This document shows, one piece after another, positions 1 to 64,000 of a stretch of DNA of 64,000 bases. How positions within the stretch are numbered: the stretch's first letter is position 1; each line of letters starts with the position of its first letter. The DNA lies in assembly GCA_037447655.1 (NCBI GenBank), contig JBBHKE010002292.1:66767-130766 (forward strand). The letters are read 5' to 3'. The notes below the pieces were generated by a model, which searched no databases, was not told where the DNA came from, and was given only the letters and a program-made list of their open reading frames with translations. Both the position numbers and the translations under genes were made by a program. This stretch comes from Zygnema cylindricum. Lineage: Eukaryota > Streptophyta > Zygnematophyceae > Zygnematales > Zygnemataceae.

Positions 1-481
1 AAAACCCTTTTTGTCGCTCAAAAAGAGCTTCCCTTAGGACAGGAAAACCGTTATTGAAAACGTCAAAGGGAGAACGTATGTCAAAAGCTGAAAGAGTGGA
101 AATTTTTACCATGCAGCTGAAGAAACAAAAATCAAAAGACATATAAAAGAACGCGGAGTGAAAGTTTCCAAAGATCTTTTCTATAAATATTATTAAACAA
201 AAAAGTTCCTATGTCGTCTTTAACACTCATTAATTCACCGTAGCCTCTTCCTTAACTACAAAGTTTAAAAACGAGTAATATGAACTGATTTACATTTAAC
301 CGTCTCTCAATAAAGTTGCAAAAATTTGAAACATCAATTCCTTCTCCGATGCCACTTAATTACTCACAATTTCTGCTGTATCCTTGAAAAAACAAATTAT
401 TATAAATATCTTTTCTAGAAACCTTTGAAAGTGAGGCGCAAGAAAATATACAGAAAACTAAAAACAAAGAAGTCGACGTAC
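1..481. other. Intron sequence of CLPTM1, no exon recognised
   Basis: This stretch follows the exon 8 donor (gtacgt on the minus strand). The conserved block that should come next in the protein is absent, so the next exon should lie outside the window. An open minus-strand frame at 1-88 after a ctttcag has no resemblance to the CLPTM1 family and was not called. Confidence 0.6.
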
Positions 482-7189
<6,708 letters not shown>

Positions 7190-7721
7190 TTTGAAACCTT
7201 ACAACCTAAAGAAAAAGGCAAAAAAGACTGCAAAAGCAAAAGAAAACTCCAAAAAACCCTAATATACGCTGGGACAAAGCAGAAAAGGGAGCAGTGAATA
7301 AGAGAGAGATAGAGAGGGAGAAGACACAGAAGAAAGAAAACAGAGAGAAGAGAGAGAGGAAGGATCTCGAGAGAGAGAAGAGAGAGAGAGTAGATCCTAT
7401 GTTAGTATAAGCTGGATCCAGCTATCACTGTAATAAAGATGAAGTAAAAGAGGAAAAAGATAAAGATAAAAAGTCTCCTCCAAACAACCTCTCTAAACAG
7501 GTCTTAGTTAAAAATGTGTTTGTGAATCTGCATACATGACACTAAAAGGACAAGAATCGATTTGATGAGAACATATTTGCATCTTTTAGATCGTTACAGT
7601 AGTGAAGCATTATCACAAATGATGCTGTATTTTTGGAAACTCACAGGAAAGTGGTGAGAATAGAGGAACTGTAAACAAATTCTCATATATTGGCAAAGAG
7701 TGCAGAGAGATACAAGAGAAC

Positions 7722-7775
7722 ACTGTACTGTAATGTACTGTAATGTACTGTAATGTACGGTGATGTACTGTATAT
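7722..7775 (+). repeat. GTACTGTAAT tandem repeat
   Basis: About five units of tactgtaatg occur in tandem. Short gtact/gtacc runs recur near 8390, 48880 and 54270, the last two next to MITE family 1 insertions. Confidence 0.8.
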
Positions 7776-8170
7776 CAGCGTACGTTAAACCCGAGGTTAA
7801 TTTGAGATATTTTTCAGAGCCAACCAGGGTTACTTATAAAGTTCTAGTACTGTACTTCTGCCAACTAAATGATTATAAGGTAATAGTACGTGGAATTTAC
7901 ACGGCCAGTAATCACTGCTGTCGTACAAAAAAAAACCGTGCATTTTCTGTAAAAATGTTATGATTGCTGCGTATAGTGACAGTTACAGCTAGATACTTAT
8001 GGGGTCTGATCAGAGTTCAAAGACTTCAATTACGGTTAAGGAATGTCCAGTTATGCACAGCTAACAAGCACAGAATTGCACTACAGTGTTCTGTGACGTG
8101 ACGTCCTGTACCGTACCTTACTCTTTAGTTGACACGAAATGTTTTTTCCAGTACAGCACAAACAGCCAAC

Positions 8171-8390
8171 CACACCGTGCATCGCTATTAGTGTTAATGT
8201 TTTTTTTGCCACTTTAAATATCTTTTCTCCGTACATAATTTTCGGATTATGGATCTGACGGTTGCGATTGAAAGCCACGATTCTCACCTTCCAATTGGCG
8301 GTCTCCATGTGAGAAAAGGACAAGTGTGTACGGAGAAAGGATGCTTTGAGTGGCGAAAAAATTATTAACCGTAATAGCGATTCAAGTTGT
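8171..8390. mobile_element. MITE family 1 copy
   Basis: The left end is caccgtgcatcgctattag, with an inverted partner near ccgtaatagcgatt. The internal arms include ttttctccgtaca and tgtacggagaaag. The right terminus is eroded (attcaagttg in place of acacggtg). Confidence 0.7.
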
Positions 8391-9639
8391 ACTGTACTGT
8401 ACTGTACTATACTATAAGTGTATTATAGTGCTAAAACTTCACATTTTATTAATTAATACGTTCTTACTACGTGGTTAACTATTGACAACTTCAATTGTAG
8501 ACAAATTTATGACTTTCGTTCAAAAAAGGGCACTCGAACTATTGTAGCCTTTAACAACTGTTACAATAGTACAGTAGAGATGGATAGTGACCCGTACTAA
8601 ATTATAGTATGCTCACTCAGTCACGCTGATCAGAGGTTACGGGTTTTACACCGTGGTTTACCAAGTGACAGTTGCAAGTAACCAGAGGTACGGTATTCCA
8701 GGTTAAAAACAGCGTATCGTACAATACGGTTACCGGTAACGTGGTTTCCATTGATTTTTGTGTGAACTGGAGAGCGGACAAGACGGAAGAGAGAAAGAAA
8801 TTGTTTCCAAACACACAGAGGAGAACTGCCGAACTTTTACGCTTCCTCAGCATCTGTACCGTCCATTTCTTAGATGAAAACCGTCCGGTTGCTTGACACC
8901 TGTGACCGACCGCCACTGGTTGACGACAGTACGTCGAATCGTTTCATTACCGTACAAATTGAAGAATAATTTATTAAAAAAACAAACTCCCAAAAGTCCA
9001 AAACTTCTTCACGCAAGAAACGACAAAGGGTTGTACAGGGTACGTAGGGCAGTACTCTGTCCTTATGATCCGACGGTCCAAGCTCTCTTCTTGAAATAAG
9101 ATCGTTAACTGAAAAATAAATCGATCGCCACCTCAGAGTCGGAAAAATCTTTGCCGTTGAAGAGATCGACATAAGCTCACCAGAGGACAGGTGTCAAGAT
9201 TCAGACATATCTGCTATATCTCCCAATAAGCATTAGAATGCGCGTGTGTGAAAGAAATTGAACGGTTCAGATACAAATTGACTCCAACAGACGGTAGCGA
9301 TTGAAATATTGCATAAAGTAACATTTCGCTGACGCCGTACTCCGTGAATTTCTATGTAGGCAATAAATTGAAAGACTCGTCGGCGTTAAAATTTTGTCAT
9401 ACGAAACAGAACACCAGGAAGAAAATGAATATGTGCTGGACAGTTCTATTTGGATTTTTTTCCAGTTTTCAGTTATCAGTTATCCTGCTGCAGGAAACTT
9501 CTGGTACCGTTTTAAAATCACTTAAGGAACAGGAAATTTGTTCTTACTTTTGATTGAAAACCATTATTAAAGTTTACTTTTCAAGCTTGGTATCTTACTA
9601 GACACCTCCAGTTTTTTACATAACAATGCAGGATAAATT

Positions 9640-10680
9640 AAAAATCACGATGGTAAACCATCCGAGTCCGAGGGTACAAAAGGGGTGGCATGGCCGAAAC
9701 TGAAAAACTACCAGCAATGGAATAAAATAACAGCACAACAAAAGCAAAAAGAAAACAACAAGAAAAATAAAGGCACCCGGACACAAAATGAAAAGCACGG
9801 CAACTGACAAAACCAAAACTACAACACCAACCCCAACCCAATTAAATAACTACGAAAAGTAACCCCGTAAGTCCCCCCATCCCGGGGGAGCACGTTGAGG
9901 GAGTTCCGGAACCCGACAACGATCCATAGCCGTAACAGCCGATCGAATGAGAATAGAAAGCTTGCACTCGTTGTAAAGCGATCGGAGGAGAATAGAAGCT
10001 TGCACTCGTTGTAAAGCCACAGATAAGAGTTGACGATAAAAAGAAGTAAGGACCGAAGGAGGAGGGCTCCCAGGTCCTCGGCGCTCGAATGCACGTCGAG
10101 CGCAAGTACAGAGAAACTCGTCTATTGCAACACCCAGACAACCAAATATCTCGACCGCCATTGGAATAAACTCATCCATAGGGTTCCGATGGGCATAATC
10201 ACGCTCCTTCACCTTAGCGGCATCACGAGCCGCCACCCCAACATGTCGAGCCGCCTGACCAACAACTGTAGCTGAAGTAGGGTTCGCCAAAACAATATCA
10301 ACGAAGATGCGACGGGCACCATCATGCAAAACAACATCGACCCGACGCTTGGGAATAATATGAGAAACCTTGCGACGGGCACCATCAAGCAAAACAACAT
10401 CGATCCGACGCTTGGGAATAACATGAGAAACCTCCCGACGCACAGAAAAGCCCCCCTCTGAAGCGATAGTCGCAACGGCATCGCGAATAGTGTCGTGCGC
10501 CTGGATCAAATCTCCCCCATGGGAGCAACAAAGCAAGTGGACACCATCGGGCCCCAAGACGCGACCACAGGCACAAACAAGAGAGCCAAGTAAAGGAGGA
10601 TGGGGGAGGCCAAGGCGAAACCGGAGGGCGGTGGTGAGCTGAGCCGGTGAGAATCGGAGAGTTGGATTTGAATCTGTTCG
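9640..10680 (-). mobile_element. 5'-truncated non-LTR (LINE) retrotransposon fragment
   Basis: Minus-strand translation from about 10675 to 9850 gives a LINE C-terminal region after the reverse transcriptase: a CACG motif, a GGDLIQAHDTIRDAV stretch, then ARHVGVAARDAA, FIPMAVEIFGCLG and SVLTSFYRQLLSVALQRVQA. The 3' untranslated part ends near atggtttaccatcgtgattt, as in the related copy at 54771-55464. The frame holds a tandem duplication of a KVSHIIPKRR-type segment (10310-10440) and a second small duplication at 9955-10015. No reverse transcriptase core is present, so the copy cannot move on its own. Confidence 0.75.
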
Positions 10681-10689
10681 TGTTTTTTT

Positions 10690-11340
10690 TAGGGTTTAGT
10701 TTATTCAGATTTTTCCAAATATAGTTTTGATAACTTTTAATCTTCTCATCGTGGAGCCTTTCATGATATCATTACAATGAGGTTTACATTTCGATGAGGT
10801 TAATAAAAATAAGTTATTTACCGTTTTAAAAAGGATTTGTATTCGAAATAATGTAGTTAAATTTGATGTCTTTTTATATCATCCACCTTATTTATAACTT
10901 TTCTAGTTTTCATTTCCCTTTAATCGTAACCATTAAAGACTAGGAGAAAGTGTAAAACCACATCTTATTTTTTGTCAGGAGAACATATAGGCTACATAAT
11001 AACTAATTATAATTCACATACTTTTCTCAGTCTTTTGTTTTTTTTTTTTTATTATTCATGGAAGTACTTCAAAAATTGATAGAATAGTACCAACAAACTT
11101 AGTTAAACTTATTTTGACGTTCCTATGACACACAATGACAAGGTCTTGTACCCATTTTGTCAATATTCTAAAATGTGAAAATGGTCTAAGAAAAAAATGA
11201 ATAAAACAAAGTATCCCTAATGACCAGAAGATTTGGTAACAAAAAGTACGGAAACGTAACCGTAATGACGAGAAGGTATGGCAACAAAAAAAATACTAAA
11301 GCACAGAGCCTCGCATAAAGACGATTTCAAAGCGAAAATT
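10690..11340. other. AT-rich intergenic spacer, nothing recognised
   Basis: I see no conserved coding block, RNA gene or clear repeat between the LINE fragment and the SUVH stop codon. Confidence 0.5.
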
Positions 11341-14300
11341 TTAATAAAGACGTTTTCGACAAGTCCTTGTTGCACAGTGGCATTTCATCTCTTTGATACT
11401 CCCATCATTATTTTGAACACTGCCAATTTCGTACCCGTAGTCATATGTTAACTCCTGCAAGAATCAAAAGAAGATACAAAATAAAAGCAAAAATAAAATA
11501 AAAACGTGACTTTTATCGAAAGCCGAAACGCAAAACAAAAACAACAAAAAAAAAGACATGAAAGCATGACTTTTATGGAGGCCCAAACACAAAATAGAAA
11601 AAAATAAACGAAATATAAAAAAGATGACTATTATTGACGCCTGAACACGAAGTAAAAACAAAATACAAAGACGTGACGGTCAAAACGCCATAAAATTGGT
11701 GATACATAATGAGGAGAGAATGTTAATATTAGAAACAAGGTAAAAAAAACCTTGGGTATTCATTCCTGGCTCCTGTAGTGTATCGCAAACTCGATACCTC
11801 TTATTGGAAGTAGAAAAATTAAAATAACTAACTACATACATAAGGCCGTATGCTCAAATAATAGAAAAACTCTATTTCAAACCTGTCCTTCAAGATGTCT
11901 TCGAGAACAAAGGACATATGCATGAATGTAAAACCCAAATATTTAGGCATAGAAATTAGACGAAAGGAATTCTCTTTGTGAAGTTGTCTCCTTATCTTTT
12001 GTGTCAAAATTTTTTGTGCTGAGTGAATTTAAATACTTCGTGGTTCCGTATCCTATAAACTCCAAAAAAATAGGTATTGAACCAGTTGAGCTCTAGTAAC
12101 AATGTTGTCGTGGACAAGTTCAAAATCCACGAACATAAATGTTCAAACTTTTAAGATTTGACATCCGATTATTAGCGTTACGAAGAAATCGATCCCAATC
12201 TAATAAAACATTGTACAACATTATAGTTCATTATCAATAAAATTGCATGAAACGAGGTTCAAATCTCGTAAACTCAGTCACTCAAAGTTCAATGTATAAA
12301 GTAAAATTCAATAATTATTTGATTGCCGTTGAGATGAACAGTGTTGGCACTACGGTAATCAAAGTATATACCTATATTATATCGTGTATCATGTACCACG
12401 ATAAATATCGTGCATAGGTAAATATGGAAATATAATACAAAATTTGTGTTTTTACAATACACACTAGTCTTGTATTGTATTGGAAAACATCAAGGACATA
12501 GAATACAACATACAATCGATACCGGCTTTGTATGGATAAACTAATAATACACGGAACACTAGAATAACAACCTTCACTTCAAAAAACCTTCTTGTCTTAA
12601 GAGTAACTCATACAAAAAACAGCTTCATATGTTCCGATATGTTGAATAGAATTTTGTCCTTTTACTCCAAAGAGCACATCTTACCTGAAACTTCTAAACA
12701 ATATTCGAAAACCGAAAGAATAGAAGGGATACAAAAAAAAGACAACAACGAAAAAAAAAAGAGAAATTGCGAATGTTATGGACTTACAGTCATTGCTGCA
12801 ATATTTTGACTTGCAACAAGTACAGGAACTGCGAAGTGGAGGTCATTATGTTCCCATATAGTTGATTGATAAAACATGTTTGGATCACAGGAATGATTAA
12901 AAAATCTTGCAACATTCCCTTTATTTGCGGCATCAAGGACCCATTCACAATTTGCATAATCTTTTGGAACCTCTTTTTTTCCACAGTCGTCTAGAAGTTT
13001 CTTGGACAACTTCTCAATATCATCAGTTTTAGCCTGCCAATACAACAATCCCACAATAAAAGAACTAAAACCAAGAATAATTGCAGCTTTTCTTTTTGCA
13101 TATTTCTTTAACCTTACTTTCGACACCATCACCACGAAGTTCTTCGACAACTTCTCAACATCATCGGTTTTACCCCGTCAATACATTAATTTCAGAACAA
13201 ATTTTTTTTTTCCCATACAAGAAACCAAACTAAAAATTTCATTAAATCTTGCCATAAACAATTTTACTAAATTAATTTTGCAGAAAAGAAATCAAAAATG
13301 AAAAAAACGTTTAACTTTCCATAAAGGAAATGTATGTCGGATGTCTTTTTTAAATTCCAAGAATTTGAGCCTTTGACTGAAAACTGTTTCACATGATATA
13401 TTCAATTTTGGTAGAGACAATTTTTTCTCATACGTACAGCAGAATTGCATGAAATGTATTCACCCACATCAAATAAAGTGTAATATGTATCGAACATGAT
13501 TCTACACATACATAAAGTTTTATTTTGGTCTCCTTGCGGTAATAATTTTTTCCCCCTTCAATGCACAATTCCTTCGGTCAGCTTGCAATACCCTTGGCTT
13601 TCCTTTCCATTCAATTTTTTGCCTAAAGTATCCTTCGATTTCCCATGCTTTTCTTTTTCCATTTTCACTATTGTCATTATTAGTTTGCTTTTGTTTCCTG
13701 AAATTATTTTCTTTTTTCATGCTACCATCACATACCTCCCGGCCACTCGTTCCATGTACACCCGTTCTCATAGTGTCCATGTTGAGGACATAGACATCAT
13801 TATCAGTTAAGTCATTCTCATGAAGAACTTCTCCAACATAAGGTGCCACAATAGAACCTTTGGGGATATAATCCCACGAACGTACAGCCCAACCTTTGTG
13901 AGCAGTTTTGTATACCTGCAATTATAGTTTTATACAAGATTGAGAACAAGGTAAAAAATGGAAAAAAAAATGTTTGCTCAATTGTGGTGTCCAAAAACTA
14001 TAAACAAGGACTTCCATTTCACAATTGTGGTTGTCACAAACTTGAATACAAAGACACAGAAATATTGGTCAATTGTGGCCTCCACAAAATTGAAAACAAA
14101 GGACTTAAGAATGTTGGTCAATTGTGGTTCTCACACACTTGAAAACAAGGACTTGAAGATTTTTGTCAAAGAGATAATTGAGATCTATAAAAGAATATTT
14201 GGCTTTGGAGAGTCATACATCCATTGGGCAAAACAAGGTTGTTTACCTCCAAGCGAAATCGAATGCCAAGTTGTGCATTTCGATTCGTGCAGTCCTTCGA

Positions 14301-15310
14301 ACATTTACAATTTGGGCCACATTCCAAAATTGCTCCACGAGCCATAATCAATCTGGTCATGTCCATAATCACATTCATAAATACTTTCTTAGTGAAACCA
14401 CAGACGATATTTTTTCCGAATTTCATAAAGATCTCCTTAGCAAAACTTTATGAAAGATTATTCAGGCAAAAATTCGTATAAGTTTCCCTTAGCAAAACTT
14501 CGAAGGAAAACATGCGTGTTTTAAGACTACCATCATCCTCAATGACGGTGCATGTTTTGACAATATATAGGTTCATAAGAAAGAATCTCAATGAACACAT
14601 AAATATAGATAAACTCACAGCATATAAACCCTTCATAATTCATGCAAAATTTTGACCAAATGTAGTTGCATAAATTCCAACAAGCTACATTCCTCCTTCC
14701 CCTTAAGTTTTTATGTCCACGTAAAGATACGTGTTGAGGACAAGAGAGAACTTGCCCCCTCACATTCACATACATAAAAACTACCAACGTCAAAATTTGA
14801 AGTCAAATTGATCTTGCAACACCTTTCACACTCTCTTCCATACTTTCATAAGGACGCATGCCAAAAGGGATCTTATGATTAACCATGTGTATTCCAAACT
14901 TATTGCTTACCTTTTGTCATTTTTATCTTTTATGTAATTAAAGGAGTTGGTGGAGGGATCCTTGCAAGAACAAGTTTGAGGATCGCATTCGCCCACACAT
15001 TTACATCCCTTTGGGGCATTCGGTGGTTGCATATCTTTTGGCCAAACTCTTTCGGTGATGTACAAAAATGCTGCATATTAAGAAATAAGAGTTTAGTTCT
15101 TTTTTATATCGATAAGAGTTTTTTTTTCCCTATCACTAACCTTCGAGCCAACAACCCGGCATTCAAGAAAAAACCGTACTAAAAACAACGAAAAGACAAG
15201 AAAAGAAAACAAAGAACTTACAATCTGGAAGTGTAGGAGGGTCATCAATAACATTTGTGACCACAATGGGTTTCTTTTCCTTTCCTTTCGACAGGTCTTT
15301 ACACACAACT
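11341..15310 (-). CDS. SUVH exons 11-16: pre-SET, SET and post-SET domains
   Basis: Pre-SET is built from exons 11-13: VTNVIDDPPTLPD, the cysteine cluster GCKCVGECDPQTCSCKD, then RLIMARGAILECGPNCKCS and CTNRNAQLGIRFRLE. The SET domain starts with VYKTAHKGWAVRSWDYIPKG in exon 14 and continues in exon 15 with the catalytic-core motif GNVARFFNHSCDPN, followed by LTYDYGYE in exon 16. The NHSC and YDYG residues needed for cofactor binding and catalysis are present. The post-SET CHC....C zinc site is present. Exon 14 is ended at GAG before GTATGT; without splicing the frame runs on for about 73 codons that look like intron. Confidence 0.92.
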
Positions 15311-18300
15311 CTGCCCAAAATAAAAAAACAAATATAAATAGAAAAACAATCAGTCACAGCATTCCAAATTGATGATCATGACCGCAATGCATTTTTATAT
15401 TTTTTCCCTTTGTACCGATTTGTTGCACATTCTCTGGGGAAAAACAACAACAATAATAATAGCAACAATAATAAAATAAAAAATAATATTAAAAAAAAAA
15501 TACTACACACTGGGCCATAGAAAGTGGACAATGGACAATGGACAAAAAACAATGAGCAATAAGCAATAAACAATAAACAATAAACTATGCACAATAAACA
15601 ATAACAACAACAAAATACATTGACAAACAGAATATAAAATGGGCACAAATTCAACAAAGAGCTACCGGAACATACAGCTATTTACTTTGATAATATACTT
15701 TTTGTAGTCTGATTGTTTAATAGGCAAAAAAAAAAAAACTCACCCTTCGCAAGTTTCAACGCTTTCTGGAACCCCTTCACCGTTTATGAATTTCACCTTT
15801 TGTTGTTCAAAACATTATGCTTTCAAGTTAGTGCTCACAAAGTTAAAAACCAAAATTTATGTAAATCCACGAAATCAAGGTTGGATAAAAAAAAATTGAG
15901 TTATTTTCAAAAATGAATTTTGCATGAGCTACTTTTGCTTTCTTCAAGCAATGAAACCACGGCAGAATGAAAAAAAATAGAAAAAGCAATATGATTACAG
16001 GAAGAAGTTGTAATGAATCATAGTCACTGCATTCGTTTTTAAGAAAACTCCCTATTCGGTGATATTCGTGTAAGAATATCCGGCAATCCATTCGTCCCAT
16101 ATTCGGGGGCAAAATCATACGGCTAGACATTTATATTTTGATATGATTGAAAAATATAAAACATCCTTTAAAAAATTGCATTTTAAAATGGTTGAAAGAA
16201 AAGGACTTCGGGCTTCTGTAAGACATTTTTAAAAAAGACATTTTTACTTTTGCCACCACTTTGTTACACTACCGTTCAATCAAAGTTGATTGAATGATTC
16301 ACCTGTACTATGATACAATGATACAATACAGAGATACTTTACAGTACAAAGATACATTACGATACAATAATAAAGTATAAAGTACCATACGAAAAAATAC
16401 ATGTACCTTTGGTACCATATAAGAAATAACATGTACCTTTGGTACTATACGGAAAAATTAGTGATTGTGCAGCGGAAAAATTCTTATCGCGATAAACTCG
16501 ATATTCAATGTATCAAATATCGAATGGTCAAAGGGCCCGATGTATTGCTTTGGGACCAACAAACATTATCGTGATATCTTTGGTGGGAGGTGGGGGTCCT
16601 TACAAACTTTAGTATGGAAATAATATACGGAAAATCGTACGGAAGAACTCCTCCCCTTCCCCTCCCCTCGGTGGCCCGTGCCCCCATGGGAAGGGGAGCT
16701 TTTGATTTTTTTTTCACTTTGATACATCGCAATATACATATATCGTCATATCGAGCCGATAAATCGATAAAACATGGCGATATTGAGCTTCTCGATAAAT
16801 CGAGACGATATATCGATTATTGGGTACCAAAAATAGGTACACATCAAATACCGGCAAGGGGCCCTCGATACACAACACTAGAAAAAATACATGTACCTTT
16901 GGTATTACACAAAAAAATACATGATCTTTTGGTACTATACAAAAAAAACCGCAACGGCTTCATTATTACGTTGTTTCGTCTGCAGAAGGACGAAACTAAA
17001 AAACTGAGGAGAATATTCCCAATGTGTACACAAATGGCGAGTGCGCGCCCAAATATTCTTCATAGGACCGAAAATCCATGAATACTTGTGACTATAAATG
17101 AAAGTAGAAACAAATAATAAACAGTCAAAAAAAAAAAAAAAAAATCATTTTAACTACTACCTGGTCAGAAGTAAGAGCTGGCTGGCCTGCCATTCGTTGC
17201 ATTAAAAACTTGAATACATAGAAATTACTTTGCCCTTTCGTCTTTTGACATTCGACCACCTACAAAAGAAGCGAAGTCCAACCAAACAACTCAAAGTCAA
17301 CCCAAGTCAACGCCAATTCTATGAAATGACACCGAACCAAGCCATCTCAAACTAAGTCAAGTATGGCAAATGAAGCTACACAAATTCTAGTAAATTTAAA
17401 ACCAAGTCAGAAGAGGTCAAACAAACAAAAGAAATAAGGTTCAGACAAAATATTTCCCAAAAAAGAGACAAGGCAAAGTAAAAGTACTCCAAACCAAGTT
17501 TTATCAATCATGACCAAAGTGACGTTAAGCAAACCAAGTAAAGGTAAACCAACATAGGCCAAACTCATTTTAAACACCTCAAAGCTAATAGAGGTAAAAG
17601 TGGAGATATCGGATATAGGTCAAGTGATGAGATAGATAAGATCCCGCTCGATACTCGGGATGGGTGCACCCAAGCTCGATACTTATCAATATGGACCCGC
17701 CAGTACCGATATCCGGGATGGAGGAGTATCCAATTGTTACTGCAGGAGGAGGCCCTTTCTAAGGGTCCCAGGCTCGAGCCATAACCGGCCCACTTCCCTT
17801 AACCGGGATTCTCCACTCTATCCCCAAGTTCTGCAAATCGTTAGATGGTGCGAATCTTTACATGGTACCAAAGCCATGGGGATCGTGGATCTATAATCGG
17901 CTAACTCTTGGGAGGAGTTGTTGAGATAGGCAAGATGTGCTACTCGATACACGGGATGTGGGGTGCACCCACACTTGATACTTATCAATATAGACCCGCC
18001 AATACCGATATCCGGATGGTGGCGACTTTTTAGTGCCCTAGAAGCCCTTTCTAGAGGGCCCAGGTTTGAGCCCTAGCCAGGTCACTTTTCCTTTAGCCGA
18101 GATTCTCCACTCTATCCCCAGATTGTGCAAACCGTCACACCTTAGACAATAATTTGGAGTAAGATGTTTGGTTTACCGTGCTCAGCTGTTTTAAAAGTAC
18201 ACGGAAACTAAGGAGTAAATTTTGGGTCCATATTGGAAAGTTTAGTTCAATGCTTGTACAATTAATGAGTCAATATAGTGAAACGGTCTTGTTTTGTTTC

Positions 18301-21300
18301 ATTGCTAACATGTTTTACGTCCTAAGTTCAAGTGTTTTGTTTGATACATCTTGTGGGACATGCTATTGAGGTTTATTATTTGTCCTATGAAGGTGTCTAG
18401 TGTGATGTGGTTGGTCGAGATGCTTTTTAAGTTGTCACGAGTATTCCATGTACTATGTTCAGCTAATTAATCGGATTTGGCCAAAGCTTCAATAAACAGT
18501 AAAATATGCCTTGTCTGTCTTCAGTTTATGATTAAATCTTTCCAATGTATCAGCAAGATGAAATGTCAAAGATTATGGGCCCACGGAGCCAGAATGCAAT
18601 AAAGTATGATGGGACCAGCTTCATAGCTTGAAAGATGATTATGAGGGCGTACTTTACTAGTAAAAAGCTAATGAGAGTAGTAGGGTGCGGGTTAAAATGA
18701 AACTAATTATGAGATCCAGACTTTAGTGGGGGGTATTGGGGGTAAAAGTCTGGAAATCAGGTCAATTGAAATTGTGTGGAAAAGCGAATGAAGAAAGATA
18801 ACAGGATCTGGATACTAATAATTAGAGAGACACGGAACTGATGTACTCAGTCACGAGATTTTGTTTAAAAGGACTTGGAAGGTACGAGATCGTGAGGACA
18901 TCACAGAAAAACAAAATGTCATTGGATAAAAGGTTATGTCCAGAAAACATTGATTTTGAAGGGGTAGAAATTTATTTTGTTATAGCACGGGCCATTACAG
19001 ATGAGTGGATTGCTACCTGGTAAAATATTGAAGGAGTTTTTTCAGTTTAGGAGAGTGTTCCTTGTAATATCCTGCATCGGACCTTAGGGAACAGTGAAAG
19101 AACAACACTTTGCTTGTGTATTGTAGCAAAAGCAGCCATTGGGGTGTTGCTGTTTAAGGGGTGAAGGACCTTATTAATTAGTGATGAATGGTATTGAATA
19201 GGACCAAAAAAACAGGGGTGGCAATGTAGTAAGAGTTATAGAGAGAATTGGTGTGAAAAATGAGTACGAAACAATTGGTATGACACCGTTATGGATATCG
19301 GTTGGAAGGCGAGACGAAATGAAATTACAGAAGTTTGTGGGGAGTGAGCAGTTTACAACAAACTTGATTATGAATGGAACACAAATTCAGATACAGCAAA
19401 GCGTCCCCCACAACCGAACCATACAGCTAACTTGTTAAGGTGTCAGCACAAATCAATATACGATGTAGTGTAGGGAATCGGTAATCGGGTCTTGATGTAG
19501 CAACTTTGATTCGACAATGTTTGAAAAGACCAGAGGTGGAGCGATCTAATGCCGAATGGACATCTGAACGGCAAAAGACCCGTCAAGACCGAGTTTACAG
19601 TTACAAGGGTGGAGTTTACAATTACAATGGTAAATACAAGTGTTGGGTATCGAGGACCTTTTGCCGATATTCGATATATATCGAATTTCAGGTACCCGAT
19701 AATCGATATATCGCTTCGATATATCGAAAAGCAAAATATCGCGATGTATCGCAGATATATCGAGGCATTAAAAAATAAATAAATAAAAATCACAGGTCTC
19801 CAAAGTCACGTGCCTTCGGACAAGGTGACCGTAAATTTTTTGCCGAAAAGAAATACGGTTTCTTCCTGAAAGTCAGCAGAGTGAAGGAGATCACTGAGGT
19901 ACATTGACGCCGTACACTTGCGAAGTACACGTACGTAATACGCAAGTACGGATTTCCATACTAAAATGGTCGGTTCTCAAATCTTTGACGATTTTAGAGA
20001 TTTGATCGTCAACTTACAAGGAACCACTCAAATCAAAACACGTATGCAAAAAATTGTTTACAGAATATACGCGATGTTAACCAAGGCCTCTGTAATACAG
20101 AAATTTTGCTATTTTGTTGTCCGTACTATTACAGAGACCTCATGTAACCATGCCCCAAATAAGTAATTTTATGAATTACAGAATTTGTACCTTTTTGTCG
20201 GTTACATTTTGCGGCGTCTACCTTTAAGTCACGGAACGAAAATCACGTCGTACGTGGCGTATCAGACGATTTGTTTTTTTCGCTAAAATAACATATTATA
20301 TTAAAATATAAAATATTAAATTTAAAAAATACTATATATCGCGATAATTTATGTTGGTCTCGGTACGATATATCGAGGAGGCTGCTCGATCGATATTCGA
20401 TATATCGAATATCGAAATTATCGCGATATGAATTTACCTGATACCCAACACTAGTAGATACAGTACCTAGTTTCTCGAAGCTAATGTCTAAAGGGGAGTA
20501 TTGAGATATTGTATCCTTTAGTTCAGGAATACTAAGTAATTACGTTAATGCCTAATGGTATGGCTGATTAGTGTACAAGGATTATTTACGTACATTGTTC
20601 AGAATTTGAAGTGATATGGAGTACATTGTGTAGTGATAATGGAGTACAAGTACACGGTTCCCTGTCGAGAAAGACTGTAGAGGAACTAGGACACATACAT
20701 TGAAAATCATTTCAAAGCGATCCAAACCATTGAACAAAACGACGGTTTAAAGATTGTATCCACAATCATTGAACATACTAGACAGAATTTTGGTCCCATG
20801 AGTGATGTCACTTGAAAGATAAACATAAGTGGACTCCCCATGACCTATCTACGATGGCAGAACTGTACGATCAACAGATGGCAATACATACATACATACA
20901 TACATACGTACATAAGTAAATACGTACATACATACATACATACATACATACATGCATGCATGCATGCATACATGCATACATGCATACATACATACATACA
21001 TACATACATACATACATACATGCATACATGCATACATGCATACATGCATACATGCATACATGCATACATGCATACATGCATACATGCATACATACATACA
21101 TACATACATACATACATACATGCATACATACATACATACATACAGTACAAAGAGATGGTGTGGGCACAATTGATTGGCTCACGCTGCGTGGAGAGATTGA
21201 GTCCACACTACAGGTGCGCAAGTTATGATTGAGTCCGCATGCAAGTGTCCCACACGCAAAGTGAATCAGGAGTCACAACGAGATCAAGAATAATATGGAA

Positions 21301-24300
21301 TTTTGCGAGCAACCTTATGTATTGCTTCAGGGGTTTCGTTTGATAAAGAAGCGTTACCGGGCCATCGGATGCACCCTGTGTGTGTAAGGATTCTCAAAAT
21401 CTGGGGATCAAAAGTAAAAATCCCATGAAAGGGAAAAGTGAGCCAGCCGCTCGAACTTGGGACCATTGGAAAAAGCCTTCAGAGCGCTAACCACAGGGCC
21501 ACCAGCTTCGATGTGGAAATTGGCAGGTTTTTTACAAGTGTGGGCAAAAACACATCCGGGTATTGGACAACACATCTTGCCGATATCACTACCCCCCCTC
21601 AAGAGGTAGCTGGTCAAAGTCCACGACCCCCTTGGTTCCAATACCATGTCAAGATTCTGAAAATCCTGAGGGCTAGAAGTGGAAATCCCATGGAAGGGAA
21701 AAGTGAGCCGGCCAGGGCTCAAATAGAGCCTTCAAAGCGCTAACCACAAGGCCACCATCTCCTTTAGGGAGCTTGCGGGTCTTTATTTTAAATTTTGAGT
21801 GTGGGTGAACCACATCCCAGTATTAAATGGCAGGTCTTGTCGAAATCAACAGTACTCGTACGAACAAGTTGGGGTTTGTCCGTAGGGATTGTAGTATAAG
21901 AGGAAATTTCTCTTAGATGACTTTTAGAGGTGAACAGTCAATGTAAGGTGCTCGGTTGGATTAGAGGTAGTACGTGGTGGGATCTACCCAAATAGGTGTA
22001 GGAGGGAATAAGTGAACGTCTAAATTTAATAAAGATTAGTAGGACATAAATAGGTGACATGGTTTTTAGAGGATTCCATCTTCCCAGGATGTAGCGATTC
22101 GGTGCTAGTTCTCTCGAGGATTAAAGGGCTTTGAATAAGAGACATGGTCTTCACATTGTAGACACAAACTCAATTTGTACTATCTTTCGTATTGTGCTAA
22201 AAGTCTTTTTCAATGAGAAATATATTTTTGCTTCTTTGTCTGTTTTGGTGTGAAATTTTGCATAATGAATTGTGCGTGGAAACTTAGATAGTGTCGAGTT
22301 TGGGTAGCGGGTAGCAGGTAATTAGTAGTCTACCAGCTTTTACAGGTTGAAATGACGTGTTGGATGAGTCACCTTAGAGTAAGCTTGGTTGTAATACTGT
22401 TTAGAGGATATAGTTCAACACGGAGTTTTTATCTACAAAGAAATTTGACAACTAATATTATTACGTTGATTAGTATGACTTCAACTGAAGTGCCATCCCA
22501 ACATAACCTGGAGTAAAGATCGGCATACATGTGGAGCGTACTTCTTGTGAAACTCAAATCATACCTGATACATCCCATCAAAGGTGTAGGTCTTCATTCC
22601 TGATGATCCTTTATTTTGGTAGCCTCTGAATACTCTTATTGGATTCTTAGTCTCCATGCTATTCTGCATGTCAACAAATTTAGTAAACATTAGTGTTATG
22701 TATCGATAGCCTCTCAATAATAATGGATGTGTACCTTTTTTTGACCTACCAATAATCAATATGTCAGTTAGTAAATTATCGCGATATCTTACCGATATAT
22801 TGGCCCCATCTGCAAATAAGAAACTATTGCAATAATTGACTTGGCTTTTAGAGATTTTTGTAGGGTTTTTTTGCTTTTTATGACCTCATACCCCATCCAT
22901 ATAATGTCTTTAACATAAAATTGTTTTTCTTTCCTTATTCTTACATGATAGATTTGTTATTCAAGAGAGAAAATATATAGAATTTATTATTTAAGAGAGA
23001 AATTGTAGCAGAAAATAAAAAATAGATTTCGAAAAATCGAAAGAGGAGCAAATTAAATGCTCTAAAATAATAAAGAACACTGTTACAAAGGAAATGCATA
23101 CTAAATAGTAAATGCCCGTCTACATTGAAAATACTTTCTCATACATGTGTAAAATACAATGTTGACTTAGTGAAGGTTGTTACTAAAGATGACAAAAACT
23201 AAAAAATCCACAAATCAATACCATGCGCACATTCACAAAATGGGATTCTGAAGTAAAAACAAAGGTCAAAAAAACGCATCCTCAAGTAACACAATATGGG
23301 ACATCTGCATGCATATACAAAATTGCACACAATTTAACGTAGTAACTTTTCAAAACTCAAGAAATGTATTGCACTTTGTTGCTAAAATTTTGGTCCTACA
23401 CCATTGGTTTTATAGAGTACTTCTTTTGTCTTATACAATAGGACTTTATTGTACGTAGTGATGCACAATTTAGACTGGAGTTTTGTACTTTTGTTTTACA
23501 AAGTACGAACCGGATTGTGATATGTGACGTAACAACTTTATTCGTCCAAGAGTGATATATCCAGATTTTTTGTAGTTTGATGACCGGTAACATCTATTGA
23601 ATTAGAAGTCATAGCAGCGAACAAAATACAGAAAGAGACAGGCAAAAAAAGACAAGTAAATGATTGCCAAGAGAAATTAAAAAAGGTAAAGATAACAATG
23701 AGGTAAAGAGCTAAAATATTGAGTGAGAATGTCACGTAGTGGCATCGTTACAAACTGTTCAGCATGCCCACGTAATCTCGAAGGGTCATTTGGCTCTTCT
23801 TATTATAGGACGACTAGGCTCCTATCATAAGACGAGAGGGCAAAGTGTCCTGTCATAAGTAAAGAAATCAAATCTAAAAACTGAAAGAAGAATCTAAAAC
23901 TGAATCTAAAACAGAGGTATAAAGAGAATAACGAAAATTAGAATTTCAGACTGCATTATCTAATACTAAGTCTAATAAACCAAGTTTGGAGCAAAGGAGA
24001 ATTGAGGAGAATTGAGAAATCCAACACCCCCCCGCTTTGCTAGAAACGAAGGCCGGCTGAGGAGGAGAGAGCTTCAAATTGAGGCTGCGGAAGAACCTTG
24101 GTCACAAAATCGGCCATCTGGAGAGCAGTGGGGCCTTGGTGGAACAGGACAAAGTGGGGGAGTGGTGGAAGAGGACAATGCCTGGAGCAATGGCGTCGCG
24201 GGTGAAGTGATATTGTATGTTAATATGTTTTGTACGGCGATGATGAACCGGATTGTTCATCAGGGCGAGGGCTAGTTCAAAGTCACAAAAAAAGGTGGTG

Positions 24301-27300
24301 GCAGATGATGGACAGAATTGCAGGTTGAGGAGGAGGGACGGAAGCCAGAGGCCTACTTAGTGGTATGAGTCCTACTTAGTGGTATGAGTTGCAAACATGT
24401 ACTCGGCTTCAATTGAGGAAAGCGCAACAGTTGGTTGCTTCTTGGAGGTCCAAGGGCACTTCTGAGGTAAAAAGAAACAGCGGTGATGCTGCGACGGGAA
24501 ACCAGATCACCCCCACAAGTCATCACAGTGGTCGACGAGAACCGGAGAAGAGGAGCTAGAGAAGGTGAGCTTTAAAGTTTTGGTGCCTTGGAGGTAGCGG
24601 AATACCCTTTGTGTTGTAAGGAGGTGGTTAGTAGTGGGGTTGGAAACAAACTAACAAAGCTGGCCAACGGCAACAACTATGAGTGGACGAGTGACAGTCA
24701 TCGCGTACATAAGACTACTTAAACTAATCATGTATATCTTTTGGAGACAGGCCCACCAGAGTTTTAGACGAGCTTTACATTGGGATCTAAAGGGGTAGAG
24801 ATAGGGGTGCAATCGGCCATAAATTAGGACGGAGGTTATACATAAGCATCAGTTTGACTGATAGTGGGTAAAGCCAGATTCAATGTGGGAGGATTTGACC
24901 GTAGACGTACCAAGGGTACAGAGTGGAAGTCAACGGAAAGAGGTCGGCTACATTTAGTTGGCCATATAATATGGGTTGGACAAACAGATTTGTCAGCGCA
25001 AAAGTGTCATTGACGGTCGATAAAATAGCTTCAACAGTTGATCTGTTGATGTTTGATCAGAATAGACACTGCGCCCAACGATGTGTGCACGTACAGTCGG
25101 TCGTCTATAATGTCCTTCGCTCGCTTAAGGACCGGACAGACATCAATGACGTGATTTGGTGCACGGCAATGAGAAATGTAGCCAGAGCTGCACTAAGAAT
25201 TGGGGAAAGATTCTGCTTGATTTCCTCGTGGACTAAACTGACATTTTGGGATGGGATGGTGACACCTGTGGAAGAGTTGTCGATCGAGGAAATAAGGGCT
25301 TAATAAGACGTTGGAAGACCGCCCAAGATGGCCGAAATAATGTCTTCATGGTAGACAAGAGCTCCGACATTCTTGAGTCAACTAGCAATTGAATTGACAG
25401 AGTTGATGTAGGTTTGAATAGAGTCGGTGGGATTTTTTGACCTGTGTTGAGCTGGCGTTGAAGAAGTAGTTTGTTGGACAAGGATTTGTTTCAGGTGTTG
25501 GACAGAATTGTCTAAGCATTGTGACCCGAGGTGGCATCACGAATAAGGTCAAGTTGTAAGGGTTCAAGTGCGAGGACCAGCCGAAATCAAATTTAATCCT
25601 CAGTGCGGATTTAGCGGCGGCATCGAAAGGTTCCTCTTCGCTTCTGATGATAACAAACCAAAGTTTTCGAGCCGCAATAGGTGTTCAATCTGGTATTTCC
25701 ACCAGTAGAAATCCGTGCCATTGAATTTGGCAACGGTATTTGAACTAACGGGGAGAGGTCCACAACTTATTGAATTAAATGTCATAGCAACGGACAGAAT
25801 ACAAAAGAGACAGGCAAAAAAAGGCAAATAAAATGATTGCCAAGATAAATTAAAAAAGGTAAAGATTACAATGAGGTAAAGAGCTAAAATAGTGACTGAG
25901 AATGTCACGTAGTGGCATCGTCATAGACTCTCTTGCAGCCCACGTGATCACGAAGAGTCACTTGGCTCTTCCTATCGTAAGGTGTCCTTTCGTAAGAAAA
26001 AAAATCAGATCTAAAAAGTGAAAGAAAAATCTAAAACTGAATCTAAAACAGAGTTAAAGAGAGAGATAACGAAAATTAGAATTTGAGATTGCATTATCTA
26101 ATACCAAGTCTAATAAACTGAGTTTGGGCCAAAGGAGAATTGGGAAGAATTGAGAATTCCAACAACATCGGATATCAAAAATATCGAGATAAGAGATTCA
26201 CTGATATGCAACACTAGTTAACATGAATCAATTTGAAACTGATAAAGTTGCATGGACATTTGTGTGGACCAGCATTGACAATAAAAGTGTTTATTTGTCA
26301 GCACAACCCAAAATGATAGCGGTGATTGGGTACACCAAATAAATTCAAACGTTCTCAATATCAAGGCATCAAAAGTTTGACTATATGGAGTACTCAAAAT
26401 ATCTAATATAGAAATGACGCCATGACAGCTGAATTATGAAAACCTTGAACTTTGCCAAGCATATTGAATGCAAAAATCGAGAGTTTGCCAAGTATTTGAA
26501 CCAAACTGAAACTAAACATTGTGAACCAAAGTGCAAAATAAACTCTAAGAAAGCAATTCCACCATTGTTTAAGAAAAAGGAAATGTCGCCTTACCATCAG
26601 AGCAAGATTTCCACCTTTTAGTTCCTGGTCATCATATTGGCGCCTGTTCCCCATTAAATCATTTTTTCCTGATCCTGTATACCATACTTTCTCACTGTAG
26701 TCCTGGTTGTCTTCATATCCTCCTGAAATAACTATAGATATGCAGACAGCACCCTTGTAAGGGCTCTCCTGTACTCACACAAAACAAAAGGGACCAGTAA
26801 TGAACAATCAAGGAGAACGAACATCAAGATTGCGTTCAAACAGGGAACTGGCTTACGAATTGGTTGATGAATTGGTACTACAGATCTAAGATCTCTTTCT
26901 CTGCCCCTCCTTCCTCTCCTGTTCCGCCTCCCCCTGAATTACAAACAATTATATAAAGCTCAACCTTCCTATCTTTTAGACAACAATGGACATGAGGACA
27001 ACTCCTCGGCAAGGTCCTTAATGCACTAAATATGGTATTGAGCAAAGAATGTTGTGACCGTAAATTATATGACCTTTCCATCTCCAACAACTCACCTTCT
27101 CGGTTATGTATTCTATTCCATTTAACCAATGGTTATGTAGGTTTAATACACACAGTTCCACACGAGAAAAAAATACATCTCCTGGAAGGATGCCTGCAAA
27201 ACTCATAGTTCAATAGTACCAACATGAGAAAAATAATAAACATCATAAAATGAAGATTTTACTAATAATTCTAAGTCCTAGCTCTTTGAATATGTCCTTA

Positions 27301-30300
27301 TTCCACATTTTATCTTGCACACTTTGCAATATTTGGGCTATGTTCTACATCTAGCATTGTTAACTAAAAAGATAGACAAAATTTTCAACCTTCTTGGGAA
27401 AGATAACAAATTATTCTTTGAGAGATGAACCTCATAAGTGACAGCTTCGAACTTAGCTTGTATCACGCCGTTTATTAACAAACGGAGGCAATAAAACATA
27501 AATGGACTTTTAACAACGTTAGGAAACAAAGTGGAAAACAACAAAAGACATTTTTTTGTCAAAATCTTTAGCATTAAAATGGGAATGGGTCGATGGACTT
27601 GTGAAATCAGGTCATTTTGAACCAGTCAAGTGAGAATCGGTGGTTCTTTTATTGATTGAAAATGTGATTTCATAGACATTAATGTAAGGTTCACATGAAT
27701 CTTCCATTGGTGGCTTTGGATTTTAGATTCTGGATGTCGAGTTTTGTGACTTCTTGTTATCAATTAAATCGTATTGCTGTTACAGCGGTTGACTCATCAC
27801 TTATATATCCACTTGTCAATAAACTTGTCAATAAACAAGGAGTTTGATTAGGACAAATTTTTAAGAACCTCGCAGGAAAGTGGCTTGTGGCCCTATTGAC
27901 ATGTGAATTATGATTGGGTCTAGACTTCCCAACTTTAATATAAGGTAGTAAAAATTGAAGTACCTTGAATGCGCCCAACTACTTTCTTGCCTCCCAAAAG
28001 CGTCATTCCTTTTGTTCTCATCTGCATAAGGAACAGTCCTTTTTTAACTTCCGTTCCTTTTTTATGACCAGCACATTTCTTTTTTGATGGACGACACATT
28101 TCTAAACAACAAGTTCTTCAAGTAGACATTGTTCATTTAAGCATACAAGAAAAAAAAATAAAAATTATGCAATACTTCGTTCAAGATATGTAAATTCCCT
28201 AATTCCATTGATAACTTTAATTTCATTGAAAAAAACAATCTTCTTATTTTGCATTTGTTGTCGCGTTAAATCTGACTATTTTGTTCATTTAAATTCTACA
28301 GTAATTACGTTATTCTAATGAAATACACTTCACTTTTACAGAATTATCACTGTTTTCAGTTTACATGCTCTATCACATTCCAATTTGATTTATTCCATAA
28401 AATTCCGTTTTTATCAATCAATGGTACTTCTGTTGTACAAAATGAACACATTCTATGCATCTAAATGAGATAGAATAACATGGGCATACAAGTGATATAA
28501 AATTGATATAAAAATGAAATGAAATTGGAAAAAAATGGGTATAAAATCAAATTTAAGAAAAATAAACATAAGTAAATAAATAAAATTTGAATAAAATAAA
28601 AATTGGGAATTGGAAAAATTGTAACAGAAATTGGAATTTCTTTTATGTATAAAAACAAAAAAAGGACTTTTAAATTTTACATTATAGGGGCAACCATAGT
28701 CACAAGCATAAGGACTGCCAAAAGAAACAAAAGAAAAAAATCATACCATAGTTAATGCTTTGAGATCCGGTCGCCTTGAAACTGCTTTATCCTCCTTATA
28801 CCTTGCCTTCACTTTTTGAGCCAAAATCTCCGCTTTTGTCCTTCTGTCGCTTGCACACTTAACTATTTTTTTTTTTTTAAATGGTATAGGCGTGGCCTTC
28901 TGAGAAGAAGCCACCCGGTCATCTTCCTCCTACAACCACGCCCGGATTTTGAATGCAAAAGTTTTTAATTGTGCTTTGAGAATGAAATTGAAGAACATAG
29001 GCGCACTTAATGTAAAAATTGACAAAATAAAAGTATGCACAATTGTGTGTGACAAAGGAAATATTAGACGTTTGACTAACCTTGCATGCCAAATTGTAAA
29101 ATGTTTCATATGCACTTCGTGTTCGTCGTACAGCTTTAAAATGCTCATCTGTATCTGTTTTTCCTTCCAAATCTGTGACTGTCACCGGCAAATTTACCAA
29201 CGACAAATCTTGACTTTTGTGATCCTCTTGTTTGTTCTTCTTAACCCCACTATTCCTCTCCACTTTTATTCTCTTATTTGTCTCTTCCTTACATTCCATT
29301 AACTTATTTGTCACTTCTTTTCTTTGCCTTCTTTTTTCAAAGTTCTCCACTTTCTCGAGATTTTGTTTCTTGGGTGAAGGTCTCATTGACAAAGTAGCTT
29401 TTGGTCCGATTTTTGGAGTAGAAACCTGGTCCTCCGTAGAAAGGCAGTCCATAGAAAAAAGTTCAATGTGAATAAATAGAAGCAATTCAAGAATATAACC
29501 AACGACTTTTGAAAAACCCTAAAATACCTTGCAAATACGCCTAACGTAAAGGTATCATAATTCTGTAGACTACAGTACACCGTGTATGGCTATTAGTGTT
29601 AATGTTTTTTTCGCCACTTAAAACATCTTTTCTCCGTACACACTTGTCTTATTATCAATTTGAGACCGCCAATTGGAAGTTGAGAATCTTACCTTTCAAT
29701 CGCAACCGTCAGATTGAGAACCCAACAAGTGTGTGCGGAAAAAAGTTGTTATAAGTGGCGAAAAAAACATTAACACTAATAGCGATACACGGTGTAGTTT
29801 ACAATTTTCAACCAAAATCATAATGAAAAAGATAAAGTTGCTGTTACAAAACTTCAGAGCCGAAATATAAAGCTTTAATGCAAACAAAACCCTCTTTGTC
29901 GCGAAAATCACAATTGGAACATTTTAAGATAATATCATCATTACGGTAAAAAAAAAAAAAAAAATAGTTTGCCGCTTCATCAGGTGTTGTTCCAAAAGAG
30001 CGCTAGTGGGACAAACAATTGCCGTTGTTACCAAGGACAAAAGCCATTGGAGGGGGAAGAAGTGACAAACCAACTATCATTGGAGGGTGGAGAAGTGACA
30101 AAGTGGAGAGTCAATCGGAGCCCAAAGACAACTGATTTGATGCTCTTGAGTCAACAATCCGCAATAAATTGGAAGGCAAAATTAAATTGGAGAGCACATT
30201 AGCAAGTACATATTCAAAATCTTGAGGCGAATCAAAAAAAAGTGGATATTGGTGAGCAAGTGGCAGAGGGTAAGTGGGAGAATAGTTGGCATACTGATAC

Positions 30301-33300
30301 CGAGGACATGGTCAAAATACATAGAAATTGAAGGATTTGTAAATCAGCAATGACTGCGCATCCTATGGCACATCGACTGACTGGCGCCAAATTTTAGGCA
30401 AACGATTCTTGTTCACAAAGTGCCACGTCCACGACCCATCCTCCTTGTCATTCATATTTCGGTTTCACCGCTAGACACGCATGGATCACATGATCCACAG
30501 CACGACAATATCGGCAACTGAATAGAGTAGATTGTGGGGAGTGTGAGGACAGTTGTTAAAGAAAGGGCGACCCCTACCACATTGTGAAAGTTGTGTTTCA
30601 TTCCTCGTGAAATAACTTTGTCGTAAGCTGCGAAATGGTGGCACAGAATTGTTGAATGACAGAATGAGCTTCAAACCACTAAGAATTGCACTAATAACAT
30701 CTTCGACTGTGTTTGACATAGGGGAAGCAATGCAGGTGAGTTGGCCCGTAATATTAAATTTGTTGAATGACTTGTGGAACGGAATCAATAGGAATCTTCC
30801 AAATAGATGAGTTGTTGACAAAGGAGAAGCTCATTCGACGAAGAAAGCTTTCCGTAAGTCATAGACAGTACTGTCTAGGCATGATAAGAAGAAGTAGCGT
30901 GAAAAAAGATGCGGGAAAAATCAACAACTAGGTTAAGACGCAAACGTGTGTCTTCGTTGTGAGTGGACTAACACAGCTCAACCAAGGTAAGAGTTCCTCT
31001 CAGAAAAGTAACGACAAGACAAAAGGATTGAAAGGACAAAAGGGGCTCGACAACGATTCAAGATCCAAGCTAGGGGGCAAGATCCAAGCTAGGGGACAGG
31101 CTAAGGACCTAGGGGCTACAGTAAACGACAACCTACGACACCGGGGGCTACACTAGGGGACAGTGAAGGAAAACAAAAGGTAGGAGAATCATAGATCAAA
31201 ATACGAGAAGATTTTTTATAGTACAGGTAAGGCGAACAGAAAACAATAGCATGTAGCCTAATAGTAGCATTTAGCCTAATAGTAGCATGTAGCCTAATAT
31301 CAGAAACCTAGGTTTTAGGCTACATAAGAAAGAAATATAAAATTTGCATTACGCCAAACCTAAGACATAGGGTGCTCACAAGGGGACAATGTAGGAAACC
31401 GAGAGGTTGGAGAATCATAGATCAAAATCTGAGAATATTTCTAATCATACAGATGAGGCGAATAGAAAACAGCAATGCATTAACATGTAGTCAAATACCG
31501 GAATCCTATTTCCTAGGCTAAACGAGAGAAAAACTGATATCTTAGATTACGCCTAGCAGCCTGTAACATCTAACAGAGGCTATTTCCAACATTTCAAAAT
31601 TGTCTTCATCGTTTAACACATAAAGCCGCACATGGCTACGACCAAGATGTGGAAAGTCCACAAAACACAAGTTAGGACGGCCATGAGATCTTAAAACCAC
31701 TTTGTTGTGTTAAAAGTACAGACATAAATACAAAAAGAAACATTTTTATTACAATTCTAAATACTAGATGTAGAAACCTACACGTAGACAACTAATTAGT
31801 TTATTTCCCTTGAGCACTCTGAAAGTTTTCGAAAAGGTTGCAAGTGGTTCAACCTTTTCTAGTTCTTGGGGTCTTTTAGACTCACTCCCAAATCATTCTC
31901 AGGTTTGTTGGTAGAGAACTTGCCATAATAACAAAAAAATGACTTGACTTTCATTATTCGTTTTACAATACCAGTTTCAAAACTGAAATAATTCGTTTCA
32001 CAATACCAGTTTCAGCTTGATAAGAAGTCACTATGATCTTTCCCATGATCTATATGGGAGGCAGATAAAAAAGGCTATTTATGCTCTTGTACTGGTTTCC
32101 ATTGGGATAAGCTGATTTCTAGTGTTAAAGGTCGCGAGTGTTAGATACACCATCCTTTGCTAATAAAATTTAGAACATTCATTCCTTTGTGCAATATTTT
32201 GACCCAAAATCATAAAATAGTGTTAATAATATTAAAAAAAACACCAGACATGCACCTAACACCTTAAGGCCAAGGAAGTGGCATTTCTAACCTTTTTCTT
32301 TTCTTCACTTGTTGAGGCTAAGTCATTTTGAAGTCGAGAAGCTTGATCATCAGACGATGTAATGTCATCAAGATTGATAATGGGGATATCTTTACCATCC
32401 GCACTTTGATGATCCTACAACAAGAATATCGTATGCACACGAAGTGAGTGCTTGCAAGCACACAAAAAAGTCACATGCCCGTAAACCAAGAAAACAAGAT
32501 AAAACAGTGCATAGTAACAGCAACAAAAATAGCTTCTCAAACGATGGTCTTGCGGGACGGGTTCATGATGGTTATAGAAAGAATTAGGTTATGGTAACAT
32601 AAGAATAGGGAACATCTTCATTATTTGCAATTTGCACGTATCAATTAGACTTGCCCAAAAGTCTGTTAAACAGAAAACTAGTCTGCCTTCTAATAAGTTT
32701 TATCATCAGTTTTGCACAGCCAAACCATGATGATATATTATGCAAGTGTCTCAAGCCCTTAACCCGTTCACCATGTTTAGGCTCGAAAATTAAATTCATA
32801 AGAAGGTCACACCTGTACACCAAGACAATAGTTGATTGTTATGAAATATTCCTCCCTACAATAGAACATTTGATCGTAGCAAAAATCGGAGAGCTTGGAA
32901 AGCATGCAAAAAAATGTTTGGAGTGGGCTCAAATTTCCACACAGATGGACCACCGTCCATCCACCCTCCTAACTTAAACTTTATATGAAAATTGTGCAAC
33001 ATTTGATTCATGTTTCTTTTCTTTGTTCATTTTTTAACATGTGACACTCACCCTCCATCCACCCTCCTAACTTCAAGTTTATAGGAAAATTGGGCAACAT
33101 TTGGGTCATGTTTCTTTTCTTTGTTCGTTTTTTAACATGTGACACTCAAATTGTTTGCACCTACTGGTGAACGGTGAATCCTCTTGATATTTTTCTCCAC
33201 TTTCTTAATCTTCACCACCGTTTGTTCAACATACAGCTTCGTGGTAGTTGTTTTACGGGGACGAAGTTTAAGTCGATATCCCGTCACAACCGGAGGTGAT

Positions 33301-33320
33301 ATAGCTTTTTCACCTTCCAT
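11341..33320 (-). CDS. SUVH4: SUVH-type histone H3K9 methyltransferase (SRA-SET protein, KRYPTONITE-like)
   Basis: Exons in coding order: 33320-33165, 32414-32292, 29425-29081, 28929-28747, 28021-27964, 27193-27096, 26768-26595, 22663-22565, 17259-17161, 15796-15744, 15310-15222, 15070-14911, 14352-14247, 13915-13736, 13033-12788 and 11454-11341. The phases join into 760 codons plus TAA. The order is a basic and acidic N-terminal region, a linker with RRPDLKALTM, SRA, pre-SET, SET and post-SET. SUVH proteins bind methylated CpHpG DNA through SRA and methylate H3K9, which maintains CHG methylation and silences transposons in the nucleus. The C-terminus CHC-RTCRKRLY and the LTYDYGYE block match SUVH4 closely. 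A possible extra 33 bp exon (31918-31886, phase 0) is untested. The start ATG lies directly after tttcacttag, so an upstream exon or a 5'UTR intron remains possible. The 5' exons 1-3 are less certain than the rest. Confidence 0.88.
13136..13193 (-). repeat. Broken tandem copy of the 5' end of SUVH exon 15
   Basis: Rc 13187-13136 repeats the acceptor region and first codons of exon 15, again encoding KTDDVEKLSK against KTDDIEKLSK in the real exon. The acceptor gcag of the real exon reads acggg in the copy, so it has no AG at the matching place. The copy lies about 145 bp upstream, in intron 14. Confidence 0.8.
15744..28021 (-). CDS. SUVH exons 5-10: SRA (methyl-cytosine-reading) domain
   Basis: Spliced in order, the exons give VVGRIQGILPGDVFFSRVEL, then CISIVISGGYEDNQDYSEKV, VWYTGSGKNDLMGNRRQYDD with DQELKGGNLALM, METKNPIRVFRGYQNKG, VVECQKTKGQ...YVFKFLMQ, RMAGQPALTSDQ and VKFINGEGVPESVETCEG. 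This is the full SRA fold in the usual SUVH order. Introns of 5.3 kb (17260-22564) and 3.9 kb (22664-26594) split it; both hold transposons. Confidence 0.88.
16440..16880. mobile_element. Degraded member of the gatatatcg-rich MITE family 3
   Basis: The segment carries repeated cgatatatcg/tcgataaatcga motifs and ends in cctcgatacacaacactag, matching the right terminus of the copy at 19638-20453. The left end is not clear. Confidence 0.4.
17630..17905 (+). mobile_element. tRNA-derived SINE, copy 1
   Basis: It shares a layout with three other copies (17925, 21385 and 21645). A 5' part holds gataagatccc-ggtgcacccaagctcgatac, followed by a ctttctaagggtcccagg block, a B-box-like ggctcgagccataacc and a tail ccgggattctccac. 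The A box is weak in this copy. Confidence 0.5.
17925..18150 (+). mobile_element. tRNA-derived SINE, copy 2
   Basis: The copy begins near gagataggcaagatgtg and contains gggtgcacccacacttgata, an A-box-like gtggcgactttttagtgccc, the B-box-like aggtttgagccctagcc and the tail ttctccactctatccccaga. It is tandem with copy 1, about 295 bp on. Confidence 0.55.
18562..18697 (+). mobile_element. Ty1-copia gag remnant
   Basis: Translation gives NAIKYDGTSFIA, a stop, then KMIMRAYFTSKKLM. This matches the copia gag N-terminal block, in which a tryptophan is expected; here TGG has become TGA. Decayed flanking sequence to about 19440 may belong to the same element, but I cannot place its ends. Confidence 0.6.
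19638..20453. mobile_element. MITE family 3 (hAT-like) with gatatatcg-rich ends
   Basis: The left end agtgttgggtatcgagga is inverted at the right end as gatacccaacacta. The flanks gtaaatac and gtagatac look like an 8 bp target duplication with one change, which fits hAT-type insertion. The internal arms are rich in cgatatatcg. No transposase frame is present. Confidence 0.65.
20885..21145 (+). repeat. (CATA)n/(CATG)n microsatellite
   Basis: A long run of cata units is interspersed with catgcatg blocks. The His-Thr-Tyr-Ile and Cys-Met-Tyr-Val reading frames here are artefacts of the repeat. Confidence 0.97.
21385..21600 (-). mobile_element. tRNA-derived SINE, copy 3
   Basis: On the minus strand it reads gatatcggcaagatgtg near 21590, then cccacacttgtaaaaaacct, then the tRNA-like head ggtggccctgtggttagcgc (A box) at 21503-21484. 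The B box agttcgagcggc lies near 21455-21444, followed by a tail including gatccccagattttgag. Confidence 0.65.
21645..21850 (-). mobile_element. tRNA-derived SINE, copy 4
   Basis: The minus-strand head ggtggccttgtggttagcgc (21756-21737) is followed by the B-box-like atttgagccctggccggctc. The tail cacttttcccttccatggga is almost the same as in copy 3. The upstream part repeats the cccacact segment of the other copies. Confidence 0.65.
23595..24026 (-). repeat. 3' LTR of the copia element
   Basis: It shares long blocks with 25768-26164, including aggcaaaaaaagacaagtaa and aagtctaataaaccaagttt. It begins tgttgg on the minus strand and is about 35 bp longer than the 5' LTR because of an indel near 23800-23850. 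The inner ends are placed by similarity and do not show a canonical CA. Confidence 0.8.
25768..26164 (-). repeat. 5' LTR of the copia element
   Basis: On the minus strand it begins tgttggaattctcaattc and precedes the gag start. Divergence from the 3' LTR (substitutions and indels) shows that the insertion is not recent. I see no standard methionine-tRNA primer site after it. Confidence 0.8.
29578..29794. mobile_element. MITE family 1, well-preserved copy in SUVH intron 2
   Basis: The termini caccgtgtatggctattagt and actaatagcgatacacggtg are inverted, and TA dinucleotides flank both sides (29576-29577, 29795-29796). The arms extend through aaacatcttttctccgtaca. A TA duplication fits a Tc1/mariner-type mobiliser. 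Confidence 0.85.
30360..30830 (-). mobile_element. Ty1-copia gag fragment in SUVH intron 2
   Basis: Minus-strand frames give EDVISAILSGLKLILSFNNS, then a glycine/arginine-rich stretch and the zinc knuckle CRYCRAVDHVIHAC. Frameshifts separate the pieces. No LTRs were found around it. Confidence 0.6.
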
Positions 33321-33713
33321 CTAAGTGAAATAAAAGGAAAGGTCGTTAGCACTTTCTAACAACAAAAATTACAATATTATAATATATTGCGGGTATCCTT
33401 TGCAACCAAAAGATGTCATAAACCTTCCTTGTGCACAAAAAGTTAAGGCCCGTGGAATTTTTCCATTACATAAAAACAAAAGTGTTAGGATATTGGGCGA
33501 ATCGGCATCGGCCGAAATCGCGCCGTCAAATGAATTGTTCGGTTCGCGTCAGTCATGTTTTTGTTTCGTTTGGTACTGTACTTTTATGTCGGTTCGGTTT
33601 GGTGCGATCGGTATTTAATTATAAAAATCGGACGCTGGACGGTTTCGAGGAAATGTTGGTTCGCGAAGCGCGATTTGACGTCCGCGTAATATTTCATGTT
33701 CACGAAGTGTGAC

Positions 33714-34402
33714 CAGAGGTCGCAAACGGTCAACCGAAACCGTGACCGACCGTTAACCGACCGCCCGCGCCGGATCCGGAACGGATTCGGTTGCCAAATT
33801 TTGGGGGTCGGGCGGTTACGGTCGGTTGATTCACCAAGAAAAAAAAAACGGTCGGTTACGGTCGGTCAACCAAAAAACCAAAAAAAATGAAAATTTTGTA
33901 CTGTCCCTATAATCCAACATTCTTGTACTTTGTACTCTTTGGCATCGTGGAAGTACATGACATCATGATTAGCGTCGCAAATCTGGCACGGTACTGTAGT
34001 GAGCTATTCATTTCGAAAATCTTAGGGAATGCGACAAAGCGTCGCAAATCTGACACGGTAGTACAATATTTATTTCGCACATCTTAGGGAACGCGACAAA
34101 GCGTCGCAAATCTGACACTGTGGTAACACTATACATTTCGCAAATCTTAGGGAACGCGACAAATCGTAATTATTGGCTTATTCCGTCGTACATTGATTAA
34201 TTTTGTACTTTTTCGGTTACGGGCGGGCACGGTTAGTCGCTAAAAATCAAGATTCGGTTAATTTTTTTTTTCGTAAATGACGGTCGGTTAACGGTTAACA
34301 ATTTTGGAGCGTGACAAAACTCGGTCGGGCGTCGGTTAGATTTTGAAAAAAAAAATCGGTCGGTTTCGGGTATGATTTTTTTTTTGACTTTTGCGACCTC
34401 TG
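33714..34402. mobile_element. Non-autonomous element with CAGAGGTCGCAAA termini
   Basis: The left end cagaggtcgcaaa is inverted at the right end as tttgcgacctctg. Near both ends the motif cggtcggtta and its complement are repeated many times. The interior has three 70 bp repeats (33975-34165) containing gcgtcgcaaatctgacac. The ends suggest a hAT-type element, but no target duplication is visible. Confidence 0.6.
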
Positions 34403-35120
34403 CCCAACAGTATGAAGGAGAGGAGGTTTACTGTATCTTGGAATCTTGAATGGCGGACGATTCAGACTTCAGAACGTTGTTTTCGTTTGTACGGACAAAT
34501 CTTTGTACGTACGGTTCTAGCCAGGAAATCCACGCGAATAATCTCCGACAAACCGCTGTACTTTTGGCTATTATTCACTCAACTGTTTGTTTAGATTTGA
34601 TTCTATTGGATTTGTCGGCTCGATGTGAAGCCTTTTGTTTCGCGAATCGCGGTATATGCTCCCAATCTTGACTTGTACGGTATGGATATTTCTGAGATTT
34701 TCACAGAGGCCAATCAGGAATGACGAAATTGGGAACCGAAAGTTTAAACTTTCAAGTGAAGAGAAATGGACGATGGAAAAATGGAAACAGAAATAAGTAC
34801 GTTATTTTCGCACTATAAGGATACTACAGTAATTATGTACTTCATACCATTCAAACGTCATTTATGGTGACGACGCGAGGAAGTTCGTCGGTTCGACGAC
34901 GTAAAGGTTTGACTTATAGCATAGTTGTTCACGGCGATTAGTGCGAACGTCCCAATCGCGACGAATTATACGAAACGAACGCATCGAACCTTTTGAACAA
35001 ATCGTTAAAAATCGATAATGAATTTCTTTCCGTACTTTTTCGTACATGAAAAATGAAAAACATATACATATAGCGCAGTTTGCAAGTTTTTCCCGTTAAA
35101 TGAGCGGTAAAATATTAAAA

Positions 35121-36281
35121 GGGAATTGATCATGATATTGTTTCAACCGCTTAAATTTTTGCCGCGCTTGCGAACGTCGACCGTCATAATAAAATTAGCA
35201 ATTCACACGGCCGGCGAGCGTTTACGGTAACAAAACTGCCGCGACCACATGTAAATAAAATGGTTGCAGACAGTAACTTTTTGTCGTTATGTGAGCTCCA
35301 CGGTGAGAGCACTTAGCCGCAACTCGTAGCAGGATCGGTCGTACAAAGGTATTGCCGCTTTGTCGTACACATAAATTACTTCCGCGGACGAAAAAATCGC
35401 GTCACGCTATTACGAATCAACATACTTACATTGACAGCGAAATGTTAGGATATTGGGCGAATCGGCGTCGGCCGAAATCGTGCAGTCAAATTTTTGTTCA
35501 GTTCGCGTCAGTTATGTTTTGTTTCGTTCGGTACTGTACTTTTGTGTCGGTTCGGTTTGGTGCGAGCGCCGACCGGTATTCATTTGTTCGAGTCGCACGC
35601 TGGTCGATTGCGAGGTAATGTTCGTTCGCGAAGCGTGACGCGTTTTTTTCGTCCGCGGAAGTAATTTATGTGTAGGACAAAGCGACAATACTTTTGTACG
35701 GCCGATCTTGCTACGATCTTGTCATTGTAAGTATGTTGATTCGTAAATAGCGTGGCTCAATTTCGTCGCGCGTGACGACGCTCATTTTTTTCATTTAATT
35801 TTAAATGATATTTTTACGCCGGTTCGTTTTATTATAAAATTTTATTTCGTTTTGTGCGTTATAATATTTCCGTACGAGACTTATAGTACTTTCAGTTTCA
35901 ATAGGTTTCGTTTCACTTTGCGTCTAAGTTCACTATAACACTTAGACGATTCAATTTCAATTTTGCGGCTAAGTGCTCTCACCGTGGAGCTCACATAACG
36001 ACAAAAAGTTATTGTCTGCAACCATTTTATTTACATGTGGTCGCCACAGTTTTGTTACCGTAAACGCTCGCCGACCGTGTGAATTGCTGATTTTATTATG
36101 ACGGTCGACATTCGCAAGCGCGACAAAATTTTAACATGTTGAAACAATATTATGAAAGTTAAAGATGTCCAACCGATTGACCGTCAAATTTATTCTCAAC
36201 GGTACTTCAAACGTACGTATTTTGACAAATGACGTAAGTGACTGTGCACAACCAAAACAGTCACTGTCATGATCAATTCCC
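35121..36281. mobile_element. Foldback element, GGGAATTG family, copy 1
   Basis: Its long inverted arms begin gggaattgatcatga and end tcatgatcaattccc. Inner arm matches include ctaagtgctctcaccgtgga and its inverse. The left arm lacks about 120 bp present in the right arm. Flanks tattaaaa and ttttaaaa resemble an 8 bp target duplication with one change. The loop (35444-35640) repeats a 200 bp segment also found at 33483-33680. Confidence 0.75.
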
Positions 36282-36289
36282 TTTTAAAA

Positions 36290-37060
36290 TTGTTTAATTA
36301 CATATCACACTGCATGGCAGTAACGTATTCTCTTAATCAACTGGACGTGGAGTCGCCATCTTAGACATCGCGACATATGTGGCATACCCGAATTCGAACG
36401 TTCTCAAAGGTAAACTTTTATCAAATGTCATCTGTTAAAATTTTATCAAATTCCGTCTGTTAAAATTTTATCAAATTCCGTCTGTCTGAGCCTATCTGAC
36501 AGGCAGCCATTTACAATATTATATGGCGGCTTCATTAAAAAAAAATCGAAGAAGACGCCCGTACAAGTTTCAATCCTACCGCGCGAAATTAGTGTGATGT
36601 TCAACGTCTCTTTTCGAAAATGTCCGTACATTTTCGATGAAATAACGTATAAGTTCCGTGATATTTCAGTTCAGTTCACTGAACATAAAGTACCAATAAC
36701 TACGACGTATCCTTTTCTATAATTTCGTACAAAATCCGTAAAAAATGTACAGTTACCGTAATTTGTTCACAAGTTTCCGTAAAATTCTAGTTTCAGTTAA
36801 CAGTAGACGTTTTTTTGCGGTTTTTTCAAAAGCCACGAATTATACGTTTCAATCGTAAAAATTTAAAAAATCGCGCGATTTGAACAACTATGACTCATAG
36901 TTATAACAATATACAATGCTGTATAATACAAAGTATTTTACTCATTAGACTATTAAACTATATTAAATTCGTATTTTTTCCTCAATAACAATATTATCTT
37001 TTTGCAAAATTTAAATAAGTGGTCAAAATGCAAATTATAAGTATCAGTAATGAAAATCCA
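36290..37060. other. AT-rich spacer, nothing recognised
   Basis: Only a short tandem repeat (tcaaattccgtctgttaaaa type, 36415-36490) is visible. No conserved coding or RNA signal was seen. Confidence 0.5.
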
Positions 37061-37062
37061 AT

Positions 37063-37350
37063 CTATAAGGGTACGTCCCCATGTATTAAAGTATCTACTT
37101 TTCTCTGTCTTTTTGCCCAAGAAACTAGGGAGCTTTGACAAAAACTCTTGGCGTACGAGAAATCATTTTTACCAAAGTAGAGTAAAAGTCAATTCATACT
37201 TTGGATGTACGGCGTGTTTGTCGTCATGTGAACGCATTTTGGCGTTTTCCCCTTTTCGACCCCCGGGCAAGAGAATCCAGCCCAAAAAAAAACTTCATCC
37301 AAAATCACCTCGAGGGGGTGATTTTAGTTCAAGTACCGCCCAAACAGCGA
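37063..37350 (+). repeat. Partial copy of the GGGTACGTCCCC-ended element
   Basis: It matches the start of the element at 43964 base for base over most of 285 bp, from gggtacgtccccatgtatta to aagtaccgcccaaaca, then diverges into purine-rich sequence. No right terminus is present. Confidence 0.75.
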
Positions 37351-37922
37351 AAGAGAGAGCGACATGGAAGAAAACGCCAAGGGATGCTCTTTCAAAGATG
37401 ACAGGGAGAGAGATAACGAAAGAAAGAAAAATTAGGGAGAGAGAAAAGGAAAGAAAGGGAAAGAGGAAGAGAAAGAGAGGAATAAAAGGAGGGATAAATG
37501 ACTAAGGAAAGGGCTTTGAAAATTGAAAGATGTGTATATCACAAGTAACTGGCGGCAAGTTATAAAATTTCAAACTTTAAGTTTTGACGCTTGGTTCAAG
37601 GTTCAAAGAATTTCAAACGTCACAGCTTAATCAAAAGTTCGAAAGCCTTCATTGGTTTTGTCGCACGCATTTGAAATGAGAATCGCATGCGTCCTATTGG
37701 TTCGGCGCAAACGCCGCATTTCAAGCTTTGTTACAGGATTGTACCTTTCACGTACACAATAGCACTTTTAAAACTTTGATAGTGTTGTACACTTGTACTG
37801 TTGTACTTTCTACGTATACAATGGCAACACTTTCTACGTATACAATGGTAAAAAACTGGTCGAAAAACGATTTAACTGCCAGCTTGTTAAACATGTATAC
37901 TGTTAAATGCTCGTCATTACTA

Positions 37923-38461
37923 CACCGCGCATCGTTATTAGTGTCAACGACACTAATTTGGGTTCTTAAAATTTTGATTTTTTTCCTCAAATAGGATACA
38001 TAATTTTAATTTTTCCTTGACGTTAATTAAGGTACCGTACAAAATAGCGTAAAGGACGAATTACAAAAATATCTAAATAGTGTGGTGTACGGTCGATGTC
38101 AGACCGTACATAAATGTACCTTTTCAAGTGAAAAATTTACAAAAAATGAGTTAAATCAGACGCGCACGCATAGGATCGTGCGCTAAAAAAACGGGATTAT
38201 TCTGACACGTAAATTAGTCTTACATGTACGGATGTTTAAATTTCACGAAGGCGTACGATTTTTAAAATATTGTACGGATACATATATTAATGTATATTAC
38301 CGTACGACGAATATTCCATTTTTGCTGTTCCCAAATTAGCATAAACGCCGAAATTAGAATACACCTTTTTTTTTTTTTTTTTTTAATTCTTAATTAGCGT
38401 CAATGACGGTATATTTAATTCCACACTATTGAAGCTTTGACACTAATAACGATGCGCGGTG
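37923..38461. mobile_element. MITE family 2, copy 1
   Basis: The termini caccgcgcatcgttattagt and actaataacgatgcgcggtg are inverted and flanked by TA. The body is close to identical to 44823-45354. The terminal 25 bp resemble those of MITE family 1. Confidence 0.85.
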
Positions 38462-38499
38462 TACTTTAGTGTTGATAACCACTAATAACCACTAATTTT

Positions 38500-38820
38500 A
38501 GCTTTTGCCATCGTTCTCGCTTTTCGCGTCGCTTTTCCCTATCACTTCCCTCTCCCTTTCTTTCTCCCTCTACCTTATTTTAACCCTTTCCCTTTCCTCC
38601 TCCTCTCCCTATTTCTTTCCTTTCCTCTCTCCTCTCCCTTATTTTTGCTCTCTCGTTTCTCCCTTATTTGAGCCGTCTCCCTCTCCCTTCCTTTTCCCAT
38701 CTCACTTATTTTTACCCTCTCCTTTTCCCTTCCTTCCTCCTTCCATCCTTCCGTCTTTCCCTCTTCCTTCCTTCCTCCTTTTCTTTCTTTCCTTTCCTCC
38801 TTCCATTTGCCCTTCCTATG
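38500..38820 (+). repeat. Pyrimidine-rich tract
   Basis: The plus strand is almost only C and T, with ccttcctt and ctctccct motifs. Ser/Phe/Pro-rich frames across it are not credible genes. Confidence 0.85.
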
Positions 38821-38829
38821 TGTGATTTT

Positions 38830-39960
38830 TTTTTAGCAATTGATTTTGATGTATGAGACTTGGAGGGCAGCGATCTTGTTGGGTTTGAGATCCATGTAAG
38901 GGAGAGCGATAGATACAAAGTAAGGTTTGCTGTTTGTAACATGGGGGATGGGAGTTGGGTCGAAGTTATCATACCACAAAATAAGGATTTATTGTATAAT
39001 TTCAATGTTCTTATCAATGAAACTAACTGGTTCTTTTAATGAAACTTTTTTTGGTTGTGTTTCGTACAACCACTTTCTACAACCTCTTTTTTCACCCTCC
39101 CTCCAACTTTGATTTGGGAAATTGTGGATTTTAAGTATATCATCCCACATTCCTTCCCTCCTAAGATTTTTGCCATGCCTCCATCCTTCATTCCTTTCCC
39201 TCCAAAGCCGAGGTTAAGATATTCGATTTTTTCTTCTATGGTCTTTCTAAACCCCTATCGGCTTTACTTTTCTTTTTTTGTTTAGTTATTCTTCGCCTTC
39301 CTCCATCTTCCATTCCCCTCACTTTTACCTCTGTCCTTTCTCCATAAAATAACTTTCCGTATTTTATTTTAATTTCCCCCCACACCCTCCGCCACACACA
39401 CACACATTTTTTCGTTTGGATCTTTTTCTCACTTTTTGAAGAAAATATGATAATGTTGAGCCAATTCAAAGAACATAACCACAATTGAAAACAAAACTTA
39501 TTAAATTCCATTGAAACTTAAAACACATTGTAAACAATTACTATTATCTGCGCCCGAACGTAGGAAGGGGCCTTGAAGTTAAAAACACTTAACCTATAAA
39601 ATCACTTAATTTATAATTCACCTCAACCATACCTCTAATTAAACCACCATAAAGAAAATATCACTGAAACAAATAACCCATCCTAAAATTTTGAAATCCA
39701 TACCCCTTTCCACATCGAACTCTAGATCACAATTACAAAATTACTTTTTCCTTCAACGTGTAAAAAGAACCCAACGCAATCGCATCGAGGTGATCCATCC
39801 ACTCTTATCTCAAGTTTCATTAACTTATCGAATGGAATCTGATGCCTACGACATAAGAAGTGAAAGCGAAATTTGGTTAAAAAGAGATTTTTTTTAAAAG
39901 ATATTAATAATAACCCGGGTTTAACACTCGAATGTGATTACAAGGAGATTGAGGGAGAGA
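38830..39960. other. Spacer between two low-complexity tracts
   Basis: I see no exon, RNA gene or clear transposon end here. A short (CA) run lies at 39393-39405. Confidence 0.45.
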
Positions 39961-39969
39961 CAAAAGACA

Positions 39970-42900
39970 ATTAAGGTGAAAGTGAATTGAGAGGGGGTGA
40001 GTAAAAAAAACGGAGAGAGATAGAGGGAGAGGGAAAGCCCAAAAGAAAGGGAGAGGCGGATGGAGAGAGAGCCGATCTAGGGGAGGGAGAGGGAGATAGC
40101 CGACTTAAGGGAGAGGGATAGGGCAAATTTAGGGGAGAGAGAGAGGGATAAAATAGGAAAAATGAGAGGGAAAAGGAGAAGGAGAGGAAGAGAAAGGGTA
40201 TAAAAAGTTGAAAAGGGAAGGGAGAGGGAGAGGAAGAGAGAGAGGGAGGTGAGGAAGGCATAAAAAAGGAGAGGGCTTGGAGGAGGGAGATGCGGAGGGC
40301 AGAAAAAATGGAGAGGGAAAAGTGAGAGGGAGTGGGAAACGGAGAAGGGGCGTAAAAATGGGGAGAGAGGGAGAGGGTAGGAAAAATGGAGAAGAAAGAG
40401 GAGAGAGGGAGGGAAAGGGAGAGGGAATGGGAAAGGCAGAGTGGGAGGACAGAAAAATTTAAGACGGAAAGGAAGAGGAAGAGGGAGGGGGAGAAAAAAA
40501 AAGGGTTATGGAAAAGGGAGGGGGAGACAGTAGCAAAAACACAGAGGAAAGGGGAGGGAGAGGGAGAGAAAAGAGGGATAGGACAAAAGAAAGGGAGAGG
40601 GAAAATAAGAGGGAGAGGGAGAGTGAGAGGGCAGAAAAATAGAGAGGGGAATGAAGAGGAAGAGGGAGAGAGAGAGGGCAGGAAAATGGGAGGAAAGGAA
40701 GAGCAAAAGGAAGAGGGAGAGGGAGAGGGCGAGGGTAGAGAATAGGGTTAAGCAAAGGGAGCGGGAGCGGAAGAAGGAAAGGAAGAGGCCAGAAAAAATA
40801 TGGAGAGGGAAAACAAGAGGGAGAGGAAGAGGGAGAGGAAGAGGGAAAGGAAGAGGGAGAGAATAGAAAAAAAGGATAGGGAAAGGGAGAGATAGGGGAA
40901 AAGGGAAAATGAGAGGGGAAAGGCAAAAAAAAAGATAAGGGAAAATGAGAGGGGGAAGGCAAAAAAAAAGATAAGGAAAGGGAAAGAGAAGGAGAGGGCA
41001 AAAAAAAAGGATAGGGACAGGGAGAGGGGGAGGAGAGGGAGAGGGCAAAAATAAGAGATAGGAAAAGAGAGGGGGAGAGGAAGAGGGAGAGGGAGAGGGC
41101 GAGGGCAGAATGAAATGGAGAGGGAAAGGGAGAGTTAGAGGGAGAGGGAATAAATAAGGGGAAAGGGAAAGGGCGAGGGAGAGGAAGAGGGTGAGGAAGT
41201 GGAAGGGGAAAGGGAAAGGGAGAGGAAAAGGAAGAGGTGAAAAAAAAGGGACAAAGGGCGAGAGACAGGATGAGGGAGAGGGAGTGGGAGAGAGCAAAAA
41301 AAGTGGGGAAGGAGAGAGGGAGAGGCAAAACTAAGGGATAACTAAAGGGAGATGGAGAGGAAGAGGTAGAGGGAGAGGGCAAAGAAATTCGAGAGGGAAA
41401 GGGAGAGGAGAGGGCAAAGGAGAGGGAGAAGGAGAAGGAGAGGGAGAGAAAGTGGTAGAGGGCAAAAAAGTGATGGGGAAAGGGAGAGGGATAAGAAGAG
41501 GGCAGAAAAAAGGAAAGGGATAGGGAAAAGGAGAGGGAGAGGGCAAAGAGAACGGAGAGGGAAAGGGAGTGGGAGAGGAAGAGTGAGAGGGAGAAGACAC
41601 AAATAACGTAGAGGGAGAGGGAGAAGGAGAGGCTAGAAAAAGGGATAGGGAAAGGGAGAGGGAGAGGAAGAGGGAGGGGGAGGAGGGGAGGGCAGTTTCT
41701 CTCACCCTCCCTCTCCCCCCCCTCGCCCTCTCTCCCTCTCCCCTTTTTCCCCCTCTCTCCCTACCCCTCTCACTATCCCCCTCTCCTTCTCTCTCTCTCT
41801 GTTCCTCCCTCTCCCCCCTTCCCCCCCTCTCTCCCTCTCTCCATCTCTCCCTCTCGCTCTCTCTCCCCCTCTCTCCCTCTCTCCCTCTCCCTCTCTCCCT
41901 CTTCCCATCTCTCCCTCTCCTTTTCCCTCTCTCACTCTCTCCCTCACCCTCTCCCCTCCCTTTTTCTCCCACTCTCCCGCTCGCCCTCTCTCCATCTCCC
42001 TCTCTCTTCTTTCTCTTGATCCCTCTCTCCCTCTCTTTCTCTTTCCCTCTCACTCCCTATCATTTCATTCCCTGGGAAAAGAAAATAGAGAGGGAAAGGG
42101 AGAGGAAAAGGCGAAGGAGAGGGAGAAGGAGAAGGAGAGGGAGAGAGAGTGGTAAAAGGCAGAAAAAAGTGACAGTGAAAGGGAGAGGGATAAGGGGCAG
42201 AAAAAAGTGATAGGGATAGGGAAAAGGAGAGGGAAAGGGCAAAGAGAACTGAGAGGGAAAGGGAGTGGGAGAGGAAGAGCGAGAGGGAGAGGGAGAAGAC
42301 ACAAATAACGTAGAGGGAGAGGGAGAAGGAGAGGGCCGGGAAAAGGGATAGGGAAAGAGAGAGGGAGAGGAAGAGGGAGGGGGAGGAGGGGAGGAGGGGA
42401 GGAGGGGAGGAGAGTTACTCTCCCCCCCCCCCACCTCCCACCCCTCGCCCTCTCTCCTTTTTCCCCCTCCCTCCCTCCGCCCCCTCTCTCTCCCCCTCCT
42501 CTCTCCCTCCCTCTTCCTCCCAGTCTCCCCCTCCCTCTCTCCCTTTCCCCCTCTTTCTCTCTCCCTCTCTCCCTCTCTCCTTTCTCTCCCCCTCTCTTGA
42601 CCTCTCTCCCTCTCCCTCTCTTCCTCTTTCCATCTCCCCTCTCCTTCTCCCTCTCTCTCACTCTCTCCCTCACTCTCTCCCTCTCCCTTTTTCTCCCACT
42701 CTCCCTCTCCCTCTCTCTTCTTTCTCTTGATCCCTCTCTCCCTCTCTCTTTCTCCTTTCCTCGCCCTCATCTTTTCATTCCCCTCTTTTTCTCCCCATCT
42801 CTATCCCTCTATCTCCCTCTCTCCCAATCGCGGTCTCCCACTCCCTCTCTCTTTCCCTCTTTCTTTCTCCCACTCTCACTTCCTCTCTCTTTCCTCTACC

Positions 42901-43500
42901 CCTTTTTTTCTTCTTTACTCTCTCCCTCCCTCTCCCTCTCCCACCTTTTTTTCCTCTCCCTCTCTCTCTATCCCTCTCTATCCACTCACCCTCTCTATCC
43001 AATCTCTCTCTCTCTCCCTCTTTCTCCCTCGTTCTCTCACTTCCTCCCTATTTTTCTTTCTGCCCCTCTATTTCTTTTCTCCCTTTCTCTCCCTCTACCT
43101 TTCCCTCTCCCTCTTTCGACCCCCTTCTTTTCCCCCTCCCTCTCAGCCTCCCTTTCCCGCTCACTCTCCATCTCCTTCTTCCTCTCCCACCCCTTTCCTC
43201 CCCTACCTCTTCCTCCCTCTCACTCTCCCTTTCTCCCTCTCCTTCTCCCTTATCACTCATTTTCCCTCCTTCCCTCCCTGACTCTCTCTCCTCTCCCCTC
43301 CTTTAACCCTCCTTCTCCTTCCTTTGTCCCGTTCCCTCTTCCTTTCGATCCACTCCTCCCTCCTCCTCCCTTCCTCCTTCCCTGCTCCTCTCCCCCTCTC
43401 CCCCCTTCCCCCTCCCCCTTCCCCGCTTTCCCCCTCTCTCCCTCTCTCCCTCTCCCCCTCTCCCCCACCCCCTCTCTCCCCCTTTTCCTTTTCCATTCAG
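39970..43500. repeat. Alternating purine-rich and pyrimidine-rich tract
   Basis: The plus strand is purine-rich at 39970-41696, pyrimidine-rich at 41697-42059, purine-rich at 42075-42415 and pyrimidine-rich at 42416-43500. The middle two blocks and parts of their neighbours form a tandem duplication of about 700 bp: markers gaagacacaaataacgtaga (about 41593 and 42295) and tcttctttctcttgatccct (about 42005 and 42716) are each present twice. All long frames here are low-complexity artefacts. Confidence 0.9.
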
Positions 43501-43557
43501 ATGTCTTTACCGCCCTCCTTTTTATCATTTCTATGATTTAGGATTGAAAAATTAACA

Positions 43558-43962
43558 TCAAACAAGAGAATGATAATGGTTGCGCTCTCCCCACGTAAAG
43601 AGTTTTTGTTCAATATTGGAAGGTGTTTTGCGACCTACTATTTTTTTTACATGTAGTTTTTGCCCTGTGCTTGTAGTACCTGTTTAGTGTTTACTTATGC
43701 ATTTGTTGATTGTTGTTTTCATATCAAGGTCGACGTTAACAATAGCACTTGCTCACAATTTTTCAATTTTTATAAGTCAAAGCTAATTGACCGTCATGTT
43801 TCAGCAAATTGTATTAAATTTGTACCATTGTTTAATTAGATTGCTCACACTTTTTCATATGTCAATGCTAATCAACGGATTGGCCGTCATGTCTGAACAC
43901 AATTGTATCAATTTGCACCATTGTAAGTCGATGGTACAATTTTGTACATATCGAAGTAACGT
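43558..43962 (+). repeat. Left part of a dispersed repeat also found at 51027-51847
   Basis: It shares aacaagagaatgataatgg, ttggaaggtgttttgcgacc and aagtcgatggtacaattttg with 51027-51430. The copy is interrupted at 43963 by the element that follows and resumes at about 46085. Confidence 0.8.
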
Positions 43963-44822
43963 AGGGTACGTCCCCATGTATTAATGTGTCTACTTTTCTC
44001 TGTCTTTTTGCCCTAAAATTCAGGGAACTTTGACAAAAACTTTAGCCATACGAGAAAATCATCTATACCAAAGTAGAGTGAACGTCAATTCATACTTTGG
44101 ATGTACAACGTGTTTGTCGTCATGTGAACACATTTTGGCGTTTTCCCCTTTTAGACCCCCGGGCAAGAGAATCCAACCCAAAAAAGAACTTCATCCAAAA
44201 TCACCTCGAGGGGGTGATTTTAGTTCAAGTACCGCCCAAACATGAAATGAAAAACGACCCACACACCCGCCACAAGTGTGTGAAATTTTAGGACGAGGGA
44301 GAGTCCTCGCCATTTTTCTCCGTGCCCGTCAGGCGCAAGAACAGAAAAAAATTTGCAGGGGTCACGGACATCCACTTTTATTCAGGGGTCCTTTGCAAAA
44401 TTTTGCGCTATCGTCGCCTCTCCTCGCTCCCTCTCACACCATCTCTTTTATCACACACTTTTTAGAATGAGACACAACAATATTGGTATAAAATGAAAGA
44501 TCTTTTAAAAATATTATTTTTGACAATTTCTGGGTTTTTTTTTAATGACAAGTCGAGTGAGAAAAGTAGAAAAACGAAATCGAGAAACCAAGGCAGAAAG
44601 TTACTGAATCAGTGACGTCGACGTTGTCACAAATGAGCATGACATCACAATGTCACCAAACCTTAAACATCTGCAATTGGCCAATTTCACAAAAATCTAG
44701 ACGTCTACCACTGTCGATGTTTTTGTTGGCGTCACTAATCATCGAAAGATTTGTAGTCGGCTTCAATCGTCACAAGTTGTACCTACGTCTACAACCGTCA
44801 CATTTCAAAGTTCCGATTACTA

Positions 44823-45354
44823 CACAGCGCATCGTTATTAGTGTCAACGACACTAATTTGGGTTCTTAAAATTTTGATTTTTTTCCTCAAATAGGATACA
44901 TGATTTTAATTTTTCCTTGACGTTAATTAAGGTACCGTACAAAATAGCGTAAAGGACGAATTACAAAAATATCTAAATAGTGTGATGTACGGTCGATGTC
45001 AGACCGTACATAAATGTACCTTTTCAAGTGAAAATTTTAAAAGAAATGAGTTAAATCAGACGCGCACGCATAGGATCGTGCGCTAAAAAAACAGGATTGT
45101 TCTGACACGTAAATTAGTCTTACATGTACGGATATTTGAATTTCACGACGGCGTACGATTTTTAATATTTGGTACGGTTACATATATTAATGTATATACT
45201 CGTACAAGGAATATTCCATTTTTGTTGTTCCCAAATTAGCATAAACGCCGAAATTAGAATACATCTTTTTTTTTTCTAAATCTTAATTAGTGTCAATGAC
45301 GGTATATTTACTTCCACACTATTTAAACTTTGACACTAAAAACGATGCGAGGTG
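44823..45354. mobile_element. MITE family 2, copy 2
   Basis: The body is nearly the same as 37923-38461, with weathered ends (cacagcgcatcgttattag and aaaacgatgcgaggtg). TA flanks are present. It lies next to the following element. Confidence 0.85.
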
Positions 45355-45358
45355 TAGA

Positions 45359-45973
45359 GTTGGGTATCGAGGACCGTTTGCCGATATACGTCGATATATA
45401 TCGAATTTCAGGTACCCGATAATCGATATATCGCCTAGATATATCGAAAATCAAAATATCGCGATATATCGCCAATATATCGTATCGTCAATATATCGAG
45501 GCATTTAAAAAAAAAAACTAAATTTTTCACAGGTCTCCAAAGTCACGTGCCTTCGGACAAGGTGACCGTAAAATCTTTGCCGAAAAAAAGTACGGTTTTT
45601 TCCTGAAAGTCAGCAGAGTGAAGGAGATCTCTAAGGTTAATTAACGCGGTACACTTGTGAAGTACACGTACGTAATACGCAAGTACGGATTTACATACGA
45701 AAATGGTCGGTTTGTCAGTTACATTTTACGGCGTCTACCTTTAAGTCACGGAACGCAAATCACGTCGTACGTCGCGTATCAGACAATTTGTCTTTATCGC
45801 TAAAATAACATATTATATAAAATGTTAAATTTATAAAATACTATATATCGCGATATATATCGCGATGAATTATGTTGGTCTCTGTACCATATATCAAAGA
45901 TTCTTCTCGATCGATATTCGATATATCGAATATCGAAATTATCGCATTATGAAATTACCCGATACCCAACAAT
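45359..45973. mobile_element. MITE family 3, copy 2
   Basis: It runs from gttgggtatcgaggaccgtt to tacccgatacccaac, with cgatatatcg-rich arms. It aligns with 19638-20453 but lacks about 200 bp of that copy's interior. Confidence 0.75.
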
Positions 45974-46113
45974 ACCGATTACATTTCCGCACATAGGGAC
46001 GCTCTTCAAAGTAGTACAGAGAATCTTTGCTACAGTCCAAAATACTTTATCTACGTACCAATTACATGGGGACGTACCTTTAGTAACTTCTTGTGCCGAA
46101 CCAAATTGATTTA

Positions 46114-46859
46114 GGGTGACGTTCCATTAGGCGGTCCCAGTAAATGTACGGACAAGTCTACTGGCAGCGTTTACTGGAAGTCCGCTCCATTGTGTCGGGC
46201 CAGTAACAAACCTTCCTCAATTATGATTGGCGCCACGAAAGTTAGAGTCCAGATTCTAAAAATCTTGAAAAAAATCTACAAACGGAATATCTGTACGAAA
46301 TTTCTGAACCACTGGAGGTAATTAATGATTCGTACATAAAGTTTTCCGCTAGATTTTGATTTTGAAAGTGGAAATCAAAATGTCCAAACAGAATAGCAAG
46401 AAGACGCGACAAACTTTGAAGGTCGCGGCAAACTTTGAATGTCGGCGGATGTCAGACGAAGCGTGCTATGATATTTTCACGTGACCTGCATTCAACGTGG
46501 CAGGAGGCACATTGCATGTACGACGTGCACGCCTGTGATTGCTTATACAACGTAGATATTTTTTCTCCTTTTCACGTGTACCAATGGTAATGAATGGCAA
46601 TCATCTAGTGGGCCCCAACTCTCCTCCTCGAGGAGAGTTGGGGCCCACTAGATAATGTGCTCGATAGCTTCGCGGATCTCAAAAAGTGATACATCCAACG
46701 GTCAAGAATTACGCTTACATCATTGGAGCTTCTTGTCAGCTTTCTGGTAACGATGTTTCGTCCGACAAAAAAAAAATATGGTACAGCTCTGTACGACGCT
46801 GTACGAAAACGTACGGCGGCCAGTAACGAACCCCACTTTCGTCTAATGGAACGTCACCC
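46114..46859. mobile_element. Harbinger-like MITE with GGGTGACGTTCCATTAG ends
   Basis: The termini gggtgacgttccattag and ctaatggaacgtcaccc are perfect inverses and are flanked by TTA on both sides (46111-46113 and 46860-46862), the three-base target duplication of PIF/Harbinger elements. No transposase frame is present. Confidence 0.85.
46603..46653. repeat. Perfect 24 bp palindrome with a 3 base loop
   Basis: The arms atctagtgggccccaact plus ctcctc are exactly inverted across a ctc loop. It lies inside the Harbinger-like MITE, right of its centre. Confidence 0.95.
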
Positions 46860-47181
46860 TTATTCCTTTATTTAGTTTTATGCGAATATTTTATTTTACT
46901 AGTAAATCACACCTGTTACACGGGCATGGACTATGTCTTATTTTTCATGCCCTGTTACACGAACTTGGACAATGTTCAGTTTGTCTTTCCCGTTTTTCAT
47001 ACCCGTTCACTGTTTTAGACGTCCGTACGGGAATTTGTAGATGCGACCCAGAACAACACAACGATTGACGCAAACCGGTTGACAGGATCGAGCAGCAACC
47101 AAGATCTAACCTGGATAGTGTCCCGTTTATCATGCCTTTTGACACGCGCATGGACCGCGTCCTGTTTATCAAAACATCTAA

Positions 47182-47961
47182 GGGTGTGTCCCCATGTACT
47201 TGTAACTTAGCGAAACTGCTTTGTATTTTAGCGCGGATCCGCCGGACCTGCTGTTCAAGTGTCCCTATGTCTGTAAGGACGAAATCGTAACTTACGCTTG
47301 TGACGATTGTATACGTCGACAGTACCTGTGACGGTTGTCAACGTCTACAATCTATGGTCGCACGTTGTTTTTTGTGCATGCCTTTGATGTCGCATGTCTT
47401 ACCGTGACATTGTAGACGTAGCGCCTTCCAGCCTGTGCAATTTCACGGTCGAAGAAGATGCGCTTTGTCTTCGCGTCGCCTGTCCGCTCGACGTGAAATG
47501 GAATCGGAATTTGAAGACCCCTGCAAAAAAAGAAATCTGTACTAGACGAAAACGGACAAATCTAAACAAATTGTGTACTTGTTTTTGTCGTATTAGAACG
47601 CAAACGGACAAAACATAGCGAACTATGTACTTTTCTTTGTCTTTGGAAATCGTAGGATTTTTGTCGAAATTTACGGCACGTGCGAAAATATGTTCCTATT
47701 TGTCAAACGAAAAAACCTAATTTTAAATCACATCGCGCATGTGTTTTAAAGATAAGGTTGAAGATGACGTTTTTTGTCGTCGAAGTGGGTCGAAAAGCAT
47801 AAGACGACAACTTTTCGTACATCCTAAGTTCAGGGATGACGCAAATTGTACTCTACAAATTTGCGATTCCTTCGTACGGTTGCAACTTAGGCAGTACGGC
47901 GCTAAGTTTTACAGCAAAACGACAGGAAAAAACCCTTACTTATGCACATGGGGACACACCC
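47182..47961. mobile_element. Harbinger-like MITE with GGGTGTGTCCCCATGTAC ends
   Basis: The left end gggtgtgtccccatgtac matches an inverted gcacatggggacacaccc at the right end. TAA flanks both sides (47179-47181 and 47962-47964). The ends resemble those of the element at 43963. Confidence 0.85.
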
Positions 47962-48904
47962 TAAGTAATTTTTGTACTATTCAAGACGTCCGTACGGGCA
48001 TTTGTAGACGCGACCCTTAACGACACAACAATTGACGAAAAATCGGACGGTCACGAACGAAGGATAGACGGATGAAGACGCATTACTGCAGGTGGCGGTT
48101 TCATGATGAGTTCAAAGGTAGGTGAAAGTAGGCCCTTACAATATGACCTTAAGACCCATATTGTATTAGGACCTATTCGGACCAATTAGAACATTTGGAC
48201 CAAAAATTGGACCAATTAAAACATTCGGACCAAAAAAATTTGTTTACACCGTCAGATTCGGACGATCGGACGGTCGCTGATCAAAGTAGCGATCTAAGAC
48301 GATCACATGAAAAGCCCATAACACAACTCACGATAAAGGCGCCGACCAAAGGCCTACCATAAAAACGCCTACTTTTGAACTATGGTTTCATCTATATTCA
48401 TTGACAGGTTCGAGCAACCAAGATCTACGGTTAAAAACGATTGCCGGGGGGGTACTTTGAATGTGACCTGATCGTTGAGGTCGCCCAAAGGACAAAGCTA
48501 CCCGTTTGCTGACGTCGGCCGGGAGACACGCTGTTTACGGGTGCAGACGGACGGAAAGTCGGCCTATTTAAAGGTTTCCTTGCGGACAACCAAAGGTCTA
48601 TAATTTTAATAAAGATGTACAAATATCCGATGAGTCTTGTCCTTGCATTTGAAGTCTTAAACCGAACTGATTTCTTTGTCGGCCGCAAATCGAAATACGT
48701 CATACGAACGTCAAAGAAGTATTAATTGGCGTTCTTTGGGACTTCGGACGACTGGCATAAGTCCAAGAAAGTATTCCAGTCGACAAACACATGAGAAATA
48801 GCAAGTACCACAGTAAATTTAGTCCAACTGTGGTGGCTCTCGTCCTCTTTCGAGTGAATTTATAGTGCGGCCTGTACTTCTGCACTGTACTGTACTGTAC
48901 TGTA

Positions 48905-49121
48905 CACCGTGTATCGCTATTAGTGTTAATGTTTTTTGCGCCACTTAAAACATATTTTCTCCGTACACGTTGGTCGGATTGTGGATCTGACGGTTGCGAT
49001 TGAAAAGTAAGATTCTCAGCTTCAGATTGGCAGTCTCAAACTGAAAATCGGACAAGTGTGTACGGAGAAAAGATGTTTTAAGTGACGAAAAAACTATTAA
49101 CCCTAATCGCGATACACGGTG
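48905..49121. mobile_element. MITE family 1 copy in the left duplicate
   Basis: The termini caccgtgtatcgctattagt and ctaatcgcgatacacggtg are flanked by TA. The same insertion is present in the right duplicate at 54298, so it predates the duplication. Confidence 0.85.
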
Positions 49122-50450
49122 TAGTTTTGGACTTTCCAGCGACTTGTAGGCCAGATACCGAATATATGAAACAGTATTATTTTATCCAGATTTACAATAT
49201 TCAATCGAAGATTTGCACGATACTGTGTTTGATTTTTAGCGGCTGTTAGCAAGGCAAAAATCTGCAAACCGCGAAGCACCCTCCAAGCTCCAGCTTTCTT
49301 GGTGTTCTTTCCATCCGGTCAGCTGGATAGTCACGTGGTTCACATTTTTGGACAGTTAGAATCTTTCTTGGAGATTGTCAAACATAGAATCGATATTCCG
49401 GTTCAGTTGCCTTGGATATTATTTACGTACTGTACTTGCAAAATGCCAATACGGTATACTAAATCAATAAGCCGTCAAGTCCACATTAGTATCTGTATGC
49501 CACTGCATTAAACGATATATTGTGAAGCTACGCCTGTGTACCAAACCGGTTATATGCACACTATAATGTGTTACAATCTGAAAAATAAGCGATATTCTTA
49601 TGGAATTGATTCTACCATAGCACTTGTTCTTTGTTCGAGGCACAGATGCCGTTTAGGATTTTCCGAGCATGTCGGCCAATAAGCGCCGGCATGAATTTCT
49701 TTTTTACGCCGTTCGATTGCCCTGGAAGTCGCGCGATATCACGACCGTTTCAATATGATGTACAACATTTTTACATCATAAGTAGGTGATGTTGCTGGCT
49801 GCAAGATATCCTGTACAATGTACTCTTGTTCAGAGATACAAAGTGAAAAGAAATGGTAGAATGAAACAGGAAGGCTCTTTTGCACCTCCACACTATTTTA
49901 GTTGAAACATTGAAAAGTTAACTCATTGAGGGCAGGATAGTTTACTGGAAAGTCTCACAGTATTCTTTTTACCTTTTTCTTTTTTTTGAAGCCAATGTTA
50001 TTTTAGGATAATCTCTTCATTTCCTCTGTTCTTTACTTCTTTTACATGAGATTGCGTCATAAAAGGCTTAAGCATCTTTTTTCCTTTTAAAATATACTTT
50101 TTAACTCTTTTTCTTTCGTTTTCTAAATTGTCAGTCTTTTAAAAAAATTGGTCTTCCAAATTGAATTTGTGCTGACATTGTCTCCAAACCAGCTTTTAAA
50201 AATCACGTCTGTGTAATATTTAGCTTTTTAAGCTTCTCACCATTCTTCTCCCTTTTGTAACTCTGAGGACCAGTTGCTGGTTCTAATGGCTGTTCTTCTA
50301 AAGAGATTCTATTCATCTTTTATTTGACAGTTCTGTTGTGATTAACTAAGGAGGTGTCATCCATTCTTTGAGTGTTTTCAAGCGAGCTTTGTCTCTTGAT
50401 TTTACACTTTTTAAGACAAGAATAATCCTTTTAAAGCAAGATTAACCTCA

Positions 50451-50701
50451 ATGGATGCCCTAATGAGTAAAAGTTTCAATATTACCAGCTCCTACTTTTC
50501 TGCAACAGCTCAATTTTCCGGCAAAACCGACAGCTCTAATGTTTGTTGTTTTAAGCGAAACATAACCAACCAACTAGTAGTTAAACTGACAGATAAACTA
50601 TCACAAGGTTATGTGCGTCAAAGACAGCGGAGAAGTTATGGAGGCTGTATGGTTAGGATGGAGGGAGGAGAAGGAAGTGGCCAAGGAAAAGTTGTTACTG
50701 G
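50451..50701 (+). pseudogene. Truncated exon 1 duplicate of the UVR-ApaG gene
   Basis: The frame [20 protein letters not shown] onward matches the intact gene at 56860 for about 83 codons, with few changes (F for L at residue 16, KR for RQ near residue 35). At base 50702 the match stops and the sequence becomes a reversed, uncomplemented copy of 57261-57058, then a gap. The frame therefore ends artificially after about 10 unrelated codons. This could be a true truncated paralogue or a second full gene that is misassembled here. Confidence 0.8.
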
Positions 50702-50905
50702 CCTGTATTTGTTTTTAGGTGAGAATTCTTAGAATTCGTTAAATTCTGAGTGGAGAAAGCGACAGCGGAGATAGTTGACGGCTAAGTTTTCAGCGTTGTA
50801 AAGTCTTTGAAAATGTAAACAAAGTTGTAGAAGAGGTCTTCAAGGTCGTGGAGGTCATTGTTGAAAAGGAACCGGTGAAGGAAGAGGAGGGAGGTAGGAT
50901 TGGTA
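50702..50905. other. Mirror (reversed, not complemented) copy of 57058-57261, likely assembly artefact
   Basis: Base 50702 pairs with 57261 and base 50905 with 57058, reading one forward and the other backward on the same strand. I checked many consecutive 10-base blocks and found no mismatch. The segment abuts the N gap. Confidence 0.95.
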
Positions 50906-50915
50906 NNNNNNNNNN
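50906..50915. other. Assembly gap of 10 Ns
   Basis: Ten Ns; the true length of missing sequence is unknown. Confidence 1.
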
Positions 50916-51026
50916 GGTAGCTGAATGTTACCATGTTTAAACTAAGTTAACACAATACTGTACTGGTTGTTAGGCAATTAATCGTAACTGTATAACTTTT
51001 ATACACTCATTTATGTGTTACATTGA

Positions 51027-51847
51027 ACAAGAGAATGATAATGGTAGCGCTCTTTTCACATAAAGAGTTTTTATCCAATATTGGAAGGTGTTTTGCGACC
51101 TGCTGTTTTTTTACATGTAGATTTTGCCTTGTGGCCGTAGTGCCCGTTTAGTGTTTACTTTTGCATTCGTTGGTTGTTGTTTTCTTATGAAGGTTTGACG
51201 TTAAAAATTTCAAAAATCACAATAGTTGCTCACAAATTTTCAATTTTTATGAGTCAAAATTGATTTGCCGTCATGTTGAACAAATCGTATTAAATTTGTT
51301 CCATTGTGTATTTACTCACATATTTTCAATATGTCAATGCTAATTAACGGATTGTTGGTCATGTCATAACACAATTGAATCAAATTTGTACCATTGTAAG
51401 TCGATGGTACAATTTTGTACAAATCGAAGTAACCTCTTATGTTGAACCAAATTGATTTACTTGTTAATTTAGTTATGTATCGTTTATATAGTTATATACA
51501 AATATTGGTTGTTGTTTTCATATGAAGGTTGACGTTAAAAATTTAAAAAATCAGAATAGTTGCTCACAAATTTTCAATTTTTATGAGTCAAAACTGATTT
51601 GCCGTCATGTTGAACAAATTGTATTGAATTTGTTCCATTGTGTATTTACTCACATATTTTCAATATGTGAATGCTAATCAACGGATTGGCGGTCATGTCG
51701 GAACACAATTGCATCAAATTTGTACCATTGTAAGTCGATGGTACAATTTTGTACAAATCGAAGTAACCTCTTGTGTTGAACCAAATTGATTTACTTGTTA
51801 ATTTAGTTATGTATCGTTTATATAGTTATATTCAAATATTTTATTTT
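51027..51847 (+). repeat. Dispersed repeat with an internal 330 bp tandem duplication
   Basis: 51183-51484 and 51516-51823 repeat each other (markers tcacaaattttcaatttttat and aagtcgatggtacaattttg). The first part also matches 43558-43962. It serves as the empty-site reference for the nested insertions at 43963 and 46114. Confidence 0.85.
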
Positions 51848-52857
51848 GGGAATTGCTAATCGCAAAGACGATTTCTGTTGCGCGCAGGTAGTTTTTAAAA
51901 ATTGTACATTTGAAGTACAGATTAGTACAAGCTACGTACACCTTTGAGTTCAAATTTGACAGTCTATCCGTCAAACAACTTTAAATGTCGAAATATTGTA
52001 ACGACGGTTAAAAAAGTGTCGCGCTTGAGAACGACGACCGTCATAAAATAAAACATTTCACACGGCCTGCCAAAGTTTACGGATAACAAAATTGCGGCGA
52101 CCATATGTAAATAAAATGGCTACGGCGCAGGTAGTTTCTCATTTAACGTGAGTTCCACTGTGTGAGAGCATATACTGACATTTAACCTAGCCGCAAAAAT
52201 GGAATGTAATCGCGAAGCGTTGCGTTGACCTTAGACACAAATCAAAGGAAGACGCCATATCGATAAATAAACTCGCACGAAACGAAATATACTTCGTACA
52301 AAGATAAAAATAAAAACGTAACGGAGTAGAAATATCGATGAAACTAAATGATAAAAACGCGCCTCGTCATTTAGGAATATTGTCTTTTAAGTGCGTACTT
52401 TATTCTATCTTTATGTGGGCATTTTAATTTTTTTTGTGCGCATTTATCATGCGCGGCAAAATCGTTGAAGTGAGAAAGTACACCTTGAATCTTTATTAGA
52501 TTTTATCGTCCTTAAATAGTGTAATTTATTATATTTAAGGTATCAATGTCAAAATTTTGGGGCGTCGATACAGAGTACATAAGGCTAATAACGATTCATG
52601 ATGTATTTTGCGCGCAACAATTTGATTTACATGTGACTTTCGTAGTTGTGTTACAATAAACCTTGGATGACTGTTTGAATTGTTGTTTTTTTAATGACGG
52701 TCGACGTTTGCATGCGCGACACTTTTTCGCCAGTTAAAGGATTGACCGTCGAGTATGAACTCAAATGTACTTAACTTGTACTAATTTGTACTTGAAATGT
52801 ACAACTTTTGACAACTATCTGCGCGCAGCAAAAATTGTATTGCGATTAACAATTCCC
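51848..52857. mobile_element. Foldback element, GGGAATTG family, copy 2
   Basis: It starts gggaattgctaatcgc and ends gcgattaacaattccc. A perfect 8 bp duplication tttatttt flanks it (51840-51847 and 52858-52865). The arms share the gacggtcgacgttcgcaagcgcgac-like segment with the element at 35121. No transposase frame is present. Confidence 0.85.
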
Positions 52858-52978
52858 TTTATTTTAAGTACAAATATCTTATGAGTCTTGTCCTTCTATT
52901 TGAAATTTTGAAATCTTAAACCGAACTTTTTTCTTTGTCGGCCGCAAATTGAAATACGTAATACGTACGTCCAAAAGC

Positions 52979-54094
52979 TAGTGTTGTGTATCGGTAAGGA
53001 TTTGCCGATAACCGATATGGACATTTTTTCGGGTACTCGATAATCGATATATTGGTACGATATATCGCCATCGGTGTTATCGCCGATAAATAACCGATAT
53101 TTATCGGTTATTATTGGCGATAACACCGATATCGATAACTATTGGCGATAATTGTACAGACCGTACAGATAAATATGGTGGCTGTAAATGGCGGCAGTCT
53201 GACAAATGTGTTCAGTCCATAGATGTCCCGTGTGCATATTACTCACGGTATAAACTAACGAATACTACGTACGGTACGCATCAAACGATGATGAGAAATA
53301 AATAAAATGCGTACCATACTATCTTCGCGTACAATATTTTTACAATTACGTACAGTGTCCGTCCTTGTTTGTACATTTTAGGGGTTTTTTACGGGATTTT
53401 TTAGGGTTTTCAAGGTACATTGTCGTACGTTCATTTATATTTTAGTACGGCTGCTGTAGATATTTCGTACTACCAGGTTTTTTAGGGTACACTTTCATAC
53501 AATTTTGTACATTTATGATGAATATTCGTACTTTTTTAAAAATTTATGGATTTTCTAAGATTTCGCTTTTCGTACGTTATTGTACATGGTTGTACTTCAA
53601 AATTTACACAAATTTTACGAAAAGTATGAAAAGACGAATACTACATAGTTTTCGTAAAAAAGTTAAAATCCGTACGAATTGGCCATCAACGGTTCAGTCT
53701 GCTATGTTCGTCAGTTCTTTTTCTTTTTTAAATAGTTTGATTCTCGAATTTTACAATGTATTCTAATTTTTTCGTTTCGGTAGTATAGTTTTAGAACTAT
53801 AAAGTATTATTTTATATTTGTCTACGTTTACGTGCTGCGCTGTCCGTAACAATTATCAGTTACATAGATACGGAACAGATTGTTATATGTGGCATGCCAT
53901 GCTATATAATGTAAATAATGTAAAACAGTATATTGTAAAGTACTATAGTATGCGTACTATATATTTTCTAAGTTATCGCCGATATGGAATTTGTCGGTCT
54001 CCGACCGATATATCGGGACCTCTCACAGTTCGATAACCAATAACTATCGGTATCGGTATTATCGCGATAAGTTTTTTACCGATACACATCACTA
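52979..54094. mobile_element. MITE family 3 related element (TAGTGTTGTGTATCGGTAA ends)
   Basis: The ends tagtgttgtgtatcggtaa and ttaccgatacacatcacta are inverted. The interior is rich in ccgatat and tatcgg. The left duplicate at about 48711-48722 shows the same place without the element, confirming an insertion. The 8 bp flanks match only roughly. Confidence 0.8.
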
Positions 54095-54502
54095 CAAAAA
54101 AATATTAATTGGCGTTCTTTGGGACTTCGGACGACTGGCATTAGTTCAAGAAAGTATTCCAGTCGACAAGCACATGAGAAATCACAAGTACCACACTAAA
54201 TCTAATCCAACTGTGATGGCTCTCGTCCTCTTTCTAGTGAATTTATAGTGCGGCCTGTACTTCTGCATTGTACTGTACAGTACAGTACTGTACTGTACAC
54301 CGTGTATCGCTATTACTGTAGTGTTAATGTTTTTTTCGCCACTTAAAACATCTTTTCTCCGTACACGTTTGTCGAGTTGTGTATCTGACGGTTGGAATTG
54401 AAAGGTAAGATTCTCAGCTTCAGATTGGCAGTCTCAAAATGAAAATCGGACAAGTGTGTACGGATAAAAAATGTTTAAAGTGACGAACAAAACTATTAAC
54501 CA

Positions 54503-54770
54503 TACTATGTACCTCCGGATCTAAAACTTTCGTCTTCTTCCCCACTACACGCCATTTCCTACTTCCCGCTACTATGTACCTCCGGATCTAAAACTTTCGT
54601 CTTCTTCCCCACTACACGCCATTTCCTACTTCCCGCTACTATGTACCTCCGGATCTAAAACTTTCGTCTTCTTCCCCACTACACGCCATTTCCTACTTCC
54701 CGCTACTATGTACCTCCGGATCTAAAACTTTCGTCTTCTTCCCCACTACACGCCATTTCCTACTTCCCGC
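54503..54770 (+). repeat. Four tandem copies of a 67 bp unit
   Basis: Units start at 54503, 54570, 54637 and 54704 with tactatgtacctccggatct and look identical. A fifth start at 54771 runs into the LINE coding part. Confidence 0.95.
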
Positions 54771-55464
54771 TACTATGTACCTCCGGATCCGGCCTGCGGC
54801 CGCTTCCAACCGCACGAACACCGGCAAAACCATAGCTCGACATGTGGGCGTGGCCGCACGCGACGCGGCTAGGAGGAAGGAGCGTGATTATGCCCATCGC
54901 GATGCTATGGATGGTTTCATTCCGATGGCGGTGGAGATATTTGGTTGTTTGGGTGTGGCTTTGGACGAGTTTCTCCGTGCTTGTGGTCGGCGTTCGTTTG
55001 AGCGGCGGGGACCTGGGAGCCCTTCAGTTTCAGTACTTACTTCTTTTTACCGTCAACGTTTATCAGTGGCCCTTCAGCGAGTGCAGGCTTCTATCCTCCT
55101 TGGATCGTCTATTGCGGCTATGGATCGTCGACGTGTCCCGGAACTCCCGCCTCGTGCTCCTCCGGGGTTCGGGGACTTACGTGGTTGCTTTGCATAGATT
55201 TTTAGTTATGTTAGGGTTTTGTTGTTAGGTGTTAGCTTTTTCTTTTGGTGTTTCGTTTGTTGTTTTTTGCTTTTTTGGGTGTTTTCCGTCTACTAGTTGT
55301 CATTTTGTGGTTTCGTTGCTTTTGCCTTGCTTATCGTTTTTGTTTTTTCCCCCAACATATAGTTTTTCAATTTTTGCCGTGCTACTTCTCTTTTGTTCCC
55401 CATGAACTTAGATGGTTTACCATCGCGCTTTTTAATAAAGTCAGCCCCCCTTTTTTTTTTTATA
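54771..55464 (+). mobile_element. 5'-truncated LINE fragment, plus strand
   Basis: The frame 54775-55197 encodes ARHVGVAARDAARRKERDYA, FIPMAVEIFGCLGVALDEFL and SVLTSFYRQRLSVALQRVQA, the same C-terminal region as 9640-10680. The 3' part ends atggtttaccatcgcgcttt, aataaa and a T-rich run. No reverse transcriptase core is present. Confidence 0.8.
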
Positions 55465-55996
55465 ATAGCGATACACGGTGTAGTTTTGGACTTTTCCAGC
55501 GACTTGTAGGCCAGTTACCGAATATACGAAACAGTATTATTTTATCCAGATTTACAATCCTCCGTAGAAGATTTGCGCGATACTGTGTTTGATTTCCAGC
55601 GTCTGTCAGCGAGGCAAAAATCTGCAAACCGCGAAGCACCCTCCAAGCTCCAGCTTTCTTGGTGTTCTTTCCATCCGGTCAGCTGGATAGTCACGTGGTT
55701 CACAATTTTGGACAGTTAGAATCTTTTTTGGAGATTGTGGAACACAGAATCGATATTTCGGTCCAATTGCCTTGGATATTATTACGTACTGTACTTGCAA
55801 AAAATACCAATACCGAATTGATTCTACCATAGCACTTGTTCTTTTTTCGAGGCACAGATGCCGTTCAGGATTTTCCGAGCATGTCGGCCAATAAGCGCCG
55901 GCGTGAATTTCTTTCTTACGCCGTTCGATTGCCCGGGAAGTCGCGCGATTTCACGACCGTTTCATTATGATGTACTTCAATTTTGCATCATAAGCA

Positions 55997-56206
55997 CCAC
56001 AGCGAATCGTTATTAGCGTCAAGATTTTTTTCGCCACTTAAAACATATTTTCTCCGTACACACTTGTCGGATTTTGGATCTGACGGTTGCGATTGAAATG
56101 TAAGATTCTCAGCTTCCGATTGGCCGTCTCAAAATGAAATCCAACAAGTGTGTACGGAGAAAAGATGTTTTAAGTGGCGAAAAAAACCTTGACGCTAGTA
56201 ACGATT
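55997..56206. mobile_element. MITE family 1 copy, insertion private to the right duplicate
   Basis: The arms ttcgccacttaaaacatatt and atgttttaagtggcgaaaaa are inverted. The left duplicate at about 49775 runs straight through the same place, and catcataag is found on both sides here. Confidence 0.8.
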
Positions 56207-56859
56207 TTACATCATAAGTAGGTGATGTTGCTGGCTGCAGGATATCCTGTACAATGTGCACTTGTTCAGAGACATAAAGTGGAAACAAATGGTAGAGTGA
56301 ACCTGGAAGGCTCTTCTGCACCTCCACACTATTTTAAGTTAACTCATTGAGGGAAGGACAGTTTACTGGAAAGTTTCACAGTGTTCTTTTACTTTTTCTT
56401 TTTTTTGAAGCCAATGTTATTTTAGGATAATCTCTTCATTTCCTCTGTTCTTTTACATGAGATTGCGTCATAAATGACTTAAGCATCTTTCGTTCTTTTA
56501 AAATATACGTTTTAACTCTTTTTGTTTCGTTTTCCAAATTGTCAGTCTTTTAAAAAAATTGGTCTTCCAAATTGAATTTGTGCTGACATTGTTTCCAAAC
56601 CAGCTTTTACAAATCATGTCAGTGTAATATTTAGTTTTTTAAGCTTCTCACCATTCTTCTCCTTTTTGTAACTCTGAGGACCAGTTGCTGGTTCTAATGG
56701 CTGTTCTTCTAAAGAGATTCTATTCATCTTTCATTTGACAGCTCTGTTGAGACTAACAAAGGAGGTGTCATCCATTCTTTGAGTGTTTTCAAGCGAGCTT
56801 TGTCTCGATTTTACACTTTTTAAGACAAGAATAATCCTTTTAAAGCAAGATTAACCTCA

Positions 56860-59800
56860 ATGGATGCCCTAATGAGTAAAAGTTTCAATATTACCAGCTC
56901 CTACCTTTCTGCAACAGCTCAATTTTCCGGCAAAACCGACAGCTCTAATGTTTGTTGTTTTAGGCAAAACATAACCAACCAATTAGTAGTTAAACTGACA
57001 GATAAACTATCACAAGGTTATGTGCGTCAAAGACAGCGGAGAAGTTATGGAGGCTGTATGGTTAGGATGGAGGGAGGAGAAGGAAGTGGCCAAGGAAAAG
57101 TTGTTACTGGAGGTGCTGGAACTTCTGGAGAAGATGTTGAAACAAATGTAAAAGTTTCTGAAATGTTGCGACTTTTGAATCGGCAGTTGATAGAGGCGAC
57201 AGCGAAAGAGGTGAGTCTTAAATTGCTTAAGATTCTTAAGAGTGGATTTTTGTTTATGTCCTTGTTTCTGTTATTCTATCATTCTTGATCAGCTAATTTT
57301 GTAGTTCAAATTTGTGAAAGCGATTGGAGACTTATTTGTGGTTTCCCCGCACTAAATGCGTACTGTATGGTTTTTTTTAGTATAACACACGTATAGCATA
57401 GGGAAATCTCATGTAGCGTTTCCGGTCGTTTTCAAACATTTGAGTTTGTTAGTACCCATATTTCTGTTATCATTCTTGTTAATATCTGTGGATTTTAAGC
57501 AAAGAGAACGTCCGTAGTAGATATAATGTGATTATTTCTTAAGTATTGCTGAGGCTTATGTCCTTTAGGCAATCGTTCAACTGCTGCAGCATGTGTTAGA
57601 AATTTATAAGGGAATTTTTGGTACATCGTAATTGGCGTTACTTGTACAGTAGTCATAATATTTGTGTAAATAATTGAACGATTTTGTAGAATATGCACAT
57701 TTTCCTGTATGGTGTTCGGTGATCACTAGCCAGTAAGCCAGTAATAGTGTATGTGTAATCACCTTTTTATGATTGCTGCTGGTTTTTTGTACTATTTACG
57801 CATATATATGCACACACATTTACACACTGAAGTATGTGTGTGTATGTCATTCATGGTCGTCTGCTGGTTCCTGGAGGATAAGTAAACCTAAGTGTATACT
57901 GTTTATTGTCAACTGGAGAGCGCAAATAAGAGTAGTGTAGCCAATACTGCGCAAACTTTGCTTGTTTTTGAACTCAGAATGGATAATCCCTTTTTTTTTT
58001 CTTTCAAGTTTTGAGTAGTTCTGCATTTCTTTCTTAGCTCATTTGACTTCTCTTTGTCTTTCCCTTTTAGTGATTATAGCCTGTGTTCGCTTCAGTCACC
58101 ATTTGGCCCTTTCTATGGTGCCACCTGTCAGTTTACAGGAAACTGAGGCATTTTTCCGGGCTTTTTTTTGAATTCTGACACAGGATTACACTGAAGCTGC
58201 AAAAGTTCGTGATTTGATGAAGTCTCTGGAAGAAAAGGATCCAGCATTGCAACTCCGAAAGCTGCTTTCTCAAGCTATTGCAGAGGAGCGATACGCTGTA
58301 AGTATTATTGATTCAAAAAGAAATGACAACTTCACTACACTGCCCATCTCTATGAGAGTTAATCGCATACGAGTGCATGTTTTTTTGAAAAAATCATAAG
58401 TTAGAGTTAAGGAAGTTGATTAAGTGGCAATAATGAGCCACGTGTTGAAACATAGTTTTGTGTAGGTAATTTTTAAAAAGTGCGAACGCTTACAATTTAT
58501 TAAGCTGAATGGTGATGGGCAGTGTAGTGAAACTGGTAATTTTTTAGGCTCTGGTGGCTCCTGCTTTACCTGCGATGAAGAGCGAGTTAATCCTCATTGT
58601 ATTGATACTTTTAAATTAATAAATAGTCCACACTATTGGTGGAGTGTAGCTGAAATCTGTATTTCCTTTTTGCCGTTTTCATATATTTCAATGTGTCAAT
58701 AGTTTCTATTTAGTAATTTCAATGGGACAGTCTAAGGTGTTTAATCTCTGAACATGTGTCGTAGATCATATTGGTTTTGAAGTACTTAATAATTTGGAAA
58801 CCGGAACTAAATAAAGATTGTAATAGAAATTGTATGTATAGTATTTTGTTCCTCAAGTGGCCTGTTGAGTGGGTCTTTTGGGAAGACAGGATGCAGCTCA
58901 ATATCGGGATAAGTTGAGGCAAATTGCTCCCCCAGAAGTCGAGGAACCAAAATCAGTTCCTAGATGTAATAGTAACACCGTGACAAAGGTAAAACTTTCT
59001 GATCCCGACTTTAATGCTTTGTTTAGCATTTTGAACTTACCTGGACGTTTTTAAACATAAGGTTGTATTAGGTCGTGTCTTTTCTGTCTGACTTTTTTCT
59101 TTTTTTTGCTGGTGTCCTGCAATTCTTATATTTGATGGCATGGTCAATATGCCTACAAAGGTCAGGATAATTCTTGAAGTTATGGTAATGATTAGATTCA
59201 GTCTTGCAAATAATTCTAGAATTGTTTATTGTTATGTCTCACTGTTTTTGGTATGTATCATCATGTTGCCAATATCATTAGGTCAAGAGAACAAGCATAT
59301 GTTTATGTAAAAGTTGGAATAAATCTTATGTTACTAATTTTCAGGGCATTTTTTGTGCTATATGGGTTTTAGGGCGTGAGAGTGATTGTTCGTAGCATTT
59401 ACGTTAGGGATCGGAGCACCCCTTCAAGACAACAATTTTTCTTCGCTTATCGAGTTAGAGTCTCCAATGAGGGCACTCGACCTGTCCAGCTTTTGAATCG
59501 CCATTGGGTGATTACCGACGCAAATGGTCGAGTAGAAGAAGTGAGGTGAGTGCCTCGTGAATTACTATTAGAGTAAAGAAATTATTCGAGTGGGTTTTTT
59601 TAGCTATTAATCTTGATTGATCTTGATCTTGATTGAGGTAAGAGAGAATTGAACGATTATTGACCGCTTGACGTATTAGTGTTATAAACAGAAAATCAGT
59701 GTAGTTAACGCTATTTGATGGTCAGAGGCCAAAAAGGACCAACACTGAATCAGCGTTTGGAACACTAATAATGGTGAAGTCAGCCTGTCACAACAGGTTT

Positions 59801-60947
59801 TTGGATCCTGATCATGGTGTTGAACCCTCTGGTTTGTATGTACACTAGTTATTTTATGTTTCCTTTTATTGGTGAATTTTTACTAAGATTTGTACGTTCT
59901 TGGTACAAAATTGTACAGAAATGTTCCAAGAAATACAATCTCAGTCAACAGCTGGAGGTTTCATAGTACAGACAGTTTAGTCAGATATATTATTCTTGTT
60001 GAGCTTTTCCCTTTTGTCTTTTTGGAAAGGATTGCAAAACGGTGTATTGTTAATGTTTTGACGTTCTCATTTACTAGTAGCCAACTTATAGGTTTTACTA
60101 CTGCCAGGTTAAGAAAAGTTCGAAATGGGGAAAAATCATTGAAAAATATCATTATCTTTATGAAATTTACATGAAATTGTTTGTGTTGATCGGGTTCAGA
60201 GGCCCAGGTGTGATTGGTGAACAACCTGTATTGCGACCTGGAGCCAGTTTTGAATACACATCAGCTTGCCCCTTACGAACACCTTCTGGAACTATGGTAT
60301 GTATTAACCACTTTTCTAATTTTGATTTCTTCAGTTCTGGTATTCAGTAATTGCTTTGCTGTTTTGTAGTTGTTCAGTTATGGTATACAATTAACTCTTG
60401 TTCATATATTATGTGTCCAGTTATGGTATACAGTAATCTATTTTCGATTTTTCCTTTGTTCAATTACAGTATTCAATAATGCCTTCTCTATTTTATTTAT
60501 TTTTCAGCTTTTAATGGTATTGAGTCTGATGCGATAAGCTGGACCAATCATCACTTTATTATCCTTTTTGTCGATACAGCCATCAATGTATCTTATTCGT
60601 GAGGGATTTCGCATTTTTTTATTTTTTTTTGTGTGTTTTTTTTCTAAACAGCATTAGTTGACTCTCCTTGAACAGCAGGTCACGCTGTTCACGTTGGTCC
60701 TGTAGTTTAGGTTCACGTATTCTTCTCCAGTTGCTCCCTCTCCCTCTCCCCTCCTCTTTCCCTCCCTCCCCCTCCCTCTCCCTCTCCCTCTCCCTCTCCC
60801 TCTGCATTCTTAACACAAAATTGTTGTTATTGTTTGCTGAAACAGGAGGGAGAGTATGAAATGATTTATTGTGACGATGTTGTTCCCGACCCATTCGAGG
60901 TAAAAGTTGGTCCTTTCGGTTTGAATGTGAATGATGATGCTTTGTAA
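56860..60947 (+). CDS. UVR-ApaG domain protein, probably plastid-targeted
   Basis: Exons are 56860-57210, 58184-58297, 58890-58988, 59373-59545, 60200-60296 and 60846-60947. The phases join into 311 codons plus TAA, with GT-AG at every intron. Residues 1-55 are rich in Ser, Thr and Asn with few acids, like a plastid transit peptide. Two UVR helical hairpins follow: [20 protein letters not shown] (from about 105) and [20 protein letters not shown] (from about 145). Residues 189-311 form an ApaG (DUF525) beta-sandwich with [15 protein letters not shown], the glycine motif GPGVIGEQP and TPSGTMEGEYEM, as in bacterial ApaG. UVR motifs mediate protein contacts in UvrB/UvrC and Clp adaptors; ApaG folds occur in bacteria and in the SKIP16 and FBXO3 F-box proteins. 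The biochemical role is unknown and I do not assign one. Start chosen as the first ATG of the open frame, conserved in the left duplicate. Confidence 0.9.
60725..60803 (+). repeat. (CTCCCT)n tract in the last intron of the UVR-ApaG gene
   Basis: A pyrimidine run of ctccct units ends about 43 bases before the exon 6 acceptor (aaacag). It may extend the polypyrimidine tract of that acceptor. Confidence 0.9.
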
Positions 60948-63070
60948 TTAGGGCCAAAGTATCAGGAATTTGTATTTTCCTTTTTTTTTCGAATTATTAA
61001 TAAGGAAATTTTCGACAAAAGGGGGTATTTTTCGAATCTCTTTTTTTCTTTGTTTGGGACATAAAAAGGAGAGGGTTTCCGACATAAGCGACTTTTTGAA
61101 GATCTGTATTTTTCTTTGTTTGGAACATAAAAAGGAAAGTTTTTTCAACACAAACGACTCTGATTCACCAATTTTGCTTTGCTTTAGTAAGAAAAAGGAA
61201 GGGTTTCAATATAATCTTATCTTTTTGAATACGGTTTTCTGTGACTGTCCATATTTATCGTAATTCATGTAATATATTTTCAGAGTATCGATAGCAGTTC
61301 GCATCCGTTCAGTATAAAGTGAAAACTGGTCACTTCTTCTAATATCAATTTTCAGGTTCCGTAGGTGGTCATTAGAGTCATCCGGTAATGATCTTTCATA
61401 CTGAAAGAAGCCGTATACCTCTCTTTTATAAGTTATCTTTTTAGAGTTGTCGAAGTTACTGGTTTTCAAATTGCGCTCAAGCCTCTATTTCTATTGGATA
61501 TGTGAAGAATCAACTTTTTTTGAGGAAAGATATGTTTTGATTTACCCGTTTTGTAATGGAGATAATATGTTTTGGCCCGTTAACTTTTTTGGTGAGTTAT
61601 TGCTTGTGACAGATATAATTTCCTCAACTTTTTATTATTACAACCTAGGTGTATGGTTGATGAATTTCTGTTACATTTTTCTATCAACCGGCATTATTTT
61701 ATTTTATTTTCCGGTCGGCGATTGTCATGAGGATAAGTGAATGACTCACTGTCCACAATGTGAAATAAATCAAATCATGCAAATTTAAGTGAATATTTTT
61801 TTTAACTCAATTGTATCACAACTGCCATTATTTTTGCTTACATTAATTATCACTAGCGCTAATAATTTGATTATTAGTTTTAATGATCCTTTTTTGTTGT
61901 ATATCATATCGCATTTTGGAAAATTATTGCGATAGTAAAACCAAACATCCATGTTATCAAAGGCATTTCAAATAGCATGTCATATTGAGTACAATATAGA
62001 TGTGTGTTGCGAAATCTGCTGACGGCCTGATATTTACATATCGATAGCTGTGAAGTGTTTCAAACGCTTGAAGAAAACGGGTTTGTACATTGTATCAATT
62101 TTTGGAGATATTTCGCATGGTATGATTTGTACATTCAAAATCCCCGAAGGACTTGCATATTGCAGATTGATATTATCTGCAGTATTGTATGACAGTGAAA
62201 CTTATGTTCTGTATCATACTTCAAAATCTTTTAAAATGTAATTCAATATATAACACAAGGTAGCACACAGGTCTAAAAGAGTGCAAATAAACATTAATTT
62301 GTCAAAATTGATAGCTTTGGAGGATCAGTAAAGAAATAGTAACAGAAATAGGCACAGTAATAATGGACTGATAGTAACACAAATTGTCAAAAATATCAAC
62401 AGGAAGTGTAAAATATTATTGTAATTGTGACACTGTAATAGCAATAGTTGCATTAGTAATTAAAGTAACAATTAAACTAATAATATGAGTTGTAACATGA
62501 GTAGATTCCACAATAGTAGCTACTACAATCCAAAGCTTAAGCCACCACTTTCCAGACATCTCAAAGCAAAACATGTCTTGAAATAGAATTGAGGTGAATG
62601 TTTCCATGAAGTCTAATTTCCCTCAGTCATCCCAGCATTGCAAAAGAAGGGTTAAAGAGGACGGAAAGAGAGAAGCTGTAACTACAGATTTACCTCAAAT
62701 TGATTACGAACAGACAAGAAATCGTTTCAAAACTAGTTCCTCCTACAAAAAGGCTATGACCTAAACCTCAAATGGTAGAAACTTCCTGCCAAAAATAATA
62801 TAAAAGTAGTATAGACACTCAAACTTTCTGAAAACAGGCCAAAAAGAAGGGTACTCATTAGCACAAAAACCTGTTATGACTGAGTTTGCTGTTTCGAATT
62901 TTCGAAAGCTACAATTTTTTGAGAAAAAGTGGAAGTAAAAAGTCGAGAGGATGGTTTTATGTGACTGAAATTGCAGAGCTTAATCATAAACGTACTTCAT
63001 AAAAATGCACTTATAAGAAGTACATAATACAAACACTTATAAAAGTACGTTTATAGAAAGGAAGACATTC
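60948..63070. other. Intergenic spacer between the UVR-ApaG and KAS genes
   Basis: No coding block was recognised. A three-copy repeat of about 70 bp (61020-61200, motif tttctttgtttggaacataaa) and low-complexity ATTAGTAATA-type sequence (62340-62480) are visible. The two genes converge here, so 3' ends of both are expected within it. Confidence 0.5.
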
Positions 63071-63845
63071 TTAGTCGGTGTATGAACCAAAAACACAACA
63101 CGAGTTGTGGCCTCCGAAACCAAATGAGTTGGAAATACCTGCGACAAACGACAAATGTTCGGAAAAAAAAATGAATAATAAAGACAACATACACAGATTA
63201 GTTATGTAAATTCCGTTAAAATAATATCAACTCATGGCGCTAGTTGCCTGAACATTGTGACCCACGTTTAATGATATTGAGAGAGGTTGAGGTTGAGGGA
63301 GAGGGAGGGAGGGAGCAAGAGCGGGGGACAGAGCGGGAGATACAAGGTGAGAGAGAGGGAGAGATGGAGAGAGACATTGTGTTCTCCACAATAATTATTA
63401 GTCAAACCTACGAGGACTTTCTCTCTCAACAGGCTGACAATGCATATCTAAACGGGACAGTAAACAACCGTATAGCTTGTTTTCTTATTCATTGTACCTC
63501 AAGGATCCTAAATTTAACAGAGTATACTGTATCAATAATATTACTGTTTTTTACCTTTGAGAATCCTATGTATAACATTGTATCGTATCAATGATATTAT
63601 CGTATCATATGTTATATAATACAAACTCTTTTCCACTCGTAGATACCGTTAATTAGTTTAAAATTGGGCTAAAGTTGTCAGAATACTACCGAAACAAACA
63701 AAGTTCCCATGATGGCTGTCATTTGTGAAATGTTTATTTTTCAACGAAATTAGGATTAAATGGTTTATGTGACTTTACCAACGTTGACTTGATGCTCCTT
63801 CTTCACATTAGGCACTGTATCGTAAATGACACTCTCCTCCTTTTC
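63071..63845 (-). CDS. KAS1: Beta-ketoacyl-ACP synthase I (KAS I), last two exons
   Basis: Exon 63845-63779 encodes EKEESVIYDTVPNVKKEHQV plus NV, and exon 63138-63071 encodes ISNSFGFGGHNSCCVF with a short tail and TAA. The join supplies a glycine (G|GT) in phase. Plant plastid KAS I ends in an almost identical block, DTVANKK...VNVAISNSFGFGGHNS. The SNSFGFGGHN loop belongs to the conserved thiolase-fold C-terminus near the active site. The enzyme condenses malonyl-ACP with acyl-ACP in plastid fatty-acid synthesis. The catalytic Cys and both His residues lie in exons beyond the right edge. Residue G replaces the usual A before ISNSF. KAS II or a mitochondrial KAS is possible but less likely. 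Confidence 0.8.
63285..63375 (+). repeat. GA-rich low-complexity tract in the KAS intron
   Basis: A gagagggagagggag-type purine run lies between the two KAS exons. Confidence 0.8.
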
Positions 63846-64000
63846 CTGTACACCCGAAAACCACAAGGATTAGACGTGAGGCACATAAGTGCAATAAAAA
63901 ACATCATTTTTCAAGGGAACATCAATTAGGTTATAATCCGTTTCGACCATTCAGAGCTAGTAAAACTTCTTTAAAACCACCCATAAATCTTTGGGAAGTA
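63846..64000 (-). other. KAS intron at the right edge
   Basis: The tract follows the acceptor gtacag of the penultimate exon. No further KAS block is seen before the window ends. Confidence 0.5.

What the first reader, a model, noticed from the sequence alone, without database searches (positions are those of the whole stretch)
50702..50905. A 204 bp stretch is the mirror image (reversed but not complemented) of 57058-57261
Reading 50702 to 50905 forward gives the same bases as reading 57261 down to 57058 on the same strand. It includes the reversed exon 1 end and donor region of the UVR-ApaG gene. DNA synthesis and recombination keep strand polarity, so a mirror copy of this length and fidelity has no known biological route. 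It begins exactly where the duplicated exon 1 stops and ends at the 10 N gap, which points to a gap-filling or read-handling bug. The true continuation of the left duplicate is therefore unknown, and a second full gene copy could be hidden here.
Basis: seen in the sequence. Interest (0 to 1): 0.9.

Follow-up and report, generated by a model that had tools for sequence, protein, structure and literature searches.

The report
Backwards-copied DNA at assembly gaps
Short stretches beside gaps in this green-plant-type genome sequence are nearby DNA written backwards without complementing it, which living cells are not known to do and which most likely comes from a computer error during genome assembly.

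Summary
It is one case of a pattern. The other side of the same 10-N gap is a mirror too: 50916-51021 equals 51407 down to 51302, 106/106. So is the window's left end: 1-273 equals 590 down to 318, 273/273, and window base 1 proved to be the first base after a 6,030-N run. In 280,000 bases of the same contig there are four N runs. All 4 right edges and 1 of 4 left edges carry exact mirrors, and all 10 non-low-complexity mirror matches of 20+ bases involve these edge pieces. A relative's UVR-ApaG protein matches the finding's piece only when the window is read backwards. I conclude that these are assembly artefacts: contig tips at gaps hold sequence reversed as text but not complemented, probably from gap filling or end extension. 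The program is not identified and no reads were available. The left gene copy's true continuation is unconfirmed, though the mirror may itself preserve about 151 bases of it. Low interest as biology; useful as a quality-control signature.

The parts
50702..50905 (.). Mirror piece L: plain reversal (not reverse complement) of 57058-57261, between the left contig and the N gap
   Evidence: 204/204, zero extension at both edges; read backwards it encodes residues 63-121 of a relative's UVR-ApaG protein
57058..57261 (+). Source-like sequence of piece L: exon 1 from the internal ATG at 57059, donor site at 57211, start of intron 1
50906..50915 (.). 10-N gap, the only N run in the window
50916..51021 (.). 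Mirror piece R: plain reversal of 51302-51407, between the N gap and the right contig
   Evidence: 106/106 exact; 109/110 when extended to 51025
51302..51407 (+). Source of piece R, in the first unit of a 334-bp tandem repeat; the second unit (51632-51741) is 92.7% like the 110-base piece
1..273 (.). Mirror piece C: plain reversal of 318-590; begins directly after a 6,030-N run that ends one base left of the window
   Evidence: 273/273; N run C1730:60737-66766; composition favours 1-273 as the reversed side
274..317 (.). 44-bp stretch between piece C and its source; orientation undetermined
318..590 (+). Source of piece C, read as native orientation
50649..50701 (+). Last 53 bases of the left contig before the mirror, identical to 57058-57110; un-reversed, piece L overlaps them and runs 151 bases on
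50463..50702 (+). Left UVR-ApaG copy: residues 1-80 of the relative's protein, then cut off
   Evidence: tblastn, 75% identity
56872..60944 (+). Right UVR-ApaG gene, six coding blocks (56872-57234, whose alignment overruns the donor at 57211; 58181-58297, 58890-58988, 59373-59546, 60198-60296, 60846-60944)
   Evidence: tblastn of P0001; UVR and ApaG domains by Pfam in P0001

Best explanation
The mirror pieces are not DNA of the organism but an assembly artefact. At N runs the tip of the contig was written with sequence reversed as a text string and not complemented. One geometry fits all five pieces seen: take the last few hundred bases at a gap (257, 328, 492, 564 or 590); the part next to the gap (39-273 bases) is the plain reversal of the part furthest from it. 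For piece L this means that the mirror was made from the left contig's own sequence, so it may preserve, backwards, the 151 bases that should follow 50701. Shown: exact mirrors at 4 of 4 right edges and 1 of 4 left edges of N runs. Inferred: that a gap-filling or end-extension routine handling mostly the right flank did it. The confidence is for 'assembly artefact by string reversal at some step'; the first two rivals are narrower routes within it and their odds are shares of it.
For: Four N runs lie in C1730:1-280000; right edges carry mirrors of 273, 106, 39 and 170 bases, one left edge a mirror of 204; all 10 exact mirror matches of 20+ bases that passed the complexity filter involve these pieces (2629 low-complexity rows dropped). 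Piece C was found first, and its gap was found only afterwards, when the flanking sequence could be fetched. A second contig of 32,758 bases has no N run and no such match. Of 300 random 600-base tiles away from gaps, 12 had any plain-reverse hit: 6 are sources of the edge pieces or paralogues of those sources, the other 6 are 70-75% matches such as low-complexity tracts give. Piece R is nearer to 51298-51407 (99.1%) than to its paralogues (92.7%, 86.5%), so the copying is local. The left join shares no base with the source beyond it. Backwards, piece L is good coding DNA (E 2e-25). Composition with sources masked: 6 of 267, 12 of 358 and 132 of 771 same-length windows look as reversed for pieces C, L and R. 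Local reassembly with extensions from both flanks of an unclosed gap is a described polishing step (PMC4237348, passages).
Against: No reads, so spanning support was not tested. Three of 4 left edges show no mirror; two of those are CT- or GA-rich tracts where one could not be seen, but the left edge at C1730:219810 is ordinary sequence and has none. Only 280,000 of 469,194 bases of the contig and one other contig, out of 352.8 Mb, were examined. The tool says that withheld stretches read N, so the two N runs of about 6 kb may not be assembly gaps. No paper describing such an artefact was found. The third composition test is uninformative.
Confidence: 0.98

Rival explanations
1. Route within the artefact: reads were reversed but not complemented before assembly (for example mate pairs turned round with a reverse-only command), and local contigs built from them were attached at gap edges.
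For: Would give error-free mirrors lying close to their sources. [quoted passage not shown]
Against: Reversed reads share no long words with true contig ends, so overlap joining should not attach them; the bias to right edges (4 of 4 against 1 of 4) points to code that treats the two flanks differently.
Confidence: 0.15
2. Route within the artefact: a late step wrote fill pieces or small contigs into the scaffold with a plain reversal.
For: Exact copies and a blunt left join.
Against: A scaffolder would normally leave N on both sides of an inserted contig; there is none between 50701 and 50702 or near 51021. The sources lie inside the same contig tips rather than in the gap.
Confidence: 0.2
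3. Real DNA: an unknown process copies or joins a strand with reversed 5'-3' polarity.
For: The sequence as deposited. Reversed-polarity transcripts have been claimed by Seligmann (recalled; one search listed related papers only).
Against: All five pieces touch N runs and are exact; elsewhere in 312,758 examined bases no non-low-complexity mirror match of 20+ bases was found apart from their sources and paralogues. No polymerase or ligase is known to do this (established knowledge).
Confidence: 0.002
4. Chance or low-complexity mirror symmetry (H-DNA-type mirror repeats).
For: The window holds long low-complexity mirrors, e.g. the GA tract at 5888-6050, and plain-reverse matches of 70-74% within the GA-rich tract near 40-43 kb.
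Against: The pieces are of mixed sequence (purine 0.557, 0.618, 0.472) and far longer than shuffled maxima.
Confidence: 0.001

Closest known systems
Assembly gap-filling and contig-extension errors (e.g. wrong partial fills; PMC4237348, passages read)
   Same: Wrong sequence at the edges of a residual gap
   Different: Such errors keep strand polarity; here the string is reversed without complementing, which the searches named here did not find described
Missed-adapter fold-back reads at contig ends (recalled)
   Same: A local copy folded back on the contig tip with a spacer (44-280 bp)
   Different: Fold-backs are reverse complements; these are plain reversals
False haplotypic duplication in draft assemblies (recalled)
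   Same: Two similar, roughly collinear segments placed head to tail with a minimal N run between them
   Different: Could explain the duplication and the 10-N gap, not the mirrors
Mirror repeats forming H-DNA (recalled)
   Same: Mirror symmetry on one strand
   Different: Those are polypurine/polypyrimidine tracts; these are mixed sequence, including coding DNA
'Swinger' and 3'-to-5' inverted RNA claims by Seligmann (recalled; related papers seen in a search listing only)
   Same: Sequence reversed without complement (recalled)
   Different: Contested claims about RNA; nothing to do with contig ends

Membership tests
Assembly artefact (string reversal at contig ends) | Mirror pieces lie at contig ends or gap edges | tested here: met
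   5 of 5 pieces directly abut an N run
Assembly artefact (string reversal at contig ends) | Copies carry no divergence from a local source | tested here: met
   273, 204, 106, 39 and 170 bases, all exact
Assembly artefact (string reversal at contig ends) | Same defect at other gaps of the assembly | tested here: met
   4 of 4 right edges, 1 of 4 left edges in C1730:1-280000; other contigs with gaps not examined
Assembly artefact (string reversal at contig ends) | No raw reads span the joins | not testable with these tools
   no reads held
H-DNA mirror repeat | Homopurine/homopyrimidine strand bias | tested here: not met
   purine fractions 0.557, 0.618, 0.472 for the three window pieces
Fold-back (missed adapter) artefact | Arms are reverse complements | tested here: not met
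   longest reverse-complement match in the window is 49 and lies elsewhere (35274-35322 with 35963-36011)
Pilon partial gap fill | Residual gap of the default minimum size (10, recalled) and k-mer 47 anchoring | tested here: inconclusive
   two N runs are of 10 and the overlap is 53 bases (K=47), but the default of 10 was not confirmed in the passages read, the paper says default runs add no new Ns, and other tools may also leave 10 N

The most novel reading that the evidence does not exclude
The mirrors are real chromosomal DNA, made by a process that copies or joins a strand with reversed 5'-3' polarity, for which no enzyme is known; such places would then also be the ones that defeat assembly and leave gaps.
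Probability: 0.002. Interest if true: 0.97.

Novelty: not a real feature. Interest (0 to 1): 0.2.

Why it matters
As biology it most likely does not matter. As quality control it does. Reversed-not-complemented tips will not align to reads, transcripts or relatives in ordinary searches, so they look like orphan sequence and can truncate genes (here the left UVR-ApaG copy). With mirrors at 5 of 8 examined N-run edges the defect looks systematic in this contig, and comparing an assembly with its own plain reversal finds it in seconds. It could also disturb methods that use the reversed assembly as a null, as one repeat-annotation paper did (PMC4981986, passage).

Tried and rejected
Chance and low complexity: rejected with Markov and block-shuffle controls. 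H-DNA mirror repeat: rejected on composition. Complement-only copies: longest exact match 21 bases, the 14 rows shown being low-complexity, plus one 40-column match at 87.5%. A first polarity scan put 50701-51000 lowest of 1274 windows and 1-300 fourth among the non-overlapping windows listed, but its training set still held the source of piece L, so I do not rely on it; the redone test is. 'Extension string appended to the contig end' was my first model: it fits piece L but not piece R, whose source starts 280 bases inside the contig. The tip model in the main explanation replaced it.

Organism: the transposon-like ORF at 9853-10695 gave no homologue at E <= 0.001 among 4409 candidates. The assembly has 352.8 Mb in 2689 contigs. 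Zygnema cf. cylindricum SAG 698-1a_XF (359.8 Mb, 3,587 scaffolds; 2.22% heterozygosity; SPAdes, WENGAN, scaffolding and gap closing with Platanus-allee; PMC11096116, passages) is a lead, not an identification: the sizes differ and no sequence was compared.

Papers: searches showed no report of reversed-not-complemented assembly artefacts; I read the listings, plus passages of PMC4237348, PMC5765664, PMC5897528, PMC7202002, PMC6733440, PMC4981986 and PMC11096116. The two papers were judged unrelated from title and abstract start. The listing was not followed up; one search failed on time.

Full report
What was checked. The plain reversal of 57058-57261 was compared with 50702-50905: 204 of 204 bases agree, and the match does not extend by a base on either side. 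The piece ends at the only N run in the window, 10 N at 50906-50915. The finding is exact as stated.

It is one of three in the window. On the other side of the same gap, 50916-51021 is the plain reversal of 51302-51407, 106 of 106 bases (109 of 110 if taken to 51025). At the left end, 1-273 is the plain reversal of 318-590, 273 of 273, with 44 bases between. After low-complexity rows were dropped, 7 exact mirror matches of at least 18 bases remain in the 64 kb; all 7 involve these pieces: the three themselves, one through the 53 bases that the two gene copies share, and three through relatives of the repeat behind piece R. In 100 block shuffles the longest such match was 15-25 bases, and in 30 order-3 Markov simulations 18-25. 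Complement-only matches reach 21 bases and reverse-complement matches 49.

The contig around it. The window is C1730:66767-130766 of an unnamed assembly of 352,776,454 bases in 2689 contigs. I could fetch C1730:1-280000 of 469,194 bases (with the window itself) and all 32,758 bases of contig C1000. Four N runs occur: 60737-66766, 117672-117681 (the one in the window), 178441-184314 and 219811-219820. Window base 1 is the first base after the first of them, so the mirror at 1-273 also abuts an N run. The two further N runs also have mirrors at their right edges: 39 bases at 184315-184353 (source 184604-184642) and 170 bases at 219821-219990 (source 220215-220384). In sum 4 of 4 right edges and 1 of 4 left edges carry an exact mirror. 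Of the three left edges without one, two are CT- or GA-rich tracts where none could be recognised; the third, at 219810, is ordinary sequence and has none. All 10 exact mirror matches of 20+ bases that passed the complexity filter (2629 rows dropped) involve these edge pieces; C1000, without N runs, has none (210 rows dropped). Of 300 random 600-base tiles away from gaps, 12 had a plain-reverse hit: six are sources of the edge pieces or paralogues of those sources, and six are 70-75% matches such as low-complexity tracts give. One caution: the tool says that withheld stretches read N, so the two runs of about 6 kb may not be assembly gaps.

Which side is native. The right-hand gene at 56872-60944 is an ordinary UVR-ApaG gene: a relative's 307-residue protein (P0001; UVR and ApaG domains by Pfam) aligns to six blocks in order. 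The left copy encodes residues 1-80 and then stops matching. The same protein against the plainly reversed window gives one hit, 50905 to 50729, residues 63-121, 84.7% identity, E 2e-25. Piece L is therefore the backwards one. For piece R, three forward copies of the repeat (51298-51407, 51632-51741, 43841-43934) show the native sense. For piece C only composition speaks: with sources masked, 6 of 267 windows of the same length look as reversed as 1-273; for piece L 12 of 358, for piece R 132 of 771, the last being uninformative.

Anatomy of the joins. The left contig matches the right copy base for base for the last 127 bases up to 50701 (= 57110), then the mirror begins with no shared base. 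The join is about 100 bases before the exon 1 donor at 57211. The four right-edge pieces have sources 44, 280, 250 and 224 bases further in, and the distance from the gap to the far end of the source is 590, 492, 328 and 564 bases; for piece L, measured in the left contig itself, it is 257. One rule covers all five: within a tip of that length, the part next to the gap is the plain reversal of the part furthest from it. For piece L the reversed part is longer than half the tip, so 53 source bases survive in the left contig and the other 151 survive only backwards. In that reading piece L comes from the left contig, not from the right gene, and the two agree because exon 1 is conserved between copies. 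This is inference; it predicts that the true continuation after 50701 equals 57111-57261.

Surroundings. The left and right segments resemble each other in roughly collinear blocks: 43561-43960 with 51026-51433 (83%), 48617-48719 with 52868-52977 (83%), 48712-49102 with 54095-54501 (90%), 49104-49452 with 55463-55813 (92%), 49603-49782 with 55815-55994 (94%), 49769-50701 with 56205-57110 (93%). Some blocks are repeats and short out-of-order matches exist (45406-45446 with 53027-53067), so collinearity is only suggestive. A tandem duplication and two haplotypes placed side by side both fit.

Best explanation. Contig tips at N runs were written with sequence reversed as a text string and not complemented, most likely in a gap-filling or end-extension routine; the bias to right edges suggests code that handles the right flank by reversing it (inference). 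The Pilon paper describes local reassembly and consensus extensions from each flank of an unclosed gap with k-mer 47 (passages), and a 10-N residual gap is by recall its default; that is a lead to the kind of step, not an identification. Five literature searches showed no description of such an artefact.

What remains open. No reads are held here. Most of the assembly was not examined. Searches for further copies of the sources of pieces L and C in the assembly did not complete.

Noticed in passing
1-590; L003:737-6766: Second exact mirror, 1-273 against 318-590, directly right of a 6,030-N run that ends one base before the window.
   Followed up: yes
50916-51021: Third exact mirror, on the right side of the same gap, copied backwards from 51302-51407.
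   Followed up: yes
L015:4315-4353 and L018:9821-9990: Two more exact mirrors (39 and 170 bases) at the right edges of N runs further along the same contig; sources L015:4604-4642 and L019:215-384.
   Followed up: yes
54503-54789: Tandem array of a 67-bp unit, 4.3 copies, 100% identical.
   Followed up: no
51170-51840: 334-bp tandem duplication, two copies 95% alike, related to 43749-43960.
   Followed up: partly
9853-10695 (-) and 54836-55197 (+): Two related transposon-like ORF fragments (matching DNA blocks 79-81% alike); no Pfam hit for either, and no homologue found for the first.
   Followed up: partly
12779-13177 (-): Part of a SET-domain protein (PF00856, E 2.5e-08).
   Followed up: no
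40100-43300: About 3 kb of mostly polypurine/polypyrimidine low-complexity DNA; similar tracts lie at the left edges of both 6-kb N runs.
   Followed up: no
8172-8391, 29576-29796, 48904-49123, 54297-54501, 56006-56185: Family of roughly 200-bp repeats on both strands; two of them (48903-49123, 56005-56206) match their own reverse complement at 78-80%, as a small inverted-repeat transposon would.
   Followed up: no
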